Assembly: GCA_001940995.1 (NCBI GenBank)
Contig: MSHC01000023.1
Coordinates: 331-64,330 of the forward strand
Source of the DNA: Ruminococcus sp. Phil15
GTDB lineage: Bacteria > Bacillota > Clostridia > Oscillospirales > Ruminococcaceae
Direction of reading: 5' to 3'
Length of the DNA: 64,000 bases
Below the pieces are notes generated by a model. The model had not been told where the DNA came from, ran no database searches, and saw only the letters and a list, made by a program, of their open reading frames with translations. Positions within the stretch are counted from its first letter, which is position 1; each line of letters starts with the position of its first letter. This document shows positions 1 through 64,000 of this stretch, piece by piece. The position numbers were made by a program, and so were the translations under genes.

Positions 1-2262
1 AACAAGAACTCCATCAAGATCATCGGCGACCACACCGACCTCTACGCTCAGGCTTACTTCTCCTATGACTCAAAGAAGTCCGGCGGCGTAACAGTATCTC
101 ACCTCAGATTCGGTAAGACTCCTATCAAGTCTACATACCTCATCAACCAGGCTGACTTCGTAGCTTGCCACAACGAAAGCTATATCAATAAGTACAATAT
201 GGTTAACGACGTTAAGCCGGGCGGAACATTCCTCCTTAACTGTCAGTGGGACGACAAGGAGCTTGAAGAAAAGCTTCCGGGTCAGGTTAAGAGATATATC
301 GCTCAGAACGGCATTAAGTTCTACACAATCAACGGCGTTAAGATCGGTAAGGAAATCGGACTTGGCTCAAGAATCAACACCGTTCTTCAGTCTGCATTCT
401 TCAAGCTCGCTAACATCATTCCGATCGAAGAAGCAGTTAGGTATATGAAGGACGCCGCTACAGCTTCTTACTCCAAGAAGGGCGAAGCAATCGTTAAGAT
501 GAACCACGACGCTATCGACGCAGGTTACCAGCAGATTCACGAGGTTAAGGTTCCCGCCGCTTGGAAGAAGGCTAAGGATACTGCTATGGGCGTTCCTGCC
601 GTTAAGAATGCAAACAAGGCTCTTGAGGACTATGTAAACAAAATTCAGATTCCTTGCAACGCTCAGGAAGGCGACAAGCTCCCTGTTTCTACATTCGTTG
701 ATATGGCAGACGGCACATTCCCACAGGGCTCCGCTGCATTTGAAAAGAGAGGTATCGCAGTAGACGTCCCTGCTTGGAACGGCGCAAACTGCATCCAGTG
801 TAACTTCTGCTCTTATGTATGTCCTCACGCTGTAATCCGTCCTGTCGTTATGACAGACGCCGAGCTTAAGAAAGCTCCAAAGCTCGCTCAGGAAAAGGCT
901 GTTCCTATGACAGGTATGCCGGGCTACAACTTCGTCATGACAATGTCCGCTCTTGACTGTACAGGATGCGGCTCCTGCGTAAACGTATGTCCTGGTAAGA
1001 AGGGCAACAAGGCTCTCAATATGATGCCTCTCGATACTCAGCTTGCTGAACAGGAAGTATTCAACTACGGCCTTACACTCGCAGAGAAGCCTGAAGTATT
1101 TGAAAAGTTCAAGGCTACATCCGTTAAGGGCTCACAGTTCAAGCAGCCGCTCCTCGAGTTCTCAGGCGCTTGCGCAGGCTGCGGCGAAACACCGTATGCT
1201 AAGCTCGTAACACAGCTCTTCGGCGACAGAATGTATATTGCTAACGCAACAGGCTGTTCTTCTATCTGGGGAGGTTCCGCACCTTCAACTCCTTACACAA
1301 CAAATAAGGCAGGCAAGGGTCCGGCATGGGCTAACTCCCTCTTTGAAGATAACGCTGAGTACGGCTACGGTATGTTCCTCGCTCAGAATACAATCAGACA
1401 GAGAACAATCGCTAAGCTCTTAGAGCTTGAAAAGACAACCAAGAAGGCTGACCTCAAGGAAGCTATCGAGGGCTACCTCTCAACAGTAAACGACGGCAGG
1501 GCAAACTCTCCTGCAACAGATAAGCTTATCGCTTCTCTCAAGAAGAGCAAGACCAAGGCTGCCGACGAAATTCTCAAGGACGCTGACTTCCTCAGAAAGA
1601 AGTCTATGTGGATATTCGGCGGCGACGGCTGGGCTTACGATATCGGATTCTCAGGCCTTGACCACGTTATCGCTTCCGGCGAGGACGTAAACATCTTCGT
1701 ATTCGATACAGAAGTTTACTCCAATACAGGCGGACAGTCCTCCAAGTCCACACCAACAGGCGCAATCGCTCAGTTTGCTGCTGCTGGTAAGGAAGTTAAG
1801 AAGAAGGACCTCGCAGGTATCGCAATGAGCTACGGCTACGTTTACGTTGCACATATCGCTATGGGCGCTGACTACAACCAGTGCATCAAGGCAATTGAAG
1901 AGGCTGAAAGCTACAACGGACCATCTCTCATCATTGCATACGCTCCATGTATCAACCACGGTATCAAGGGCGGTATGAGCATCGCTCAGACAGAGGAGAA
2001 GAAGGCAGTTCAGGCCGGTTACTGGAACCTCTTCAGATTTGACCCACGTCTTAAGGCTGAGGGCAAGAATCCGTTTATGCTCGACTCTAAGGCTCCTACA
2101 GCAGAGTATAAGGACTTCATCATGGGCGAAGTTCGTTACAACGCTCTTGCTCGTCAGAACCCTGAAAGAGCAGAAAAGCTCTTTGCTAAGGCTGAAAAGA
2201 ATGCTGCCGACAGATACGACTACCTCGTTCGTTACAGCAAGCTCTACGGCGAAGACAAGTAA
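1..2262 (+). CDS. nifJ: Pyruvate:ferredoxin (flavodoxin) oxidoreductase, 5'-truncated by window edge
   Basis: The enzyme oxidatively decarboxylates pyruvate to acetyl-CoA and reduces ferredoxin in the cytoplasm of anaerobes. The listed ORF begins at an internal Met (199), but the frame is open back to base 1 and reads a PFOR sequence (HLRFGKTPIKSTYL), so the gene enters from the left. About 753 of the usual roughly 1,170-1,200 residues are present. Two 4Fe-4S motifs are visible (CIQCNFCSYVCP and CTGCGSCVNVCP), as is the distal CAGCGETPY cysteine region. The TPP-binding stretch is GGDGWAYDIG...NTGGQSSKSTPTGA. Codon use is strongly biased (AAG, GCT, CTC), as in a highly expressed gene. A strong terminator follows. 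Family identity is secure. Confidence 0.97.
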   Translation, partial: NKNSIKIIGDHTDLYAQAYFSYDSKKSGGVTVSHLRFGKTPIKSTYLINQADFVACHNESYINKYNMVNDVKPGGTFLLNCQWDDKELEEKLPGQVKRYIAQNGIKFYTINGVKIGKEIGLGSRINTVLQSAFFKLANIIPIEEAVRYMKDAATASYSKKGEAIVKMNHDAIDAGYQQIHEVKVPAAWKKAKDTAMGVPAVKNANKALEDYVNKIQIPCNAQEGDKLPVSTFVDMADGTFPQGSAAFEKRGIAVDVPAWNGANCIQCNFCSYVCPHAVIRPVVMTDAELKKAPKLAQEKAVPMTGMPGYNFVMTMSALDCTGCGSCVNVCPGKKGNKALNMMPLDTQLAEQEVFNYGLTLAEKPEVFEKFKATSVKGSQFKQPLLEFSGACAGCGETPYAKLVTQLFGDRMYIANATGCSSIWGGSAPSTPYTTNKAGKGPAWANSLFEDNAEYGYGMFLAQNTIRQRTIAKLLELEKTTKKADLKEAIEGYLSTVNDGRANSPATDKLIASLKKSKTKAADEILKDADFLRKKSMWIFGGDGWAYDIGFSGLDHVIASGEDVNIFVFDTEVYSNTGGQSSKSTPTGAIAQFAAAGKEVKKKDLAGIAMSYGYVYVAHIAMGADYNQCIKAIEEAESYNGPSLIIAYAPCINHGIKGGMSIAQTEEKKAVQAGYWNLFRFDPRLKAEGKNPFMLDSKAPTAEYKDFIMGEVRYNALARQNPERAEKLFAKAEKNAADRYDYLVRYSKLYGEDK

Positions 2263-2279
2263 TCTTTATAGATTAGTTC

Positions 2280-2315
2280 AAAAGATGCGTATGGTTTCCA
2301 TACGCATCTTTTTTT
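2280..2315 (+). terminator. Rho-independent terminator of nifJ
   Basis: A perfect stem AAGATGCGTATGG / CCATACGCATCTT with a TTT loop is followed by a run of T. It lies 18 bases after the nifJ stop. Confidence 0.93.
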
Positions 2316-2371
2316 GTGCAAAATATTCCGTGAAACGCCTGCCCGAGTTGCTCTTTTCTACAAAATTTTCC

Positions 2372-2400
2372 TTGACATTTTGGAGATAATACTGTATAAT
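2372..2400 (+). promoter_or_regulatory. Consensus sigma-A promoter of marR-ABC exporter operon
   Basis: TTGACA (2372-2377), a 17-base spacer and TATAAT (2395-2400) match both hexamers perfectly. A promoter this strong in front of a MarR gene is usually held down by its own repressor. Confidence 0.9.
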
Positions 2401-2414
2401 GTTGAATAGTAAAC

Positions 2415-2430
2415 AGTTGAAAATGCAACT
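2415..2430 (+). promoter_or_regulatory. Candidate MarR operator
   Basis: The inverted repeat AGTTG-AAAATG-CAACT lies 15 bases downstream of the -10 box, between promoter and marR start. Position and symmetry fit an autoregulatory MarR site; binding is inferred only. Confidence 0.5.
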
Positions 2431-2450
2431 TTTTGAAAGGAGGAAGATAT

Positions 2451-2882
2451 ATGCAAACCGATATTCTGCAAATTATGCGAAGGCTTAATCGCTCGATAAA
2501 AAGGCACTTTGAAAGCTCGCCCGTAAAGCAGGAGCTTGAAAATCTCACGGGTACGCACGGCTGGGTCATCGTGTTCCTGTCCGAGCATGAAAACGAGGAT
2601 ATCTACCAGAAGGACCTCGAAAAACAGTTCGGAATAAGCCGCTCGACAACCTCTAAGATGCTCGCACAGATGGAGAAGAAAGGGCTTGTCGGCAGGGAAA
2701 GAGTGGCATGCGACGACAGACTGAAAAAAATCGTCCTTACCGAAAGGTCAAGAGAGCTTGCGTTTAAGGCAAGGCAGGACAGCGTAAACGCCGAGAAGAA
2801 GCTGACAAAGGGATTTTCGGACGCAGAGCTTAAAACGCTAAAGAACTATATAGACAGAATGATTGAAAATATGCAAAATTAA
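2451..2882 (+). CDS. MarR-family transcriptional regulator
   Basis: A 143-aa winged-helix regulator. The HTH reads DLEKQFGISRSTTSKMLAQMEKKGLV, followed by the wing with a DDRLKKIVLTE motif typical of MarR proteins, and a C-terminal dimerisation helix. The ORF track uses a TTG at 2433, but ATG 2451 sits 7 bases after a clean AGGAGG, so it is preferred. It is the first gene of an operon with the two ABC exporter subunits. It probably represses that operon and releases it when a toxic ligand is present. The ligand is unknown. Confidence 0.9.
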   Translation: MQTDILQIMRRLNRSIKRHFESSPVKQELENLTGTHGWVIVFLSEHENEDIYQKDLEKQFGISRSTTSKMLAQMEKKGLVGRERVACDDRLKKIVLTERSRELAFKARQDSVNAEKKLTKGFSDAELKTLKNYIDRMIENMQN

Positions 2883-2908
2883 TTCAAAAGGAATGAAACA
2901 AGCAATTT

Positions 2909-4666
2909 ATGATTAAGACACTAACAAAATGTGTAAGAGAATACAAGCTTGCAACAATCCTCACGGTTGTGTTCATAAGCGGCGAAGCCATTATCGAGGC
3001 GATAATTCCGTTTATTACAGCAAAGCTTGTAAACAACATAAGAGCAGGAGTGGAAATGTCCGAGATATTGAAATTGGGCGGAATACTCGTACTGCTCGCC
3101 GTTTTATCGCTTGCCTGCGGCGGAATTGCCGCATACACCTGTGCAAAGGCCTCGGCAGGCTTCGCTAAGAATTTAAGAGGGGATATGTTCAATAAGGTTC
3201 AGTCATACGCATTCAGCAACATTGACAAGTTCTCCTCATCGTCGCTCGTTACCCGTATGACAACCGACATAAGCAACGTCCAGATGGCGTTTATGATGGT
3301 TATCCGTATAGCCATAAGAGCGCCTATGCTCCTTATCTTCTCGATAATTATGGCGTATATTATGGGCGGCAAGCTTGCAACAACCTTCGTTGTGGTAATA
3401 CCGTTCCTCACCATCGGACTTCTTCTGGTCGCAAAGTTTGCAATGCCTGCATTCAGACGTGTGTTCAAGAAGTACGATACCTTAAACGAATCTATAGAAG
3501 AAAACGTAAGGGCAATGAGAGTCGTAAAGGGCTTCTCAAGAGAGGAATATGAAAAGAAAAAGTTTGAAACGGCTTCCGAAAGTATCCGCAAGGACTTCAC
3601 AAAGGCTGAAAGAATTGTAGCGCTCAATAACCCTATAATGCAGATTTGCGTCTACTTCAATATGGCGTTCGTGCTTATCGTAGGCTCGAAGATGACGATT
3701 TCAAGTATGGGCGCAACAATCGACGTAGGTCAGATTTCCGCAATGCTCACATACGGTATGCAGATTTTGATGCAGCTTATGATGCTCTCTATGATTTACG
3801 TTATGCTCACAATGTCGTCAGAGTCTATGAAGCGTATCTGCGAGGTCCTGAACGAAACGCCTGAGCTTACAAATCCGCAGAACCCCGTTATGGAAGTAAA
3901 GAACGGCGCTATCGAGTACAAGGACGTAAGCTTCAAGTATTCAAACAAGGCAAAGAAGTTTGCTCTCTCCGATATCGACCTTGTTATCCCGTCAGGCTCT
4001 ACCGTCGGAATTATCGGCACAACTGGTTCAAGTAAATCCACACTCGTACAGCTTATCCCACGACTCTATGATGTAACACAGGGCAGCGTTAAGGTGGGCG
4101 GTGTAGACGTAAGGGATTACGACGTCGAAACGCTCCGCAACTCGGTTGCAATGGTGCTTCAGAAAAACCTGCTGTTCTCCGGCACGATAAACGAGAATCT
4201 GCGTTGGGGCAACGAAAATGCAACGGAGGAAGAAATCGTCGAAGCCTGCAAGCTTTCGCAGGCGCACGAGTTTGTAATGGGCTTCTCTGACGGATATGAA
4301 ACAAAAATAGAACAGGGCGGTACTAACGTGTCCGGCGGTCAGAAGCAGAGATTGTGTATCGCAAGAGCGCTCCTTAAAAAGCCTAAAATCCTTATCCTCG
4401 ACGATTCCACAAGTGCGGTGGACACAAGAACTGACGCACTCATAAGAGCAGGCTTCAGGAAGTATATCCCCGACACTACGAAGATTATCATTGCACAGAG
4501 AATTTCCTCTGTCCAGGACGCCGATATGATAATCGTTATGAATAACGGCGCAATCGAGGCTGTAGGAACGCACGACGAGCTTATGAAGGTAAGCGAGAGC
4601 TACCGTGAAGTGTTTGAACAGCAGACGTACGGAGGAGGTGACGCAGATGAAGCAGCCGAATGCTAG
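2909..4666 (+). CDS. ABC exporter half-transporter, degenerate ATPase subunit
   Basis: A 585-aa type IV ABC exporter subunit: six membrane segments over residues 15-300, then a nucleotide-binding domain. The ATP-site motifs deviate from consensus. Walker A is GTTGSSKST instead of GxxGxGKS/T. Walker B ends LILDDSTSAVD, with Asp where the catalytic Glu should be. The switch-loop His is Gln (IIAQRISS). Its own signature VSGGQ is intact. This pattern marks the non-hydrolysing partner of heterodimeric exporters such as TM287/288, LmrCD and BmrCD. The stop overlaps the start of the next gene by 20 bases. Likely role is drug or peptide efflux under MarR control; the substrate cannot be read. Confidence 0.93.
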   Translation: MIKTLTKCVREYKLATILTVVFISGEAIIEAIIPFITAKLVNNIRAGVEMSEILKLGGILVLLAVLSLACGGIAAYTCAKASAGFAKNLRGDMFNKVQSYAFSNIDKFSSSSLVTRMTTDISNVQMAFMMVIRIAIRAPMLLIFSIIMAYIMGGKLATTFVVVIPFLTIGLLLVAKFAMPAFRRVFKKYDTLNESIEENVRAMRVVKGFSREEYEKKKFETASESIRKDFTKAERIVALNNPIMQICVYFNMAFVLIVGSKMTISSMGATIDVGQISAMLTYGMQILMQLMMLSMIYVMLTMSSESMKRICEVLNETPELTNPQNPVMEVKNGAIEYKDVSFKYSNKAKKFALSDIDLVIPSGSTVGIIGTTGSSKSTLVQLIPRLYDVTQGSVKVGGVDVRDYDVETLRNSVAMVLQKNLLFSGTINENLRWGNENATEEEIVEACKLSQAHEFVMGFSDGYETKIEQGGTNVSGGQKQRLCIARALLKKPKILILDDSTSAVDTRTDALIRAGFRKYIPDTTKIIIAQRISSVQDADMIIVMNNGAIEAVGTHDELMKVSESYREVFEQQTYGGGDADEAAEC

Positions 4667-6584
4667 GAGAGCAAAGGGCGTTCCTATGGGCGGAAGACCG
4701 ACAGGCATGACCTTTAAGAGCCTTAAAAGGGTAATAAAGATGCTCTTTAGCTTCTATCCCGTAATGATGCCGCTGACAGTAGTCTGCATACTATTTTCTT
4801 CGGCAACCTCGGCAATCCCTGCAATCTTTATGCAGAACGTAATTGCCGAGATTGAAAAGTGGGTGGACACGGGCGACTGGGCGTCCGCAAAGGAAATAAT
4901 CGTTCCGAGGGTGCTTATCCTCATAGGACTCTACGTCCTCTCTATTATAGCCATAACCGTATATACCCAGCTTATGGCGTATATGACGCAGGGATTTTTA
5001 AGCAAGATGAGATGCGCAATGTTCGGAGGAATGCAGAATCTGCCTATCAAGTATTTTGACACAAATCGACACGGCGATATAATGAGTCACTACACAAACG
5101 ACATCGACACGCTCCGTCAGCTCGTTTCACAGTCGCTTCCGTCGCTCATTCAGGCGAGCGCAGTAGTGCTTTGCGTGTTCTTTATAATGCTATATTACAG
5201 CGTGTGGCTGACGCTTCTGGTTATCGCCGGAGTATCGGTAATGCTGTTTGTCGCAGGAAAATTCGGAGGCGGCTCAGCAAAATTCTTTATCCGTCAGCAG
5301 CAGTCTGTCGGCAAGGCGGAGGGCTTTATACAGGAAATGATGAACGGACAGAAGGTCGTCAAGGTTTTCTGCCACGAGGAGAAGTCAAAGGCAGATTTTG
5401 AGAAAATCAACGACGCACTCTATGAGGACAGCTTCAAGGCAAACGCCTACGCAAACTGCCTAGGTCCTATAAATATGAACATCGGCAACATCGTCTACGT
5501 CTTGATAGCAACGGTTGGCGGACTTATGGTTCTGTCGGGCGTACCGAATCTCAGCATTTCGGGCAAGGCGCTCGGCGTAAGCATAGTAGTTCCGTTCCTG
5601 TCTATGACAAAGCAGTTTTCGGGAAATATTAACCAGGTTTCACAGCAGATTAACTCGATTGTTATGGCGTCGGCAGGCGCACAGAGAATTTTCGGACTTA
5701 TGGATCAGAAGCCCGAGGACGACAATGGCTATGTGACACTCGTGAACGTTAAAACAGACGAAAGCGGTAATATCACCGAGTCTGATAACCGCACACACAA
5801 GTGGGCGTGGAAGCACCCGCACAGCGACGGCACAACGACCTACACTCTTTTGCAGGGCGATGTAACGCTTGACGAGGTGGACTTTGCATATGAGGAGGGC
5901 AAGGACGTTTTGCACAACGTTTCCGTGTTTGCAAAGCCAGGTCAGAAGGTTGCGTTTGTCGGTGCGACAGGCGCAGGAAAGACCACTATCACGAACCTCA
6001 TAAACCGGTTTTACGACATAGCGGACGGCAAGATACGCTATGACGGAATAAATATCAACAAGATTAAAAAGGCAGACCTAAGACGTTCGCTGGGCATTGT
6101 ATTGCAGGAAACAAACCTGTTCACGGGTACTGTAATGGAAAATATCCGCTACGGCAGGCTTGACGCAACTGACGAGGAGTGTATGCAGGCGGCAGAGCTT
6201 GCTGGTGCACACGACTTCATAACCCGTTTGCCTGACGGATATGAAACACAGCTTTCAAACAACGGCTCAAATCTATCGCAGGGACAAAGACAGCTTATCG
6301 CTATCGCCCGTGCGGCGGTTGCAGACCCGCCTGTTATGATTCTTGACGAGGCTACGTCTTCAATCGACACCCGTACAGAGGCGATAGTGCAAAAGGGTAT
6401 GGACGCTCTCATGCACGGAAGAACGGTGTTCGTTATCGCACACAGACTCTCGACAGTCAAAAATTCCGACGTTATAATGGTGCTTGAAAAGGGCAGGATT
6501 ATCGAGCGAGGCACGCACGACGATCTTATTGCCGAAAAGGGCACATATTACCAGCTCTACACCGGCGCATTCGAGCTTGAATAG
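4647..6584 (+). CDS. ABC exporter half-transporter, catalytic subunit
   Basis: A 645-aa transmembrane/ATPase fusion and the partner of the preceding subunit. The start is ATG 4647, which follows GGAGGAGG; the track start at 4605 is an upstream GTG inside the previous gene. Walker A GATGAGKTT, Walker B MILDEATSSID with the catalytic Glu, and H-loop IAHRLST are all canonical. The signature is LSQGQ rather than LSGGQ. In a heterodimer that signature faces the other subunit's degenerate ATP site, so the defects of both chains would fall in the same composite site. An extra ~30-residue segment (about 395-425, NVKTDESGNITESDNRTHKW) precedes the ATPase domain. Confidence 0.94.
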   Translation: MKQPNARRAKGVPMGGRPTGMTFKSLKRVIKMLFSFYPVMMPLTVVCILFSSATSAIPAIFMQNVIAEIEKWVDTGDWASAKEIIVPRVLILIGLYVLSIIAITVYTQLMAYMTQGFLSKMRCAMFGGMQNLPIKYFDTNRHGDIMSHYTNDIDTLRQLVSQSLPSLIQASAVVLCVFFIMLYYSVWLTLLVIAGVSVMLFVAGKFGGGSAKFFIRQQQSVGKAEGFIQEMMNGQKVVKVFCHEEKSKADFEKINDALYEDSFKANAYANCLGPINMNIGNIVYVLIATVGGLMVLSGVPNLSISGKALGVSIVVPFLSMTKQFSGNINQVSQQINSIVMASAGAQRIFGLMDQKPEDDNGYVTLVNVKTDESGNITESDNRTHKWAWKHPHSDGTTTYTLLQGDVTLDEVDFAYEEGKDVLHNVSVFAKPGQKVAFVGATGAGKTTITNLINRFYDIADGKIRYDGININKIKKADLRRSLGIVLQETNLFTGTVMENIRYGRLDATDEECMQAAELAGAHDFITRLPDGYETQLSNNGSNLSQGQRQLIAIARAAVADPPVMILDEATSSIDTRTEAIVQKGMDALMHGRTVFVIAHRLSTVKNSDVIMVLEKGRIIERGTHDDLIAEKGTYYQLYTGAFELE

Positions 6585-6590
6585 GCAACG

Positions 6591-6676
6591 TACCGTTGCA
6601 TCGTCTTGTTGCTCCTTAAAGGATATCCGAAAGGATAATACACAAGTCGCAACGGTCGGACAGAATGGCGAGAGAA
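6591..6676. repeat. Tandem intergenic repeat, copy 1
   Basis: An 86-base unit repeated at 6690-6775 (period 99). It contains an 8-bp inverted pair ACCGTTGC...GCAACGGT enclosing a small hairpin TATCC-GAAA-GGATA with a GNRA-type tetraloop. It looks like a structured RNA or REP-like unit rather than a gene. Confidence 0.85.
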
Positions 6677-6689
6677 GTTATTCCCAGCC

Positions 6690-6775
6690 TACCGTTGCAT
6701 CGTCTTGTTGCTCCTTAAAGGATATCCGAAAGGATAATACGCAAGTCGCAACGGTCGGACAGAATGGCGAGAGAA
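6690..6775. repeat. Tandem intergenic repeat, copy 2
   Basis: Identical to copy 1 except for one base (A 6642 versus G 6741). The 13-base spacer and 99-base period keep a short ORF in frame across both copies, but that ORF lacks a ribosome site and resembles no known protein. Confidence 0.85.
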
Positions 6776-6786
6776 TAATAAAAACG

Positions 6787-6816
6787 ATCCCACCCCATAT
6801 AGGGGTGGGATTTGTT
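6787..6816 (+). terminator. Hairpin with T-rich tail after the repeats
   Basis: The perfect stem ATCCCACCCC / GGGGTGGGAT is followed by TTGTTGT. It is probably the terminator of the exporter operon, lying beyond the repeats. From 6817 to 6934 I see no gene. Confidence 0.7.
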
Positions 6817-6934
6817 GTATAATAGGGTGGACGACATTTGAAAAGTACCTCTTTTCGCTCTATATGACTGTCTGGGGTTGTTTCCTTCGGCTTTCTTTTG
6901 CAAAATTGCTCCTGCACCTTGGGCGGCAGAGCAA

Positions 6935-6984
6935 AAAATCCCGCCTGCCAAATCCGGACTAATCCAAATCACAGGTGGGATTTT
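6935..6984 (-). terminator. Terminator of the citramalate synthase gene
   Basis: On the minus strand AAAATCCCACCTG pairs, with one G-U pair, with CAGGCGGGATTTT and runs into a T stretch just after the stop codon at 6986. Confidence 0.75.
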
Positions 6985-6985
6985 C

Positions 6986-8569
6986 TTATTTCATATAATT
7001 GTACACGTTGTTCTTGTGGAGCATATACTCGATAGAATCAATCAGCGCTGTCATACTTGCACTGATGATGTCCTCTGACGCTCCTGTCGTGGTCCATGTT
7101 CTCTTGCCGTCAGACGACTCGATCAGTACCCTTGTGATAGCCGCAGTAGATGCCCCTGAGTCTATAACTCTTACCTTGTAGTCTACAAGGTGCATCTTGC
7201 TGAGAACAGGATAGAACACCTCAAGAGCCTTTCTCAGCGCCTTGTCCATAGCGTTTACAGGGCCTTGTCCCTCGTCGGCGGTAATCTCGTACCTGTCGCC
7301 TACCTTAACCTTTATCATAGCGTTTGCGAGGGCGTTTACACCGCTTGTCTGCGACTCGATAAGCTTGTAGTCGGCAATTTCGAAAAACGGCTCGAACATT
7401 TTAAGCTCACGAAGCGCCATAAGCTCGAAGCTTGCGTGCGCCGCCTCAAAGACATATCCACGCTTCTCAAGCCGCTTTAGCTTGTCTATAATAACTGCGA
7501 TCTCAGGGCTGTTCTTGTCGATGCTTATTCCAAAATGACTTATTTTTTCGATGAGCGAGTGCCTGCCCGAAAGCTCTGAAAGCGCAAAATCACGTCTGTT
7601 TCCGACAGCCTCAGGCTCAATATGCTCAAAGCTTGAACGAAGCTTTATAACTCCGTCGGCGTGCATACCGGCCTTGTGCGTGAAAGCTCCTGCTCCAACA
7701 TACGGCAGAAATGCAGGAAGCTTTATGTTGCAGGTTTCAGCCGTGAAGTATGCCGTTTCGGTAAGTCTTGCAACGCTTTCCTGCGGCACAAGCTCGTGTC
7801 CGCCCTTTAGCTGAAGATTTCCTATAAGAGTCGAGAGATTTGCATTTCCGCACCTCTCTCCGATTCCGATAAACGTTCCCTGAATGTGCCTTGCACCGCC
7901 ATCAACAGCCGACATACTGTTCGCTACGGCGAGTCCGCAGTCGTTGTGGCAATGCACTCCGATCGTGACGTTGTCCGGCAAAGCCTCTCTCGCCGCTTCG
8001 GTCGCCTTTCTTACAAAGTCTGGGAAAGCGCCGCCGTTTGTGTCGCAAAGTATTACAGCCACTGCGCCCGATTTTGCCGCCGCAGTTATTGTTTCCAAGG
8101 CATACTCAGAGTCAAGCTTGTAGCCGTCAAAGAAATGCTCTGCGTCAAAAAGCACCTTCTTGTCCTTGCCTGTGAGAAATTCAATCGTGTCGCATATCAT
8201 ACGCAGATTCTCTTCCCTTGTCGTTTCAAGAATTTTTTCAACGTGCAGAGATGAGCTTTTTCCGAATATGCTGACATATTCTGTCTGTGCGTCGATAAGT
8301 GCGGAAAGCCCCGTGTCGTTCTCCGCCTTGGTGTTTTTGCGGCAGGTCGAGCCGAACGGAACAAGCTTTGACGTTCCCAGGTCAAGACCCAGCACTGCGT
8401 CAAAGAACTCTGCGTCTTTTGGATTTGACGCAGGATTTCCCGCTTCGATGAACTTGATTCCGAAAGAGGAAAGAGCCTTTGCTATATTGAGCTTGTCCTC
8501 AACGGAAAAGCTTATGTTCTGCGACTGTGCCCCGTCACGGAGCGTTGAGTCGAGTAAATCAATTCTCAT
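6986..8569 (-). CDS. cimA: (R)-citramalate synthase
   Basis: A 527-aa DRE-TIM metallolyase. It condenses acetyl-CoA and pyruvate to (R)-citramalate, the threonine-independent entry to isoleucine synthesis. The N-terminus MRIDLLDSTLRDGAQ carries the DRE-type active-site motif. GVHCHNDCGLAVANS holds the metal-binding HxH. IGERCGNANLSTLIGNLQLK is typical of the CimA branch rather than LeuA. The last ~120 residues resemble the LeuA allosteric domain. Homocitrate synthase-like activity is a less likely alternative. The Shine-Dalgarno AGGAGG is separated from the ATG by a 7-bp hairpin (see findings). The upstream cohesin gene is 47 bases away on the same strand. Confidence 0.9.
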   Translation of the reverse strand: MRIDLLDSTLRDGAQSQNISFSVEDKLNIAKALSSFGIKFIEAGNPASNPKDAEFFDAVLGLDLGTSKLVPFGSTCRKNTKAENDTGLSALIDAQTEYVSIFGKSSSLHVEKILETTREENLRMICDTIEFLTGKDKKVLFDAEHFFDGYKLDSEYALETITAAAKSGAVAVILCDTNGGAFPDFVRKATEAAREALPDNVTIGVHCHNDCGLAVANSMSAVDGGARHIQGTFIGIGERCGNANLSTLIGNLQLKGGHELVPQESVARLTETAYFTAETCNIKLPAFLPYVGAGAFTHKAGMHADGVIKLRSSFEHIEPEAVGNRRDFALSELSGRHSLIEKISHFGISIDKNSPEIAVIIDKLKRLEKRGYVFEAAHASFELMALRELKMFEPFFEIADYKLIESQTSGVNALANAMIKVKVGDRYEITADEGQGPVNAMDKALRKALEVFYPVLSKMHLVDYKVRVIDSGASTAAITRVLIESSDGKRTWTTTGASEDIISASMTALIDSIEYMLHKNNVYNYMK

Positions 8570-8578
8570 AGTTTTTAT

Positions 8579-8602
8579 ACAGCCGAAAACGGCTGTCCTC
8601 CT
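8579..8602 (-). promoter_or_regulatory. Hairpin between Shine-Dalgarno and start codon of cimA
   Basis: The minus strand reads AGGAGG, then ACAGCCG-TTTT-CGGCTGT, then nine bases, then ATG. If the hairpin folds, the ribosome site is brought to about nine bases from the start. There is no T tract, so it is not a terminator. Confidence 0.6.
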
Positions 8603-8616
8603 GTGTTTTATGTAGG

Positions 8617-9531
8617 TTAACGTCTTTTGCGGGCATTAGAGCCGGAACTTTTCTTTCTTGCCGATGACGAACGTGACGAACGTGACGAAGAACGTTTCCT
8701 GCCCGAACCCTGCGAGCGTGAAGAACCGCTTCCCGAATCGCCGCCCATTAGACAGCAGATAAGTATTACTCCCACAACAAGAAAAACTGCTCCGACAACC
8801 ATCTTTTTGCTCTTTTCGCTGACGCCCTTTTTCTCAGGCTTTGACGAGTCGTCTGCGGCAGGCTTATCGGGCTTGCTTTGCGTCTGCGAGGAGGTCGTTT
8901 CGCCGCCGCTTCCGCTGTTGTTTCCGCTTTGATTTCCGCCGCCGCTGTTTTCTGCGTTACCGCCGTTTGCGGTCGTGGTGGTCGTTGTCGTTGTGGTGGA
9001 CTGTGAAGAAGTCGTTGTAGTCGTCTGTGACGAGCTTTTCGATGACGTGTCGGAAATGTCGCCGCTTACGGCAGGTGTTGTAACGGTAGTTGTCGTAGTT
9101 GCACTGTCCGTAACGCTTACCTGCGCAAGCCCGACAGGGCCGCCGAGCAGGTCGCCTGAGTCGTTGTAAACGCTGCTCTGCGTTATAAGTATGTCTGCGT
9201 TGCCCTTTCCGACAGCCTTAAAGGTCAGGGTAAAGGTCTGCGTAGGGGAAATATTCTCCGCCCAACCGTTAACGGTGCATAGACCGCCGCCGCCGTTCGC
9301 AAAGTCGCCCGACTTGAATTCGATTATGTCGCTGTCGTATTCAAGCGTCGCCCTCACGCTTCCGATATCTTCGTTCGCCGTGAAAATCACTCTTACAGTA
9401 AATTCATTCCCCGGCAAAACCTGAGAGGGCGCTTCGACAGACGCCGTTTCTCCTGCGGCAAATGCATAGACGTTGCAAATCAGCAGTAAAACAGCCGCCG
9501 CTGCCGCTGAAATCAGTCTTTTTATCTTCAT
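8617..9531 (-). CDS. Surface protein with cohesin-like domain and C-terminal membrane anchor
   Basis: A 304-aa protein. I start it at MKIKRLISAAAAAV (9531), a signal peptide; the track adds 48 unconvincing residues. About residues 28-130 look like a cohesin/CBM-fold beta-sandwich (ASVEAPSQVLPGNEFTVRV, LEYDSDIIEF, FTLTFKAVGKGNADI). Next comes a ~100-residue Thr/Ser/Gly-rich linker, then one membrane helix (KMVVGAVFLVVGVILICCL) and a tail very rich in Ser, Arg and Lys. Cohesins bind dockerins in cellulosomes, but no clear dockerin protein occurs in this window. A wall-anchored adhesion or scaffold role is inferred. Confidence 0.75.
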   Translation of the reverse strand: MKIKRLISAAAAAVLLLICNVYAFAAGETASVEAPSQVLPGNEFTVRVIFTANEDIGSVRATLEYDSDIIEFKSGDFANGGGGLCTVNGWAENISPTQTFTLTFKAVGKGNADILITQSSVYNDSGDLLGGPVGLAQVSVTDSATTTTTVTTPAVSGDISDTSSKSSSQTTTTTSSQSTTTTTTTTTANGGNAENSGGGNQSGNNSGSGGETTSSQTQSKPDKPAADDSSKPEKKGVSEKSKKMVVGAVFLVVGVILICCLMGGDSGSGSSRSQGSGRKRSSSRSSRSSSARKKSSGSNARKRR

Positions 9532-9728
9532 TTTTGTCTTGCTTCTCCTCGATAATTCTTTCATATGATGCTCTGAAGCCTGCTTGTTTTGTAAATTTTT
9601 CACAAATTCGTCACAGAAAATCGTCGACAGATAACGTTTTCGGTAGAAATAGGAACAAAACGCAGACTTGTTCACAATTTGTTCACCAATTCGGACTTGC
9701 AGTGTAATATAATAATTAAGTCGAATGG

Positions 9729-9757
9729 GTGGCTCCAGTAGGGGCTGCTTTTTTTTG
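9729..9757 (+). terminator. Orphan plus-strand terminator-like hairpin
   Basis: TGGCTCC-AGTA-GGGGCTG forms a 7-bp stem with G-U pairs, followed by eight T. Both neighbouring genes are on the minus strand, so if real it would end a small plus-strand transcript. Apart from this hairpin, 9532-9779 holds nothing I recognise. Confidence 0.4.
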
Positions 9758-9779
9758 CCGTTTTTAAGGCCGAGGACAA

Positions 9780-10700
9780 TTACTGAGCGTCCTCCAGCAT
9801 CTTATCCAGCATTTCCAGGGCTGTTTCGCAGCTTTCCTCCATTTCCTCACGGCTTGAAGAAAGCGTGCGGACAGGCTCTCTTAGCATAAGCACCATATCT
9901 TCCGGCATCTGAGTCCAGTTAAGCGCTTCACGAAGCCTGTCGTTTGTAAGCTTTATTCCCTTTTCCGTAACATATTCGTTGCTCTCGTACCGCTCGGTGA
10001 GGTCTTGGAAAAGCACCTGTTCTACGCTGAATTCGCTGGCCGTGTCAGCGATGACCATAACCGTTTCGGCATTCGAGAGGGTGGAATACAGCTTAGTTGC
10101 ATAATTCTGCGCATCTGTGTTTGTTGAATTTGCGTCCATAGGCACTAAAACGACCTGAACATATACCTCTCCGTCACCGTTGAGGTCCTCGCAGTAATGC
10201 TCGAAATATGCCTCCAGACCGTCAACTCGGTGCGACAGTCCATTGTCAACAACAGCGACAACCGTCACATCAGGCTCTATTTTTGTCACAAGGTCATAAA
10301 TCATATATCCGAACAGTATCGTTACAGTAACAGCAACGATCGTCTGGATTTTGTAGTGATACCAGAAGTTTTCAAGCTTCTTTTTAAAGGACATCTTTGG
10401 CGCAGGCTCGGATTCTTCTTCCTCGTCATCTTCATCTTCATCAGACTCTGTATCTGCAATGCCCTGCTTCTGCTTCATAAGCTCGATTTTCTCACGCCTG
10501 AGCTTTTCGGCATAAGCCTGCTTGTCTGCTTCGGCCTGCTTTTTTGCACGAAGATATTCAGCCTCGCTGTTTTCCTCGGCAATTCTTACACGCTCAGCTA
10601 AGTCGGCTTCAAACTCCTCGTCCTCGTCACGGACAAGGCCTCGCTCGTCAAGCGGCGCTGTGTCTATCGTAAGCTTCTTCTTTTTCTTTTTATCTGACAT
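9780..10700 (-). CDS. Single-pass membrane protein of unknown function
   Basis: A 306-aa protein I do not recognise. Residues 1-100 are charged and coiled-coil-prone (EEFEADLAERVRIAEENSEAEYLRAKKQ) with an acidic cluster DEDEDDEEEE, and would be cytoplasmic. One membrane helix (about 118-138, TIVAVTVTILFGYMIYDLV) leads to an extracellular domain of ~165 residues. That domain contains DLNGDGEVYVQ, half of an EF-hand-like loop. No signal peptide or catalytic motif is visible. Type II topology fits an envelope protein. Confidence 0.7.
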   Translation of the reverse strand: MSDKKKKKKLTIDTAPLDERGLVRDEDEEFEADLAERVRIAEENSEAEYLRAKKQAEADKQAYAEKLRREKIELMKQKQGIADTESDEDEDDEEEESEPAPKMSFKKKLENFWYHYKIQTIVAVTVTILFGYMIYDLVTKIEPDVTVVAVVDNGLSHRVDGLEAYFEHYCEDLNGDGEVYVQVVLVPMDANSTNTDAQNYATKLYSTLSNAETVMVIADTASEFSVEQVLFQDLTERYESNEYVTEKGIKLTNDRLREALNWTQMPEDMVLMLREPVRTLSSSREEMEESCETALEMLDKMLEDAQ

Positions 10701-10822
10701 TTGTTTTCAACCCTCTTGATGATAATATACATAATTTATTATACAACCAATATGTGAAATTTTAGTGAACAAAATTGCAGTTTGGCATATTTTTATTAAA
10801 TCGAGCGAAAGGACGTATTGCA

Positions 10823-11215
10823 ATGAAAGAAATAACCGTGGGAACAAAGTATGAAGCACGTTTCATGGTAGAGGAAAAACACCTCGCCTGCGAAGTCGGA
10901 AGCGGCGAAGCAAGGGTGTTTTCAACGCCTATGCTGTGTGCGCTTATGGAAAACGCCGCAATGAACTGTGTGGCACAGTTTCTTGACGGGGGCGAAACGA
11001 CCGTCGGCACATACATATCCGTCACCCACAGTTTCGCTACGCCTGTCGGTATGGAGGTTTCCGCAACAGCCGAGGTTGCCGCAGTAAACGGCAGAGAGAT
11101 ATGCTTTTCTGTCACTGCTGAGGACGAGTGCGGAGAAATAGGCAGAGCAGAGCATAAGCGGTTTGTCGTGTATGCCGAGAAATTTCAGGCAAAGACCGAC
11201 GCCAAGAGAAAGTAA
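10823..11215 (+). CDS. Fluoroacetyl-CoA-thioesterase-like hotdog-fold protein
   Basis: A 130-aa protein. The start ATG 10823 follows GAAAGGA; the track's extra 16 residues lack a ribosome site. Features fit the small FlK-like thioesterase family: STPMLCALMENAAMNCV near residue 35, a THSFATPVGMEV strand and a DECGEIGRAEHKRFVV C-terminal strand. Such proteins hydrolyse or bind acyl-CoA thioesters. The physiological substrate is not evident, and neighbours on both sides lie on the other strand. Confidence 0.75.
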   Translation: MKEITVGTKYEARFMVEEKHLACEVGSGEARVFSTPMLCALMENAAMNCVAQFLDGGETTVGTYISVTHSFATPVGMEVSATAEVAAVNGREICFSVTAEDECGEIGRAEHKRFVVYAEKFQAKTDAKRK

Positions 11216-11267
11216 TTTTTATATGGACGAAAAAACCACCGCTAAAAAGCGATGGTTATATTGAAGT

Positions 11268-11304
11268 AAATCCGGGGAAAAACTATCTTCTCCGGATTTT
11301 GTTT
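11268..11304 (+). terminator. Terminator of the thioesterase-like gene
   Basis: AAATCCGGGGA pairs with TCTCCGGATTT, followed by TTGTTTTAT. It lies between two convergent genes. A second imperfect hairpin at 11234-11258 has no T tract. Confidence 0.8.
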
Positions 11305-11353
11305 TATATTCGGTTTGACAAATTAGAATTTCACGCACTTCTTATTATAAATT

Positions 11354-11866
11354 CTAGCGCATAAATAATTCTTTCTTCCTTTGTTTTAAACTAACTTCAT
11401 GATTGTTATTATAGAAACCAACAAACTCAAAAAGGATACCCAAACCGGTCAAAGCGCCGGCTGCAAAATCATCTATCGGATTATTAAAAATCATTGACAA
11501 TACTCCGAATTGATGATTTAGAATAACAAGTAAAAAACAGATACCTCCTATAATAAAGCATTTATTTAGTTTTTTTCTTTTGCTTTCATTTACACTATTG
11601 CCGTATTCTGCAACTTTCAATACAGTTTCTTTTATTTCTTCATTCATTTCCCCGCTTTTCCTTTCTCCATCCAGTAATTCTCGCAAATCAATTTCATAAT
11701 AATCTGCCATCTCAATCAGCGTATCTAAATCAGGCATATTATTGCCTGTTTCCCACCTTGATACAGACCGTCGAGATACATTAAACTTTTCTGCAAGCTG
11801 TTCCTGGGTAAGCCCATTATCTTTACGCAGTTGTTTCAAGAATTCTCCAATTTTTATTTGATTCAT
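11354..11866 (-). CDS. XRE-family regulator with C-terminal membrane segments
   Basis: A 170-aa protein starting at ATG 11866, seven bases after AGGAGG. Residues 5-60 are a Cro/C1-type HTH (LRKDNGLTQEQLAEKFNVSRRSVSRWETGNNMPDLDTL). The C-terminal half holds two hydrophobic segments (CFIIGGICFLLVILN and a weaker one near AAGALTGLGILFEFVGF), suggesting membrane attachment. The gene is visibly more AT-rich than its neighbours, a sign of recent acquisition. Its targets are unknown. A perfect dyad lies about 80 bases upstream of the start and may be its own operator. Confidence 0.85.
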   Translation of the reverse strand: MNQIKIGEFLKQLRKDNGLTQEQLAEKFNVSRRSVSRWETGNNMPDLDTLIEMADYYEIDLRELLDGERKSGEMNEEIKETVLKVAEYGNSVNESKRKKLNKCFIIGGICFLLVILNHQFGVLSMIFNNPIDDFAAGALTGLGILFEFVGFYNNNHEVSLKQRKKELFMR

Positions 11867-11947
11867 ATTTTCTGTCCTCCTTGAAAACATTATATCTGCA
11901 ATCCATAAAAAATAAAGGACACAAAGCGAGCAATGCCCTGTTTTTTC

Positions 11948-11970
11948 AATGTGACACATAATGTCACATT
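11948..11970 (-). promoter_or_regulatory. Perfect dyad upstream of the XRE gene
   Basis: AATGTGAC-ACATAAT-GTCACATT is an 8+7+8 inverted repeat, suitable for a dimeric regulator. The likely binder is the adjacent XRE protein, by position only. Confidence 0.5.
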
Positions 11971-12044
11971 CTTTATCCGTTAAGGAATTCCCGATTTGTG
12001 GGTCAGCTAATTATAACACCGCCGACGCAAAAAGTCAACGCCGC

Positions 12045-12087
12045 AAAAAAAGCAAGCCGCTCTCGATACCTGTATCAAAAGCGGCTT
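12045..12087 (-). terminator. Terminator of the amino-acid binding protein gene
   Basis: On the minus strand AAGCCGCTTTTGATAC pairs with GTATCGAGAGCGGCTT and is followed by GCTTTTTTT, 60 bases beyond the stop. Confidence 0.88.
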
Positions 12088-12146
12088 TATAATACTTTTG
12101 TACAGCCGTCCGACTAGTGCGTGACAGCTTTTTGCTTTGCGCTAAA

Positions 12147-12983
12147 TTACTTGATAGTAGTGATGTCGCTTCCGAACCACTTTTCGGAAATCTTGGCAAC
12201 CGTTCCGTCAGCCTTCATCTCGCTGAGAATTTTCTGCACTTCGTCACGGAGAGCCTGGTCGCCCTTTCTGAAGCCGATTGCATATTCTTCTTCTGAGAGT
12301 CCGTCCTCAAGGATTACGAAATCCTTGCCCGTTGACGAGATCTCGTACTCAGCAACAACAGAATCAAGGAACACGGCGTTTACAAGTCCAAGCTCCATCT
12401 GCTGAAGAGCTTCAACGTTTGTTTCCATAGCGGATATTGTGCAGGTAGAACCGATCTCGCTGCCCTCAAGGATCGTCTGAGCGGTAGAGCCGTTCTGAAC
12501 GCCGATGATCTTGTCGGCAAGGTCGCTCATTGCCTTAGCGTCGCTGTCGGCAGGAACTACGAATACCATCTTGTTTTTCATATAAGGCTCGGAGAGGTTC
12601 ATGGCCTCTGCTCTGTCCGGGTCAACCGACATACCGTTCCAGATACAGTCGATTCTTCCGCCCTTGAGGTCCTCTTCCTTTGTGCCCCAGTTGATAGGCT
12701 GCTTTACAAGCTCAACGCCGAGTCTTTTGCAGACTTCCTCTGCGAGGTCGATGTCGAAGCCCACGATTTCATCGTTTTCGTCTGTGTAGCCCATAGGCTT
12801 GAAGCTTGCGTCAAGACCGAGAACGAACTTCTTGCTGTCAAGCACTTTCTGAAGCGACTGGTCGCCGCCCTCGTCTGCCTTGGAGCTTGACGAGCTGTCA
12901 GAGCCGCCGCAGCTTGTCATCGTAAAGAGCATACCGAAAGCGAGCGTTGCGGTAAGAACTCTCTTGAGAATTGATTTTTTCAT
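12147..12983 (-). CDS. Polar amino-acid ABC transporter substrate-binding lipoprotein
   Basis: A 278-aa family-3 solute-binding protein. The start is ATG 12983 after AAGGAAG. The N-terminus MKKSILKRVLTATLAFGMLFTMTSC is a lipoprotein signal with Cys as anchor, followed by a Ser-rich linker. KFVLGLDASFKPMGYTDENDEIVGFDIDLAEEVCKRLG is the hallmark opening of this family, with VGFDIDLA the ligand-site motif. The gene is divergent from the permease and ATPase genes; the three make a complete importer. The exact amino acid is not readable. Confidence 0.92.
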   Translation of the reverse strand: MKKSILKRVLTATLAFGMLFTMTSCGGSDSSSSSKADEGGDQSLQKVLDSKKFVLGLDASFKPMGYTDENDEIVGFDIDLAEEVCKRLGVELVKQPINWGTKEEDLKGGRIDCIWNGMSVDPDRAEAMNLSEPYMKNKMVFVVPADSDAKAMSDLADKIIGVQNGSTAQTILEGSEIGSTCTISAMETNVEALQQMELGLVNAVFLDSVVAEYEISSTGKDFVILEDGLSEEEYAIGFRKGDQALRDEVQKILSEMKADGTVAKISEKWFGSDITTIK

Positions 12984-13147
12984 TACAAATCTTCCTTTCA
13001 AAAGGTATTAAAACCTTAAGTTTTATTACCTACATATACTATCACAAAGGCCGTTTCTTGTAAAGCTTTTTAAGAAAGGTTTGGGGAAATTTATAAAAGA
13101 CGGGCAGGAGTTTCGAGTTATTTCATCATTTATGCCCCACACGATAC

Positions 13148-13200
13148 TTGTTTTTCCTTTTAAATTGTGTTATACTATAACGTGTTATTGTAATACGTTA
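13148..13200 (+). promoter_or_regulatory. Promoter and dyad operator of the amino-acid importer
   Basis: TTGTTT (13148) with a 17-base spacer and TATACT (13171-13176) forms a plausible promoter. Immediately after it, TAACGTGTTA-TTG-TAATACGTTA (13178-13200) is a 9/10-matching inverted repeat placed to block transcription. It overlaps another small palindrome, GTTATA-C-TATAAC. Confidence 0.6.
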
Positions 13201-13259
13201 TTACGGTGAAGTGATTTTAGACACTTTCCCGAAATTTCTGAAAGGTGGATATATTCCCT

Positions 13260-13964
13260 ATGACAGGCGAGGAGATCATAAAGGTTGCGAAGATACTGCT
13301 CGAGTATCTTTTGCCGACGCTTAAAGTTTTCGGCTTAACGCTTCTTCTCTCGATACCGCTCGGTATGATTGTTGCAATGCTGAAAATGTGCAAAATAAAG
13401 CCCGTTTCGTGGCTGACAAGCTTTTACATACTCGTAATGCGCGGAACTCCGCTTATGCTCCAGATAATCGTTGCGTTCTATGCAGTGCCAATGCTTCAGA
13501 GAAACGACAATCTGCCAAGTTTCCTGAAAGAGATTTTGTCGGCTGTCGATATCCGTGACGAAAACTATATGTTCAAAGCCGTGCTGTTTGCTTTTGTTCT
13601 TAACTATGCGGCGTATTTTGCGGAGATTTTCAGAGGCGGAATCGAGTCTATACCAAAGGGTCAGTACGAGGCGGCTTCCGCACTCAGCTTTACCAAAACC
13701 CAGACCTTCTTCCGCATTATACTTCCGCAGGTCATTAAAAGGGTAGTCCCTGCAAGTGCGAACGAGGTCATCACGCTCGTAAAGGATACATCCCTTGCAA
13801 ACGTAGTTGCCTACGCAGAAATAACGCTAAAGGCAAAACAGCAGATGCAGCTTTACAGCTCGATAATTCCGCTGTTTATCGCAGGCGTGTTCTATTTTGC
13901 GATGGCTACCGTTCTGACAGTTGTCTTTTCTCTCATCGAGAAAAAGCTCAACTACTATAAGTAA
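13260..13964 (+). CDS. Polar amino-acid ABC transporter permease
   Basis: A 234-aa permease of the His/Gln family with about five membrane segments. The EAA loop reads YEAASALSFTKTQTFFRIILPQVIKRVVP and couples to the ATPase. ATG 13260 is used because AAAGGTGG lies 11 bases upstream; the track start (GTG 13245) would lie inside that ribosome site. It is followed after 12 bases by the ATPase gene. Confidence 0.92.
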   Translation: MTGEEIIKVAKILLEYLLPTLKVFGLTLLLSIPLGMIVAMLKMCKIKPVSWLTSFYILVMRGTPLMLQIIVAFYAVPMLQRNDNLPSFLKEILSAVDIRDENYMFKAVLFAFVLNYAAYFAEIFRGGIESIPKGQYEAASALSFTKTQTFFRIILPQVIKRVVPASANEVITLVKDTSLANVVAYAEITLKAKQQMQLYSSIIPLFIAGVFYFAMATVLTVVFSLIEKKLNYYK

Positions 13965-13976
13965 GGGGGCGAGCAT

Positions 13977-14741
13977 ATGGCAATGCTGGAGGTAAAAAAT
14001 CTATCAAAGAGCTTTGACAAGCTCAGCGTGTTAAAGGATATTTCCTTTTCTGTCGAAAAGGGCGACGTAGTGGCAATCATCGGTCCGTCGGGAAGCGGAA
14101 AATCAACTCTGTTAAGATGCATAAATCAGCTTGAAAGGGCAAGCTCGGGAAGCATAAACGTCTGCGGAATGGAAATGCTACGCAAGGATAAGTCTGGAAA
14201 GACGGTGCTTGCCGACGCTAAGACGCTTCGTGACATAAGGCTCAAAATCGGGCTTGTGTTCCAGAATTTCAATCTGTTTCCGCATTTTTCCGTTCTCCGC
14301 AATATAACCGAAGCGCCTGTCCGTGTCCTGAAAAAGAGCAAGCAGGAGGCAACTGAAACAGCAATCCGCCTGCTCGGTGAAATGGGACTTTCCGACAGGG
14401 CGAACGCATACCCATGCGAGCTTTCGGGCGGACAGCAGCAGAGAGTTTCTATTGCCAGGGCATTAGCTCTGAATCCCGAAATGCTGTTTTTCGACGAGCC
14501 GACAAGCGCACTCGACCCGGAGCTTACGGGCGAGATTTTAAAGGTTATCAGACAGCTTGCAAAGGACGGAATGACAATGGTCATCGTCACCCACGAGATG
14601 GAGTTTGCAAGGGACGTAGCGGACAGGGTAATATTTATGGAAAAGGGCGTAATAGTCGAGGAGGGCGCTCCCGAACAGCTCTTTGGAGAGAACGCAACGG
14701 AGCGTACTAAGCAGTTTTTGCAGCGTTACAACGAGAGATAA
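13977..14741 (+). CDS. Polar amino-acid ABC transporter ATPase
   Basis: A 254-aa ATPase of the GlnQ/HisP type. Walker [11 protein letters not shown]-loop [11 protein letters not shown], signature LSGGQQQR, Walker [15 protein letters not shown] and the switch His in VTHEM are all intact. It energises the adjacent permease and uses the divergently encoded binding lipoprotein. The start follows AAGGGGGCG. Confidence 0.95.
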
Positions 14742-14746
14742 AATTC

Positions 14747-14785
14747 AAAGCTATCATACAGTTTTGCTGTTTGATAGCTTTTGCT
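14747..14785 (+). terminator. Terminator of the amino-acid importer
   Basis: AAAGCTATCATACAG and CTGTTTGATAGCTTT form a 15-bp stem with one mismatch around a TTTTG loop, followed by TGCTTTG. Confidence 0.82.
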
Positions 14786-14803
14786 TTGTATATTATCAGG
14801 GTA

Positions 14804-14843
14804 TAAAAAAGCAAGCCCCCGCATAAATATGCAAGAGCTTGCT
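14804..14843 (-). terminator. Terminator of the tRNA-Ser pair
   Basis: On the minus strand AGCAAGC pairs with GCTTGCT around an inner pairing helix, followed by six T. It begins directly at the CCA end of the downstream tRNA. Confidence 0.8.
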
Positions 14844-14933
14844 TGGCGCGGATTGAGAGATTTGAACTCTCGCGCCGGTTTCCCGACCTACTCCCTTAGC
14901 AGGGGAGCCCCTTCACCACTTGGGTAAATCCGC
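14844..14933 (-). tRNA. tRNA-Ser (anticodon GCT)
   Basis: The acceptor stem GCGGATT/AATCCGC is intact with discriminator G and an encoded CCA. The anticodon arm is CTCCC-CTGCTAA-GGGAG, so the anticodon is GCT and it reads AGC/AGU. A long variable arm typical of class II tRNA is present, as is the T arm GAGAG-TTCAAAT-CTCTC. Confidence 0.97.
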
Positions 14934-14952
14934 AAAGCTGTAAAATAAAAAA

Positions 14953-15041
14953 TGGCGGACAGGGTGGGATTCGAACCCACGGTACGTTTCCGTATCACTG
15001 GTTTTCAAGACCAGCTCCTTAAACCACTCGGACACCTGTCC
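14953..15041 (-). tRNA. tRNA-Ser (anticodon TGA)
   Basis: The acceptor stem GGACAGG/CCTGTCC is followed by G and an encoded CCA. The anticodon arm CTGGT-CTTGAAA-ACCAG gives anticodon TGA, reading UCA. The long variable arm pairs TACGG and CCGTG imperfectly. It is transcribed with the GCT tRNA 19 bases downstream. Confidence 0.97.
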
Positions 15042-15070
15042 ACATCTGCTTTTTCATTAGCGACTAATAC

Positions 15071-15099
15071 ATTATATCACAAAGGAATTTGCCTGTCAA
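15071..15099 (-). promoter_or_regulatory. Promoter of the tRNA-Ser pair
   Basis: On the minus strand TTGACA, a 17-base spacer and TATAAT with an extended TGA before the -10 box: a perfect sigma-A promoter 30 bases upstream of the first tRNA. Confidence 0.92.
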
Positions 15100-15176
15100 G
15101 TCCTTTTTAAAATAATTAGGTACAATCTTTTGTCGAAAATCGTAACATCTTAAACTGTTAAAAGCTCTTTTATATG

Positions 15177-15205
15177 TTGACAAAGCGTAAGTTTTAGGGT
15201 ATACT
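15177..15205 (+). promoter_or_regulatory. Promoter of cardiolipin synthase gene
   Basis: TTGACA (15177-15182), a 17-base spacer and TATACT (15200-15205). Confidence 0.85.
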
Positions 15206-15248
15206 ATTTAAATAATCAAAACAAAAAACGAAAGGCGGACAGGTGAAA

Positions 15249-16793
15249 ATGAGGAAGCTTAAAAAGCTTATGATGTTGATATTCAGCCGTAAATTCATAA
15301 TCGTGCTTATGATTTTACTTGAAATTATGTTTATGGCGCTTTGTGTAACCGTGTTGAGCGACATCTATCTTGCCGTGTACGTCGTAATGACGATTCTCGG
15401 CTTTATACTTGCCTTGTACATCGTAAACAGCAACGACGACCCTGCCTTTAAGATAGCGTGGCTTGTGCCTTTGCTAATTGCACCGCCGCTGACTGCGTTT
15501 ATGTATTTCTTTTTCAAAACGCAGATAAGCCTGCAGCTTATCAAGAAGTACCATATTAAAATAGAGAAAGAAACAAGGCCCCTTATGGAGTATCCAAAGG
15601 AGCTTCGTGAGGAAATAGCAGAGGAGTCCGATCTCCTTTCGAGATATGCGGGATATATGTGGAATTACGGCGGATACCCTATCTGCAAGAACAGCAAAAG
15701 CGAGTATTACGGCTCGGGCGAGGCTGTTTTCCCACATATAAAAGAGGAGCTTAGGGCTGCCGAAAAGTTTATCTTCATTGAGTTCTTTATCCTGCTGGAG
15801 GGCAAGATGTGGGACGAGATTCTCGAAATCCTTAAAGAAAAGGTACAGCAGGGCGTCGACGTGAGAGTTATTTATGACGGACTCGGCTCTCAGCTTTCGC
15901 TCCCCAGAGGCTATCACAAAAAGCTTGAGGAAATGGGCATAAAGACAAGAGTTTTCAGCCCGTTTGCCCCGTTCCTTACAACTGCGTCAAACAACCGTGA
16001 CCACCGAAAAATCGTGGTCGTTGACGGAAAGGTCGCATTCACGGGCGGCTTTAATATCGCAGACGAGTACATTAACGTAATCGACCGCTTCGGCTACTGG
16101 AAGGACGGCGGAGTAAGGATAACAGGCGACGCTGTGTACAATTTTACCGTTATGTTCCTCAGAATGTGGATGTTTCTCAACTACAGCCAGCCCTGCGACG
16201 TTGCCTCTTTCAAGGCGGAGCCGCAGCAGCTTGAGTGCAGGGAAAACAGCTATATACTGCCGTTCGGAGATTCTCCTATCGACAACGAGGCAATAGGCAA
16301 GCGTACCTATATTAGTATTCTCAACACCGCAAGAGATTACGTCTATATCAGCACTCCGTACCTTACCCCCTGCAACGAATTTATGGGTGCGATAAGATAC
16401 GCCGCAAAGAGCGGCGTAAAGGTAAAGCTTCTCCTGCCGGGTATCCCGGACAAGAAGTATATGAAGATGATAGCACAGTCAAAGTACAAGTCGCTTCTTG
16501 ACATCGGCGTAGAGCTTTACGAATTTACTGAGGGCTTTGTCCACGAAAAGAGCTTTATTGCAGACGACAAAGTAGCAGTAAACGGCTCGGTCAATGTAGA
16601 TTACAGAAGCTTTTATCTCCACTTTGAGTGCGGCGTTTTTATGTACAACACAGAAGCGGTCGGCTCAATGAAGCAGGATTTTGAGGGAATGCTTGAAAGG
16701 TCCGAAAGAATTACCTACGAGCATATTAAGAAAATTCCGCTTGTCACACGCTTCTGCGGCGCAGTGCTAAACGTTTTCGCAGCACTGTTGTAG
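15249..16793 (+). CDS. cls: Cardiolipin synthase (phospholipase D family)
   Basis: A 514-aa membrane enzyme that condenses phosphatidylglycerol to cardiolipin. Two N-terminal membrane helices (residues ~12-60) precede two phospholipase D domains. The HKD motifs are complete: DHRKIVVVDGKVAFTGGFN in the first half and HEKSFIADDKVAVNGSVN in the second. ATG 15249 lies 10 bases after AAAGGCGG; the track's GTG (15243) is too close to it. The gene is single-copy in its own transcription unit and convergent with ppk. Confidence 0.93.
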   Translation: MRKLKKLMMLIFSRKFIIVLMILLEIMFMALCVTVLSDIYLAVYVVMTILGFILALYIVNSNDDPAFKIAWLVPLLIAPPLTAFMYFFFKTQISLQLIKKYHIKIEKETRPLMEYPKELREEIAEESDLLSRYAGYMWNYGGYPICKNSKSEYYGSGEAVFPHIKEELRAAEKFIFIEFFILLEGKMWDEILEILKEKVQQGVDVRVIYDGLGSQLSLPRGYHKKLEEMGIKTRVFSPFAPFLTTASNNRDHRKIVVVDGKVAFTGGFNIADEYINVIDRFGYWKDGGVRITGDAVYNFTVMFLRMWMFLNYSQPCDVASFKAEPQQLECRENSYILPFGDSPIDNEAIGKRTYISILNTARDYVYISTPYLTPCNEFMGAIRYAAKSGVKVKLLLPGIPDKKYMKMIAQSKYKSLLDIGVELYEFTEGFVHEKSFIADDKVAVNGSVNVDYRSFYLHFECGVFMYNTEAVGSMKQDFEGMLERSERITYEHIKKIPLVTRFCGAVLNVFAALL

Positions 16794-16813
16794 TGTAACG
16801 CTTATACAGTAAC

Positions 16814-16847
16814 AAACGCTCCGAGAGCTTTCCTCCCGGAGCGTTTT
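16814..16847 (+). terminator. Terminator between cls and ppk
   Basis: AAACGCTCCGAGAG and CTCCCGGAGCGTTT form a strong stem with TTTTT on the plus strand. It may also serve ppk from the other side, where the T tract is weaker. Confidence 0.85.
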
Positions 16848-16852
16848 TCGTG

Positions 16853-18991
16853 CTATTTATTATTCCCGAAAATCCCGAACAGCCTTGCGAAGAAGCCTTT
16901 CTTCTTGGGCTTTTCGTTTTCCTTTTCTTCCTTGTAGCGAGCCGCCCTCTCGTATGCCTCGGATATGAAATACTCCTGACAGTTGAGAGAGTCCTTGCCG
17001 CCGACCGGCATTTTGATGTATTTGCCGTCGCTGTTTTGCTCTCTTACCTTGACGTTGTCGTCAAGCTGCGTCCTGAAATAATCGGCGATTCTTTTCTTTA
17101 TGCCGCTGTCATAAACAGGGCAGGCGACCTCGACACGCCTTGTCGTGTTTCGTGTCATAAAGTCTGCCGAGGAGATGTAAATTTTGTCATAGTCCTTGCC
17201 AAAGATGTAAATTCTTGAATGCTCTAAGTATCTTCCGACAATAGACACAAGCCGTATGTTGTCAGTAACGCCAGGCACGCCTGCGATAAGACAGCTTATA
17301 CCTCTTATCACAAGCTCGACTTTAACGCCTGCCTGAGAACATTCTATAAGCTTGTTTATGATGACCTTGTCGGTGAGGGAATTAAGCTTTGCTCCGACGT
17401 AACCCTGTCCGCCCGCCTTTGATATCTCGATTTGCTCGTCCATCATCTCGGTGATGCGGTTTTGCATAAGGAGCGGTGCGACGAGAAGATGCTTAGCTTC
17501 CTTGACAAGCTCGCCCGTAGACAGCGCGTTGAACACGTCCGATGCGTCTTGCGCAATTCCGCCGTCTGCCGTCATAAGGCAAAGGTCGGTGTAGAGTCCG
17601 GCGGTCTTTTCGTTGTAGTTTCCCGTGCCGACCTGAGTTATGTATCTGACCTCGCCCTTGACCTTTCTTGTGATAAGAAGCAGCTTCGAGTGTACCTTTA
17701 AGCTTTCCGGGCCGTATAGAATCTGGCAGCCAGCGTCCTCAAGCTGTTTTGACCAGCCGATGTTGTTTTCCTCGTCAAATCTTGCACGAAGCTCAACCAG
17801 CGCAGTGACCTGCTTGCCGTTTTCTGCCGCCTTTATAAGAGCCTCGACAATCTTGCTGTTTTTCGCAACACGGTAGAGCGTGATTTTTATGGAAACTACG
17901 CTCTCGTCCTCCGCCGCCTCGTCAAGAAGCCTTATAAACGGCTTTATCGACTCGTATGGGTAGGAGAGGAACAGGTCACGCTTCTCAATCTGCTCCATCA
18001 TCGGTATCTTAGGGTCTATGCCGTATGCGTCCTGCGGAACACGCTTGGGGAAGAAAAGCTCCGAGCGGTTTGAAAGCTTGTCGAAGATGCTGAAAACGTA
18101 TGACATATCAAGCGGCGATTTTAGCCTGAACACCTGCTTTTTGGATATCTCAAGCCTTGCGGTAAGCTCGCCTAAGGTAAGGTCGGAAAGCTCTCTTGAA
18201 AGCTCCAGCCTTACGGGGCAAAGCCTCTTTCGCTTCTTGATAAGCTCCTCCATAAGACTGCGGTAGTCAAGCTCCCAGTCGTAGCCCGCTTCCTCCGTGT
18301 TTATGTCGGCGTTTCTCGTGACACGCATAACCGATTTTTCTTCGATCTTGAAGCCCTTGAAAACATCTGAAGCAAAGTGGAGAATGATCTCCTCGTGAAG
18401 CATATACTTTATCTTGCCGTTCTTCTCGGATGCCGGCAGGAAAAGAACCCTCGGGTTTTTTGTTTCCGTTGCGACAACTCCCAGCTTTACGGAATTTTTA
18501 GACGAAAGCTTTGCCACAACGTAAATCCCCTTGTTTGTGAGGAACGGGAAAGGGTGACGCTTGTCGATTACTAGGGGTGACAGAAACGGCTTTATCTCGT
18601 AGTTAAAGTATGCCGTGACATATTCGGCCTCTTTCTTGCTGAGGTCTTTGTAGCCGCATCTTTTTATGCCGAGATCCTCCAAATCGCCGTCTATCTTAGC
18701 AACAGTCTTGTAGAGGTCGTCGCTCATCGCCGCAGTGCGCTTGTATATGGCGGAGAGCTGTTCAGACGGCTTCATATTGGTCTTTCCGTCACGCTCGCTG
18801 TCGTTTGCGAGCATTGCGTCATAGAGCGAGCCTACCCGCACCATATAAAACTCGTCGAGGTTGCTTGAATATATGGAAGCAAAAAGCAGTCTTTCAAGGA
18901 GCGGTACAGATGTGTCCTGCGCTTCCTCTAAAACTCGCATATTGAATTTGAGCCACGAAAGCTCTCGGTTGTCATACACCTTCTTGCCCAT
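16853..18991 (-). CDS. ppk: Polyphosphate kinase 1
   Basis: A 712-aa enzyme making polyphosphate reversibly from ATP. The N-terminus reads NRELSWLKFNMRVLEEAQD, classic for Ppk1. The C-terminal half has two PLD-like catalytic lobes, with the phosphorylated His expected in KVHSKLLLITR. ATG 18991 is ten bases after AAGGAGG; the TTG used by the track touches the ribosome site. The Lys-rich C-terminal tail (KEEKENEKPKKKGFFARLFG) could be a membrane-binding amphipathic extension. It may be co-transcribed with the upstream amidohydrolase and PP2C genes. Confidence 0.95.
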   Translation of the reverse strand: MGKKVYDNRELSWLKFNMRVLEEAQDTSVPLLERLLFASIYSSNLDEFYMVRVGSLYDAMLANDSERDGKTNMKPSEQLSAIYKRTAAMSDDLYKTVAKIDGDLEDLGIKRCGYKDLSKKEAEYVTAYFNYEIKPFLSPLVIDKRHPFPFLTNKGIYVVAKLSSKNSVKLGVVATETKNPRVLFLPASEKNGKIKYMLHEEIILHFASDVFKGFKIEEKSVMRVTRNADINTEEAGYDWELDYRSLMEELIKKRKRLCPVRLELSRELSDLTLGELTARLEISKKQVFRLKSPLDMSYVFSIFDKLSNRSELFFPKRVPQDAYGIDPKIPMMEQIEKRDLFLSYPYESIKPFIRLLDEAAEDESVVSIKITLYRVAKNSKIVEALIKAAENGKQVTALVELRARFDEENNIGWSKQLEDAGCQILYGPESLKVHSKLLLITRKVKGEVRYITQVGTGNYNEKTAGLYTDLCLMTADGGIAQDASDVFNALSTGELVKEAKHLLVAPLLMQNRITEMMDEQIEISKAGGQGYVGAKLNSLTDKVIINKLIECSQAGVKVELVIRGISCLIAGVPGVTDNIRLVSIVGRYLEHSRIYIFGKDYDKIYISSADFMTRNTTRRVEVACPVYDSGIKKRIADYFRTQLDDNVKVREQNSDGKYIKMPVGGKDSLNCQEYFISEAYERAARYKEEKENEKPKKKGFFARLFGIFGNNK

Positions 18992-19055
18992 ATCATTCAA
19001 TCCTCCTTTTAAGACAAATTCCGTGCCCTTATATATTTAATATAGTATACCTGAT

Positions 19056-19892
19056 TTATATGCCGAAAAATCTCTTGAAGTTTCCGCTGAAGATTGCCTT
19101 TCTCTCGTCCTCGGTAAGTGGGAGAGCCTTAAATCTTATAAGCTCTGACTCCATCGACCACATGGGGAAGTCCGTGCCGAAGAAAACCCTGTCTACTCCC
19201 GCTTCTCTGATAAGCTCAACTGCCCTTTCGGGTGTGAGAGCAAAGAGCGACGAGCTGCAATCGTAGTAAATGTTTTGAAATTTACCGTAGAGCGCTTTTT
19301 CAGCCCTGTCCCACGCATTGTAGCCGCCTAAGTGCGCCGCAAAAACGGTCAGGTTCGGGAACATCTCCATAACTCTTGCGAGCCTTTCAGGTGCGGAATA
19401 CTCATATCTTTTGTCGCCCATGTGGAAAAGGACGGGGATTTTTCCCTCTATCGCCCTGTAGATGTTAAGCGCATTATCGTCGTCGATGTTGAATTTCTGG
19501 AAATCTGTGTGAAGCTTAATGCCCCTAAGACCTCCGTCGATGATTCTCTGCACCTCTTTGTCAAAGTCGCCCTCGTAGTCTGCGTGCAGAGTGCCGAAGC
19601 CGATAAATTCGGGGTGCTTTCTGCACTCCTCGATTATGAAGCTGTTGATATGCTCAACCTGAGATGGGTCTGTTGCGGCTGAGCAGACGAGAAATTTCTT
19701 CGTGCCGAACTCTTTTGCGTCGTTGATAAGAAGCTCCGAAGTGCCTGCCGAGATGTCCATAGATATATCGTAGAATTTTCCTATTGCGTCGGATGCCTTG
19801 CCTGCGATTTTCGTAGGGTAGATGTGGCAGTGTGCGTTGCAGATTTCGTACTGTGAAGCAAATTCCTTTGCAGTTTCAAACTGAGTTTTCAT
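19056..19892 (-). CDS. Metal-dependent hydrolase, amidohydrolase-2 family
   Basis: A 278-aa TIM-barrel protein. Metal ligands are suggested by NAHCHIYP near the N-terminus, LFHMGD and FAAHLGG in the middle, and FFGTDFPMW near the end. This is the amidohydrolase-2/TatD-like pattern (PF04909). The substrate is unknown. The start follows AAGAAGGA and lies 16 bases after the PP2C stop, so the two are probably one operon. Confidence 0.85.
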   Translation of the reverse strand: MKTQFETAKEFASQYEICNAHCHIYPTKIAGKASDAIGKFYDISMDISAGTSELLINDAKEFGTKKFLVCSAATDPSQVEHINSFIIEECRKHPEFIGFGTLHADYEGDFDKEVQRIIDGGLRGIKLHTDFQKFNIDDDNALNIYRAIEGKIPVLFHMGDKRYEYSAPERLARVMEMFPNLTVFAAHLGGYNAWDRAEKALYGKFQNIYYDCSSSLFALTPERAVELIREAGVDRVFFGTDFPMWSMESELIRFKALPLTEDERKAIFSGNFKRFFGI

Positions 19893-19908
19893 GCTATTCC
19901 TTCTTTAA

Positions 19909-20667
19909 TTATATTGCAGTAATTCCGATTATAGACAGGTTGTCGCAGCTTCCTCTTGATATTGCGAGTCTGTAAAGTGCGTCGATTTTTTCTTCAAACG
20001 GAAGCTCCAGAGCCATACAGACCTCTATTTCCGTCTTGCCGAGGTAGTCGGTAATTCCGTCCGTGCAGATTATAATTGTGTCATTGACAAGCTCTCCGAA
20101 AGGCTCGCCGATTGATGTGACGTCAATTCTCGGAGGCAGGTTATCCCCGCCGATCGAAGATATGATAACGTTTCTGTCCGGCGAAGTTTTAAGCTCCTGC
20201 GCAGAGATTTCTCCCATATCGTATAGGTATCTTACAAGCGTGTGGTCTGTGGATAATAGTGTTGCCGCTCCGTTTGCGTAGCGGTAGAGCCGTGAGTCAC
20301 CGACGTTTATGCAGTAGCCTGAGCCTTTTTCGTCAAGTGCCAGAGCGCACAGCGTCGTCTGCATATTCTGATGCTCCTCGATATGCTTCGCCTGCTCCAA
20401 GACCTTGTCGTGGATTGCAAGCACGTCTTTTTTTACGTCACGGAGCGAGGAAAAGCCCGTTTTGCTAAGCTCCTCGAGGCACATCTGTGCGGCAATTTCT
20501 CCGCCTCTTTCTCCGCCCACACCGTCGCAGACGGCGGTTATCGACGGCAGGGTTATCTCGCCCGACACCTCTCCCTCGCTGTACACAGTGCCGTTTATCA
20601 GGATTCTGTCCTCGTTCTTTGAACGGGTACAGCCTATGTCGGTTATTCCGAATACTTTATAGTGCAT
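19909..20667 (-). CDS. PP2C-type serine/threonine protein phosphatase
   Basis: A 252-aa PPM phosphatase of the Stp/PrpC type. Metal-binding motifs are TDIGCTRSKNEDR, CDGVGGERGGE, NVGDSRLYR and CTDGITDYL, each carrying the expected Asp or Gly residues. Such enzymes counteract PASTA kinases, but no kinase gene lies in the window. Instead it is followed by an amidohydrolase and ppk. It is driven by a consensus promoter. Confidence 0.92.
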   Translation of the reverse strand: MHYKVFGITDIGCTRSKNEDRILINGTVYSEGEVSGEITLPSITAVCDGVGGERGGEIAAQMCLEELSKTGFSSLRDVKKDVLAIHDKVLEQAKHIEEHQNMQTTLCALALDEKGSGYCINVGDSRLYRYANGAATLLSTDHTLVRYLYDMGEISAQELKTSPDRNVIISSIGGDNLPPRIDVTSIGEPFGELVNDTIIICTDGITDYLGKTEIEVCMALELPFEEKIDALYRLAISRGSCDNLSIIGITAI

Positions 20668-20701
20668 CTGTCGAGTCCTTTTTTGATAATTTCATCATAT
20701 T

Positions 20702-20730
20702 ATTATACCTCTTTTGTCACATAATGTCAA
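20702..20730 (-). promoter_or_regulatory. Consensus promoter of the PP2C gene
   Basis: On the minus strand TTGACA, a 17-base spacer and TATAAT, with the -10 box ending 35 bases from the start codon. Confidence 0.9.
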
Positions 20731-20905
20731 CCTTACGGCGAACCGGCACAGGCCGGCTTATCTCTGATAATTCTTCGGATACATTTTACATTTGGCTTTC
20801 TTCTCATTATAAGAGAAAAAAGCAAGAAAACAAGCCCCATACTATTCGTTTAAAGCCACGGCAAACAAATCTATTTTGGGCAGAGGAGTCCCCCTAAACT
20901 TTGCC

Positions 20906-20934
20906 TTGTGTTCCTCCCGTTTTTGTGGTATACT
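20906..20934 (+). promoter_or_regulatory. Promoter of the nucleoside phosphorylase operon
   Basis: TTGTGT, a 17-base spacer and TATACT with an extended TGG in front of the -10 box. Confidence 0.75.
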
Positions 20935-20967
20935 ATCTTTATTAAGCACCGAAAGGAATGTGCCGCT

Positions 20968-21813
20968 ATGAAAATGTATGAAAGACTTACCGACTGTATA
21001 AATTCAATAAGAGAAAAGACCGATTTTATACCCGAAATCGCCCTCGTCCTCGGTTCGGGACTCGGCTCGTTTGCGGACGAAATCAAGGTAGAAGCAGAAA
21101 TCCCGTACAGCGAGCTTGACGGATTCCCCGTTTCGACTGTCGCAGGCCACGACGGAAAATTTATCTTCGGATACCTGGACGGCGTAAAAATCGTCTGTAT
21201 GAAGGGCAGAGTGCATCACTACGAGGGTTATCCTATGCAGGAGGTAGTAATGCCGATAAGGCTTATGGGTATGCTGGGCGCAAAAACCCTTTTCCTCACA
21301 AATGCGTCGGGCGGCATAAATCCAAGCTTTAAGGCAGGCGATTTGATGCTTATAACCGACCACATCTCAAGCTTTGTGCCGAACGTCCTCATCGGTGAAA
21401 ATATCAGCGAGCTGGGAGTGAGGTTTCCGGATATGAGCGATATCTATAACGCAAGCCTGCGTGAGATTATAAAATGCGAGGCGGACAAGCTCGGAATCGA
21501 CCTCAAAGAGGGTGTGTATGTCCAGCTCACAGGGCCAAGCTACGAGTCGCCTGCCGAAATCAGAATGCTCGGAAAAATGGGCGCCGACGCAGTAGGTATG
21601 TCAACTGTCTGCGAGGCGATCGCCGCAAACCATATGGGTATGGATATATGCGGCATATCCTGCGTTTCAAATTTAGCGGCAGGCATAGCAAAACATCCCC
21701 TCACGCACAAAGAGGTGCAGGAAACAGCCGACAGGGTCGCAAGCCGGTTCAAGGCGCTCGTCAGTGCGTCTGTCAAGGCAATCGCAGGCAAAAATAAGGG
21801 GGAAGCTTTATGA
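20968..21813 (+). CDS. Purine nucleoside phosphorylase (trimeric PNP)
   Basis: A 281-aa enzyme splitting inosine and guanosine with phosphate. LVLGSGLGSFAD is the phosphate site, VAGHDGKFIFG and GRVHHYEGY follow, and LTNASGGINPSF plus LTGPSYESPAEIRML complete the PNP signature. ATG 20968 follows GAAAGGA; the track's 20 extra residues lie across the promoter region. The stop overlaps the next start as ATGA, so the two proteins are translationally coupled. PNP would act on the inosine made by the coupled deaminase. Confidence 0.94.
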   Translation: MKMYERLTDCINSIREKTDFIPEIALVLGSGLGSFADEIKVEAEIPYSELDGFPVSTVAGHDGKFIFGYLDGVKIVCMKGRVHHYEGYPMQEVVMPIRLMGMLGAKTLFLTNASGGINPSFKAGDLMLITDHISSFVPNVLIGENISELGVRFPDMSDIYNASLREIIKCEADKLGIDLKEGVYVQLTGPSYESPAEIRMLGKMGADAVGMSTVCEAIAANHMGMDICGISCVSNLAAGIAKHPLTHKEVQETADRVASRFKALVSASVKAIAGKNKGEAL

Positions 21814-23078
21814 CTATAAGACTCTATAACGCAAAAATCCTCAGCGTTGAAGAAATGCGGATATCCGAGGGCGAGCTTTGGATAGAGGATAACAAAATTT
21901 CATATATCGGGGATAGAAAGGACTCGGACTGTACCTTTGACAGGGAAATAGATATCAGGGGCAACCTGCTTATGCCAAGCTTTAAAAATGCCCACTCGCA
22001 TTCCGCTATGACCTTCCTTCGTTCCTATGCCGACGACCTGCCGCTTCAGGAATGGCTCTTTCAAAAGGTGTTCCCGCAGGAGGCAAAGCTTAACGGCGAC
22101 AGGATTTACAAGTTCACTAGGCTTGCGATTTTAGAGTATCTCACAAGCGGCATAACCTCCGTTTTCGATATGTATTTCTATGCGGACGACTACTACTCCG
22201 CCTGCGTCGATTCGGGCTTCAGAAGCGTGATGTGCGGCGGCATCTGCGGCGACGACAAGGCTCAGGACTTAGAGGACAGGTTTGTAAAATTCAACAGACT
22301 TGACCCCATTGTTTCATATAAGCTCGGTATCCATTCAGAATACCTCTGTCCGTTGCCTCTGATAAAGGACGTAGCCGCTCTCGCAGAAAAATATAAAGCC
22401 CCCGTGTATATGCACAACTCCGAAACACAGCGTGAGGTAGATGAATGTATCGGAAGATACGGTAAAACGCCTACCGAGGTGCTTTACGATAACGGCATTT
22501 TTGAGTATGGCGGCGGCGGCTTCCATTGTAACTTCCTGAGCGACAGGGATTTTGAGATATTCAAGGAAAAGGGTCTGTGGGCAGTCACAAATCCGTCCTC
22601 GAACTTAAAGCTTGCAAGCGGTATTGCGCCGATCTGCCGTATGCTCGGCGAAAATGTAAATCTCGCAATCGGCACAGACGGCGCCGCAAGCAACAATTGC
22701 CTCGATATGTTCAGAGAAATGTTTTTAGTTACCGCACTCCAGAAGTACGCAACGGGCGACGCAGCGGCTTGTCCCGCAGGCGATGTCTTGAAAATGGCGG
22801 TAAGCGGCGGCGCAAAAGCGATGGGCCTTTATGACTGCGACGACCTCAAAGTGGGTAAAATTGCGGACATTATCGAAATCGACCTCAGTCAGCCGAATAT
22901 GCAGCCTCTGCACAATATCGTGAAGAACGTCGTTTACAGCGGTTCAAAGCAGAACGTTAAAATGACTGTCTGCAACGGAAAAATCCTCTACCGTGACGGA
23001 GAGTTCTTTATAGGTGAAGCGCCTGAGAAAATCTACGAGCAGGCAAACGCCGCAGTAAGAGAGCTTTTGTCAGAATAA
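21810..23078 (+). CDS. Adenosine/SAH/MTA deaminase-like amidohydrolase
   Basis: A 422-aa member of the TrzA/ATZ/MtaD amidohydrolase family. Metal and substrate motifs are NAHSHSAMTFLR, GIHSEYLCP, HNSETQREVDE, GFHCNFLS and IGTDGAASNNCLDMF. Usual substrates are S-adenosylhomocysteine, methylthioadenosine or adenosine. The ATGA overlap with PNP supports a purine nucleoside salvage route (adenosine to inosine to hypoxanthine). The exact substrate cannot be told. Confidence 0.85.
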   Translation: MTIRLYNAKILSVEEMRISEGELWIEDNKISYIGDRKDSDCTFDREIDIRGNLLMPSFKNAHSHSAMTFLRSYADDLPLQEWLFQKVFPQEAKLNGDRIYKFTRLAILEYLTSGITSVFDMYFYADDYYSACVDSGFRSVMCGGICGDDKAQDLEDRFVKFNRLDPIVSYKLGIHSEYLCPLPLIKDVAALAEKYKAPVYMHNSETQREVDECIGRYGKTPTEVLYDNGIFEYGGGGFHCNFLSDRDFEIFKEKGLWAVTNPSSNLKLASGIAPICRMLGENVNLAIGTDGAASNNCLDMFREMFLVTALQKYATGDAAACPAGDVLKMAVSGGAKAMGLYDCDDLKVGKIADIIEIDLSQPNMQPLHNIVKNVVYSGSKQNVKMTVCNGKILYRDGEFFIGEAPEKIYEQANAAVRELLSE

Positions 23079-23095
23079 GTCCATAAACAATAATT

Positions 23096-23118
23096 GGGGC
23101 AATCGCTGAGATTGCCCC
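23096..23118. terminator. Hairpin between convergent deaminase and dpaB genes
   Basis: The perfect 9-bp stem GGGGCAATC / GATTGCCCC has a 5-base loop and no strong T tract on either strand. It probably helps end both transcripts. Confidence 0.5.
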
Positions 23119-23145
23119 TACTATATATAGTATATATTAATGCGT

Positions 23146-23739
23146 TTATTTTGGAGGAAGAACCACAGGCTGAATCTGTCTGCCCTCCAGCGCCGACATT
23201 ATCGTCTTATCGGCAAGCGTGAAATCCGCAATCATCGAGTTGGGCTTTGCCCTGAAATCGTCCTGACCGTAAGGCACAAAATAGATGTTTCTGCAATTCT
23301 GCAAAAAGCCGATGTTCTTTGCGGAAGAGCCGAGCGCATCGTTTGTCGCAATCGCTAAAACGACAGGTCTGCCGTTTCGTATGTGCGACTTTACAGCCAT
23401 TGTAACAGGAGTGTCAGTCACTCCGCCTGCAAGCTTTGCAAGAGTGTTTCCTGTGCAGGGCATAACAACAAGCACGTCAAACAGCTTCTTAGGTCCGATA
23501 GGCTCTGCGTCCTCGATACGCAGAATTGCTTTTTTGCCGCAGATCTTCTCCAGCTTTGATAGGTTCTCCTCAGCCGTGCCGAAGCGTGAGGATATTGAAG
23601 ATGCGTTGAAGGACATTATCGGCGTAAGCTGACAGCCCAGGTCAGACAGCCTCTGGGCCTGCGCAAAGGAATTGGAGAATGTGCAGAATGAGCCGCACAT
23701 AGCGTAGCCGATTTTAAGTCCGATTGGCAGCTCGGTCAT
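23146..23739 (-). CDS. dpaB: Dipicolinate synthase subunit B
   Basis: A 197-aa flavoprotein-fold protein, subunit B of the enzyme making the spore-core compound dipicolinic acid (SpoVFB). Typical text includes LKIGYAMCGSFCTFSNSFAQAQRL, PCTGNTLAKLAGGVTDTPVTMAVKSHIRNGRPVVLAIATNDALG and IYFVPYGQDD. It looks complete. ATG 23739 follows AAGGGGGCG. The start overlaps, as ATGA, the stop of an orphan DpaA C-terminal fragment. The rest of dpaA lies 8.65 kb away on the same strand. Confidence 0.94.
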   Translation of the reverse strand: MTELPIGLKIGYAMCGSFCTFSNSFAQAQRLSDLGCQLTPIMSFNASSISSRFGTAEENLSKLEKICGKKAILRIEDAEPIGPKKLFDVLVVMPCTGNTLAKLAGGVTDTPVTMAVKSHIRNGRPVVLAIATNDALGSSAKNIGFLQNCRNIYFVPYGQDDFRAKPNSMIADFTLADKTIMSALEGRQIQPVVLPPK

Positions 23740-23822
23740 ATCTTTTCGCCCCCTTCTTTTATAATACCCAGCACCGTGTCGGCAATGATTTCGCCCGACG
23801 TTATTGGGGCGACCTTTCCCGG
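23736..23822 (-). pseudogene. dpaA: dpaA 3' fragment (last 27 codons) separated from its gene
   Basis: Too short for the ORF track. From the CCG codon at 23822 the minus strand reads P-GKVAPITSGEIIADTV then LGIIKEGGEKI and a TGA that overlaps the dpaB ATG. This is the conserved DpaA/SpoVFA C-terminus (LPG-VAP-TAG-IL pattern). The 5' part of the gene at 32386-33270 runs up to IWALSLP and then diverges. Joining the two parts at the shared CCG gives a 293-residue protein, the family's usual length. I call this a displaced exon-like fragment rather than decay, because the frame and the coupling with dpaB are intact. Confidence 0.9.
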
Positions 23823-23830
23823 AGGGGAGA
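23813..23830. other. Left attachment-like site of the dpaA-interrupting element
   Basis: CCTTTCCCGGAGGGGAGA matches CCTTTGGCGGAAGGGAGA at 32466-32483 in 15 of 18 positions, with an identical CGGA core. The left half belongs to the dpaA 3' fragment and the right half to the element. Confidence 0.8.
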
Positions 23831-24199
23831 AAATAATTTGCGAAAATATGAAAAGAAAATCTTAAACGTTTTCGGCACAAAATGCCTGTCCGAAAGGACT
23901 TTTCGTTATTATATACAAAAAAATTAAACACTATTTGTTCCGACAGTGTGATAAAGCGGTGAAAAATGGATAAATTTGGCACCGCTTACATATATATGGT
24001 AATAATATAACGTTTACATGGCAGAATTTGGATTATTTTTGTATCTTATGTTTAAATGTTTGCATTGCAAAACCAATTCAAATATTACATAGCGGTTACA
24101 AAGTGGGACTTCTTGTGAGCAAGATGCACAAAATGAGTTCAAACAATTTGTAAGAGTTAACATAATTGATTACAGAACTAAAAAAAACAGAGAAAAGTC
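23831..24199. other. Non-coding left end of the element
   Basis: About 370 bases without a convincing gene. It contains a small hairpin GTCC-GAAA-GGAC near 23890 and an AT-rich stretch with AACGTTTACAT at 24009-24019, which recurs at 39523-39534 upstream of another gene cluster. No recombinase-accessory gene is visible here. Confidence 0.6.
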
Positions 24200-24250
24200 T
24201 TGAATTTGAAGCGGGAATATTGTATATTTTTAGTACGGAAACGATTTAGC
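24200..24250 (+). promoter_or_regulatory. Promoter and LacI-type operator candidate of the sugar-transport regulator
   Basis: TTGAAT (24200-24205), a 17-base spacer and TATATT (24223-24228), then ACGGAAACGATTTAG, which contains the AAACG half-site usual for LacI-family operators. The position downstream of the -10 box suits autorepression. Confidence 0.55.
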
Positions 24251-24282
24251 TGAAATAGGTCTGCGAGGAGGCAAGAGCTTAG

Positions 24283-25281
24283 ATGGTATCGCTTAAGGAT
24301 ATTTCCGCAAGATGCGGGGTCTCTGTTGCGACAGTCAGCAAGGCTCTTAACGGTCACAAGGATGTAAGCGCAGCGACAAGAGAAAAGCTTCTCAGAGTAG
24401 CCAAGGAAATGGGATACTTCCCGAATTCACAGGCAAGGGCGCTTAAAACCAACCGTACATATAATCTCGGCGTGATGTTTCTCGATGCAGCCGACAGCGG
24501 CTTCACCCACGAGTTTTTTGCTAAGGTGCTTAACTCGTTTAAAACTGCGGCGGAAGCGTACGGCTACGATATCACGTTTATAAACAGGAACATCGGCGGC
24601 AGAATGATGACCACCTATGAGCACTGTAAGTACAGAAACGTTGACGGCATAATAATTGCCTGCACAGACTTTACCGACCCGGACGTTTACGAGCTTGTAA
24701 GCGGCGATATACCGGTAGTAACGATAGACCACAGGTTCGACGGCAGGACTGCTATCCTCTCGGATAACGGCGCAGGAATGCGAAGCCTCGTAGGCTACGT
24801 TCACGAAAAGGGTCATTCAAAAATCGGTTTTATAATGGGAAACAAATCCTCGGTTGCCGAGAAAAGACTTGAAGCTTTCAAAAACGAATGCGAAAAATTC
24901 GGCATAAGAATTGACGAAAGATACATTCTTCCGGGAGATTTCCATAATGCGGACCTGACTTATGAGAGAACCGTTCAGCTTATGAGGCTGAGCGATCCGC
25001 CGACCTGTATCTTTATGCCGGACGACTATTCGGCAATAGGCGGACTTAATGCCCTGAAGGATATGGGCTATAAGGTTCCCCAGGACGTATCGGTCGTAGG
25101 CTATGACGGAATTGGTCTTTCACAGATCATTTCACCGAAGCTTACAACCTACCGCCAGGACACTAACGAAATAGGCAGACTCGCTGCCAAGTCACTGGTG
25201 GAATTAATCGAGAACCCTCAAACCTTTAACGAGGTTTTATTAGTAGACGGTGAGCTTATAGAGGGGGAAACCGTCAGATAA
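24283..25281 (+). CDS. LacI-family transcriptional regulator
   Basis: A 332-aa regulator. Residues 1-55 form the LacI HTH (LKDISARCGVSVATVSKALNGHKDVSAATREKLLRVAKEMGY) with the hinge helix SQARALKTNRT. The rest is a periplasmic-binding-protein-like sugar sensor ending with SVVGYDGIGLSQIISPKLTTYRQD. GGAGG lies 11 bases upstream of ATG. It is followed 57 bases later by the sugar-binding lipoprotein gene and very likely controls that transporter. It lies inside the dpaA element. Confidence 0.93.
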   Translation: MVSLKDISARCGVSVATVSKALNGHKDVSAATREKLLRVAKEMGYFPNSQARALKTNRTYNLGVMFLDAADSGFTHEFFAKVLNSFKTAAEAYGYDITFINRNIGGRMMTTYEHCKYRNVDGIIIACTDFTDPDVYELVSGDIPVVTIDHRFDGRTAILSDNGAGMRSLVGYVHEKGHSKIGFIMGNKSSVAEKRLEAFKNECEKFGIRIDERYILPGDFHNADLTYERTVQLMRLSDPPTCIFMPDDYSAIGGLNALKDMGYKVPQDVSVVGYDGIGLSQIISPKLTTYRQDTNEIGRLAAKSLVELIENPQTFNEVLLVDGELIEGETVR

Positions 25282-25338
25282 ATTAAGGCATTAATAAACA
25301 ACTATACTAATGCACACAATTTAAGGAGGAAGATTTCA

Positions 25339-26751
25339 ATGAACAAACTTAAGAGAGTTCTCTCAGGAACACTCGCACTTGCTATGGCAGCTTCAATGCT
25401 CACAGCTTGCGGCGGCGATGATTCTTCATCTAAGGCAGCAGGCAACAGCGGCGACGCTAGCAACGGCGGCGGCGACACAAGTGACAAGACAGTCATCAAG
25501 GTTTACACCTTCACAGAAGAAACACAGGGTCAGATCGACAGATTCCTCGAAAAGAATCCTGATATGGCAGCAAAGTATGAATTCAAGGTAACACTTGAAG
25601 CTACGGCTGCTGACTATATCTCAAAGGTTTCTTCAGCTCTTGCCGGCGACGATGCTCCGGACCTTTTCCTTGCTGACGCTGACTATGCACAGCTTTTTGC
25701 AGGTCTTGAAGGTACAGCTACACTCGCTGAACTCGGCGTTGAGTTCGATGAGAGCGACTACTACAGCTACATGCTCGACTTCACAACAGTTGACGGCAAC
25801 AGAATGGCTATCTCCCACCAGGCAGCTCCTGGCGCAGTTTTTTACAGAACTGACTATGCTGAGCAGTACCTCGGAGTTAAGACTCCTGAAGAGATGCAGG
25901 CTAAGATGAGCAACTGGGAAGACTTCAAGGCTGTTGCTGACACACTCAAGGATAACGGAATCTACATGGTTTCCGGTATTGATGAACTCAAGAGATGCTT
26001 CATGGCTAACAGAGACACAGCATGGGTTGACGCTGACATGAACTACTGCCTCGACGAAGACCTCGTTAAGCAGTACCTCGAAGTTACTAAGTACCTTTGC
26101 GATGAAAAGGAAACACAGTATGCCGCTGCTACACAGTGGACAAACGACTGGTACACTGGTATGAAGGACGGCGTATTCTGCTACTTCGGATGCACATGGT
26201 ACCTCCACTACACAATCAAGCCAAACTGCCTTACAACACTTACAGGTGCTAAAGACGATAAGGGTAACCCAACAGTTGCTGACGCTGACTATGTAGAGGG
26301 CAACGGTTCTTACGGCAAGTGGGCCATGATCCAGGGACCAATGGCTTACTTCTGGGGCGGTACATGGTGGTACGGTTCCGATAAGGCTGCTGCAGATCCT
26401 GCTAAGAAGGAAGCTGTTTCCAGCATTATCGAATTCTACTGCTGCGACGCTGAAGCTATGACAGACTTCGCTAAGACATCCGGCGACTTCGTTTCCAAGA
26501 AGTCCGTTGTTGACGCTATCAAGTCTGACGAAGCATTCAAGAACCCATTCCTCGGCGGTCAGAACCACTACGAGTTCTTCGCTTCTGCTGCTGATAACGT
26601 AAACGCTAAGACAATGTCTAAGTTCGACGATACATTCAACACAGCTGTTAACGATGCAACTAACAAGTATGTTCTCGAAGGCGCTTCTATCGACGAGGCT
26701 ATCGCTTACATCGGCGAATATGCTAAGTCTAAGATCGAGGGTCTTAAGTAA
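25339..26751 (+). CDS. Sugar ABC transporter substrate-binding lipoprotein (family 1)
   Basis: A 470-aa extracellular binding protein. MNKLKRVLSGTLALAMAASMLTAC is a lipoprotein signal with lipobox LTAC, followed by a Ser/Gly/Asp linker. Family-1 features include SSALAGDDAPDLFLADADYA and the repeated aromatic stretch FGCTWYLHY...WGGTWWYGS, likely the sugar-stacking surface. Codon bias is very strong, suggesting high expression. AAGGAGGAAG precedes the start. It works with the two permeases downstream. No dedicated ATPase is in the element, so the MsmX-type ATPase at 34.8 kb is a candidate. The sugar is not identifiable. Confidence 0.92.
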   Translation: MNKLKRVLSGTLALAMAASMLTACGGDDSSSKAAGNSGDASNGGGDTSDKTVIKVYTFTEETQGQIDRFLEKNPDMAAKYEFKVTLEATAADYISKVSSALAGDDAPDLFLADADYAQLFAGLEGTATLAELGVEFDESDYYSYMLDFTTVDGNRMAISHQAAPGAVFYRTDYAEQYLGVKTPEEMQAKMSNWEDFKAVADTLKDNGIYMVSGIDELKRCFMANRDTAWVDADMNYCLDEDLVKQYLEVTKYLCDEKETQYAAATQWTNDWYTGMKDGVFCYFGCTWYLHYTIKPNCLTTLTGAKDDKGNPTVADADYVEGNGSYGKWAMIQGPMAYFWGGTWWYGSDKAAADPAKKEAVSSIIEFYCCDAEAMTDFAKTSGDFVSKKSVVDAIKSDEAFKNPFLGGQNHYEFFASAADNVNAKTMSKFDDTFNTAVNDATNKYVLEGASIDEAIAYIGEYAKSKIEGLK

Positions 26752-26794
26752 TTTAAATATCGTTTAAATTATTAACATCATAACTCGCAAACTC

Positions 26795-26827
26795 AGACGG
26801 GTGGGGAAGCCCACCCGTCTTTAGTTT
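26795..26827 (+). terminator. Attenuating hairpin between binding protein and permeases
   Basis: The perfect stem AGACGGGTGGG / CCCACCCGTCT is followed by a modest TTAGTTTT. Its position after the binding-protein gene would let that protein be made in excess over the permeases. Confidence 0.75.
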
Positions 26828-26859
26828 TCGATAATCAAAACAAAGTAGGAGTGTGAAAA

Positions 26860-27855
26860 ATGGCTTCAACAACTAAGAAACGTGCTAATCTTGAGAAGAA
26901 CTACTTTGGCTACATTTTTATTGCGCCGTTCTTTCTCACATATTTAATATTCCAGGTTGTGCCGCTGATTGACACCTTCCGTTACGCTCTTACAGATGCT
27001 AAGGCATGGTATATGGACCCTAACCAGGCTTATAACTTCGTAGGCCTCGACCAGTTCAAGTTCGTTGTAAACGACCGGTTCTTTAAGGACGCGTTCTTTA
27101 CAACGCCTGTAATGTGGATCATGGGCTTTATCCCTCAGCTCGGCATTGCTCTTTTGCTTGCCGCATGGTTTACAAATGAAAAAATCAGAGTTAAGGGACA
27201 GGGCTTCTTCAAGGTTGTATTCTATATGCCTAACATTATGACTGCGGCTACAATCGGCGTATTGTTCCTCGCATTCATCAGATCTAACGGATTTATCCAC
27301 AGCTTCTGTGTTGCAATCGGTTATATTGAAGACGCTCGTTATCCTATCACCAGCGAATGGTTCGGCAGAGGTATCGTAGCTTTCATTAACTTCTGGATGT
27401 GGTATGGTCAGACAATGATCGTTCTTACCGCAGGTATCCTCGGTATCAATCCGTCATTCTTCGAGGCTGCTTCTATCGACGGAGCATCCGGCTTCCAGAC
27501 ATTCGGAAGAATTACTTTGCCGCTTATCAGACCTATTATGACATACTCGCTTGTAACCTCCCTCATCGGCGGTTTCCAGATGTTCGATGTTCCGAATATG
27601 CTCGCTACAGGCGACTCTCATGCTGCTTTCGGTCCTAAGATTTCTACAATCGTTATGTACATAAAGTCTATCGCTTATAGCGGAACATTCTCTGTCGGCA
27701 GAGCTTGTGCCGCGTCTGTAATTCTTTTCGCCGTTACCGCCGTCGTTTCTCTCTTCCTATTCTGGATTATGAGAGATAAGGATGCGGCTAAGGCTGCTAA
27801 GGCTGCTAAGAAGCGTGCAAAGGAACAGGCAGCTTTGGAAGGAGGTAACATATAA
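26860..27855 (+). CDS. Sugar ABC transporter permease (MalF type)
   Basis: A 331-aa permease with about six membrane segments. The EAA loop reads FFEAASIDGASGFQTFGRITLPLIRP. The start follows AGGAGTGTGAAAA. The C-terminal tail KDAAKAAKAAKKRAKEQAA is Lys/Ala-rich and cytoplasmic. It is adjacent to the second permease with no spacer. Confidence 0.93.
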   Translation: MASTTKKRANLEKNYFGYIFIAPFFLTYLIFQVVPLIDTFRYALTDAKAWYMDPNQAYNFVGLDQFKFVVNDRFFKDAFFTTPVMWIMGFIPQLGIALLLAAWFTNEKIRVKGQGFFKVVFYMPNIMTAATIGVLFLAFIRSNGFIHSFCVAIGYIEDARYPITSEWFGRGIVAFINFWMWYGQTMIVLTAGILGINPSFFEAASIDGASGFQTFGRITLPLIRPIMTYSLVTSLIGGFQMFDVPNMLATGDSHAAFGPKISTIVMYIKSIAYSGTFSVGRACAASVILFAVTAVVSLFLFWIMRDKDAAKAAKAAKKRAKEQAALEGGNI

Positions 27856-28779
27856 ATGGCTAACTATTCAGGTACCGTTAAAACGGTAAAGGGCGGTTAC
27901 CATGCCCGTATACTTCTTGTCAAGACTCTTGTATACATCGTATGTATCTTCCTTACAATTCTCTCAATCGCTCCATTTGTAATAATGGTATTTAATGCTT
28001 CAAAGTCAAGATTTGAAATTCAGCAGGGCAACCTTGAATGGTGGCCGGAGCTTGAAAACAGGACTCTTGTGTCTTTGCTTCCATCTAAATCCTTTATTGC
28101 AAACGGTAAATATCTTCTTACCAGTAAGGCTCTTAACCTGCCGTTTGCAAGAGGCTTCTTGAACTCTTTCATTATCGCAGCAGGCGCAACGATCCTTTCT
28201 GTGTACTTCTCTGCACTTACCGCTTACGGTTTTGCAGTTTACAGATTCAAGCTTAATAAACTCCTCTACGGATTTATTATGATGATTCAGATGGTACCTA
28301 CACAGGTTACCGTTATCAGCTTCGTTGAAATGATGAACAAGTGGGGACTTACAAACAGCTACCTGCCGTTTATCCTCCCTTCGATCGCCGCACCTAGTAC
28401 GGTATTCTTCCTGAGGCAGTATATGCAGTCAGCCCTTTCGATTGAAATGGTTGAAGCAGGACGAATCGACGGTTCGAGCGAATTCGGAATTTTCAACAGA
28501 CTGGTACTTCCAATCTTAAAGCCGGGTATGGCAACAATGGCTATCTTCGCAATGGTTACTAACTGGAACAACTACCTCTTGCCGACACTCTTGATTGACA
28601 AGCTGGAAATGTCCACAATCCCAATGCTCGTTGGTAAGCTGAATGGTAATAAGTATTCGACCGAGTACGGCGCAGTTTACTGGGGACTTACTCTTACAGC
28701 ATTCCCTCTTATCGTATTCTACCTCGTTCTTTCTAAGTACATTATTGCCGGCGTTGCTCTCGGTGGCGTTAAGGAATAA
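27856..28779 (+). CDS. Sugar ABC transporter permease (MalG type)
   Basis: A 307-aa permease with about six membrane segments. The EAA loop is MVEAGRIDGSSEFGIFNRLVLPILKPG. The start directly follows the stop of the MalF-type gene, with GGAGG inside that gene. Together they form the membrane channel for the upstream binding protein. Confidence 0.93.
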   Translation: MANYSGTVKTVKGGYHARILLVKTLVYIVCIFLTILSIAPFVIMVFNASKSRFEIQQGNLEWWPELENRTLVSLLPSKSFIANGKYLLTSKALNLPFARGFLNSFIIAAGATILSVYFSALTAYGFAVYRFKLNKLLYGFIMMIQMVPTQVTVISFVEMMNKWGLTNSYLPFILPSIAAPSTVFFLRQYMQSALSIEMVEAGRIDGSSEFGIFNRLVLPILKPGMATMAIFAMVTNWNNYLLPTLLIDKLEMSTIPMLVGKLNGNKYSTEYGAVYWGLTLTAFPLIVFYLVLSKYIIAGVALGGVKE

Positions 28780-28812
28780 TTACAAGTGTATTAGATTTAT
28801 AGTTGTAATGTT

Positions 28813-28846
28813 AAAAGCCTCTGCTTTGTGCAGGGGCTTTTTTCTG
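28813..28846 (+). terminator. Terminator of the sugar importer operon
   Basis: AAAGCCTCTGC-TTTGT-GCAGGGGCTTT with six T. It separates the transporter from the oppositely oriented recombinase gene. Confidence 0.88.
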
Positions 28847-28865
28847 TCAGTCTGAAATGCGAAAC

Positions 28866-30293
28866 TTATGCCCATATAAGCTTTATGCCGCCGCTCCCGA
28901 TTTCTACCCTCGATATCAGAATTGTGCATAACCGCTTCTTCTGTGCAAAGGACAGCGGCGCAAAATCAAAATCCTGTTCAGTCTGAGTCTTGCTGTGCTT
29001 CGGCATAAGTAGCTCACGCTCTCTATTAAGCTCCCTTATCTTCTTTTCAATAACCACCGCTCCCGCCGAGTCGCTCTCGCACAACTGCTGTGCGAGAAGC
29101 TCTAACCGCCTGTCTGATTCTATCAGCTTTAGCATATCCTCTCCGCTCGTTTCCTCCTTCGCAAACAGCGATAGATATCTCATTCTCTCCACGATAAGAG
29201 GTGCGAGCATTTTTTCCAGCTCGTCGCAGGTAACTGTGTGCGTTTCGTCGCAGATGTGCATTTTCCGCCCACGGCAGCAAAGGTATTTTCTGTCTTTGTA
29301 CTTCTTTGTGTAAAGCGAGTATCCGCAGGCGCATTTCATAAGCCCCTGAAGCCAGCTTGTTTCGCCGCTGTGATTTGCACATACCGATTTCCCACGCCTT
29401 GCCTGCGCCGACAGCCACAGTCCGGAGTCTATAATGCCCGTGTGACTGCCGATGGTGATATGTTCGCCCTCAAAGGACGTGAATTTTGACGCCTTTCGCT
29501 CCTCAGGCGACGAATAGCTTATGCATCCATGCACGCCGTCAAACTCGGAAATATCGCTTGTTATTACAGCGCCGCAGTTTCGCAAGTACCTGTATACGGC
29601 TAGGTCTGCCTTCACATAAACAGGGTTGCGGAGCATCCTGCGAACAGAGGTAGCAGACAACGCCTTGCCTGCCCTCGATTTAACGCCCTGCCCGTAAAGC
29701 CACTTAGACAGACCTGTAAGGCTCATGCCGCCGTAAACGTACCGTTCATATATCTCCTTGACAATGCACGACTGTGTCCCCTCCGTAAGCCTGTGAGATG
29801 GGATTCCGTGTATCGTGCATGGCTCACGGATGTAACCGAACGGCGGTGCTCCGCCTAGATACAGTCCAAGCCTGCCCCTCGCATAGTAGTTGTCCGTGAC
29901 GCGCTGACGTATTGCGTTTCGCTCCATCTCCGCAAACATCATAAGGATATTGAGCATTACTGTGCTTGCGCCGTTTGACGTGTCAAAGCCCTCCGTTTTG
30001 GAAACAAGCGAAACGCCGTGTTTTTTTAGCTCGCCCGTGAGGTTTACAAAGTCGAGCAGCGAACGGCTTATTCTGTCAAGCCGGTAGATTATAATTCGTG
30101 AGATTTTCCCCTCACGCACTCTTTCCATAAGCTCGCTGAAGGACGGGCGGTCGAGATTTGCCCCCGTGTAGCCCTTGTCGGAAAATATGTAGGGGTCGTC
30201 TCCCGCAATCGCCCTGCAATCGTCAATCTGACTTTCTATGCTTATGCTGTCCCGTTTGTCCGCCGACTGTCTTGCGTAAATCGCTGACCTCAA
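28866..30293 (-). CDS. Large serine recombinase
   Basis: A 475-aa site-specific recombinase. The resolvase-type catalytic domain begins AIYARQSADKRDSISIESQ, with the nucleophilic Ser in ARQS. YRLDRISRSLLDFV and MLNILMMFAEMERNAIRQRV are conserved catalytic/helix motifs. A recombinase domain (GYIREP...LTGLSKWLYGQGV, RRMLRNPVYV) and a zinc ribbon CACGYSLYTKKYKDRKYLCC...C follow, then a coiled-coil region near 380-430. The start is TTG, nine bases after AAGGCGG. It lies within the interval that splits dpaA and is the obvious candidate for moving it. A CATATAATA motif upstream resembles mother-cell sigma -10 boxes. Confidence 0.93.
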   Translation of the reverse strand: MRSAIYARQSADKRDSISIESQIDDCRAIAGDDPYIFSDKGYTGANLDRPSFSELMERVREGKISRIIIYRLDRISRSLLDFVNLTGELKKHGVSLVSKTEGFDTSNGASTVMLNILMMFAEMERNAIRQRVTDNYYARGRLGLYLGGAPPFGYIREPCTIHGIPSHRLTEGTQSCIVKEIYERYVYGGMSLTGLSKWLYGQGVKSRAGKALSATSVRRMLRNPVYVKADLAVYRYLRNCGAVITSDISEFDGVHGCISYSSPEERKASKFTSFEGEHITIGSHTGIIDSGLWLSAQARRGKSVCANHSGETSWLQGLMKCACGYSLYTKKYKDRKYLCCRGRKMHICDETHTVTCDELEKMLAPLIVERMRYLSLFAKEETSGEDMLKLIESDRRLELLAQQLCESDSAGAVVIEKKIRELNRERELLMPKHSKTQTEQDFDFAPLSFAQKKRLCTILISRVEIGSGGIKLIWA

Positions 30294-30396
30294 TCGCTCT
30301 TACCGCCTTTCGGTAGGTTTCAAAGTAGTTTTCCGTCATCTCAAAAATTTCAAGTCTTGTGCCGTTTTCAGTTATCCTTTCATCAAGCTTTTTCAA
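30223..30396 (-). CDS. Possible 57-aa ORF overlapping the recombinase start
   Basis: Not in the ORF track. A TTG at 30396, seven bases after GGTGG, opens MKKLDERITENGTRLEIF and ends at a TGA inside the recombinase gene in another frame, overlapping it by about 70 bases. The first 35 codons, upstream of the recombinase, look codon-like and charged. It could couple translation to the recombinase or be a remnant of an older N-terminal gene. It is unrecognised and uncertain. Confidence 0.35.
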   Translation of the reverse strand: MKKLDERITENGTRLEIFEMTENYFETYRKAVRAIEVSDLRKTVGGQTGQHKHRKSD

Positions 30397-30420
30397 TTTA
30401 TTACCACCACTTCCACAGCA

Positions 30421-30450
30421 TATTATATGCGCAATTTCTTGACAATAGAG
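30421..30450 (-). promoter_or_regulatory. Sporulation-sigma-like promoter of the recombinase
   Basis: The minus strand reads CTCTATT, 14 bases, then CATATAAT. The -10 matches the sigma-E type (CATACAAT) in seven of eight bases and the sigma-K type (CATANNNTA) fully; the -35 keeps TATT. No TTGACA lies at the correct distance. The same CATATAATA 9-mer occurs upstream of dpaA. It overlaps the divergent LCP promoter. Confidence 0.5.
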
Positions 30451-30467
30451 GCAAAATAGTATACAAT
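30439..30467 (+). promoter_or_regulatory. Promoter of the LCP gene
   Basis: TTGACA (30439-30444), a 17-base spacer and TACAAT (30462-30467). A short dyad CCTGTA...TACAGG follows in the leader. Confidence 0.85.
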
Positions 30468-30534
30468 TATACTCGCCTGTACTGCGTTTTGCAATACAGG
30501 TGTGTATAAAGCAATAAAGAAAGGACGTGAGTAA

Positions 30535-31554
30535 ATGCTTCGCAGGGAGTATTACGATGAAAAAGACGACGATTTTGAAGAAGAAGAGATAAAAGAGCCG
30601 CCCGGACGCAGGAGAAGTATCTTGGGCAGAATTTTGCTGTTTATAATTTTCCTCGCAGTTGTCCTGTTTTGCCTTTACTCAGTCGCAGTCCTGAAATATA
30701 TCAGCGACGTCAACACAGTTGAAACGGGCGAGCGATATGAACACGGGGTCCAGACGATGCAGGACGACGATGTCAGAAACATTCTCCTTATCGGTACGGA
30801 TACCAGAAGCGTCAGCGATAAAGGCAGAGCTGACACAGTTATCCTGCTTACCATAAACAGCCGCACAAAAGAGCTGTATGTTACGTCGTTTATGCGTGAT
30901 TCATACGTCGATGTGCCGGGGTACGGTTTTACAAAGCTAAATGCCTCCTACCGATACGGCGGTGCTGAGCTTCTTATGGACACGCTTGAGGTCAATTTCA
31001 AGGTGGATATAGACGAGTATGTGTATGTAAATTTCGACTCGTTCTCAAAAATAGTTGACGCAGTCGGCGGCATCGAGATCACAGTTACAGATGCCGAAGC
31101 AGAGGGTATGAAGCCTCCTATGGCAGAGCAGAACGACCTTCTCGGCAATCCCCGTGGCACGGACTATCTCAGCGGCGGAGGAACGTATACGATGAACGGA
31201 AATCAGGCGCTTGCCTATGCCAGACTCCGCTATGTCGGAAACGCAGATTTTCAGCGTACCGAGAGGCAGCGTGAGGTAATAAGGAAAATCTTTGAGAAAG
31301 CAAAAGACCTTTCGATAGGGGAGCTTGACGGCTTTCTCTCTGCCTGTGCGTCAAGTGTCACAACCAATATGAGCAAAAAGGATATGTACCTGCTTTCGCT
31401 CCGCCTGCTGCCGCTTATGAAATATGACTTTAACGAGCTTAGGATTCCCTGCGACGACGGCTACAAGGGCAGTATGATAGACGGCCAGTCGGTTCTGGAA
31501 ATAGACTTTGATAAGAACATAGAGCTTATTAAGGATAAGGTCTATGGAGAATGA
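30535..31554 (+). CDS. LytR-CpsA-Psr (LCP) family protein
   Basis: A 339-aa type II membrane protein. A charged cytoplasmic start (RREYYDEKDDDFEEEE) is followed by one membrane helix (about 29-50, ILGRILLFIIFLAVVLFCLYSVAV) and an external LCP domain. LCP motifs include NILLIGTDTR, GRADTVILLTI, SFMRDSYVDVPG and ALAYARLRYVGNADFQRTERQREVI. LCP enzymes attach polyprenyl-linked glycopolymers to peptidoglycan. It lies inside the dpaA element, divergent from the recombinase and followed by an SGNH hydrolase gene. Confidence 0.93.
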   Translation: MLRREYYDEKDDDFEEEEIKEPPGRRRSILGRILLFIIFLAVVLFCLYSVAVLKYISDVNTVETGERYEHGVQTMQDDDVRNILLIGTDTRSVSDKGRADTVILLTINSRTKELYVTSFMRDSYVDVPGYGFTKLNASYRYGGAELLMDTLEVNFKVDIDEYVYVNFDSFSKIVDAVGGIEITVTDAEAEGMKPPMAEQNDLLGNPRGTDYLSGGGTYTMNGNQALAYARLRYVGNADFQRTERQREVIRKIFEKAKDLSIGELDGFLSACASSVTTNMSKKDMYLLSLRLLPLMKYDFNELRIPCDDGYKGSMIDGQSVLEIDFDKNIELIKDKVYGE

Positions 31555-31622
31555 CGGCGTTAGATCAATGACGGCAAGCAAAGAACTTAACGGATATTAT
31601 TATTATAACAAGGGGAATTGAA

Positions 31623-32252
31623 ATGAACGACAAGGAATTAAAAGTGCAGCGTTACCGTGAGGAAAACAAAACCGTCAAATACGGACAGACGGTTTTCGCA
31701 GGCTCATCACTTATGGAGATGTTTCCTATAAACAAGCTGTTAGTTGAACATAACGACAGTATGGTAATCTACAACCGTGGAATAGGCGGATTTATATCAC
31801 GGGAGCTTTTAGAGGCAGTTGATGTGTGCATTACGGATTTGAAGCCGTCAAAGGTGTTTATAAACATAGGCACAAACGACCTTAGCGACAGCCGTATACC
31901 AATTTCGGAGCTTATGGAAAACTACGATAGAATTATTACCGAGATAGAATCGAAGCTTCCGAAAGCGGTGGTTTACCTTATGGCATATTATCCGGTAAAT
32001 TATGATGCTGCTGCGGAGAATATGAAAGAATGTCTGAAAATTCGCAGCAACGAAAAGATACGCACCGCTAATGCGGAAGTAAAAAAGCTTGCCGAAAAGC
32101 ACGGACAGAGATATATCGACATAAATAAAAATCTTATGGACGGGCAGGGCAGACTTAAAGCCGAATACACCATAGAGGGTATGCACATAAAAGAGTGCGG
32201 CTATCGGGCAGTATATGATGATATAATGGCTTATGTAAAAGAGGAAATATAG
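31623..32252 (+). CDS. SGNH/GDSL hydrolase
   Basis: A 209-aa cytoplasmic-looking esterase. The nucleophile block is VFAGSSLMEMF, followed by YNRGIGGF, INIGTNDLSD and GMHIKECGY with the catalytic His. No signal peptide. Acyl-ester substrates such as lipids or acetylated sugars are typical, but the target is unknown. The start follows AAGGGGAATTGAA, 68 bases after the LCP gene; the two are likely co-transcribed. Confidence 0.87.
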   Translation: MNDKELKVQRYREENKTVKYGQTVFAGSSLMEMFPINKLLVEHNDSMVIYNRGIGGFISRELLEAVDVCITDLKPSKVFINIGTNDLSDSRIPISELMENYDRIITEIESKLPKAVVYLMAYYPVNYDAAAENMKECLKIRSNEKIRTANAEVKKLAEKHGQRYIDINKNLMDGQGRLKAEYTIEGMHIKECGYRAVYDDIMAYVKEEI

Positions 32253-32272
32253 CTTTTGTACAGGCTGTAATT

Positions 32273-32305
32273 TCGGCAGCTATTGTCATAAGCTGTCGAT
32301 TTTTC
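32273..32305 (+). terminator. Terminator of the LCP-SGNH unit
   Basis: The perfect stem TCGGCAGCT / AGCTGTCGA with a nine-base loop is followed by TTTTT. Confidence 0.82.
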
Positions 32306-32385
32306 CCGTAAGCATTTTCTCCTCACATCATATTGAAACTGCAATGCTCAAGAGCAGGCATACGGATTTAAAAGATAAGTTTTGA

Positions 32386-33270
32386 TTATGTATTATGCAC
32401 AGCCACACCCCAACAGGTGCGGCTGTTTATTTTTTTAGCGTTCGCCGCTTTTTCGCAATCCTTTTCCTTTGGCGGAAGGGAGAGCGCCCAAATTACCTTC
32501 AGATGCCTGTCGGAGGCAGACTTGAAATCAACGCCGCCCGGCTTTGATGCGAGGTCGATAATAAGCGTGTCAGAGCTTACCTTTTCAAGCTCTTTTTCTC
32601 CGAGAAGCACCGCAGGCACGGTGTTTATAACTATGTCAAAATCGCCGAGACTGTCGCAAAGATTTGCTATCGGTACAGGTGAGTAGCCAAGCGTCTTAGC
32701 ATATACAAGGTCACGCCCTTTTCTGGCACAGACGTGTACCTTTGCGCCAAGCGCCGAGAACACCCTTGCCGTCGCCTTTGCAACCCTGCCAAAGCCGAGA
32801 ATAAGTACCTTAGAGCCTGCAATAGTCCTCGCCGTGTTCTCCATGGCAATCGACAGCGCACCCTCGGCAGTCGGCACGCAGTTTTCGATTATAAGCTCCT
32901 CTCTGCCGAAATAGTCGGCGCAGAAAAGCTTGCGGCTCTTTATTCTTTCGCAAAGCTCCGGCGGCATCTTTCCGCCTACGATGATAGAGTCGTTTTTGCA
33001 GAAATTCATAAGCCTGTCGATGTATATAGGTTCGTTTGAAAAAGGTGCGTTTACCGTCTTTCCGTCGCTCGTCGCAGGCAGGGGAAGCACCACAACATCG
33101 GGCATAAATCCTATATCGGAAAAACCCGAAAGCTTCGTGCAGTCCTCGCATTTGAAGTCACTGCTGAGTCCGAGCGTGTAAACTCTGTCTGAAAACTTAC
33201 TTAAACGTGCGGCAAGAAAATTCTGTCTGAAATCTCCGCCGACAACGAGAAATGTCGTGTTTTTGTCCAT
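32386..33270 (-). CDS. dpaA: Dipicolinate synthase subunit A, interrupted (codons 1-266 plus 28 foreign codons)
   Basis: The NAD(P)-dependent subunit SpoVFA/DpaA of dipicolinate synthase. The N-terminal domain MDKNTTFLVVGGDFRQNFLAARL, the catalytic-region text CVPTAEGALSIAMENTARTI, the Rossmann motif VLILGFGRVAKATARVFSALGAKVHV and LIIDLASKPGGVDF are all present. Up to IWALSLP (codon 266, CCG at 32475-32473) it follows the family. The last 28 residues (PKEKDCEKAANAKKINSRTC onward) do not, and the final codons run through a terminator hairpin. The true C-terminus sits at 23736-23822. As annotated it is the left part of a gene interrupted by an element. AGGAGG is separated from ATG by a hairpin. 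Confidence 0.93.
   Translation of the reverse strand: MDKNTTFLVVGGDFRQNFLAARLSKFSDRVYTLGLSSDFKCEDCTKLSGFSDIGFMPDVVVLPLPATSDGKTVNAPFSNEPIYIDRLMNFCKNDSIIVGGKMPPELCERIKSRKLFCADYFGREELIIENCVPTAEGALSIAMENTARTIAGSKVLILGFGRVAKATARVFSALGAKVHVCARKGRDLVYAKTLGYSPVPIANLCDSLGDFDIVINTVPAVLLGEKELEKVSSDTLIIDLASKPGGVDFKSASDRHLKVIWALSLPPKEKDCEKAANAKKINSRTCWGVAVHNT
32400..32437 (+). terminator. Terminator hairpin inside the foreign tail of dpaA
   Basis: CAGCCACACC and GGTGCGGCTG form a stem with one mismatch, followed by TTTATTTTTTT on the plus strand. It lies within the element-derived last codons of the truncated dpaA and would block plus-strand readthrough toward dpaA. Confidence 0.7.
32466..32483. other. 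Right attachment-like site of the dpaA-interrupting element
   Basis: CCTTTGGCGGAAGGGAGA shares the CGGA core and 15 of 18 positions with the left site at 23813-23830. The left half is element DNA and the right half is dpaA. Confidence 0.8.
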
Positions 33271-33277
33271 ATCTCAA

Positions 33278-33305
33278 GCAACGCTTAAAGCGTTTGCCCT
33301 CCTTT
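33278..33305 (-). promoter_or_regulatory. Hairpin between Shine-Dalgarno and start codon of dpaA
   Basis: The minus strand reads AAAGGAGG, then GCAAACGCT-TTA-AGCGTTGC (8 bp with one bulged A), then seven bases, then ATG. It has the same layout as cimA. Confidence 0.6.
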
Positions 33306-33350
33306 CGTTATGTAAAAGCGGTGCGTATCAGCGATGCATCGCCCTTGATT

Positions 33351-33359
33351 TATTATATG
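33351..33359 (-). promoter_or_regulatory. Sigma-K-like -10 motif upstream of dpaA
   Basis: The minus strand reads CATATAATA, matching CATANNNTA, 82 bases upstream of the start. An AC dinucleotide lies 18 bases further up, one base more than the usual sigma-K spacing. No sigma-A -35 box is at the right place. Confidence 0.45.
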
Positions 33360-33394
33360 AAAGAAGCCCATAAGCGGTGAGAATACGGACAACA

Positions 33395-33428
33395 AAAAAC
33401 CCACACTGCCTGATGCGGCAATGCGGGA
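33395..33428 (-). terminator. Terminator of the SGNH lipoprotein gene
   Basis: On the minus strand CCCGCATTGCC pairs, with G-U pairs, to GGCAGTGTGGG and is followed by TTTTTTG, 18 bases past the stop. Confidence 0.8.
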
Positions 33429-33445
33429 TAATTTTTTGAGTAGTT

Positions 33446-34750
33446 TTACAGCGTGTAGCCAAAGCCCAGAACCTCAAAATCCTTGTCCTCGAAGCCCTCT
33501 GCCATCACGATTTCAACCGTGTAGGTCTGCTTTTTCGGGGAGATTTTGAGTAACGTAACCGTCGGGTCGCCCCAACCGCCCGAGGTTATCCCGTTTACGG
33601 GAATGTCGTTTACCTCGCCGTCCTCGGAGGTGATTTTCACCAGCACCTTGCCGAGATTGCTGTTCAAGCCGTTTTCTTTGAACAGGAGATAGAGGTTTTT
33701 AGCCTCAACGGTAAATTTAAGCGGAGCGTTGTTTTCGGCGTCGCCGTCAAATGTCCAGCCGTTTTTGAATGTGTTGATTGTAGAGCCGACCTTCCAGCTT
33801 CCCGGCTCGTCTGCCGTCAGCTTGTCGCCCTCTATGATGTGGCAGTTGACATAGCTGTCGTTTATGAGATAGATAGGGGTAAGTGTGAAGTCCTTTTCAT
33901 ATCTCTCCGCCTCTGCAACGGTATCGAAGTAGTATGCAATAATATCTCTGACTATCTTGTGTCCGTTGCCGTTAGGGTGCGACTGGTCGCTTGAAAAGTC
34001 CTTCCATGTCATCTGCCCGTTTTCAAACATATAGGTAAGACCGTCGGCGTAGCTTATCATAGGGAGGTTGTAGTATTCTCCGAGAGTTTTCATATAGTCC
34101 TGAGCTGTGTAGCCGTCCTCTGTGATAGAAAACAGCAGCACGACCGCCGTCTTTGGGTCTTTTTCGCAGATTGTTCTGATAATGCCCTCGTATGCGCTCT
34201 GGTAAGAGAGGTCGGTTCCGTCGTTTACCGCAAACTCTATAAACACAACGTCAGGGTCGTGGACAAGCACATCTCTTTCGAGCCTGAATGTTCCTAGCAT
34301 TGAAGGAGTGCCGCTAAGTCCTGCGTTAACGTGGATAACGTTGTCGCCCGTTCCGAAGTTTTCGGCAAAATATTCGCTTGTCAGCTTTGCGTAGCAGGCG
34401 TTCGGACCGGCGGAAATTCCCTCTGTGATAGAGCCGCCTATGTATGCCATAGTGATCTGCTCGCCGTTCTTTGCCCTTTTTATAACATCGAGCATATTGT
34501 TCGGGTTGCCTGTTGAAACAAGGCTCTTTTTGAGCATCATCTGATAATACTCCTCGTAGGTTGTGGGCGTAAATTCTTCCTCGCTTGATACGTCCTCTGA
34601 GGAAACGGAGCTGTCGGCAGTGCTGCCGGCAGGACTATCTGGGGCAGGGGACGACGTGCTGCCGTCGCTTCCGCCGCATCCGACGGTGCTCAGGCACAGC
34701 GACAGCACAAGCGCCGTGCCGAGAATATTTTTCATAAGCTTTTTAAGCAT
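33446..34750 (-). CDS. SGNH-family esterase lipoprotein
   Basis: A 434-aa extracellular lipoprotein. MLKKLMKNILGTALVLSLCLSTVGC is the lipoprotein signal, followed by a ~40-residue Ser/Pro/Glu linker. SGNH blocks: YIGGSITEG (nucleophile Ser), NAGLSGTPS, FIEFAVNDG and DQSHPNGNGH (catalytic Asp-His). A C-terminal ~130-residue beta-rich domain resembles a carbohydrate-binding jelly roll. Such enzymes deacetylate plant-wall or wall polysaccharides; the target is inferred. The start follows AAGGGAG. It lies just outside the dpaA element. Confidence 0.87.
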   Translation of the reverse strand: MLKKLMKNILGTALVLSLCLSTVGCGGSDGSTSSPAPDSPAGSTADSSVSSEDVSSEEEFTPTTYEEYYQMMLKKSLVSTGNPNNMLDVIKRAKNGEQITMAYIGGSITEGISAGPNACYAKLTSEYFAENFGTGDNVIHVNAGLSGTPSMLGTFRLERDVLVHDPDVVFIEFAVNDGTDLSYQSAYEGIIRTICEKDPKTAVVLLFSITEDGYTAQDYMKTLGEYYNLPMISYADGLTYMFENGQMTWKDFSSDQSHPNGNGHKIVRDIIAYYFDTVAEAERYEKDFTLTPIYLINDSYVNCHIIEGDKLTADEPGSWKVGSTINTFKNGWTFDGDAENNAPLKFTVEAKNLYLLFKENGLNSNLGKVLVKITSEDGEVNDIPVNGITSGGWGDPTVTLLKISPKKQTYTVEIVMAEGFEDKDFEVLGFGYTL

Positions 34751-34760
34751 AAATAACTCC

Positions 34761-34800
34761 CTTCCACAAAAGACCCCTCCAGAAAACTGAAGGGGTTTAA
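34761..34800 (-). terminator. Hairpin between msmX-type ATPase and SGNH lipoprotein
   Basis: On the minus strand AAACCCCTTCAG pairs with CTGGAGGGGT around TTTT, followed by CTTTTG. It touches the ribosome site of the lipoprotein gene, so limited readthrough may be what feeds that gene. Confidence 0.75.
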
Positions 34801-34819
34801 GTAAACTTGGTTGTTTAGT

Positions 34820-35962
34820 TTAGTTGATGAGGGACTTTTCAGTTTCCTTATCAAAGATATGCATTCTGTTAGGATCGATAGCGATCTGAATGTGATCCTG
34901 TGGACGAGCTGTTGAACGAGGCGAAACTCTAGCTGTGAGGTTGATGCCTTCGCAGTTGATGTAGAGGTAAGTTTCAGCACCCATCATTTCTGTTACTTCA
35001 ACTTCAGCTTCGATAACGCCTGTTGTAGCGGAAGCAATGATATCAGCTTCATCGTGGAGGCACTCAGGACGAACGCCCATTACGATTTCCTGGTCTACGA
35101 GCGGCTCAAGAACTTCAGCGTCAGCCTTAGCTTCAGGAACTTCTACTGTAAACTTCTTGCCTCTTGTTGTCTTGGTGTCCTCAGAGCCGAACTCTACGAG
35201 GTACTTGCCGTCAACCTTTCTGAGGATAGCGTCGATGAAGTTCATCTGAGGAGAACCGATAAATCCGGCAACGAACTGGTTAACAGGATTCTGGTAGAGG
35301 TTTGTAGGTGAGTCGATCTGCTGGATGTAACCGTCCTTCATAACTACGATTCTGTCGCCCATTGTCATAGCTTCTGTCTGGTCGTGCGTTACATAGATAA
35401 ATGTAGTACCGAGCTTCTTGTGGAGCTTGGAGATCTCAGTTCTCATCTGAGCTCTGAGCTTAGCGTCGAGGTTGGAAAGAGGCTCGTCGAGGAGGAATAC
35501 CTGAGGCTCACGAACGATAGCACGTCCGAGCGCAACTCTCTGTCTCTGACCGCCGGAGAGAGCCTTTGGCTTTCTGTCGAGGAGGTGTGAGATATCGAGG
35601 ATTCTAGCAGCTTCTTCAACCTTTCTAGCGATTTCGTCCTTAGGAACCTTACGGAGCTTAAGACCGAATGCCATGTTTTCAAATACAGTCATGTGAGGAT
35701 AGAGGGCGTAGTTCTGGAAAACCATTGCGATATCTCTGTCCTTAGGAGCGATGTCGTTTACGAGTCTGTCTCCGATGTAAAGCTCACCCTCGGTGATTTC
35801 TTCAAGACCTGCGATCATTCTAAGGGTTGTGGACTTACCACAGCCAGAAGGACCAACAAGGATAATGAATTCCTTATCCTTAATCTCGATGTTACAATCT
35901 GAAACAGCTACAACGCCGCCCGGATACTTCTTATAAATTTCTCTTAATGATACACTTGCCAT
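34820..35962 (-). CDS. msmX: MsmX/UgpC-type multi-sugar ABC transporter ATPase
   Basis: A 380-aa ATPase. Start ATG 35962, nine bases after GGGAGG, gives [29 protein letters not shown]. Walker [10 protein letters not shown], signature [14 protein letters not shown], Walker [17 protein letters not shown] and the switch His in VTHDQTEAM are intact. A C-terminal ~120-residue OB-type regulatory domain ([12 protein letters not shown]) marks the CUT1 class. No permease adjoins it, which is usual for the shared ATPase serving many sugar importers. The CUT1 permeases in this window are candidate clients. Confidence 0.94.
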
Positions 35963-36125
35963 TTCTTGAGGACCTCCCAATTCTTTTTTGCCAGATATAG
36001 TGTTTATATCATAGCTATGCTATTATAATAACAAATTTTATCAATTTGGGCAAGATGTTTTTTTACTAAACTTTAAAATGCTCATTTATTTATATTGACG
36101 AAAAAAAGGAGCCTTTTGTGAAAAA

Positions 36126-36863
36126 TCAAAATTCGCCGTCAAAAAGGGGGTCGATTTGCGAAAGTTCTTTGTGCATAATTTCCAAACACCCTCCAAGCGG
36201 TAAACTTTCGTCCAATTTGAGTCCGCCGATTTGTATTCTTTTCAGATATTCGACAGAATTACCCAATGCCTCGAACATCTTTTTGACCTGATGGAACATA
36301 CCCTCGTGAAGTATGACGTAGCAGGAGTTTTTGTTTTCGATGCCCTCAAATTCCGCCGGCATACATTCCTCGCCAGTCAAAAGCGTGATGCCCGACTTAA
36401 ATCTCTCGGCATAGCTTTCGTCCCACGGTTTTTCAAGCTCAGCGTAGTACTTTTTCGGAACGTGGTTTTTCGGAGAGAGTATCCTGTGTGCGAAATCCCC
36501 GTTGTCCGTTATGAACACAAATCCTTCTGTGTCCTTGTCAAGCCTGCCTGCCGGAAAAAGTCCCTCACGCCTAAGCTCGGGCGGAAGCAGAGAAAGCACC
36601 GTAGGGGACAGTCCGTTCCTTGTGGAACAGACTACCCCCTGCGGCTTATTCATCATTATGTAAAGATATCTCCGATAGCGTATCGGCTCGTCGTTTACGC
36701 AGACTGCCGCTTCTTCGGGGCAAAGCTTGAAGTCTGACTTCTTCTGCACTGCGCCGTCAACTGTTACCCTGCCCCTCCTGCAAAGCTCTTTTACATCGCT
36801 TCTGGAGAGATCGCTTCTCTGCGAGGCTATGAATTTGTCGAGTCGCATACTGGTCTTTGGCAT
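36126..36863 (-). CDS. rsuA: 16S rRNA pseudouridine synthase, RsuA family
   Basis: A 245-aa enzyme. Residues 6-60 form an S4 RNA-binding domain (MRLDKFIASQRSDLSRSDVKELCRRGRVTVDG). The catalytic motif is GRLDKDTEGFVFITDNG with the essential Asp, followed by HVPKKYYAELEKP and EGMFHQVKKMFEALGN. Lengths and motifs fit RsuA better than RluB. The start ATG 36863 follows AAGGACG by nine bases. Confidence 0.9.
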   Translation of the reverse strand: MPKTSMRLDKFIASQRSDLSRSDVKELCRRGRVTVDGAVQKKSDFKLCPEEAAVCVNDEPIRYRRYLYIMMNKPQGVVCSTRNGLSPTVLSLLPPELRREGLFPAGRLDKDTEGFVFITDNGDFAHRILSPKNHVPKKYYAELEKPWDESYAERFKSGITLLTGEECMPAEFEGIENKNSCYVILHEGMFHQVKKMFEALGNSVEYLKRIQIGGLKLDESLPLGGCLEIMHKELSQIDPLFDGEF

Positions 36864-36895
36864 CTTTTTATACGTCCTTACTTTAAATTGTATCG

Positions 36896-37504
36896 TTAAT
36901 CCTTCACCGTGCTGTCGGCAGACGATGATTCGTCCTGCACCTCTGCATTAGTCGGAGCGTCGGTGTTTTCCGTGCTGTCTGTGCCGTCGGCGCTGTCGGC
37001 TGTCGAGGAGGAGTCGGATGTAGGATTATCCGGAACAGATGAGCCGTCTGTCTCCGCTTTCTTTAAGCCCTGCATAAATCCGCCCAGCTTTACGCTGCAA
37101 ATATCGCCGCCGATGAGCCTTCCGTCGCATACCATGAGGTTCATCATAACCTCCTGCTCGTTAGGATAATTATACACCGGATAGGAGTAAATTTCAACAG
37201 TTTTTCCCTTGAAGTCCTCAAGGTCGAAGCCCTGAGCCTTCTGAAGGTCGTTGTATTCTGTGTATACTTCGTCAAACTCCTGCGGAATAATTACGATACG
37301 GCAGGTGTCGTATTCCTCGGAAACCTCCCAGCCAAGCTGTGAGATGAACTCCTGACGCTGATGCTCGTTCGACATTTTGTATGCCTCTGTCCGGTCGTTT
37401 GCACCCTTTGAGGCTAAGACGATAGCTATAATAGCGACAGCGACGATTGACAGGACTGTAACTCCAGCCCAGAAGCTTTTGATTTTCACGGTTTTTATGA
37501 ACAT
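36896..37504 (-). CDS. DUF4830-like membrane-anchored protein
   Basis: A 202-aa protein. I start it at MFIKTVKIKSFWAGVTVLS (37504), six bases after AGGG; the longer track start crosses an intergenic promoter area. One N-terminal membrane helix (about 10-32) is followed by an external domain with EFISQLGWEVSEE, IIPQEFDEVYTEYNDLQKAQGFDLEDFKGK and ICSVKLGGFMQGL, the pattern I associate with DUF4830. The tail is Ser/Asp/Thr-rich. The function is unknown. It is 32 bases upstream of the pseudouridine synthase gene on the same strand. Confidence 0.72.
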   Translation of the reverse strand: MFIKTVKIKSFWAGVTVLSIVAVAIIAIVLASKGANDRTEAYKMSNEHQRQEFISQLGWEVSEEYDTCRIVIIPQEFDEVYTEYNDLQKAQGFDLEDFKGKTVEIYSYPVYNYPNEQEVMMNLMVCDGRLIGGDICSVKLGGFMQGLKKAETDGSSVPDNPTSDSSSTADSADGTDSTENTDAPTNAEVQDESSSADSTVKD

Positions 37505-37649
37505 ATGATCCCTGCTTTCTTTGAAGTGTTTGGTATATAGATATGACAAGCCAGACAAGATTATGACAGCTCGGCTTTTGTTTGAGAATACAGCCAAACG
37601 GCGATTGTCCAAAGTTATGTGTACTATGCAGATTTCGGCATTATTACTA

Positions 37650-37678
37650 TTGATTTTCATTCTGTTTTGTGCTATAAT
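37650..37678 (+). promoter_or_regulatory. Promoter of the PurF-like gene
   Basis: TTGATT, a 17-base spacer and TATAAT with an extended TGC. A leader hairpin AGCGGAA-AAGC-TTCCGCT follows at 37709-37726. Confidence 0.82.
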
Positions 37679-37753
37679 ACTAAACGTGAAAAAGTGAAAA
37701 AGCGGAAAAGCTTCCGCTATATTAAATCCGATAACGAAAGGCAAGTGTATTTT

Positions 37754-39172
37754 ATGGGCGGATTATTTGGTGCAGCGTCAAAAACAGATTGCGTTTTTGA
37801 TGTTTTTTTTGGTACGGACTACCACTCCCACCTCGGTACAAGACGTGCAGGAATGGTGGTGTACGATAAAGAAAAGGGCTTCGACAGGTCTATCCATAAT
37901 ATCGAAAATTCGCCTTTCAGAACAAAGTTTGCCGACGAGATGAACAAGATGACAGGTCAGCTCGGCATAGGCTGTATCTCCGACTACGAGCCGCAGCCGA
38001 TTATGGTTCGCTCCCACCTTGGTACATACGCTATCTGCACCGTCGGAAGAATCAATAACGTGGACGAGCTTGTTGAGCTTGTCTATAATAACGGACATAC
38101 CCATTTTCTTGAAATGAGCGGCGGAGATATAAACCCGACAGAGCTTTGCGCATCTATTATAAATCAGAAGCCTACTATCCTGGAAGGAATCGCATATGCC
38201 CAGGAAGTTATCGAAGGCTCTATGAGTATGCTCGTTATGACCGATAAGGGCATCTATGCCGCCCGTGACAGATTGGGCAGAACTCCTATACACCTCGGTT
38301 CAAAAGAGGACGGCTACTGTGTGGCGTTCGAGGACTTCTCGTTCTTTAACCTCGGTTATAAAAAGGAAGAGGAGCTTGGTCCAGGCGAGATCGTCTATTT
38401 AACGGCAGACGAAGCAAAGACTGTGAAAAAGCCCGGCAGGAAAATGAAAATCTGTACGTTCCTCTGGATATACTACGGCTACCCCTGTGCAACCTATGAG
38501 GGAGAGTCGGTCGAGAGCGTAAGAAACCGCTGCGGCGGTATGCTCGCAATGAGAGATAAGGGCGACGTTTCCCTCGATGTAGTAGCAGGCGTTCCGGATT
38601 CAGGCACAGCCCACGCAATCGGCTACTGCAACGCAAGCGGAGTGCCGTTCGCAAGACCGTTTATCAAATATACTCCGACATGGCCACGTTCATTTATGCC
38701 GCCAACGCAGAAAAAACGTAACCTTATCGCAAAAATGAAGATTTTGCCTGTAACAAACGTAATCAAGGACAAAAGCCTCCTGCTTATCGACGACTCGATC
38801 GTAAGAGGAACTCAGCTTGGCGAAACGACCCGGTTCCTCTACGACAACGGCGCAAAGGAGGTACACGTTAGACCCGCCTGCCCGCCTATCCTGTTTGGCT
38901 GTAAGTATCTTAACTTCTCACGCTCTACATCGGAGCTTGACCTTATAACAAGACGTGTTATCCTCGAAAGAGAAGGCGATAAAGCGGACGACCCGAACGT
39001 CCTTGCCGACTATGCAAATCCCGAAAGTGAGAATTATAAGGAAATGCTCGCCGCAGTCTGCGAGAAGCTCGGCTTCACAACCCTCAAGTATAACAGACTT
39101 GACGATATGATTAAGGCCGTCGGAATCGACCCCGAATGCCTGTGTACATACTGCTGGGACGGCAGAGAATAA
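37754..39172 (+). CDS. Amidophosphoribosyltransferase-like protein lacking the N-terminal Cys
   Basis: A 472-aa PurF homologue. True PurF begins with a Cys after Met removal, which is the glutaminase nucleophile; here the start reads MGGLFGAASK with no Cys at position 2. The rest of the glutaminase fold (LGTRRAGM, GRINNVDEL) and the phosphoribosyltransferase domain are kept, including the PRPP loop LLLIDDSIVRGTQ and a C-terminal CLCTYCWDG. No second ATG offers an MCG start. It is probably ammonia-dependent or has a different role. ATG 37754 follows GAAAGG; the track's 45 extra residues span the promoter. Confidence 0.88.
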   Translation: MGGLFGAASKTDCVFDVFFGTDYHSHLGTRRAGMVVYDKEKGFDRSIHNIENSPFRTKFADEMNKMTGQLGIGCISDYEPQPIMVRSHLGTYAICTVGRINNVDELVELVYNNGHTHFLEMSGGDINPTELCASIINQKPTILEGIAYAQEVIEGSMSMLVMTDKGIYAARDRLGRTPIHLGSKEDGYCVAFEDFSFFNLGYKKEEELGPGEIVYLTADEAKTVKKPGRKMKICTFLWIYYGYPCATYEGESVESVRNRCGGMLAMRDKGDVSLDVVAGVPDSGTAHAIGYCNASGVPFARPFIKYTPTWPRSFMPPTQKKRNLIAKMKILPVTNVIKDKSLLLIDDSIVRGTQLGETTRFLYDNGAKEVHVRPACPPILFGCKYLNFSRSTSELDLITRRVILEREGDKADDPNVLADYANPESENYKEMLAAVCEKLGFTTLKYNRLDDMIKAVGIDPECLCTYCWDGRE

Positions 39173-39186
39173 GAAACTAAAATTTT

Positions 39187-39218
39187 GGACGAATTCGTAA
39201 TGGGTTCGTCCTTTTTTT
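39187..39218 (+). terminator. Terminator of the PurF-like gene
   Basis: The stem GGACGAA / TTCGTCC with an 11-base loop is followed by seven T. Confidence 0.88.
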
Positions 39219-39401
39219 GCCCCAAAACAGGCGCTTTGCGGATTTTTTGAGTGATTTCCGGAACTTAACTTTTATAAGATTAAGAAACTTATTTTATAAT
39301 TTTTTCTTGAAAACTGTCGCTCTTAACAAGTGGCATCGTTTTCAAATGTGCAACTTGCACAAACCCCTCCAAAATTATTTTTTCGTAATCGTTTTAGTCG
39401 C

Positions 39402-39430
39402 TTGACAATCTCTCATATAATTGGTATAAT
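39402..39430 (+). promoter_or_regulatory. Consensus promoter of the 14-kb ABC/DUF5696 cluster
   Basis: TTGACA, a 17-base spacer and TATAAT with extended TGG: a perfect sigma-A promoter. A leader of about 160 bases follows before the first full gene. Confidence 0.9.
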
Positions 39431-39518
39431 TATGATTAACTTAGTATGGGCATTTTGACTATTTTGCATAAATGATTTGCCAAATTCAACAAATTAAATA
39501 GCGTTTTTAACAAACTAA

Positions 39519-39534
39519 TGTGAAACGTTTACAT
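39519..39534 (+). promoter_or_regulatory. LacI-type operator candidate in the cluster leader
   Basis: TGTGAAACGTTTACAT has the AAACGTTT palindromic centre typical of LacI-family sites. Ten bases of it (ACGTTTACAT, with a preceding A) recur at 24009-24019 near the LacI gene in the dpaA element. Confidence 0.55.
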
Positions 39535-39554
39535 AATTCCAAACTAAGGAAAAA

Positions 39555-39611
39555 ATGGGCATTATGTACAAAAATCAGTCGTATGAGGAAATGTTATGGC
39601 TACTATTTTGA
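39555..39611 (+). CDS. Possible 18-codon leader ORF overlapping the first ATPase
   Basis: ATG 39555 lies five bases after AAGGA and opens MGIMYKNQSYEEMLWLLF with a stop at 39609-39611, 16 bases inside the ATPase gene. The ATPase ribosome site GAGGA lies within this ORF, so translating it would open or couple that start. Unproven. Confidence 0.35.
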   Translation: MGIMYKNQSYEEMLWLLF

Positions 39612-40276
39612 AAGCGGATAAGATTTTGCGTGAATTCAAAATCGGTGACGGAAATACGGTTACCGCATTGAAAGACGTCTGTGTTGATATCGAGGAAGGC
39701 CAGCTTACCATCCTCAGAGGACGTTCGGGCAGCGGAAAGACAACGCTCATCAACATTCTCGGCGCTCTCGATAAGCCGACCGACGGAGAGGTTGTCTTCG
39801 ACGGCAAGGATATCACAAAGCTGAGCGAGAAAAAGCGTGACGATTTAAGACGTCACGATATGGCGTTCGTGTTCCAGTCTGTTGCGCTTATAGCAAGTAT
39901 GACAGCCTACGAAAATGTCGAGTTCGGCTTGCGGCTTGCGGGCGTCCCTGCGAACGAAAGGGAACAGAGAGCCAAGGAAGCCCTTACCCGTGTGGGCCTT
40001 GAAAAGCGAATGTATCACAGACCGGGCGAAATGTCGGGCGGCGAACAGCAGAGAGTCGCTATCGCAAGAGCTATCGCCCACAGACCGAAAATCGTTTTCG
40101 CGGACGAGCCTACCGCCGAGCTTGATACGGTTACCTCCCTCCACGTCGTAAAGCTCTTTAAAGAGCTGGTAGCCGAAAAGGGAATGACCATTATAATGAC
40201 AACCCATGACCCGAGTATGATGGATATAGCCGATAAGGTCTATACGCTTGAGGACGGTGAGATTGTTGGCGAATGA
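39596..40276 (+). CDS. LolD/MacB-type ABC ATPase
   Basis: A 226-aa free-standing ATPase. Walker A GRSGSGKTT, signature MSGGEQQRVAIARA, Walker B IVFADEPTAELD and the switch His in TTHDP are complete. The SGGEQQR form is typical of MacB/LolD ATPases, which normally pair with FtsX-like permeases. Here no FtsX-like permease follows; instead the cluster holds MalF/MalG-type permeases. It overlaps the second ATPase gene by about 14 bases. Confidence 0.88.
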   Translation: MATILKADKILREFKIGDGNTVTALKDVCVDIEEGQLTILRGRSGSGKTTLINILGALDKPTDGEVVFDGKDITKLSEKKRDDLRRHDMAFVFQSVALIASMTAYENVEFGLRLAGVPANEREQRAKEALTRVGLEKRMYHRPGEMSGGEQQRVAIARAIAHRPKIVFADEPTAELDTVTSLHVVKLFKELVAEKGMTIIMTTHDPSMMDIADKVYTLEDGEIVGE

Positions 40277-41204
40277 TGAGAATGTTGTAAAGGACGACGT
40301 GATAATTTCCTGCGACAATCTCGTTAAGATTTACAAAACGGATGAGATTGAAGTAGTCGCACTTCAGGGTCTTGACCTTGAAGTAAAAAGAGGCGAGCTT
40401 ATGGCGATCGTCGGAAATTCGGGAAGCGGCAAGTCAACGCTCCTGAATATGCTCGGCGGCCTCGATAAGCCGTCCGCAGGAAGCCTCTACATCGACGGAA
40501 GAAATCTTCTCAAGTTCGGTGAAAAGGACTACATAGACTACAAAAGAAACGTTGTGGGCTTCGTGTGGCAGAATAACGCGCGAAACCTCGTTCCCTATCT
40601 TACGGCGCTTCAGAACGTCGAAATGCCGATGCTCCTTAAAGGTGCAAAGGAGAAAAGGGAAAGAGCAACCTACCTGCTGAAAAAGGTAGGACTGGAAAAA
40701 CGAATGAACAGCCGTCTTGACCAGATGTCGGGCGGAGAACAGCAGAGGGTGGCGATCGCTATCGCACTCGCAAACAAGCCGAAAATATTGCTCGCCGACG
40801 AGCCGACAGGCTCGGTCGACACAAAGACCTCTGCCGCAATCCTCGATATCTTCAAGGAGCTTAATAAGTCGGAGGGAATAACGATCGTAATCGTTACCCA
40901 CGACGTAAAGCTTGCAAGGCATATCGACCGTGTCGTTGCGATACGGGACGGAAGAACAAGCTCCGAAATCATACGAAAAAAGAGCTATGCCGATGAGCTG
41001 AGCGAGCTAAAAGCCGCCGACGCCGAAAACGGCGAAGCGGAGGAGCAGGAGGATATCCACGAGGAGCTTGCGGTTCTCGATAGGTCGGGAAGAGTGCAGC
41101 TTCCGAGAGAATATCTCGATGCGCTGGAAATAAAGGGCGGCTCGAAAGTTAAAGTCGAGCTGAGCGAGGACAGGGACAGAATAGTTGTCTTTAGGTCCGA
41201 CTAA
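40263..41204 (+). CDS. LolD/MacB-type ABC ATPase fused to an AbrB-like domain
   Basis: About 313 aa. The start is uncertain: TTG 40263 or 40266 follows GAGGACGG, while the track uses TTG 40248. The ATPase has Walker A GNSGSGKST, signature MSGGEQQRVAIAIA, Walker B ILLADEPTGSVD and VTHDVK. After a ~40-residue acidic linker the last 45 residues (LDRSGRVQLPREYLDALEIK, then GGSKVKVELSEDRDRIVVF) read as a swapped-hairpin AbrB/SpoVT-type domain. Fusion of a transport ATPase with a transcription-factor-like dimerisation domain is unusual. It may dimerise or bind DNA to report transport status. Confidence 0.85.
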   Translation: MLANDENVVKDDVIISCDNLVKIYKTDEIEVVALQGLDLEVKRGELMAIVGNSGSGKSTLLNMLGGLDKPSAGSLYIDGRNLLKFGEKDYIDYKRNVVGFVWQNNARNLVPYLTALQNVEMPMLLKGAKEKRERATYLLKKVGLEKRMNSRLDQMSGGEQQRVAIAIALANKPKILLADEPTGSVDTKTSAAILDIFKELNKSEGITIVIVTHDVKLARHIDRVVAIRDGRTSSEIIRKKSYADELSELKAADAENGEAEEQEDIHEELAVLDRSGRVQLPREYLDALEIKGGSKVKVELSEDRDRIVVFRSD

Positions 41205-41268
41205 ATATCATTCTTTGCAATAGTCCAACGGGACGTTCATATAGCATAAAACAGAAAGGTGGATAAAT

Positions 41269-44193
41269 GTGAAAACAGACAAGTTAAAGCGGATAACAGC
41301 GCTGATGCTCGCCCTTGCATTTACATTCTCGGCAATACCGACGGCGTTTGCCGATGACGCAGCAGCCGCTGAAGCTTCTTCATCGGGAACGGACGCTGAA
41401 AGCTCTTGGGAAGAAAGAAATTCGATTATTTCCTACGGCGAATACCTTGAGAAGCACGCAGACGCAGCGCTCCCCGACAAGGAGATTTACATCTACGGAA
41501 AGGACTTCACTTCAAAGAGCGACGAAACATCTGCAAGCGTCATTACGGTAGACGGCAAGCAGGACGTCCTCAACTGGGAAAGCCAGGACGGCGAGCTTAC
41601 CTATGAGTTTGACGTCGCAGAGGAGGGCTTCTACAACATACTTTTCTCCTACGAGGCGCTCTCAAGCCCGGCAAATGAAATAGAGTTCGCCCTTTCATTT
41701 GACGGCGAAATTCCTTACGACACAGCTTCAAGACTTACACTCAGCAAGGTGTGGGTCAACGAAACAGATATCACACAGGACTTCAACGACAACGATATAA
41801 GACCGGGTCAGGTTGAAAAGGTTATGTGGCAGAAAGCATACCTCGAGGACGTTGACGGACTTTACAACGGCGCATTGGAGTTCTATCTCACAAAGGGTAA
41901 GCACACTCTTACTCTTTCCTCTACAAAGGCAAGATTTGCTATCGAATATATCAAGCTTTGCAGAGATTCAGTTCCTCAGCCGTACGTTGCCCCTTCAGAC
42001 TCCGAGCTTGCCGCTTCAAACGGCGTGGGAATCATCAAGCTCGAGGGCGAAGACGCAGATTATAAGAGCGACAGAACGCTCTTCCCTACATCTGACAGAA
42101 CATCTTACCTCACTTCTCCGTCAGACCCTACCAAGACAAAGTACAATACTATCGGTAAGGACAGCTGGGCAAAGGCAGGTCAGGAGGTCACATGGAGCTT
42201 CCATATCGACAAGTCAGGCTATTATAAAGTAGGTATCAGAGCAAGACAAAGCACAATGAGAGGCTTCTATTCAAACAGAAAGCTCTATATCGACGGCGTC
42301 TGCCCTAACGCAGAGTCGGCACAGCTCAAATTCTACTACTCAACAGACTGGACTCTTACAGTTCCTGAAACAGCAAACGGCGACACGATTTACTACTACC
42401 TCGAAGCAGGCGACCATACCATTACGCTCGAGTCTGTTCCGGGTGAAATAGGCGAGATCATGGACGACCTTGACAGCCTCGTTCAGGAAATCAATAACTA
42501 CTACCGTGAGATCCGTCAGATTACAGGCCCTTCGCCTGACGAATACACAGACTACAATATCGACACCGTTATCCCTGAAGTAAGAGATGACTTCAAGTCG
42601 TTCAGCAACCAGCTCAAGGATCTCCAGAAGCAGGTTGACGAGCTTATGAGCAGCGGCGGAAACGAGGCTGTAACGCTTAACGAAATGGCAATCATTCTCG
42701 ATAAGTGCGTTAAAGACCCTTGGAAGATCCCTACGCTTATGTCGCAGATCAAGGATAACGTAACAGCGCTTTCTTCTTGGATGCTTACCTACAGAGAACA
42801 GCCGCTTGAGCTTGACTTTGTTGAGATCGCATCTATCGACGAAAACTTTACAAGCGTTAAGTCGTCCTTCTTTGAGAGCCTCAAGTTTAGCTTCCTCTCA
42901 TTCATCGGCTCCTTCTTTGAGGATTATAACACACTCTCCTCTGAAGAAGGCAAGGCAAATACGCTTTCCTGCTGGATTACTTTAGGCCGTGACCAGGCAC
43001 AGGTAGTTCGTGCAATGATCGAAAACGACTATAACCCTAATGCAGATACTAAGATTGCATTAAAACTCGTTCAGGGCGGTATCCTTGAATCCACAATGGC
43101 AGGCAAGGGACCTGACATAGGCTTGTTTATGGGCGGAGACTACCCGATACAGCTCGCAGCCCGTGACCTCATCGTCGATATCTCACAGTACGATGACTAC
43201 GCTGATGTAACAACACGTTTCTCTAAGGACGCTATGACGCTCTATACTTATAATGACGGCGTTTACGCCCTCCCTGTCCAGCAGACGTTCCCTATGATGT
43301 TCTACCGTGACGATATCCTCTCCGAGTACGGCATCAACGGCGCTACTGACATTCAGACATGGGAAGACCTCATCGGTATCCTCCCAACGCTTCAGAGAAA
43401 TTACCTCGAGGTAGGTCTTATCCTCCCTGTAAATACTACTCAGAACGGTACAACAACTGTTCCTACAACAACGGAAGCAGGAAGCACATTCGCAATGCTT
43501 ATGCTCCAGCAGGGCCTTAACTTCTACAACGAGGGCCTTACAAAGACAACCTTTGACAACCAGATCGCCGTTGATGCGTTCGAGATGTGGACAGAGTTCT
43601 ATACCAAGTACAGCTTCCAGCAGACATACGACGCTCTTACAAGATTCAGAACAGGTGAAATGCCAATCGTTATCCAGGGCTATACATTCTATAATACGCT
43701 CGCTGTTACAGCTCCGGAAATCAAGGGCGCATGGAACTTCACCCTCGTTCCGGGTACGGAGCAGGCTGACGGAACAATCAATCACGCTTCTAACTCCTCA
43801 GGCTCAGGTGCGATAATCTTTACGTCCTGCAAGAACCAGGACGCAGCTTGGGACTTCATCAAGTGGTTTACTTCAACAGAGGCCCAGGTAGAGTATGCGA
43901 ACGACATCGAAGCCGTTCTCGGAACTCTCGGTAGATTTGATACGGCAAACGTCGAAGCGTTAAAGCAGATCTCATGGTCGTCAGCCGAGCTTGAGCTTTT
44001 ACTTGAACAGCTCGAACAGCAGGTCGAAATTCCTATCATTCCTGCAACCTACGGCGTAACGAGAAATATCGTAAACGCATTCCGTGCAGTAGTAAACGAC
44101 GCCGATAACGCAAGAGATACTCTTATGTGGTACAACAGAGATATCAACGCCGAAATCGAGCGTAAGCGTGAAGATTTAGGTCTTAATGATTAA
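41269..44193 (+). CDS. Large solute-binding protein with CBM-like domains
   Basis: A 974-aa exported protein. The start is GTG 41269, six bases after AAAGGTGG. Signal peptide MKTDKLKRITALMLALAFTFSAIPTAFA. Two beta-sandwich carbohydrate-binding-like modules follow (about 65-235, LTYEFDVAEEGFYNILFSYEA; about 255-395, VTWSFHIDKSGYYKVGIRAR), then a helical segment (about 400-500). A family-1 solute-binding domain occupies about 575-960 (GGILESTMAGKGPDIGLFMG, FPMMFYRDDILSEYG). No lipobox Cys is seen, so the anchor is unclear. At twice the usual size, it looks built to hold a polymer or surface glycan while feeding the permeases. Confidence 0.85.
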   Translation: MKTDKLKRITALMLALAFTFSAIPTAFADDAAAAEASSSGTDAESSWEERNSIISYGEYLEKHADAALPDKEIYIYGKDFTSKSDETSASVITVDGKQDVLNWESQDGELTYEFDVAEEGFYNILFSYEALSSPANEIEFALSFDGEIPYDTASRLTLSKVWVNETDITQDFNDNDIRPGQVEKVMWQKAYLEDVDGLYNGALEFYLTKGKHTLTLSSTKARFAIEYIKLCRDSVPQPYVAPSDSELAASNGVGIIKLEGEDADYKSDRTLFPTSDRTSYLTSPSDPTKTKYNTIGKDSWAKAGQEVTWSFHIDKSGYYKVGIRARQSTMRGFYSNRKLYIDGVCPNAESAQLKFYYSTDWTLTVPETANGDTIYYYLEAGDHTITLESVPGEIGEIMDDLDSLVQEINNYYREIRQITGPSPDEYTDYNIDTVIPEVRDDFKSFSNQLKDLQKQVDELMSSGGNEAVTLNEMAIILDKCVKDPWKIPTLMSQIKDNVTALSSWMLTYREQPLELDFVEIASIDENFTSVKSSFFESLKFSFLSFIGSFFEDYNTLSSEEGKANTLSCWITLGRDQAQVVRAMIENDYNPNADTKIALKLVQGGILESTMAGKGPDIGLFMGGDYPIQLAARDLIVDISQYDDYADVTTRFSKDAMTLYTYNDGVYALPVQQTFPMMFYRDDILSEYGINGATDIQTWEDLIGILPTLQRNYLEVGLILPVNTTQNGTTTVPTTTEAGSTFAMLMLQQGLNFYNEGLTKTTFDNQIAVDAFEMWTEFYTKYSFQQTYDALTRFRTGEMPIVIQGYTFYNTLAVTAPEIKGAWNFTLVPGTEQADGTINHASNSSGSGAIIFTSCKNQDAAWDFIKWFTSTEAQVEYANDIEAVLGTLGRFDTANVEALKQISWSSAELELLLEQLEQQVEIPIIPATYGVTRNIVNAFRAVVNDADNARDTLMWYNRDINAEIERKREDLGLND

Positions 44194-44213
44194 GAAAGGG
44201 GGAGCAAAAAATA

Positions 44214-45158
44214 ATGGCAGTTAAAACCGCAGTAAAAGACGCTCCGCTTAATAAGCAGAGCAAGAGTAAATACACCTGGCATATGATGAAGATCAATAAA
44301 GCCTGCTATGCAATGCTCGCCCCGTTTATGATCCTCTTCACAATATTCACGGTAATTCCTGTTATAATTACCCTGCCGCTTGCATTTACTAACTTCAATA
44401 TGGCTCAGTTTCCTGAGTTCACAGGACTTTCAAACTTCTATACACTGTTCCTAAACGACGATACGTTTATGCTCGCAGTGCAGAACACTCTCGTTTTCGC
44501 AGTGTTTACAGGACCTTTCAGCTATGTGCTAAGCTTTATCCTCGCTTGGCTCATCAATGAAATGCACCCTGTGCTGAAGACGTTCTTTACATTCGTTTTC
44601 TATGCTCCGTCAATGACTACGTCAGCTTATGTAATCTGGCAGCTCCTCCTCTCAGGCGACTCAAAGGGTTACATTAACGCTATCCTCATTAGCCTGGGCA
44701 TACTTAACTCGCCGCAGCAGTGGCTTACCGATACCAAGTATATACTTATAGTTTGTATCATCGTTCAGCTCTGGATCTCTATGGGCGCAGGCTTCCTTTC
44801 GCTTCGTGCCGGCTTCCAGAACATCGACAAGTCAATGTATGAGGCAGGCGCAATCGAAGGTATCAAGAACAGATGGCAGGAGCTTTTCCTTATTACAATC
44901 CCGTCAATGGGACCTCAGCTCCTCTTTGCAGCCGTTTTGCAGATATCAGCTTCATTTACAGTTGGCGTGGTATCCCAGAACCTCGTAGGCCTTCCTTCGA
45001 CAGACTATGCGGCTCATACGGTAATGAACCACGCTACCGACTACGGCTGGATCAGATACGAGATGGGTTACGCTTCGGCAATTTGTTTGATTCTCTTTGT
45101 CGTAATGCTCCTTGTTAATAAGCTTATTAACTGGATATTACGCAGATATGTAGACTAA
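44214..45158 (+). CDS. ABC permease, MalF type (pair 1)
   Basis: A 314-aa permease with six membrane segments. The EAA loop is MYEAGAIEGIKNRWQELFLITIPSMGP. It begins 20 bases after the binding-protein stop with AAAGGGGGAG. It pairs with the next gene. Confidence 0.92.
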   Translation: MAVKTAVKDAPLNKQSKSKYTWHMMKINKACYAMLAPFMILFTIFTVIPVIITLPLAFTNFNMAQFPEFTGLSNFYTLFLNDDTFMLAVQNTLVFAVFTGPFSYVLSFILAWLINEMHPVLKTFFTFVFYAPSMTTSAYVIWQLLLSGDSKGYINAILISLGILNSPQQWLTDTKYILIVCIIVQLWISMGAGFLSLRAGFQNIDKSMYEAGAIEGIKNRWQELFLITIPSMGPQLLFAAVLQISASFTVGVVSQNLVGLPSTDYAAHTVMNHATDYGWIRYEMGYASAICLILFVVMLLVNKLINWILRRYVD

Positions 45159-45173
45159 GGGGGTGACTGAAAA

Positions 45174-46067
45174 GTGGGTAAAAAGAAAAAGAGATATATC
45201 GAAGACATTAAGGTAAGAAAGAGTAATAAGAAGATCACAGGCTCCAGATGGGGTACTGCCCTTATCTTCATCTTCCTCTGCGTCACCGGTGTATTTATGA
45301 TATTCCCTATTTACTACGCAGTAGTTCAGTCATTCAAGCCGATTGAAGAGCTTTTCGTGTTCCCTCCTAAGCTCTACGTCCTCCACCCGACAGGAAAGAA
45401 CTACTCGGATATGATCAAGGTTGCTACAAGCCTCTGGGTACCGCTTTCAAGATATATCTTTAACAGCGTTTTCGTATCCATAGTTGTAACAGTAACAAAC
45501 GTTTTTGTATGCTGCTGCGCAGCCTTCGTCCTCTCGAAGTGCAAGTTCCCCGGCAACGCATTCTTTAATAAGCTTATCGTAACAGCACTTCTCTTTACAT
45601 CATCGGCTACTTGGATCATCCAGTTCCTCGTAATGGCAACAATGGGTATCATTGATACATACTGGGCGCTCATACTTCCAAGTATCGCAACGCCAATGGG
45701 ACTCTTCCTTATGAGACAGAGTATGTCAACCATTCACGACTCTATGATAGAAGCCGCTAAGGTTGACGGCGCAGGCCTTTTCAGAATCTGCTGGCAGGTA
45801 GTAGTACCGAACCAGAAGCCTGCTATTATGACTCTTATCATCTTTGCTTTCCAGGACGCTTGGAACAAGCAGAGCGGTACTATCATCTACTCCGAAGAGC
45901 TAAAGACGCTCCCGACAATTATGCAGCAGATCGCCGCAACAGGTATTGCACGTCAGGGTGTAACATTTGCAACTTCAGTAATACTTATGCTTCCTCCGCT
46001 TATCGTTTTCCTTATTGCCCAGAGCAACGTTATGGAAACTATGGCAAACTCAGGAATTAAGGATTAA
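45174..46067 (+). CDS. ABC permease, MalG type (pair 1)
   Basis: A 297-aa permease with six membrane segments. The start is GTG after GGGGGTGA. The coupling loop reads MIEAAKVDGAGLFRICWQVVVPNQKP. The N-terminus is Lys/Arg-rich and cytoplasmic. It pairs with the preceding MalF-type gene. Confidence 0.92.
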   Translation: MGKKKKRYIEDIKVRKSNKKITGSRWGTALIFIFLCVTGVFMIFPIYYAVVQSFKPIEELFVFPPKLYVLHPTGKNYSDMIKVATSLWVPLSRYIFNSVFVSIVVTVTNVFVCCCAAFVLSKCKFPGNAFFNKLIVTALLFTSSATWIIQFLVMATMGIIDTYWALILPSIATPMGLFLMRQSMSTIHDSMIEAAKVDGAGLFRICWQVVVPNQKPAIMTLIIFAFQDAWNKQSGTIIYSEELKTLPTIMQQIAATGIARQGVTFATSVILMLPPLIVFLIAQSNVMETMANSGIKD

Positions 46068-46110
46068 GCAGAATTTTAAGTCAAAAACTAAAATTTAGTA
46101 AAGGAAATAG

Positions 46111-47844
46111 GTGAAAACAGTGCAAATGAAAAAAGCAATTAAAAAGGCTATATCGCTTACGCTTGCCACGCTCTGTGTATCAAGCACAATGCTGACCGCC
46201 TACGCAAGCGAGCCTTATGACTCATACAGCTATGACTTCTGGGACGACCCGGTTCCTGCACAGGCTGCCTATAAGGTTAACGATACCTATACGGGCAAAA
46301 ACTTAGGACTCGAAAGACTTACAGACCCCGAAGACGAGCTGTTTATAAGCAAGAACATCTCAACCTCCCTATCGGGAGCTAAGGACATCTTCTTTGAAGA
46401 AACCTTGGAGGAGTTCTGGGTCGCAGATACGCAGAACTCAAGAATTTTAAGACTGAATAAAGATTTACAGCTTATCGGTTGCTATACAGGCGTTGACTCG
46501 ACAGAGTCCGGAAAGGCATCTTTCAATGCTCCGACAGGTATGTTTGTAAAGGTCGAGGAAAACGGCGACGTGATTTTATATGTCGGCGATACACAGAATT
46601 CCCGTATAGTAAAATGTAAGATAGTTGATGGCCTCAACTGCGAGTGCCTGCTCGAAATCGGAAAGCCCGATTCGGCAATCTATTCTTCAAAGTCAAATAC
46701 GTTCCTGCCTGAAAAGATTCTCGTTGACGGCGCAGACAATATCTATGCAGTATGTACCTCCCTCAACGCAGGTTCTGCCCAGTTTAACTATAAGGGCGAG
46801 TTCCAGGGCTTCTACGGCGCAAACCGTGTAGAAGTTACAGCAGAAATCATCAGACGTCAGATATGGAGAATTTTCGCTTCCGATGAACAGCTCAAGTCTA
46901 TGGAAAGCGCAGCACCGACAGAGTATAAGAACTTCGATATCGACGCCGAAGGCTTTATCTATACCTGTACAGAAGCCGCAAATACCACAACGGACGCCGT
47001 AAAGAAGCTTAACGCCGCAGGCTATAACATCTGGAATAACGACGCAGGCAACGAGTACCACTTCGGCGATATAGTAACAGGCAGTACATACGACGCCGCA
47101 ACAAACACAAACTACACAACAAGACTTACAGACCTCGATATCGACAAGGACGGATTTATCAATATCCTCGACTACTCAACAGGTAGAGTCTTTGTCTACG
47201 ACGAGTTCTGCAGCCTCGTTACGATTTTCGGTACAAAGAACAACAACTCCGACCAGAAGGGTAGCTTCAATGCCCCGAACGCAGTCGAAACAGCTTACGG
47301 AAACGTTTATGTTGTAGACGGCACAAAGAATGATATAACAGTCTATTCTACAACTCTCTACGGCTCATACTTAAAGCAGGCCGTTCTCCTCTACGACGAC
47401 GGTAGATACGAGGACGCAGAGCCGTACTGGCAGGAGGTTCTTGACAGAAACGGTACCTGCTCGTTCGCACTCTTGGGTCTGGGTAAAGCAGCCCTCAACA
47501 AGGGCGAATACAAGCTCGCTATGGAGTACTTTGAAGACTGCTACGCTCAGAGAAGCTACGACAGAGCATTCAAGTATTACCGTGAGCAGTGGCTGCAAGA
47601 TAACTTCATTCTCGTGTTCGTCGTTGTAGTAGCGCTCCTTATCTTTATTGCAGTATTCTCTACTCTCAAGAAGAAGGGAATAATCAAGAAGAGAGTCAGA
47701 AAGGTTAAAAAGGCCGCTCCCGAACGCAAGAAAACCAAGAAGGAACTTGAACACGAAGCTCAGATAGCAGCTGAGCTTGAAGCACAGAAAGCAGAAGCTT
47801 CGGAAGCTTTTGAAGCACAGGAAGCAGAAAAGGAGGAAGAATAA
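46111..47844 (+). CDS. NHL-repeat/TPR membrane protein
   Basis: A 577-aa protein. Start GTG 46111 is placed by AAGGA; ATG 46126 is an alternative. A signal peptide (to about residue 32) precedes a beta-propeller of NHL-type repeats (FWVADTQNSRILRLNKD, LYVGDTQNSRIVK, VYVVDGTKNDITVYS). One blade contains DIDKDGFINILD, a complete EF-hand-type calcium loop. Two TPR-like helices follow (LLYDDGRYEDAEPYWQEVLD, ALGKGEYKLAMEYFED-like), then one membrane helix (about 500-520) and a Lys/Glu/Ala-rich coiled-coil tail inside the cell. It is probably an extracellular sensor or scaffold of the cluster. Confidence 0.82.
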   Translation: MKTVQMKKAIKKAISLTLATLCVSSTMLTAYASEPYDSYSYDFWDDPVPAQAAYKVNDTYTGKNLGLERLTDPEDELFISKNISTSLSGAKDIFFEETLEEFWVADTQNSRILRLNKDLQLIGCYTGVDSTESGKASFNAPTGMFVKVEENGDVILYVGDTQNSRIVKCKIVDGLNCECLLEIGKPDSAIYSSKSNTFLPEKILVDGADNIYAVCTSLNAGSAQFNYKGEFQGFYGANRVEVTAEIIRRQIWRIFASDEQLKSMESAAPTEYKNFDIDAEGFIYTCTEAANTTTDAVKKLNAAGYNIWNNDAGNEYHFGDIVTGSTYDAATNTNYTTRLTDLDIDKDGFINILDYSTGRVFVYDEFCSLVTIFGTKNNNSDQKGSFNAPNAVETAYGNVYVVDGTKNDITVYSTTLYGSYLKQAVLLYDDGRYEDAEPYWQEVLDRNGTCSFALLGLGKAALNKGEYKLAMEYFEDCYAQRSYDRAFKYYREQWLQDNFILVFVVVVALLIFIAVFSTLKKKGIIKKRVRKVKKAAPERKKTKKELEHEAQIAAELEAQKAEASEAFEAQEAEKEEE

Positions 47845-47845
47845 T

Positions 47846-48475
47846 ATGTATGAATTCACCCCTATGGGTTGGCTCAAGCACTGCGTCTTCCACCCGATAG
47901 AAGGCTTTGAGGACCTGCGCTGGAAAAAGCAAGGCTCAATGAAGATTGCAATGGGAATTGTAGTTCTTCTCTTCGTTGCAATGGTAGTAAACAGACAGCT
48001 TATCGGTTTCCAGTTCAATGGAGCATATACAAAGGTGTTCAACGTAGTACCGCTCCTCGTTCAGAGCGTCGTATACTTCTTCACCTGGGTAATCGCAAAC
48101 TGGTCGATTTGTACGCTTCTCGACGGCGAGGGAAGATTAAAGCAGATTTGCATTAACTCCGCTTACGCCCTCGTTCCTTACATCGTAAGCGTGTTTATAA
48201 CAGTATTTCTCTCAAACTTTATGCTTCTTGAAGAAGCAATCTGGCTCAATGCAGTCTACTATCTCGGTATGGGCTGGTCGGTTGTGTTGATGTTCCAGGC
48301 AATGAAGGCGGTTCATCAGTATTCAGTGTTAAAGACATTCTTCTCGATCGTCCTCACAATCGCTGCAATGCTCATTATCCTGTTTTTGATGATTCTCCTG
48401 CTCTCACTTTTCCAGCAGGTTTATGTATTCTTCTATTCGATTTATACGGAAATTTCGTACAGAATTCGTGGTTAA
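47846..48475 (+). CDS. Yip1-family-like membrane protein
   Basis: A 209-aa integral membrane protein starting MYEFTPMGWLKHCVFHPIEGFEDLRWKKQGS. ATG 47846 lies two bases after the previous stop, with AAGGAGGAAG upstream; the track's 23 Lys/Arg-rich extra residues are the previous gene in another frame. Five hydrophobic segments follow, with a HPIEGFEDLRW entry motif and YALVPYIVSVF typical of Yip1-domain proteins. The role is unknown; it often accompanies DUF5696 and sugar-permease genes in Firmicutes (from memory). Confidence 0.78.
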   Translation: MYEFTPMGWLKHCVFHPIEGFEDLRWKKQGSMKIAMGIVVLLFVAMVVNRQLIGFQFNGAYTKVFNVVPLLVQSVVYFFTWVIANWSICTLLDGEGRLKQICINSAYALVPYIVSVFITVFLSNFMLLEEAIWLNAVYYLGMGWSVVLMFQAMKAVHQYSVLKTFFSIVLTIAAMLIILFLMILLLSLFQQVYVFFYSIYTEISYRIRG

Positions 48476-48487
48476 GGCGGTGTAGAT

Positions 48488-50962
48488 ATGCAGAATAATA
48501 AATGGAAAAAGATGCTCGTATTCGCACTCGTTCTTACAATGCTCGTTCCGTCCGGCTCAATCGTGGCAAGCTCTACCGATGAAGAAGTAGATACAACAGC
48601 CACAGGCGATACAGAAGGAACAGAAAACGAAGACGGCGAAGACGAGGAGGACGGCACGGAAGACGCCCTGCCTCCGAAGAAAACAGACGAACAGGCATTA
48701 GAGTTCTGTCAGAATGTTGCAGAAAACGACAAATATATCCTCTATTACGACTCGGGTGAGCGTGAAAAGCCTGAAGAAGATGAGGAGGATACCGAGGAAG
48801 GCGCAGAGGACTCCGAAAAGAAGAAAGAAGAACCTGAGGATATCGCAGTCGCAAGATTCGGACTCTATGTCAAGGAAACAGGCAAAGTCTGGTGGTCAAA
48901 CCCCGTTAACGCATTCGCTGATGATACGATCATCGACCCTATCAAGGGCAGAACAATGCGTGAAACGCAGAGATATCAGGTAGCCTCAAACATCACTATC
49001 ACATACGCCGACCTCAGACAGGAAAAGCGTACAACAAAAACTCTCTACTCAGCAGACGACGCAACTGAAAAGTGGAAGGAAATAAACGGCGGCATTGAAG
49101 TCACATATACCTTCAGAAGCCCCGGAATTACAATCCCCGTTCAGTATACACTCGAAGATGACGGCTTAAGAGTTTCCGTCGACACAACAAAAATCAAGGA
49201 GAAGAACACCTCGCAGGAGAACGGCAAGGTTATTACATCAGTAAGCCTCACGCCTCAGTTCGGCGCTTCTTCTGCAACAGACCTTGACGGCAACGCAATA
49301 GACGGCTATATGATAGTCCCGGACGGCTCGGGCGCTGTTATAAACTATAACAACGGTAAGTCCGATTATAACACATACTCCCAGAAGCTCTACGGCAGAG
49401 ATTATACGGCAGTTCCTCTTAACGCTCCTAAGGTAACCGAGCAGGCTTATATGCCGGTTGTCGCAACAGTAAGCGGAGACAGCGGACTCGTGTGCATCGC
49501 TGAGGAGGGCAACGCAAACGCAACAGTTATCGCAGAGGTGTCAGGTCAGAATAATCAGGCGTTCAATTCCTGCGCATTCGACTTCGAGCTTCGCAGCTCC
49601 GATACATATTATATGAGCGGCGACTCCGGCAATAAACTCGTCGTTTACGAAAAGGGCAGCATCGAAACGCCAACCATCGCCGTTAAGTATACGCCTATCT
49701 CCGACAGCGAGGGCGTAAACTACGCAGACGTCGCAGAGGTGTTCAGAAATTACCTAAAGGCAGGCGGACTTGAAGCCTCAGTATCCGAGAACCAGTACAA
49801 CTTCTACCTCGACCTGTACGGCGGCGTAATGAAGCAGCAGTCAATCCTCGGACTCCCGTTCGACCTCAAGACTTCTATGACCTCTTTCGAGGAAGCAAAG
49901 GAAATACTTGAGAAATTCGAATCAAACGGCGTATCCGATATGGTTGTAGCCTATAACGACTGGACAAACAAGCTCATAAAGGAAAATATCTCAACAACCT
50001 TTAAGCCGTCAGGCACGCTCGGCGGCAACGGCGATTTCAAGGACCTTCAGTCTTATATGAACGGCATCAACGCAGAGCTTTATCCTACAATGGATAACCT
50101 CACAATGAACAGTTCTACATGGGGCTACTGGACTCTTACAAATACGGCGATCAGAGTTTCTAACGCTTATTCAAGACAGTCAAGCTACAGCATCGCATTC
50201 GGCGTTGAGGACAAGGGCGTTTCTCCCGCACTCCTTACTCCAAACGCATACGGCAAGGTGTTTGACGAAATCGTCGAAAGCTTTACCGATAAGGGTCAGT
50301 CAAGCGTTTCGTTCGGCAACTACTCAACAGCGCTCGTTTCCGACTTCCTCAAGAAAGACAAGTCGGTAAGATATAAGTCAATGAACACGATCATCGACGG
50401 CTACGAGCAGGCTACAAACGGCGGCCTTGACAAGATCCTCTGCGACGGAGCAAACGACTATGTAATCAAGTATGCTTCGCATATCACAGACGTTCCGCTC
50501 TATTCCAGCGGATATAACCTTACAGACTACGATATCCCGTTCTACCAGATGGTAGTCCACGGATACGTTCCTTACTCCTCAGAGTCTATCAATAAGACGT
50601 CTGACGTGCAGGAAGCATATTTGCTCTCTATCGCATACGGAGCAGGACTCCACTACGATATGATTTATGAGAAGGCATCTGAGGTTGCCGATACAGATTA
50701 CAACGACCTCTATTACGCTTACTATGGCGCATGGGTCGACGTTGCTTCCGAGCAGAACGCAGTTGCAAAGAGCGTCCTCGCTCCTGTAAGCAATATGACA
50801 ATCTCAAACTTCGAGCGCAGCGGAAGAGTTCTTACAACAACATACAGCGCAGACGGCAAGTCGGATGTTGTGGTGGTTGTAGACCTCGACAAGGCAACGG
50901 TTACAGTCGACGGCGTCGCCGTTGACCTTGGCAATACTATAATGACAGGAGGTATGGCTTAA
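48488..50962 (+). CDS. DUF5696-like secreted protein
   Basis: An 824-aa exported protein. The signal MQNNKWKKMLVFALVLTMLVPSGSIVAS is followed by a very acidic stretch (about 30-120, GTENEDGEDEEDGTED). The central part is beta-rich (FGLYVKETGKVWWSNP, LTPQFGASSATDLDGNAIDG, MIVPDGSGAVI). A probable TIM-barrel-like region starts near 470 (VSDMVVAYNDWTNKLIK, LQSYMNGINAELYPTMDN). A small C-terminal beta domain ends in DVVVVVDLDKATVTVDG. The domain order fits DUF5696. A glycan-processing or glycan-binding role is inferred from its permease neighbours. Confidence 0.75.
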   Translation: MQNNKWKKMLVFALVLTMLVPSGSIVASSTDEEVDTTATGDTEGTENEDGEDEEDGTEDALPPKKTDEQALEFCQNVAENDKYILYYDSGEREKPEEDEEDTEEGAEDSEKKKEEPEDIAVARFGLYVKETGKVWWSNPVNAFADDTIIDPIKGRTMRETQRYQVASNITITYADLRQEKRTTKTLYSADDATEKWKEINGGIEVTYTFRSPGITIPVQYTLEDDGLRVSVDTTKIKEKNTSQENGKVITSVSLTPQFGASSATDLDGNAIDGYMIVPDGSGAVINYNNGKSDYNTYSQKLYGRDYTAVPLNAPKVTEQAYMPVVATVSGDSGLVCIAEEGNANATVIAEVSGQNNQAFNSCAFDFELRSSDTYYMSGDSGNKLVVYEKGSIETPTIAVKYTPISDSEGVNYADVAEVFRNYLKAGGLEASVSENQYNFYLDLYGGVMKQQSILGLPFDLKTSMTSFEEAKEILEKFESNGVSDMVVAYNDWTNKLIKENISTTFKPSGTLGGNGDFKDLQSYMNGINAELYPTMDNLTMNSSTWGYWTLTNTAIRVSNAYSRQSSYSIAFGVEDKGVSPALLTPNAYGKVFDEIVESFTDKGQSSVSFGNYSTALVSDFLKKDKSVRYKSMNTIIDGYEQATNGGLDKILCDGANDYVIKYASHITDVPLYSSGYNLTDYDIPFYQMVVHGYVPYSSESINKTSDVQEAYLLSIAYGAGLHYDMIYEKASEVADTDYNDLYYAYYGAWVDVASEQNAVAKSVLAPVSNMTISNFERSGRVLTTTYSADGKSDVVVVVDLDKATVTVDGVAVDLGNTIMTGGMA

Positions 50963-50964
50963 CA

Positions 50965-52026
50965 ATGAGCGAAATGGTTAAAGACATTGAAAATGCAGTT
51001 GAAACAACTGAAAACGTGGAAATCGTTGAAGCTCAGGAAGCTGAAACAGCTAAAGCTGAAGAAAAGGCAAAGAAGCCTGCCGCAGCTAAGTCTGCTGCAG
51101 CGAAGCCTCCTAAGCAGAAGGGCATGAAGATCCCTTACGAAAGAAGAAAGAGCCTCTACGGATACGGCTTCATCGCCCTGTGGTTCTTCGGCTCGATTTA
51201 CTTCTTTATTATGCCGGTCATCGAGTCCATCATCTGGTCGTTCTGCGACACTATCCCGCTGACAGGCGGCGGCGGAATGAGCCTCGATTTCGTAGGACTC
51301 AAGAACTATGACAATGCGCTCACGGTTCACACGACCTATGCAACATCGCTCTCCGAGGTGCTGGGAAACACGATTTTGAAAACTCCGCTTATACTCATCT
51401 TCTCAATCTTTATTGCGATTATCTTAAACCAGAAGTTTAAGGGACGTACACTCGCAAGAGCCGTATTCTTCCTTCCGGTTATCATCGCAACCGGCCCTGT
51501 TATCGACATCATCAACGGTAATATGGACTCCGCCGGAACAAACGGCGGCAGTGAGCAGTTCAACTCGCTCTTTGAAACCGACCTCGTAGGCGACCTGCTT
51601 ACATACCTCGGTATCTATAACATCAGCGATAAGCTCACCGAAATCATCAACACACTCACAAGCGATATCTTCAACCTCGTTTGGAACTCGGGTATCCAGA
51701 TTCTCCTCTTCCTCTCGGCGCTTCAGACAATTCCGTTCTCTGCCAAGGAAGCAGCTCAGATGGAAGGCGCAACATCTTGGGAATACTTCTGGAAGATTAC
51801 ACTTCCTTATATCAGCCCTATGATCGTTGCAAGCCTTGTCTATACAATCGTCGACTCGTTCGTTGACCCTGAAAACCCCGTTATGACAATCGTGCTGGGT
51901 ATGGGCAAGAACTGGGAATTCGGTTATCAGGCGGCAATGCTGTGGCTGTACTTTGCAATAGTAGCGGTGGCGCTTGGAATTGTGCTGGCAATTGTAAATA
52001 AATTCGTTTACTACGAAGTAGGATAA
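50965..52026 (+). CDS. ABC permease, MalF type (pair 2)
   Basis: A 353-aa permease. The first ~60 residues are an unusual cytoplasmic Glu/Ala/Lys stretch (ENVEIVEAQEAETAKAEEKAKKPAAAK). Six membrane segments follow, with coupling loop AKEAAQMEGATSWEYFWKITLPYISP. The ribosome site GGAGG lies at the end of the DUF5696 gene, two bases before the ATG after its stop. Confidence 0.92.
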   Translation: MSEMVKDIENAVETTENVEIVEAQEAETAKAEEKAKKPAAAKSAAAKPPKQKGMKIPYERRKSLYGYGFIALWFFGSIYFFIMPVIESIIWSFCDTIPLTGGGGMSLDFVGLKNYDNALTVHTTYATSLSEVLGNTILKTPLILIFSIFIAIILNQKFKGRTLARAVFFLPVIIATGPVIDIINGNMDSAGTNGGSEQFNSLFETDLVGDLLTYLGIYNISDKLTEIINTLTSDIFNLVWNSGIQILLFLSALQTIPFSAKEAAQMEGATSWEYFWKITLPYISPMIVASLVYTIVDSFVDPENPVMTIVLGMGKNWEFGYQAAMLWLYFAIVAVALGIVLAIVNKFVYYEVG

Positions 52027-52038
52027 GGGGGGATTACA

Positions 52039-53088
52039 GTGGCAACTAAAAAAGAAGAACGACAGTTTGAGAAAGAGATGCAGAAGCTGCGCAAGGCTCG
52101 ATATGAAAAGATGAAGGCCGAGGGCATCGAAAACTACCTCACTCCCGAACAGATACGTTACAACAAAAATAAGAAGATTATCGGCGCAGTATGGCCGATA
52201 TTCAGATTCTTGATTCTTTTTGGTCTGGGCTTTGTAATCCTTTATCCGATTATCTTTATGCTCTCAACAGCATTCAGACCTTACGATCAGATGAGCGACC
52301 CGTCAATCATCTGGCTCCCGAAATCCTTCACGCTTCAGAACATTCAGGAAACCTTTGATATTATGAAGTTTGACACCACAGTTTTAAACACTGTAAGACT
52401 CAACCTCGTAGCGTCTCTCCTCCAGGTTGTTACCTGTTCTCTTACAGGCTACGGCTTTGCGAGATTTAACTTCAAGGGTAAGAGCATTCTCTTTGCAATG
52501 GTTATTGCAATGATCCTTGTTCCGCCTCAGATCATTACGATCCCCATGTACCTCCAGTATGCGTTTTTTGACCTCTTCGGTCTTATCCCGCTTTTCAACG
52601 GCGGCGATACAATTACGCTTATCAATTCAGGCTGGACAATGTACCTCCCTGCAATGTTCGCAAACGGTATCCGTGCGGGTCTGTTTATCCTCATCTTCCG
52701 TCAGTTCTTCAGAGGACTTCCAAAGGAACTCGAGGACGCAGCTTACCTCGACGGTTGCGGCCCGCTCAAGACGTTCATCAAGGTTATGATCCCTAACGCT
52801 AAGACATCCTACCTTACCGTTTTCCTGTTCTCAATCGTTTGGTACTGGAACGACTTCTACGTTTCGTCCTCATTCTTTACAAGAAACGATACAGTAGCCC
52901 TTATGCTTAAAAACCTCAGTTCTGAGCTTACCTCGCAGCTGTTCAACAACCAGACTCCGGGTATCAGAGCTATGATCGTATGGCTCGAATCAGGCTGTCT
53001 GCTGACAATCGCCCCGATCCTTATTATGTACATCTTCTTACAGAGATACTTCATCGAAGGTATCGAGCGTTCAGGTATCGTTGGCTAA
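52039..53088 (+). CDS. ABC permease, MalG type (pair 2)
   Basis: A 349-aa permease starting at GTG after GGGGGGA. A charged cytoplasmic N-terminus (KKEERQFEKEMQKLRKARYEKMKAEG) precedes six membrane segments; coupling loop LEDAAYLDGCGPLKTFIKVMIPNAK. It pairs with the preceding gene and closes the cluster. Confidence 0.92.
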   Translation: MATKKEERQFEKEMQKLRKARYEKMKAEGIENYLTPEQIRYNKNKKIIGAVWPIFRFLILFGLGFVILYPIIFMLSTAFRPYDQMSDPSIIWLPKSFTLQNIQETFDIMKFDTTVLNTVRLNLVASLLQVVTCSLTGYGFARFNFKGKSILFAMVIAMILVPPQIITIPMYLQYAFFDLFGLIPLFNGGDTITLINSGWTMYLPAMFANGIRAGLFILIFRQFFRGLPKELEDAAYLDGCGPLKTFIKVMIPNAKTSYLTVFLFSIVWYWNDFYVSSSFFTRNDTVALMLKNLSSELTSQLFNNQTPGIRAMIVWLESGCLLTIAPILIMYIFLQRYFIEGIERSGIVG

Positions 53089-53099
53089 TATTTAAATCT

Positions 53100-53134
53100 A
53101 AAGACCACTCGTCTGCGGGTGGTCTTTTTTTGTG
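53100..53134 (+). terminator. Terminator of the 14-kb cluster
   Basis: AAAGACCAC and GGTGGTCTTT pair around a short loop, followed by seven T, 11 bases after the last stop. Confidence 0.9.
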
Positions 53135-53169
53135 CAAAGCATCACCCTGCATGAGGCAAACGCCACCCC

Positions 53170-53198
53170 TTTACGAATTTTGAAAAGTATGCTATAAT
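53170..53198 (+). promoter_or_regulatory. Promoter of the cysteine desulfurase-thiI operon
   Basis: TTTACG, a 17-base spacer and TATAAT with an extended TGC. The -10 box is only 13 bases before the track's ATG 53212, which argues for a later start codon. Confidence 0.7.
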
Positions 53199-53331
53199 AA
53201 AAAGATGAGAAATGATATCAAAACGTATGGCAGGAGCATATGTATATAAGTTCCTTACCGCTAAAAGCGGCAAAGGTACGCTCGATACGCCAAGCCTTGC
53301 ATTAAATATAATAAGAAAGAAGTTTTATAGC

Positions 53332-54471
53332 TTGATTTATTTTGATAACGCCGCAACAACAAAACCCTGCGACGAGGCTGTTAAAGCTGCCGCAAATGCC
53401 CTTACCGCCGCATTCGGAAATCCGTCCAGCCGCCATCGAGTCGGAATGGACGCAGAAATTTTGCTCAGACAGGCAAGGGACAGACTCGCTATGTCGCTGG
53501 GCTGTGCAGAGGACGAAATTTTTTTCACTTCGGGTGCAACTGAAAGCAATAACACAGCTATCCTCTCTGCCTGCGAAAACAAAATAAAACGCCTGCCTAG
53601 GGTAGTAACCACCACGGTCGAGCATCCGTCTGTCAAGGCTTGCTTCGATAAGCTTGAAAAGCTCGGCGCAGAGGTCGTCCGTGTAGCGCCCGACGAAAAC
53701 GGCGACATTACTGATAAGATGATTTTCGACGCCGTCAACGACAGAACCTGCCTCGTGAGCTGTATGCTCGTCAACAACGAAACAGGCTATGTGCTCCCGA
53801 CTGCAAAAGCCTTCGCAATGATAAAACGTAAGTATCCTGACTGCATTACCCACTGCGACGCAGTGCAGGGCTTTATGAAGCTACCGTTCAAGGCAAAAAC
53901 GCTGTTTGCCGACCTCATCTCGGTAAGCGGCCATAAGATCCACGGCGCAAAGGGCGTGGGCGTACTATTTATAAAGAAAGGCACTAAGATCGCCCCGTTT
54001 ATGCTCGGCGGAGGGCAGGAGAAAGGCTTCCGTTCGGGTACGGAAAATCTCCCCGCAATAGCCGCAATGGGCGAGGCTGTAAAGCTTCTGACGCCGACAA
54101 TCGACAGCAGACTGCAGTATGTTACAGAGCTTCGTGAGTACCTCGTAGAAAAGCTATCCGAGATTGACGGGATAGAGATAAATTCAAAACCGTCTGCTCT
54201 GCCGTATGTCACCAGCATAGCAATGCCAAACTTCAAGTCTGAAACACTGCTCAACTACCTCTCCGACAGAGGAATTTGCGTGTCGAGCGGCTCAGCCTGC
54301 TCAAAGGGCAAAAAAAGCACAGTCTTGCAGGAGTTTAGGATTTCCGCAGAAAAAACCGACTCAACCCTGCGTGTCAGCTTCTGCGCAGAAAACACGAAAG
54401 CAGAGATAGACGAGCTTTGCAAAACGCTAAAAAGGGCAAGCGGGGAGCTTTGTACTATTAAAAGAAAGTAA
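53332..54471 (+). CDS. Cysteine desulfurase (NifS/IscS family)
   Basis: A PLP enzyme that releases sulfur from cysteine. I prefer TTG 53332, giving a start (M)IYFDNAATTKPC that matches the family; the track's ATG 53212 adds 40 unconvincing residues and leaves almost no leader after the promoter. The ribosome site is weak either way. PLP Lys lies in SVSGHKIHGAKGVG, and the sulfur-carrying Cys in VSSGSACSKGKKS. It is followed 16 bases later by thiI and probably supplies sulfur for tRNA thiolation. Confidence 0.9.
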   Translation: MIYFDNAATTKPCDEAVKAAANALTAAFGNPSSRHRVGMDAEILLRQARDRLAMSLGCAEDEIFFTSGATESNNTAILSACENKIKRLPRVVTTTVEHPSVKACFDKLEKLGAEVVRVAPDENGDITDKMIFDAVNDRTCLVSCMLVNNETGYVLPTAKAFAMIKRKYPDCITHCDAVQGFMKLPFKAKTLFADLISVSGHKIHGAKGVGVLFIKKGTKIAPFMLGGGQEKGFRSGTENLPAIAAMGEAVKLLTPTIDSRLQYVTELREYLVEKLSEIDGIEINSKPSALPYVTSIAMPNFKSETLLNYLSDRGICVSSGSACSKGKKSTVLQEFRISAEKTDSTLRVSFCAENTKAEIDELCKTLKRASGELCTIKRK

Positions 54472-54487
54472 AAATGGAGAATGATGT

Positions 54488-55660
54488 ATGAAAGAGATTA
54501 TACTTGCTAAATTCGGCGAGATAGTGCTGAAGGGCCTTAATAAGAACAACTTCGAGGACGCACTTCTTCGCAACGTTAAACGCAGACTTAAAAGGCTCGG
54601 CAAATTCGACTATTGGAAAGCTCAGTCCACCCTCTACATAAAGCCCCTGGACGACGGAATAGACGTTGACGAGGCTGTGGACAGAGTTAAAAAGGTGTTC
54701 GGCATAGCAAAGGTCGCAAGAGCAATCAGCGTGCCAAAGGAATGGAACGAGATAACTGCCGCCGTTTCTGCATATCTCGACGAAGCGCTTGCCTGCGCAA
54801 ATACCTTTAAGGTAAAGGCAAAGCGTGCGGATAAGAAATTTCCGATGAGCTCGCCTGAAATATGCACCGAGCTTGGCGGATATATCTTAGATAATTATCC
54901 GCATCTTTCTGTAGATGTGCATAACCCCGACGTAGTTGTCAATGTTGAAATAAGAGAGAACGCATTTATTCACGCAGGCTCGGAGGACGCAGCAGGCGGT
55001 ATACCTGTCGGAACGTCCGGCAGAGCAATGCTCCTGCTTTCGGGCGGTATAGATTCTCCCGTCGCAGGATATATGATGGCAAAAAGGGGAGTGTCTGTTT
55101 CCGCAATACACTTTGAGTCGCCTCCGTATACCTCCGAGAGAGCAAGACTCAAGGTCGAAAAGCTTGCGTCCATTATGGCGGAATACTGCGGAGCAATTAA
55201 TTTCCACTGCGTTCCGTTTACCGAAATACAGGAGGTGCTTCGTGAGCAAGCGCCCGAGGAGCTTTTCACAATTCTTATGCGCCGTCTTATGATGGAGGTC
55301 GCACAGAGAATTTGCGATAAGGAGGATATCTCCGCACTTGTAACAGGCGAGAGCTTAGGTCAGGTTGCAAGTCAGACGATGGGCGCAATGGTCTGCACGG
55401 ACAATGCCTGCCGTATGCCCGTTTTCAGACCGCTTATAGGTATGGACAAGTCGGAGATAGTCGCTATATCAAGAAAGATAAATACTTTTGAAACCTCTAT
55501 CGAGCCTTACGAGGACTGCTGTACGGTCTTTACGCCTAAGCACCCCAAGACAAGACCTGTGCTTCAGGACGTAATCGACGCACAGAATTCTTTCGATTAC
55601 GAGCCGCTCATACAGAAATGCGTCGAGGAAACAAAAGTATACACTATAACAGCATTTTAA
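54488..55660 (+). CDS. thiI: tRNA 4-thiouridine sulfurtransferase
   Basis: A 390-aa enzyme thiolating U8 of tRNA, also used in thiazole synthesis. It has an N-terminal ferredoxin-like plus THUMP region (about 1-165), then the PP-loop LLLSGGIDSPVAGYMMAKRG with the ATP-binding SGGIDS. The C-terminal rhodanese domain of enterobacterial ThiI is absent, so sulfur would come directly from the adjacent desulfurase, as in the Bacillus pair NifZ-ThiI. MVCTDNACRMPVFRPLIGMDK and EPYEDCCTVFTPKHPKTRP are conserved. Confidence 0.95.
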   Translation: MKEIILAKFGEIVLKGLNKNNFEDALLRNVKRRLKRLGKFDYWKAQSTLYIKPLDDGIDVDEAVDRVKKVFGIAKVARAISVPKEWNEITAAVSAYLDEALACANTFKVKAKRADKKFPMSSPEICTELGGYILDNYPHLSVDVHNPDVVVNVEIRENAFIHAGSEDAAGGIPVGTSGRAMLLLSGGIDSPVAGYMMAKRGVSVSAIHFESPPYTSERARLKVEKLASIMAEYCGAINFHCVPFTEIQEVLREQAPEELFTILMRRLMMEVAQRICDKEDISALVTGESLGQVASQTMGAMVCTDNACRMPVFRPLIGMDKSEIVAISRKINTFETSIEPYEDCCTVFTPKHPKTRPVLQDVIDAQNSFDYEPLIQKCVEETKVYTITAF

Positions 55661-55813
55661 ACAGCAGCGATATAAAAATGTTATACTTTTGATTACGATT
55701 CGGTTACAGGGATAAGCCGATTTGCTTGTTAAAAGTTACAATCAGGTTAACAATATAGTCATAAATGCCCCAAAATCTATGTAAGAAGTGCATTGAAAAG
55801 AGGAGAAAAATTC

Positions 55814-56359
55814 GTGAGAATTGCTAAAAGTGACAAAGTGGTTACAAAAAAGCTTGACATTGTTACAAAGAATGTAGTAAAATATTTATGTGAGCAAGGG
55901 GTAACTGTGTCCACAGCGGAGAGCTGTACGGGCGGAATCCTAAGCTCAGCGATAACCTCTGTTTCAGGAGCTTCAAATATTTTCGAGCTTGGAGTGTGCA
56001 GCTACTCGGAAAGAGTAAAGTGCGACATTCTCGGAGTCGATGAAAAGATTATCTCTCAGTACGGCGTGTATTCGGCACAGACCGCAAGCGCAATGTCTGA
56101 GGCGGTAAGAAAGCTTTCAGGGGCAGATATTGGGGTAGGCATTACAGGTATTGCAGGGCCTTTCGGCGGAGAGGACGGTAAGCCTGTCGGAACTGTCTAT
56201 GTGAGCGTTTCCTCAAAGGATAAAGAAATAGCGAGGGATTTAAGGCTTTATGAGAGCCTTGCGGAGCTTACAAGAGATAACGTCCGTATCGAGGCTGCTG
56301 CCATGGCGCTCATAATGGTAGCGGAGCTTTTAGGTCACAGGATAGACGAGGTGATTTGA
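55814..56359 (+). CDS. CinA C-terminal-type nicotinamide-nucleotide amidase
   Basis: A 181-aa stand-alone CinA-C protein (PncC type), which deamidates NMN in pyridine nucleotide recycling. The diagnostic text VSTAESCTGGILSSAITSVSGAS opens the domain, with the catalytic Ser and nearby residues, followed by SAMSEAVRKLSGADIGVGITGIAGP. Start GTG 55814 follows AGAGGAG; the track's TTG is further upstream. The stop is one base before the sortase gene, so they are coupled. Confidence 0.88.
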   Translation: MRIAKSDKVVTKKLDIVTKNVVKYLCEQGVTVSTAESCTGGILSSAITSVSGASNIFELGVCSYSERVKCDILGVDEKIISQYGVYSAQTASAMSEAVRKLSGADIGVGITGIAGPFGGEDGKPVGTVYVSVSSKDKEIARDLRLYESLAELTRDNVRIEAAAMALIMVAELLGHRIDEVI

Positions 56360-56360
56360 G

Positions 56361-57452
56361 ATGTCTATGTACAATGAGTTATCATCAATTAAGTCCTCGG
56401 ACAAAAAGGAAGAAAACTTTTTCATAAGATTTTTCAAGTATTTTGTACCGTGGAAAGGCGACGGAATATCGGAGATTTTCAGAAAGCTTGTGTTTGTAGC
56501 GTCGGTAGCAGTGTTCTGTATGTCGGTCGGCGACCTGTCGGAATACTTAAACGGAAACGCAAAGACAAACGAGCTTATAGATGAAATGCAGGGTATGAAG
56601 CCGGTCGTTAATACAAATAGCAGTTCGGACGCAAATTCATTTAATCACGGCGGAAGCAATGGCGGCAGCACAGACGGCCCGCCAAGCGGAAACGGCTCCG
56701 AGCAGGTTTCAACGGAGATAGGCGAAAACTGGTCGCCGCTTCTTGAAATAAACGAGGACGTTATAGGCTGGATTTCAATTGAAACGCTCAAGGACGCAAA
56801 CGGCGAGCTTTATGTCGACTATCCGATTGTAAGAGGAGAGGACAACAATTACTACCTCTACCGTGACATAAAGAATAATTACAGCTCATCGGGCGGTACC
56901 ATCTTTATGGATTATGCCTCGGAGATTATCCCGGGACAGAGGACCGACAACATCACGATTTTCGGTCACAATATGAAGGCAGGAACCTTCTTCGGACGAC
57001 TGGACGAATATAAATCGGGAGTCGAATTTCTCAGGAACAATCCGCTTATTACTTTCAACACCCTCTACTCGCAGAACGAGGAAAAGTATGTTATACTGTA
57101 CTGCTTTCTCGCAAATGTAGACGGCAGCGACGACAACGGAACTGTGTTCAAGTATATCGGATACAGAAATTTCAATGATAAGCATCCATTCTCGACATGG
57201 AAAGAAGAAATACAAAAGCGGTCATGGTATGACAGCTCGATACCGTTTGACGAGAATGATGATTATATCACGCTATCAACCTGCTCCAGCGATATATCGG
57301 ATATGAGATGGGTTATAGTCGCAAGAAAGCTCAGAGAGAATGAAAATGTAGATGAGCTTACCAAAACTTATGTAGAAAGACAAGACGAGGAGATTTATTT
57401 CCCTCAGAGATGGATTCGCTCATGGGGAAACAAAAAGGTTTACAGAAACTAG
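56361..57452 (+). CDS. srtB: Class B sortase
   Basis: A 363-aa membrane transpeptidase. A cytoplasmic N-terminus, one membrane helix (about 50-70, LVFVASVAVFCMSVG), a Ser/Asn/Gly-rich linker, then the sortase B domain. Catalytic residues are visible: His in TIFGHNMKAG, Cys in YITLSTCSS and Arg in RWVIVARKL. Sortase B enzymes anchor surface or pilin proteins to the wall. The next two genes encode wall-associated proteins, but neither shows an obvious C-terminal sorting signal. Confidence 0.92.
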   Translation: MSMYNELSSIKSSDKKEENFFIRFFKYFVPWKGDGISEIFRKLVFVASVAVFCMSVGDLSEYLNGNAKTNELIDEMQGMKPVVNTNSSSDANSFNHGGSNGGSTDGPPSGNGSEQVSTEIGENWSPLLEINEDVIGWISIETLKDANGELYVDYPIVRGEDNNYYLYRDIKNNYSSSGGTIFMDYASEIIPGQRTDNITIFGHNMKAGTFFGRLDEYKSGVEFLRNNPLITFNTLYSQNEEKYVILYCFLANVDGSDDNGTVFKYIGYRNFNDKHPFSTWKEEIQKRSWYDSSIPFDENDDYITLSTCSSDISDMRWVIVARKLRENENVDELTKTYVERQDEEIYFPQRWIRSWGNKKVYRN

Positions 57453-57550
57453 TTTTGAAAGCATACATATAAATCGCTTTCCGGAACGGTTTTGAAGCCT
57501 TTTTAATACCACAGCCTTGAAAAAAGGCAACGAAAGGCGATGAATTTTAT

Positions 57551-58414
57551 ATGCAGCATAATACTGATAATATGCAGAATGAAAATACTGCTGTTAAAAA
57601 GACATCAATCAGGAAGATAACTTCAATGCTCGGATTCGGCGCACTCTGCGTCGGCACAATCTGCGCAATCGGAATACTCGGACTCGGTAGCGAAAGCAGC
57701 GAGGATAAATCGGCAATCAATTATGCCGTAGGCTCGCCTGTTACTACGACCGTTACAACGACTGCATCTGCAATGCCTGAAGCTATAGAGCCTGAGGACA
57801 AACAGATAAGCGCAACTGTAAGCTGGTGGAAGGCGCAGGTCGACGAGTACGACTTTATCGAGGTTGATGACAGTATTGCTACAACAACCACTACAACAAC
57901 AACGACCACAACTACAACAACAACCACTACCACAACAAAGAAAACTACTACAGCAGCAAAGAAAACAACTGCCGCAAAGAAGGAAACAAAGCCGGAAACT
58001 ACAACAGTAAAGAAGCTTGAGCCGGGCGAGTATGTGATTCCTTGCACAGACGAGGAGTTTGAAATGTTCTGCTACGTCCTTGAGGGCGAGGCAGGCGGAT
58101 GCTCGGATGCGGCAAAAATGGCTGTTGCAGGAGTTATCGTAAACAGAGTGCAGGCAGACCGCTTTGATAATACGATCAAAAAGGTCCTCACAGCGCCAAA
58201 CCAGTTCACAGCAATCAAAAAGTATTATAACAAGTCCGTAACTCCGTCCCAAAGCACGATTAATTGTGTCAAGAGAGCTTTAGCAGGCGAGGACGGCTCA
58301 AACGGCGCATATTACTTCTATTCAAAGAAGTATTGCTCCGATAAAACGGCTGCATGGTTTGAATCACTCGTGTTCTGTATAGAGATTGACGGACAGAGAT
58401 TTTTCAGAGTATAA
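57551..58414 (+). CDS. SleB/CwlJ-type cell-wall hydrolase with poly-Thr linker
   Basis: A 287-aa exported protein. An N-terminal membrane segment (about 23-45, SMLGFGALCVGTICAIGILGLG) precedes a segment SWWKAQVDEYDFIEVDD. A run of 19 consecutive Thr encoded by mixed ACN codons and a Lys/Thr/Ala linker follow. The C-terminal ~110 residues form a Hydrolase_2 domain (FCYVLEGEAGGCSDAAKMAVAGVIVNR). Such domains cleave peptidoglycan, often cortex peptidoglycan in spore germination. The WWKA segment recurs in the next gene. Confidence 0.88.
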   Translation: MQHNTDNMQNENTAVKKTSIRKITSMLGFGALCVGTICAIGILGLGSESSEDKSAINYAVGSPVTTTVTTTASAMPEAIEPEDKQISATVSWWKAQVDEYDFIEVDDSIATTTTTTTTTTTTTTTTTTTKKTTTAAKKTTAAKKETKPETTTVKKLEPGEYVIPCTDEEFEMFCYVLEGEAGGCSDAAKMAVAGVIVNRVQADRFDNTIKKVLTAPNQFTAIKKYYNKSVTPSQSTINCVKRALAGEDGSNGAYYFYSKKYCSDKTAAWFESLVFCIEIDGQRFFRV

Positions 58415-58426
58415 AGAGCGCAACTT

Positions 58427-58457
58427 AAAAAAAGTCGGTAAAATCTCCGACTTTTTT
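58427..58457 (+). terminator. Terminator of the SleB-like gene
   Basis: The stem AAAAAAGTCGG / CCGACTTTTTT with an 8-base loop ends in a T tract. Confidence 0.9.
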
Positions 58458-58550
58458 GGTGTAAAATCAAAGAAAGAAAAATAGATAAAAATAAAGAAAA
58501 ACAAATATAAAAAAAATTTGGAAAATTTATAGGAAGGAACGAGCTTATTT

Positions 58551-60146
58551 ATGGAGCTATCATCGCTCATAGAACAGCGGATACAGACCGTAAAAGCGTT
58601 CTGTAAGGCAAATAAAAAGCTTGTCAGGAGAACTGCTGCCCATTTCGGCGCAGGCGCTCTTGCACTTACAATCGCAATCGGCAGTACGTCATCTGCAATT
58701 TTCTCAGCGAACGCCGACACATCTGACAGCGAGGTCGTCTTTGAGGCAAACGGGCAGAGCGTTGTTACAACAACTACCGCACAGCCGCAGCAGACGGTCT
58801 ATGCTACGCAGGCATGGTGGAAAGCAGGAATAGAGGAGTACGACTTTGTAGAATTTACAAGCGCCCATATAGATTATTCCGAAACCGAGGAGGAGAGCGT
58901 GCCGGAGGAGCCTTTCCCAAGCATCTCTTTTACGGTTTCAAAGCCTGAGTCTAAGGGCAGCTATAAGTCGTCTGCAATCCCTTCGCACAAAACATATCCC
59001 ACAAGAAGCATCGCTAACGAGTATTATACGGTGAAATCCCTCACCGCAGGCGGCAGAGTATCGGGCAACGGCTTTGATATGGTCTGCAAGATTTTAAACG
59101 GCGAGATGGGTCCTTCCTTCAGCGAGGAAGCGCTCAAAGCGCAGGCAGTCGCTATTTACACATATCTCAGATACTGCGACGCAAATAACCTTATGCCGGT
59201 TGTGGCAACAAGAGGAAATTATAACGATAAAATTAAGAATGCAGTTAAAGCAGTCGAGGGTCAGGTGCTTACCTATAACGGCGGGCTTGTAAATGCAGTG
59301 TTCTGCGCTTCAACAGCAGGATGCACTACATCAAGCCAGAGCGTTTGGGGCGGCAAGCTTGACTACCTACAGGGAGTAGCCTGCGAGTATGACTACCTCG
59401 ACCCAAACTACGGAGTAAAAAGACAGTTCACAGCCTCCGAGCTAAAGAGAATTATTGAAAGAAAAACTGATATCAGACTGTCAAACAGCGACGTTGAGAA
59501 TTGGTTTGAAATCGTAAGCTGTACGAACGGCAAGTATGTCGGAGATATCAAAATCGGCGGCCAGACCCACGCAAGAGTAGGCGGCGGAAACGTTAAGCTT
59601 ACAGGCGCTGTTTTAAGAGCGTCCATCTTAGGCAGCAGCACGCTTCGTTCTACAGCGTTCGATATCAGCTATAAGGACGGAGTTTTCACATTCACAACCT
59701 ACGGCTACGGCCACGGCGTCGGAATGTCTCAGTGGGGCGCACAGCTTATGTCAACAGAGGGCGGCTACAAGTATGACCAGATTTTGCTCCACTATTATGA
59801 CGGCTCTAAGCTTATCTGCTCAGGCGTGAACACTGAAGCAGAGGACCGCTTCGGTGACGATGATGTTTCCGATAAGCAGGAGGCAGTACCGGGCGATGAT
59901 CCGGAAGATAAGCCTGAAAGCGATAAGAAGCCCGAAACAAGCCAGACCGCTACCGTTACAACTACAAATACAGCAGTGCAGACGACAACTACGACAACCT
60001 CGCAGGAAGCGGTAACTACGACAACGACGTCTGAAACAGCCCCCGCCGTTACGACAGTCCCCGAGCTTGCCTCGCCTGTAACGCAGACAACTCCGGCGCA
60101 GACTACCGTCGCAGCAGCAGTTCCTGTGCCTGTCGTTTCTGAGTAG
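58551..60146 (+). CDS. SpoIID/LytB-domain wall protein with Thr-rich tail
   Basis: A 531-aa exported protein. An N-terminal signal or anchor (about 30-55) is followed by ATQAWWKAGIEEYDFVEF, nearly the same motif as in the SleB-like neighbour. The SpoIID/LytB domain spans about 170-425 (ILNGEMGPSFSEEALKAQAVAIYTYLRY, VFCASTAGCTTSSQSVWGG, YGYGHGVGMSQWGAQLM). The last ~90 residues are Thr/Pro-rich. SpoIID is a lytic transglycosylase of engulfment; Thr-tailed paralogues may act in vegetative wall turnover. Confidence 0.88.
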   Translation: MELSSLIEQRIQTVKAFCKANKKLVRRTAAHFGAGALALTIAIGSTSSAIFSANADTSDSEVVFEANGQSVVTTTTAQPQQTVYATQAWWKAGIEEYDFVEFTSAHIDYSETEEESVPEEPFPSISFTVSKPESKGSYKSSAIPSHKTYPTRSIANEYYTVKSLTAGGRVSGNGFDMVCKILNGEMGPSFSEEALKAQAVAIYTYLRYCDANNLMPVVATRGNYNDKIKNAVKAVEGQVLTYNGGLVNAVFCASTAGCTTSSQSVWGGKLDYLQGVACEYDYLDPNYGVKRQFTASELKRIIERKTDIRLSNSDVENWFEIVSCTNGKYVGDIKIGGQTHARVGGGNVKLTGAVLRASILGSSTLRSTAFDISYKDGVFTFTTYGYGHGVGMSQWGAQLMSTEGGYKYDQILLHYYDGSKLICSGVNTEAEDRFGDDDVSDKQEAVPGDDPEDKPESDKKPETSQTATVTTTNTAVQTTTTTTSQEAVTTTTTSETAPAVTTVPELASPVTQTTPAQTTVAAAVPVPVVSE

Positions 60147-60219
60147 CGTACAGAGCAGAAATTTAAGCTTATTTGTAATGAACGTCAAATTAATATGTCA
60201 TTTGCTATGTAAATGCTAT

Positions 60220-60257
60220 AAAAAAGTCGAGCAGAGTATATCTCCGCTTGACTTTTT
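60220..60257 (+). terminator. Terminator of the SpoIID-like gene
   Basis: AAAAAGTCGAGC...AGA pairs with TCT...GCTTGACTTTTT, ending in six T. Its 3' arm also supplies the -35 box of the next promoter. Confidence 0.88.
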
Positions 60258-60276
60258 TGCAGTTTAAAAATATAAT
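60248..60276 (+). promoter_or_regulatory. Promoter of the zinc-ribbon gene
   Basis: TTGACT (within the preceding terminator stem), a 17-base spacer and TATAAT. Confidence 0.82.
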
Positions 60277-60310
60277 ATATATAGACTTACTTTGAAAGGA
60301 CGATGTAGTA

Positions 60311-61441
60311 ATGGCTTTCTTTGATAAAATCGGACAAACAATTTCAAACGGCGTTTCAAGTGTCGGAGATACAACAAAGACTCTTGCAAACACCGCAAAG
60401 CTTAACAGTCAGATCAGTACAAACAAGAATACGATTAAGGATACCTATCAGCAGATAGGCGAGTATTGCTATAATAACCGTGGGGACGCAATAGACAAGG
60501 AAAAGCTTGTCCCTATGTTTGAGGAAATCGACAGACTCCTTCTCGAAAACAAGGACTTAGAGCTAAAGGTAAAGCTTGCAAAGGGATATGTCCCATGCAA
60601 GAACTGCGGCGCAGACGTAGCCGTGAACACATCTTTCTGCGCAAATTGCGGTGCGAAAGTGGAAGTCCCTGCGCCTGAGAGCGAAAAGACCCCCGAGGGC
60701 AAGAAAAGATGCCTTAAATGCGGAAATCTTGAGGACGAGAATACAAAGTTCTGCTCAAGCTGCGGAACAAAGCTTCCCGATACAGCTCCTGCCCCTGCAA
60801 CAGCTAACGCAACAACCGTATGCCCTAACTGCTCCGCTGAGCTTCCCGCTAATATGAAATTCTGCTCAGAGTGCGGAACAAAGGTTGACGCTCCCGCTCC
60901 GGAGCCGGTTGCAGAGCCCGTACCTGTTCAATCAGCAGTAGAGCCTGCCGCTGAACCGACAGAAACCGTCGAAACAGCACAGGAAACCGAAATAAAAGGC
61001 ACTCCTGCCCCCGAAGCAGTAGAAACAGAGGTCGCCGAGCCTGTTGCGACAGCCGAAGAAGCACAGCCTGCCGAAGCGCCGTCGGGTAAGATATGCCCCG
61101 AATGCGGACATAACGAGCCGAACGAAATGAAGTTCTGTTCCGAGTGCGGACATAAGTTTGAAACAGCAGAGCCGATAGCTGCAGAGCAAGCCCCCGCAGA
61201 GCAAGCCCCCACGGAGACGGCAGGTCTTGTATGCCCGAACTGCGGCAACCGTGAGGCTGACGGAGTCAGATTTTGCTCCGAATGTGGAACAAAGCTTGGA
61301 GAAGCAGTACCCGTAGCAACGGCTGAGCCTGCCCCTGCGGTTGAGGACGTCTCCGCCGCCGACAAGATAGCCTGCCCAAAGTGCGGCAACATAGAGGTCA
61401 AGGGTACAAAATTTTGTTCCGAGTGCGGAAACAAGCTCTAA
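60311..61441 (+). CDS. Protein with six zinc-ribbon modules
   Basis: A 376-aa cytoplasmic protein. The first ~95 residues are helical (IGQTISNGVSSVGDTTKTLANTAKLNSQIS). Six CxxC-x(8-10)-FCxxCG zinc ribbons follow, starting near residues 97, 135, 170, 261, 308 and 355, separated by Ala/Pro/Glu/Val-rich linkers. There are two ribbon types: CPNCS/CKNCG and CPECGH/CPKCGN. Single zinc-ribbon proteins with this N-terminal helix are common in Clostridia, but the function is not known; the multiplication suggests a scaffold. The start follows GAAAGGACG. Confidence 0.85.
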   Translation: MAFFDKIGQTISNGVSSVGDTTKTLANTAKLNSQISTNKNTIKDTYQQIGEYCYNNRGDAIDKEKLVPMFEEIDRLLLENKDLELKVKLAKGYVPCKNCGADVAVNTSFCANCGAKVEVPAPESEKTPEGKKRCLKCGNLEDENTKFCSSCGTKLPDTAPAPATANATTVCPNCSAELPANMKFCSECGTKVDAPAPEPVAEPVPVQSAVEPAAEPTETVETAQETEIKGTPAPEAVETEVAEPVATAEEAQPAEAPSGKICPECGHNEPNEMKFCSECGHKFETAEPIAAEQAPAEQAPTETAGLVCPNCGNREADGVRFCSECGTKLGEAVPVATAEPAPAVEDVSAADKIACPKCGNIEVKGTKFCSECGNKL

Positions 61442-61463
61442 ACCAAACTGAATGCATAAAAGT

Positions 61464-61516
61464 ATCCCCGTACAGATTAAATGCACAAGTCCAAAAATTC
61501 TGTACGGGGATTTTAT
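61464..61516. terminator. Terminator between zinc-ribbon and CapA genes
   Basis: ATCCCCGTACAG and CTGTACGGGGAT form a perfect 12-bp stem with a 24-base loop; TTTTATTT follows on the plus strand. It may serve both convergent genes. Confidence 0.75.
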
Positions 61517-61523
61517 TTAAAAA

Positions 61524-62918
61524 CTATTCTGTCTTTTCGGTTATCACACCGTTTTCGTCAATATCTACGTTAAAGGAATAATCCCTCATACATTGCAAAA
61601 TTCTGTCGCCCTCAGCCTCTCCGCCGACATAGGTAGTCTTGCTGTCACGCTGAGTCGCAGGGTAGAATACAAGCTCCAGCGAGTCGTCGGAATTGAGCGT
61701 TACTCCGAGCAGTCCCGTGTCGATGTCGTAATGCGAAAACCAGTAGTTGCCGAGATTATACACGATAGGCACGTTCTTGTAGTATTCAATGCCCTGCAAG
61801 CAGTGTGCGTGAGTGCCGATGATAAGGTCTGCGCCTGCGTCAATGTACTGATATGCGGTTTCCGGCTGAACGTCCTCAAGCTCGTGACTGTCCTCTGTGC
61901 CCCAATGCACGTTAGCGATAACGAAGTCGGCGTTCTGTTCGGCTTCCTTTATTACCTCTATAAATGCGGTCGGGTCGTAACAGCGAAGCACACCGGGGTC
62001 TGTTTCTGTCGCTTCGGGGGTAAGCTTGTACTTTTCCGCCCTCGTTGCCGCAACAAATGCAATCTTCTTGCCCTCTATGATGTAGTATACGGGACGTGAT
62101 GCCTCGTCAATGTTTCTGCCGGCTCCCATATATTCGATATCCGCATTTTTGAGCGTGTCGAGCGTGTCGAGAAATGCGTCAAGCCCGAAATCGTAAACGT
62201 GGTTGTTTGCAAGGTCTACGATATCTACGCCAAGCTCGTGATATATCGAAACGTTCTCCGTCGCCGCCCTGAAGGTCCATGCCTTGCCCTCCATAGCCGT
62301 GCCCCTGTCCGAGAAGCAAAACTCGCTGTTGAGGGTCGTTATGTCGGCGCTTACCATCTTGTCAATCAGAAACGGCGATATGCACTTTGTTATGTCGCCG
62401 CCGACCTCTCTGTAATGCTCCATAGCGTGCCAGTTGTCTGCAAGGCTGATGTCGCCCCCAAACGTAAATGAGATGCCCTCTGCGCCGTCCCCGTCAAGGA
62501 CGATATTTTCCTCAGAGTAGGCAAGACCGCTGTAAAGGTCGTTTGTGACTTTTACAGACATGCCTGTGAGCGAATACCAGCTGTCGTCCGTAAAATTGCC
62601 GCCGCTTGCCGCCTCGTAAAGCGTGTCGATAAGGCGTGCGTCGCCCGTTGTTTCAACGCACCACTCAAAAAACTCAGGTGATAAAGGCAGGTCGGTCTGC
62701 GTATCCTTTGTAAGCTCATACAGCATATCCGGGGTAATCTGCGGCTCCTGCGAGGAAGCGTCCTCCTGCGAGCTGTCCGATACAGATGAGCCGTCGCCCG
62801 CCGAGCCTGCCTGCGAGGACGATTCGGGATTTTTCTTTTCAATTTCATTGCAGCCGCCCAGCATTGCCGACGCAACAGCCAAAGACAGCGTAAGACATAA
62901 AATGCGTTTTGCTTTCAT
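61524..62918 (-). CDS. CapA/PgsA-type metallophosphatase lipoprotein
   Basis: A 464-aa lipoprotein. The start ATG 62918 follows AGGAACAA; the track's 14 extra residues are unsupported. The signal MKAKRILCLTLSLAVASAMLGGC has lipobox LGGC, then a Ser/Glu linker. The CapA-type calcineurin-like domain shows ISFTFGGDISLADNW, VDIVDLANNHVYDFGLDAFLDTLDTL, FVIANVHWGTEDSHE and LIIGTHAHCLQGIEYY. Such proteins act in poly-gamma-glutamate or capsule attachment. The real substrate is unknown. It lies 25 bases downstream of rmuC. Confidence 0.88.
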   Translation of the reverse strand: MKAKRILCLTLSLAVASAMLGGCNEIEKKNPESSSQAGSAGDGSSVSDSSQEDASSQEPQITPDMLYELTKDTQTDLPLSPEFFEWCVETTGDARLIDTLYEAASGGNFTDDSWYSLTGMSVKVTNDLYSGLAYSEENIVLDGDGAEGISFTFGGDISLADNWHAMEHYREVGGDITKCISPFLIDKMVSADITTLNSEFCFSDRGTAMEGKAWTFRAATENVSIYHELGVDIVDLANNHVYDFGLDAFLDTLDTLKNADIEYMGAGRNIDEASRPVYYIIEGKKIAFVAATRAEKYKLTPEATETDPGVLRCYDPTAFIEVIKEAEQNADFVIANVHWGTEDSHELEDVQPETAYQYIDAGADLIIGTHAHCLQGIEYYKNVPIVYNLGNYWFSHYDIDTGLLGVTLNSDDSLELVFYPATQRDSKTTYVGGEAEGDRILQCMRDYSFNVDIDENGVITEKTE

Positions 62919-62943
62919 TTGTTCCTGACTTCCTTTTCGTTTG

Positions 62944-64000
62944 TTATTCATCAAGGTCAAGTAGTTTATCAGCCTCGGCAGGCTCCGGACTCTGTACCGA
63001 GCTTAAACGCCTGCTGATCGCTCTTGACCTTACTCCTACAAGCTTGTCAATGTCCTTTCCGACAAGGTCTATGTGCTTCTGCGCAGTTGTCAGAACCTCC
63101 TCGAACTTTTCAAATTCGGATTTCACAGCGCTCAGCACCTGCCATACCTCGTTTGAACGCTTCTGTATTGCTAGCGTCTTGAAGCCCATCTGAAGCGAGT
63201 TGAGAAGAGCAGCCATTGTCGAAGGACCTGCTATATTTACATTATACTCCCTTTGCAGGATTTCTACAAGCCCCCTGTTGACAACTTCTGAATATAGTCC
63301 CTCAAACGGCAGGAACATTATGCCGAAGCTTGTCGTGTACGGCGGCTCTATGTATTTCTGTCTGATGTCCTTTGCAAAAGCCTTTATCCTTGTTACAAGA
63401 AGCGAGGAAGCCGAGTCTATCGCCTCCTTGCTGCCCGATTCTATTGCGTCTTGAAGCTGTGTGTAGCAGTCGGCAGGGAATTTTGAATCAATAGGCAGGT
63501 AAACGTGTCCGCCGTCTTCGCCCGGAAGCTTTACCGCAAACTCGACCCTGTTTAAGCTGTTCGGTATCGTCGCTATGTCCGTTTCGTATTGTTCGGGCGA
63601 GAGGATTTCGGAAAGTATCGCACCAAGCTGTATTTCTCCCATTATGCCCCTCGTCTTGACGTTTGAAAGCACCTTTTTCAGTCCGCCCACGTCGTTCGCA
63701 AGCGTTTTCATCTCGCCCAGACCCTTGTATACCTCCTCTAAGCTTTCGGAAACCCTCTTGAAGCTCCTGTTCATTCGTTCCTCGATGCTCTCCTGTAGTT
63801 TTTCGTCAACCGTCCTGCGGATTTCATCAAGCCGCTTGCTGTTTGAGTCGGTCATTGCGGCGAGGTGGGCTGTGATGTCGGTGCGGATTTGGGACAGCTT
63901 CTGTTCGTTTGTCGTTTCAAGCGTCTTAAAACGCTCCTCAAGCTGTTTTAGCTGTGATATAGTGTTCTCGTTCATCGCAGTCTGGTTCTGCGACAAAACG
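62944..64000 (-). CDS. rmuC: RmuC-family DNA recombination protein, 5'-truncated by window edge
   Basis: At least 351 residues of RmuC, a nuclease-like protein limiting inversions between short repeats. The N-terminal part shown is a long coiled coil (LKQLEERFKTLETTNEQKLSQI). The core contains TRGIMGEIQLGAILSEILSPEQYE, YLPIDSKFPADCYTQL, GIMFLPFEGLYSEVV and QREYNVNIAGPSTMAALLNSLQMGF. The track's Met at 63996 is a TTG codon inside the open frame, so the gene continues beyond base 64000. The usual N-terminal membrane helix would be outside the window. Confidence 0.92.
   Translation of the reverse strand, partial: VLSQNQTAMNENTISQLKQLEERFKTLETTNEQKLSQIRTDITAHLAAMTDSNSKRLDEIRRTVDEKLQESIEERMNRSFKRVSESLEEVYKGLGEMKTLANDVGGLKKVLSNVKTRGIMGEIQLGAILSEILSPEQYETDIATIPNSLNRVEFAVKLPGEDGGHVYLPIDSKFPADCYTQLQDAIESGSKEAIDSASSLLVTRIKAFAKDIRQKYIEPPYTTSFGIMFLPFEGLYSEVVNRGLVEILQREYNVNIAGPSTMAALLNSLQMGFKTLAIQKRSNEVWQVLSAVKSEFEKFEEVLTTAQKHIDLVGKDIDKLVGVRSRAISRRLSSVQSPEPAEADKLLDLDE

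Follow-up and report, generated by a model that had tools for sequence, protein, structure and literature searches.

Sporulation genes interrupted by intervening elements have been reported for sigK, spsM, spoVFB, spoVR, gerE, yabG and kamA, and the elements include the non-phage gin (PMC5595907, PMC4191935, PMC10747680, PMC6957869). In the skin element of Bacillus subtilis, excision is tied to sigma-E, and the directionality factor Skr is encoded by a 64-amino-acid ORF that overlaps spoIVCA by 101 nt with a +1 shift (PMC6957869). Our search of the open-access literature found no report of an element in dpaA. The dpaA gene itself is expressed in the mother cell during sporulation and is needed for the formation of heat-resistant spores.

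The window analyzed here is a 64,000-nt stretch of Ruminococcus sp. Phil15 from one contig (C23) of a 2.08 Mb draft genome that is 88.8% complete (coded G000). In this window dpaA, the gene for dipicolinate synthase subunit A, is broken at codon 266 by an element of 8,653 bp (about 23821-32473). The 5' exon (32474-33270, minus strand, with the start at 33270) matches DpaA_N, comprises codons 1-265 plus the CC of codon 266 and ends after ...KVIWALSLP; in the unexcised gene the reading frame continues to 32386 with a tail encoded by the element. The 3' exon (23736-23820, minus strand; GKVAPITSGEIIADTVLGIIKEGGEKI and a stop codon) provides the last 27 codons and overlaps the start of dpaB, which is intact (23146-23739, minus strand; TIGR02852 and PRK08305 above cut-off). 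With the CC of the proline codon as the core, the joint reads CTT CC|G GGA AAG GTC (L P G K V) and the frame is restored (LP|GKVAP). The rejoined DpaA is a full-length protein of 293 amino acids with a DpsA score of 281.4, up from 247.5 (cut-off 261). As in skin-like elements, a mother-cell sporulation gene is split and its halves would rejoin in frame.

Within the untranslated 3' exon, the dpaA frame shows pS of 0.48-0.66 versus pN of 0.18-0.22, a pattern absent from the other frames. The genome also contains spoIVA (above cut-off) and a sigE-type sigma factor gene (slightly below cut-off). This coding pattern, together with the presence of dpaB, spoIVA and the sigE-type gene, suggests that dpaA is probably rejoined in nature.

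The two ends of the element share the CC core (32475-32474 and 23822-23821). The attL-like junction (32440-32500, minus strand) reads ...CTCTCCCTTCC|GCCAAAGGAAAAGGATTGCGAAAAA and the attR-like junction (23796-23860, minus strand) reads TTTTCATATTTTCGCAAATTATTTTCTCCCCTCC|GGGAAAGG. The attR arm, TTTTCATATTTTCGCA...TTTTCTCCCCTCC, is strongly alike and almost constant across G000, G002 and G003, despite recombinases that are only 53-55% identical (window versus G002/G003). Joined as an attP, the element-side arms form inverted repeats, and in eight of nine elements these match best at shift 0; the ninth element entered this test one base off. The center of the attP-like palindrome is the crossover point. 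Between 0 and 512 of 5000 shuffles were equally good, with individual elements differing in strength; at the level of sequence, the common center of the palindromes is stronger evidence than these single-element shuffle counts. Judged by sequence only, the element has the att organization of skin-like elements, with matching sites at both ends and a common core. These sites bracket all of the cargo, which lies on both sides of the recombinase gene. An assembly artefact or a chance match was ruled out, since independent genomes have the very same junction.

For the dpaA search, the query was a composed, consensus-like sequence corresponding to no real protein and used only for locating genes and truncation points. 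At least 12 of the 398 sampled genomes have an interrupted dpaA. The same nucleotide junction was found in G000, G002, G003, G025, G206, G260, G306, G346, G147, G217, L052 and L053, and every dpaA element of the recombinase clade with readable junctions uses this position; for L045 and L046, the DNA compared did not reach as far as the 5' junction. Within the genus of the window, the same element, minus the SGNH hydrolase gene, is present in G002 (RGIG1923 goat caecum contig, L044/L060) and in G003. A second genus, g126, has dpaA5'-LCP-recombinase and the importer in all four sampled genomes, with the junction at the identical nucleotide. The layout dpaA5'-LCP-recombinase-permease2-permease1-binding protein-lacI-dpaA3'-dpaB is contiguous in G206 and G306 (the latter with an additional HAD phosphatase), is split over two contigs in G260 and could be traced in G346 as far as the binding protein, where the contig ends. 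Two rpoB genes were seen in each of G206 (C23/C15) and G346 (C307/C228), one of them on a very long branch, which is probably contamination of these drafts.

Elsewhere the same site holds other cargo. The dpaA elements of a Ruminococcus-like group carry large surface proteins (L052, 6885-9838; L053, 6675-9811) with CttA_N, a cellulose-binding protein family, slightly below cut-off; a second protein of these elements has a KKRK-type membrane-anchor end. The element of L046 carries terminase genes, and the L045 element, which precedes the dpaA 3' exon, has genes for a TIR-TPR protein and for a Rep ORF2/G2P-like protein (3081-5249 and 7610-8398). In L087, L093 and L094 a recombinase lies between parts of dpaA and dpaB. 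Other breaks in the operon were also observed. In L069 (G128; 4265-9122) and L070 (G086), dpaA is cut at about codon 246 (SKPGG), and the adjacent serine recombinase is a different one, 25-27% identical; the dpaA 3' part and dpaB follow about 4 kb further on in L069, and the stretch of L070 that was examined contains no dpaA 3' part. In two termite-gut drafts (L049, about 4450-12860; L047, about 11500), dpaB is apparently split near codon 13 (GSFCTH) by DNA holding a recombinase of the dpaA clade, and L049 keeps an intact dpaA upstream.

The element of the window has its own site-specific large serine recombinase (28866-30293, minus strand; 475 amino acids, TTG start) with Resolvase, Recombinase and Zn ribbon domains. 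It sits in the middle of the element on the dpaA strand, with the cargo on the opposite strand. The catalytic-region residues Y6, R8, Q9 and S10 are invariant across 15 relatives, and the recombinase ORF is open in every complete copy of the element. In the tree, 16 dpaA-site recombinases, two dpaB-site recombinases and L048 form one group, from which 29 other large serine recombinases are separate; it contains a supported clade for each of the window genus, g126 and the Ruminococcus-like genus. The group stayed intact (support 99) after the addition of 78 viral recombinases. A close phage source was sought and rejected: none appeared in the best 79 viral loci, the best match to a phage record being about 30% over 91%. 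Those best 79 viral loci also contained no homologues of dpaA, dpaB, LCP, permease or lacI.

A 57-amino-acid ORF (30223-30396, minus strand) lies upstream of the recombinase gene and shares 71 nt with it in a +1-shifted frame. ORFs of the same layout are present in G002 and G003, with weakly conserved sequence (7-14 identical of 33-34 residues, and little pS/pN contrast in pairs with G002). We liken it to Skr by its layout, its sequence conservation being weak; by this analogy its product is a candidate directionality factor that probably helps the recombinase. A -10-like motif of the GCATATAAT type (30422-30429, minus strand), for which sigma-E/K is a candidate reading, precedes the small ORF and the recombinase in G000, G002 and G003. 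A consensus scan for a sigma-E promoter gave no significant match, and the conserved block upstream of the recombinase is partly the -35 box of the divergent, sigma-A-like LCP promoter (TTGACA-17-TACAAT, 30439-30467, plus strand, 11/12 match); we count these two observations, like the weak conservation of the small ORF, against the explanation that we favor below.

On the attR side, the cargo begins with a LacI-family regulator (24283-25281, plus strand, as are all cargo genes; profile matches), followed by the substrate-binding lipoprotein of an ABC importer (25339-26751), which was assigned by position and a signal/lipobox and was without a match in Pfam and NCBIfam searches. Two sugar permeases with BPD_transp_1 matches come next, one UgpA/MalF-like (26860-27855) and one UgpE/MalG-like (27856-28779). 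The attL side contains an LCP (LytR-CpsA-Psr) glycopolymer transferase (30535-31554; LytR_cpsA_psr) and an SGNH/GDSL hydrolase (31623-32252; Lipase_GDSL_2) that is private to this copy, with no match in the G002 or G003 loci. No ATPase for the importer lies inside the element; a UgpC/MalK-type ATPase is encoded just outside it (34820-35980, minus strand) and is near dpaA in the relatives examined too. Searches with Pfam-type domains and PHROGs found no phage structural, packaging or replication genes in the element, the PHROGs matches being the integrase family phrog_95 and generic families, so that the element does not qualify as a prophage or prophage remnant.

The first-pass annotation, made from the sequence of the window, had described a dpaA element with metabolic and wall cargo in place of phage genes, namely a LacI-regulated importer that lacks the ATPase, plus genes for an LCP glycopolymer ligase and for an SGNH hydrolase. 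The gene calls and domain matches bear this out at the places given, with the binding protein lacking a family match. The range it gave, 24283-32252, contains the cargo, but the element delimited by the CC core is larger. Its claim of host-like codon use is fair but weak: the cargo falls inside the range of 38 flanking ORFs, with three genes near the edge (binding protein, rank 36/38; permease 1, 34/38; SGNH hydrolase, 34/38). The comparison that it proposed, a search at dpaA for the same recombinase with different cargo, revealed one recombinase clade at the same nucleotide with prophage, surface-protein or replication-TIR cargo elsewhere.

Seven genus-mates (G001, G004-G009) have an intact dpaA; the importer is present in all seven and such a recombinase in none. 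Five of them have contigs long enough to show the region downstream of dpaB, and it contains LCP-permease2-permease1-binding protein(-lacI). The order in G001 is dpaA-dpaB-LCP-permease2-permease1-binding protein-lacI-atz-pnp; G008 has the same without a lacI match, and in G004, G005 and G007 dpaB and LCP are separated by about 4-5 kb that include an ABC gene. The contigs of G006 and G009 stop before the block, and their importer binding protein was found on another contig. The gene order of the window, with dpaA3'-dpaB between lacI and atz, is the intact order circularly permuted. A neighboring rluB-ATPase-SGNH-lipoprotein block (window 33446-36863, compared with L054-L062) also has opposite orientations relative to dpaA in interrupted and in intact genus-mates.

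The rpoB tree divides interrupted and intact species into two groups, and the importer tree gives the same split. In the latter, the g126 importer stands beside that of g114 and further free-standing importers and apart from the window genus, and the LCP genes of both genera fall in one group together with free-standing genes of other genera. In other genera the importer is a free-standing operon with no LCP or recombinase adjoining. Judged by the synteny in intact genus-mates and by trees that place the cargo with its own genus, the importer and LCP (with lacI) are native in each genus and inherited with the host. Synteny and trees rule out a foreign origin of the cargo, and the grouping of g126 with g114 in the importer tree rules out its transfer between the window genus and g126. 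The proposal that a sporulation gene serves as a landing site for metabolic genes thus stands in one part, as the att sites enclose the whole block, but the importer and LCP are native rather than foreign. The first-pass annotation had also named what would speak against it, an importer ancestral at the locus with only a smaller region mobile; the importer is indeed ancestral there, at least at genus level, but the att sites do not confine the mobile region to a smaller part.

How the native genes came to lie between att sites can be read in more than one way. The LCP-importer-lacI block may ancestrally have stood downstream of an intact dpaAB, with a rearrangement in the G000/G002/G003 lineage that put the block and the recombinase between att sites. 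We give this close to an even chance: it fits the seven genus-mates that keep the importer with an intact dpaA and no such recombinase, the free-standing importers of other genera and the permuted gene order of the window, but the same LCP-recombinase-importer order in dpaA of g126 would then call for two captures. Identical gene order and orientation in two non-sister genera, and one recombinase clade per genus, favor the reverse history, in which an ancient composite dpaA element was lost by genus-mates that healed dpaA, kept the cargo downstream of dpaB and lost the recombinase, while the cargo dispersed in other genera. That history is a reasonable possibility to which we nonetheless do not incline; it needs several separate events, and no recombinase or attP remnants were found in the intact genus-mate genomes. 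As to a benefit, native sugar-import and wall-glycopolymer genes might have been packaged into dpaA independently in the two genera because it is useful in itself to delete them from the mother cell, or to shield them from loss by linking them to a gene required for sporulation. Such a developmentally deleted native operon seems to us unlikely.

Given the split gene, the exact in-frame joint, the palindromic att arms, the recurrence, the recombinase clade and the native cargo, we consider it probable that this is a skin-like intervening element at a recurrent dpaA site, excised in frame by its recombinase during sporulation and enclosing native cargo. From these features we infer the following course. 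The dedicated large serine recombinase, probably aided by the small upstream +1-frame protein, would join the two split-codon sites during sporulation, the whole 8.65 kb would leave as a circle, and dpaA would close in frame. In the mother cell DpaAB would then produce dipicolinate, and the forespore would retain the element; by analogy, restriction of excision to the mother cell is plausible. The native LCP, importer and lacI genes, being enclosed by the att sites, would travel with the element. A cell losing excision could not make DPA, and the recombinase would be kept for this reason.

It is very unlikely that dpaA is instead dead in these lineages and the element a relic. The dpaA gene (32474-33270) of the interrupted clade does diverge faster than the neighboring genes (51% for G000 versus G002/G003, 55-60% to intact relatives), which could reflect relaxed selection and which we count against in-frame excision; but the untranslated 3' exon shows a purifying pattern, the att arms are conserved, the recombinases are open in all complete copies, dpaB is intact, and spoIVA and the sigma factor are present. 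Hardly credible is the idea that mobility is limited to a small region around the recombinase, with the importer just beside it, for although the importer and LCP are native dpaAB neighbors in relatives, it is the two dpaA junctions that carry the palindromic att arms, which places the arms outside all cargo, and cargo flanks the recombinase on both sides.

In-frame excision at this locus would add dpaA, and a large family of mostly gut anaerobes, to the known range of programmed gene rearrangement in sporulation. One recombinase lineage holds the same nucleotide across genera while the cargo changes, making dpaA a recurring, putatively self-healing insertion site, and the window provides an example of a native metabolic operon, rather than a phage, within predicted excisable DNA. 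There is a warning here for annotation pipelines, which will label dpaA as truncated and such strains as DPA-negative. The dpaA site may also serve directly as a natural attB with which to use a new set of serine recombinases.

Compared with known systems, the element shares with skin in sigK of Bacillus subtilis (SpoIVCA, Skr) a large serine recombinase, a split mother-cell sporulation gene and a short upstream ORF that runs, in the +1 frame, into the 5' end of the recombinase gene. Unlike skin, it targets dpaA, lacks prophage genes, has its recombinase in mid-element and carries native metabolic cargo. The vfbin element in spoVFB (dpaB) of Bacillus weihenstephanensis follows the same logic in the same dipicolinate synthase operon, but it hits the other subunit gene, which is intact in the window, and has phage-related genes (PMC4191935, PMC10747680). 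Like the window element, gin in gerE of Bacillus cereus ATCC10987 is a non-phage intervening element, excised in sporulation (PMC5595907); it differs in being 28.6 kb long with three serine recombinases in gerE and restriction-modification and unknown genes, whereas the window has one recombinase, in dpaA, and a native importer operon. Similarly, yin in yabG of Clostridium botulinum and SPbeta in spsM are serine-recombinase elements in late mother-cell genes, but they are prophages or prophage-like and have other targets (PMC10747680, PMC4191935). Relative to the known skin-like elements, the one described here is new in its site (dpaA), its own recombinase lineage and its native metabolic cargo.

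Follow-up and report, generated by a model that had tools for sequence, protein, structure and literature searches.

The 64,000-nucleotide stretch of Ruminococcus sp. Phil15 contig MSHC01000023.1 analyzed here (hereafter the window) raises the question of why a large serine recombinase gene and the dipicolinate synthase gene dpaA should be preceded by the same 9-mer. The initial annotation proposed a sigma-E-driven recombinase followed by a sigma-K-driven dpaA from two minus-strand copies of CATATAATA at 30421–30429 and 33351–33359, and we find both copies exactly there. A third copy (49607–49615, minus strand) lies within plus-strand coding sequence. The window has three copies where 0.36 would be expected, and 2 of 100 shuffles reach that number; this is weak evidence, so that counting the 9-mer was dropped as an argument on its own and position and conservation carry the weight. 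These counts, with one copy inside a gene, would also suit a reading in which the 9-mers, which contain TATAAT, are chance occurrences or common sigma-A −10 boxes without any bearing on sporulation; however, a sigma-70 scan reports no promoter using the TATAAT box of either 9-mer, and the arrangement AC-N17-CATATAAT is found upstream of dpaA in all 10 genomes of the genus (0.01 expected). This conservation largely refutes the chance reading for the dpaA copy, and we consider that reading very improbable.

Outside the genus, AC-N17-CATAnn(n)T precedes dpaA in 12 of 15 genomes (0.56 expected), and CATA with AC at 17 nt is present in 22 of the 25 genomes in all. The −10 element resembles CATAnnnTA with AC about 16–17 nt upstream, as is characteristic of sigma-K promoters, and the predicted assignment of the dpaA promoter to the sigma-K form is strongly supported. 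AC and CATATAAT are recorded as sigma-K promoter elements in C. difficile, where a mapped sigma-K promoter drives dpaAB (PMC3789822). The loose sigma-K match with AC at 18 bases that had been suggested for dpaA stands in its AC and its form, with the exact spacing corrected to 17 bases before CATATAAT. Searching the whole genome for AC-N17-CATATAAT gives two matches, one of which is the dpaA site, compared to eight for a reversed control pattern; the second match (C21:16514) has no clear gene downstream and is likely due to chance. The gene yabG, wanted as a sigma-K calibrator, was not found in the genus.

The gene downstream of this promoter is not continuous (Table 1). While dpaA had been taken as whole at 32386–33270, the end of this frame (about 29 codons, running to 32386) is DNA of an intervening element, and the true 3' end lies at 23822–23736. 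These last 28 codons, encoding the DpaA C-terminus PGKVAPITSGEII..., sit 8.65 kb off and directly before dpaB, with the recombinase gene within the intervening DNA. Seven relatives in the genus have an uninterrupted WALSLPGKTAP... at this position. Both parts are kept in frame across the junction, as in skin-type elements, and the rejoined DpaA scores 281.4 bits against NF006162 (dipicolinate synthase subunit A), passing the curated cut-off of 261, whereas the truncated frame fails with 246.6 bits. Given the type of recombinase, an interruption of sigK was considered and ruled out, since sigK is intact.

Table 1. Positions of the features discussed, in coordinates of the window.
Feature	Position	Strand	Details
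Predicted sigma-K-type promoter of dpaA, AC-N17-CATATAATA	33351..33378	-	AC 33378-33377, 17 nt, CATATAAT 33359-33352
5' part of dpaA (DpaA residue 1 to Pro of WALSLP)	32474..33270	-	DpaA_N and NF006162 matches stop at residue 266; junction WALSLP|P
3' part of dpaA, PGKVAPITSGEIIADTVLGIIKEGGEKI	23736..23822	-	Stop TGA overlaps dpaB ATG
dpaB	23146..23739	-	TIGR02852, 241.9 bits, above cut-off 229
Element intervening in dpaA, 8653 bp	23822..32474		Insertion codon same in G002, G003 and more distant genomes
attL, dpaA/element junction	32444..32505	-	Crossover dinucleotide CC 32475-32474
attR, element/dpaA junction	23791..23852	-	Crossover dinucleotide CC 23822-23821
Predicted attB junction in this species			CTCTCCCTTCCGGGAAAGG
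Predicted attP junction			TTTTCTCCC[CT]TCCGCCAAAGG
Large serine recombinase, 475 aa, TTG start	28866..30293	-	Resolvase and Recombinase domains, weak zinc ribbon; PHROG 95 integrase
57-aa ORF, TTG start	30223..30396	-	Overlaps recombinase 5' end, +1 frame; candidate recombination directionality factor
Predicted sigma-E-type promoter of small ORF and recombinase	30421..30448	-	CTATT 30448-30444, 14 nt, CATATAAT 30429-30422; kept in 3/3 carriers
Divergent sigma-A promoter of LCP gene, TTGACA-N17-TACAAT	30439..30467	+	Overlaps recombinase -35
LytR-CpsA-Psr (LCP) family gene in element	30535..31554	+	PF03816
SGNH/GDSL hydrolase in element	31623..32252	+	Not found in elements of the other two genus carriers
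LacI-type regulator, sugar-binding protein, two permeases in element	24283..28779	+	

A split gene of this kind could also simply be dead, the two fragments being left by an old insertion in a lineage that no longer makes dipicolinate (DPA) by this route. The split gene is the only dpaA seen in the genome, and some Clostridia do make DPA without DpaAB. Against this, the detached 3' part lacks its own start codon and its protein sequence is conserved despite many synonymous changes (pS of 0.43–0.65 and pN of 0.16–0.21 in the three carriers), which shows purifying selection. Conservation across three species and in distant elements extends to the promoter, the frame, the junction codon and the symmetry of the att sites, and dpaB is intact. 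It seems quite unlikely that dpaA is dead.

The intervening DNA resembles skin-type elements in encoding a serine site-specific recombinase and in having att sites with a short core and inverted repeats about the crossover. The recombinase carries PF00239 and PF07508 above their cut-offs and PF13408 just below, as in large serine recombinases, and the YARQS motif containing the catalytic Ser is invariant in the recombinase alignment (A1). When attP is rebuilt, the center of its dyad is the same CC in 7/7 elements, the best of 15 centers tried, and the attB dyad is centered on CC in 5/7. Related recombinases occupy the same dpaA site in two relatives, G002 and G003 (both draft MAGs; the genome of the window is itself a draft, 88.8% complete), and in seven more distant genomes. 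These ten recombinases form one clade (support 100/99), with no other member among the 64 rows of the tree. The small ORF over the recombinase start has 56–57 aa and a TTG start in 3/3 genus carriers, with pN below pS. A family search with the 57-aa ORF gave no match and its similarity to the small ORFs of the more distant elements is not significant; its arrangement resembles that of the directionality factor Skr, and it is a candidate for this role.

It is also important to consider what the element encloses. At the same site, G258 carries a 33 kb element that includes a phage terminase gene and BREX-like genes, so the clade includes likely mobile elements, and it is conceivable that the element of the window is likewise a mobile island, moving between genomes by random excision, whose link to sporulation is accidental. 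We regard this as improbable, as the cargo is host-like (LCP, sugar importer, LacI) in the genus of the window and in G206, and several of them, including LCP and permease genes, adjoin dpaB in the non-carriers G001 and G008. A plain phage remnant was rejected for this genus on the same grounds. Viral contigs, in which excised or phage forms and relatives of the element were sought, gave none.

Turning to the promoter of the recombinase, the noted TATT with its 14-base distance is confirmed (CTATT-N14-CATATAAT), and the other two carriers have ATATT-N14-CATATAAT (G002) and CTATT-N14-CATATATT (G003). Read as a sigma-E promoter, which calls for ATA, 16 nt and a CATA-type −10 (PMC3789822), these become CTA-N16-CATATAAT in the window, ATA-N16-CATATAAT in G002 and CTA-N16-CATATATT in G003, so that [A/C]TA-N16-CATATA is present in 3/3 carriers, close 5' of the Shine-Dalgarno of the conserved small ORF. 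The spacing matches that of the mapped sigma-E promoter of C. difficile spoIIID, ATA-N16-CATATATA (PMC3789822), and equals that of the ATA-N16-CATA preceding spoIIIAA in this genus. The genome encodes SigE and SigK, both intact. The −35 is imperfect in 2/3 carriers (CTA instead of ATA), and the predicted sigma-E assignment is the weaker half of the promoter pair because the copy shares sequence with the −35 box of a divergent sigma-A promoter: the TTGTCAA stretch on the recombinase side doubles as the −35 box of the LCP-gene promoter, which reads TTGACA-N17-TATAAT in G002 and G003. Thus, the sigma-E half of the original interpretation is supported but not secure. The pattern is not evident before the recombinases of the more distant genomes. 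As further sigma-E calibrators, the upstream region of spoIVA was dropped since it is obstructed by an upstream gene, and that of spoIID since the alignment is unclear and allows no clean calibration.

The same excision system could operate with a recombinase made constantly from a sigma-A promoter, in which case the timing would come only from a separate mother-cell factor. TTGTCA-N17-TATGCT on the minus strand (30445–30417) gives a weaker reading as such a promoter, scoring 9/12, G002 has TTGTCA-N17-TATACT, and a sigma-A promoter drives CD1231 of the C. difficile skin element (PMC5025042). G003, however, lacks a −10 there (TTTAGC), while all three carriers retain CATATA at the spacing of a sigma-E promoter, and the small ORF, which would be the timing factor, overlaps the recombinase and has the same upstream region. 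Constant expression from sigma-A therefore appears unlikely, though it merits more weight than a dead gene or an accidental island.

Taken together, the element is most likely a skin-type developmental excision system in dpaA, a prediction for which we found no published description. Since dpaA is interrupted by an element carrying the recombinase, the recombinase would have to act before whole dpaA could be expressed, and a sigma-E recombinase followed by a sigma-K dpaA fits a split dpaA. During vegetative growth and in the chromosome of the spore, the element would stay in place, leaving dpaA broken. In the mother cell, sigma-E would transcribe from CATATAATA at 30421–30429 through the 57-aa ORF and the overlapping recombinase, whose products would recombine attL with attR at the central CC, with the 57-aa protein as the probable directionality factor. 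The element would leave as a circle, restoring dpaA in frame and rejoined to dpaB, and sigma-K would then transcribe dpaAB from 33351–33378 so that dipicolinate is made late. We give this whole model, in which a sigma-E-timed recombinase excises the element and sigma-K reads the rejoined dpaAB, a probability of roughly 0.78; removal of the element by its own recombinase probably is what allows dipicolinate synthesis. A broader history, to which we give slightly better than even odds, is that the dpaA codon (Pro of WALSLPG) is an old docking site of one serine recombinase clade in gut Clostridia, and that in the lineage of the window a domesticated unit enclosing host genes (sugar importer, LacI regulator, cell-wall LCP gene) is cut from the mother-cell chromosome each time the cell sporulates; the cut would be driven by sigma-E and the rejoined gene transcribed by sigma-K.

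A few genes of spore formers are known to undergo developmental DNA excision: sigK, spoVFB, spoVR, spsM, gerE and yabG. The gene dpaA would be an additional one, with every sampled clade member at one dpaA codon, and the elements at this site, from 3 kb to 33 kb, would form a series, with a likely mobile island at one end and a unit with host genes inside it at the other. In uncultured gut bacteria, the control of spore heat resistance through dipicolinate would thereby be tied to DNA rearrangement. The att sites, the recombinase, the candidate directionality factor and the two promoters lend themselves to testing in laboratory hosts. Annotation pipelines will take the two dpaA parts for a truncated gene.

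Among the closest known systems is the skin element of B. subtilis sigK (SpoIVCA/Skr). There as here, an element with a serine recombinase gene inside it splits a mother-cell gene, and a small ORF in the +1 frame lies over the start of the recombinase: Skr has 64 aa and skr overlaps spoIVCA by 101 nt (PMC6957869), compared to 57 aa and about 70 nt here. Sigma-E control of the skin unit is reported, and a sigma-E-type promoter is predicted here; the host gene, however, is dpaA, with sigK intact, and the cargo is host-like whereas that of skin consists of phage remnants. The element vfbin in spoVFB (dpaB) of B. weihenstephanensis KBAB4 interrupts the same dipicolinate synthase operon and is reported to undergo a sporulation-specific rearrangement (cited in PMC4191935, PMC10747680), but vfbin carries phage-related genes and splits the gene for the B subunit in a Bacillus, whereas here it is the A subunit gene in Oscillospiraceae. 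Like gin in gerE of B. cereus, the element has no phage structural genes, a serine recombinase with a small factor (a candidate one here) and an att inverted repeat about the crossover, while gin spans 28.6 kb and has three recombinases (PMC5595907). With the C. difficile skin element (CD1231/CD1234, PMC5025042) it shares a serine recombinase and, as a candidate here, a small directionality factor, which in C. difficile is sigma-E-controlled and encoded separately from a recombinase under sigma-A; here a single sigma-E-type promoter seems to serve both. Finally, dpaAB of C. difficile is likewise read from a sigma-K promoter with AC and CATATAAT elements (PMC3789822), whereas here the message would be broken unless the element is out.

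The ORF read as dpaA ends in foreign residues, with profile matches stopping at residue 266, and the missing DpaA end, PGKVAPITSGEIIADTVLGIIKEGGEKI, is encoded beyond the element, where it overlaps the dpaB start codon. The uninterrupted sequence (WALSLPGKTAPVTSG...) is found in 7 genus relatives with dpaB directly after it. Rejoining the two parts gives a composite frame that scores 281.4 bits against the curated dipicolinate synthase subunit A profile NF006162 (cut-off 261), compared with 246.6 for the truncated ORF. The detached 3' part cannot by itself start translation, and with a pS of 0.43-0.65 and a pN of 0.16-0.21 its residues are kept while synonymous sites vary. The DpaA 5' part, compared with loci L040, L041, L042 and L043, is 55-60% identical to uninterrupted relatives vs. 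51% to the two other carriers (G002 and G003); the genes neighbouring dpaA, unlike this 5' part, are closer to those carriers.

In these two relatives, which are MAGs of goat and water deer caecal origin, elements of 7.8 and 7.9 kb interrupt dpaA at the same codon. Outside the genus, the closest recombinases (36-44% identical) likewise lie at dpaA (see table). A phylogeny of 64 recombinases places the ten dpaA-associated sequences together on one side of a branch (support 100/99, in 200/200 bootstrap trees), with long branches for G206 and G217. The G258 case is more complex, as its 5' junction holds merely a short dpaA piece adjoining another recombinase gene, just upstream, and a further dpaA lies on a different contig. 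Split genes for the sporulation polysaccharide deacetylase PdaB (TIGR02764) adjoin recombinases of a neighbouring clade, their 3' parts starting at profile position 122-128 and one 5' part reaching about 154, which suggests pdaB as a second unreported interrupted sporulation gene.

Coordinates and lengths of the features discussed
Feature	Genome or locus	Position	Length
ORF read as dpaA (5' part and foreign end)	window	32386-33270	
dpaA 3' part	window	23822-23736	
9-mer before recombinase	window	30421-30429 (-)	
9-mer before dpaA	window	33351-33359 (-)	
Third 9-mer copy	window	49607-49615	
sigK	L001	1486-2247	
dpaA-site element	G206		about 8.8 kb
dpaA-site element	G255		13.9 kb
dpaA-site element	G256 (C36), L202	758-4089	3.25 kb
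dpaA-site element	G257		11.95 kb
dpaA-site element	G217		about 5.0 kb
dpaA-site element	G258 (C17), L205-L206		32.8 kb
dpaA-site element	G259		runs to contig end
Recombinase + split pdaB	L096	9456-11440	
Recombinase + split pdaB	L099	9968-12231	
Recombinase + split pdaB	L102	9893-11773	
Recombinase + split pdaB	L103	9629-13651	

A crossover at the Pro-codon CC predicts that attP and attB, once rebuilt, form dyads around that dinucleotide. Of 15 candidate centres for attP, exactly this CC is the best in 7/7 elements with both ends placed (arms in G255, for example: TTTTCAACTTAT / ATAAGTTGAAAA), and the best attB centre falls there in 5/7; as the three genus elements share ancestry, the elements do not count as seven independent trials. 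For serine integrases, attP has been described as an inverted repeat flanking a central dinucleotide (PMC5595907). Within the window, the core att pattern at ≤3 mismatches matches solely the two junctions.

The 9-mer CATATAATA that the initial annotation saw upstream of both recombinase and dpaA is indeed present on the minus strand at both places. Because its three copies in the window (0.36 expected) are not convincing by number alone, and because it contains TATAAT and could be any -10 box, we relied on comparison across genomes. The third copy, within a coding sequence on its non-coding strand, is taken as chance.

Before dpaA, the loose sigma-K match noted initially is borne out: AC-N17-CATATAAT occurs in 10/10 genomes of the genus (0.01 expected from shuffles), and the looser AC-N17-CATAnn(n)T in 12/15 genomes outside it (0.56 expected). 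The stricter pattern occurs twice in the 2.08 Mb window genome, once at dpaA, compared with 8 occurrences of a reversed control. The dpaAB operon of C. difficile has a sigma-K promoter, and AC with CATATAAT is the recorded sigma-K promoter at sigK P2 (PMC3789822). Given this conservation, rarity and parallel, the sigma-K-type promoter is well supported. The window genome has genes for SigE, SigG and SigK; sigK is uninterrupted, with ATA-N17-CATA shortly before its Shine-Dalgarno and ATG.

The sigma-E promoter proposed before the recombinase is supported in part. All three carriers share [A/C]TATTGTCAA...GCATATA at equal spacing ([A/C]TA-N16-CATA), as in the mapped sigma-E promoter of C. difficile spoIIID (ATA-N16-CATATATA; PMC3789822) and in spoIIIAA of the genus (ATA-N16-CATA in genomes inspected). 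Part of this conservation has another cause, since TTGTCAA doubles as the -35 box of a divergent LCP-gene promoter (TTGACA-N17-TACAAT/TATAAT). Transcription of the recombinase from a sigma-A promoter instead is a poorer reading, though it may hold.

Shortly downstream of the -10 in 3/3 carriers lies a TTG-started ORF of 56-57 aa, 5' of the recombinase and overlapping it in the +1 frame, with a Shine-Dalgarno that is clear in G002 and G003 and weaker in the window. From this layout it may encode a directionality factor, resembling Skr (64 aa) of B. subtilis skin, which overlaps spoIVCA by 101 nt in the +1 frame (PMC6957869). G255, G256 and G257 carry a 57-77 aa ORF immediately upstream of the recombinase, with no significant similarity to the genus ORF in profile comparison.

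Enclosed in the window element are genes for a LacI regulator, a sugar-binding protein, two permeases, an LCP protein and an SGNH hydrolase. G001 and G008 are uninterrupted at this codon, and beyond dpaB they have LCP and a sugar permease (L048, L042), in G001 with both permeases present and the LacI gene as well; the remaining non-carriers gave no LacI match at E 1e-40. Since such genes sit beyond dpaB there, and a similar set lies within the G206 element, gene content points to an enclosed host neighbourhood rather than phage cargo. In contrast, the G258 element (about 33 kb) encodes a phage terminase large subunit, BrxL, a PAPS-reductase-domain protein and a DNA methylase, a BREX-like defence cargo. 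The minimal G256 element has one other sizeable gene, a Na/Ca exchanger (PF01699), a curious calcium transporter within a gene for a calcium-binding spore chemical.

The best reading is that under sigma-E the mother cell would produce the recombinase together with the small factor, excision of the element at the CC would rejoin dpaA to dpaB, and sigma-K would then transcribe the restored operon. Of this scheme, the sequences themselves show the split, its junctions and their symmetry, the recombinase clade, the composite frame and the dpaA promoter; excision and its timing, dependence on sigma-E and the part played by the small factor are inferred. No report of interrupted dpaA/spoVFA or pdaB was found in the open-licence literature, which does not prove novelty. 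Interruption of sporulation genes is itself a known phenomenon, reported for sigK, spoVFB (dpaB), spoVR, spsM, gerE and yabG (PMC4191935, PMC5595907, PMC10747680, PMC6957869, PMC5025042), to which dpaA would apparently be an addition.
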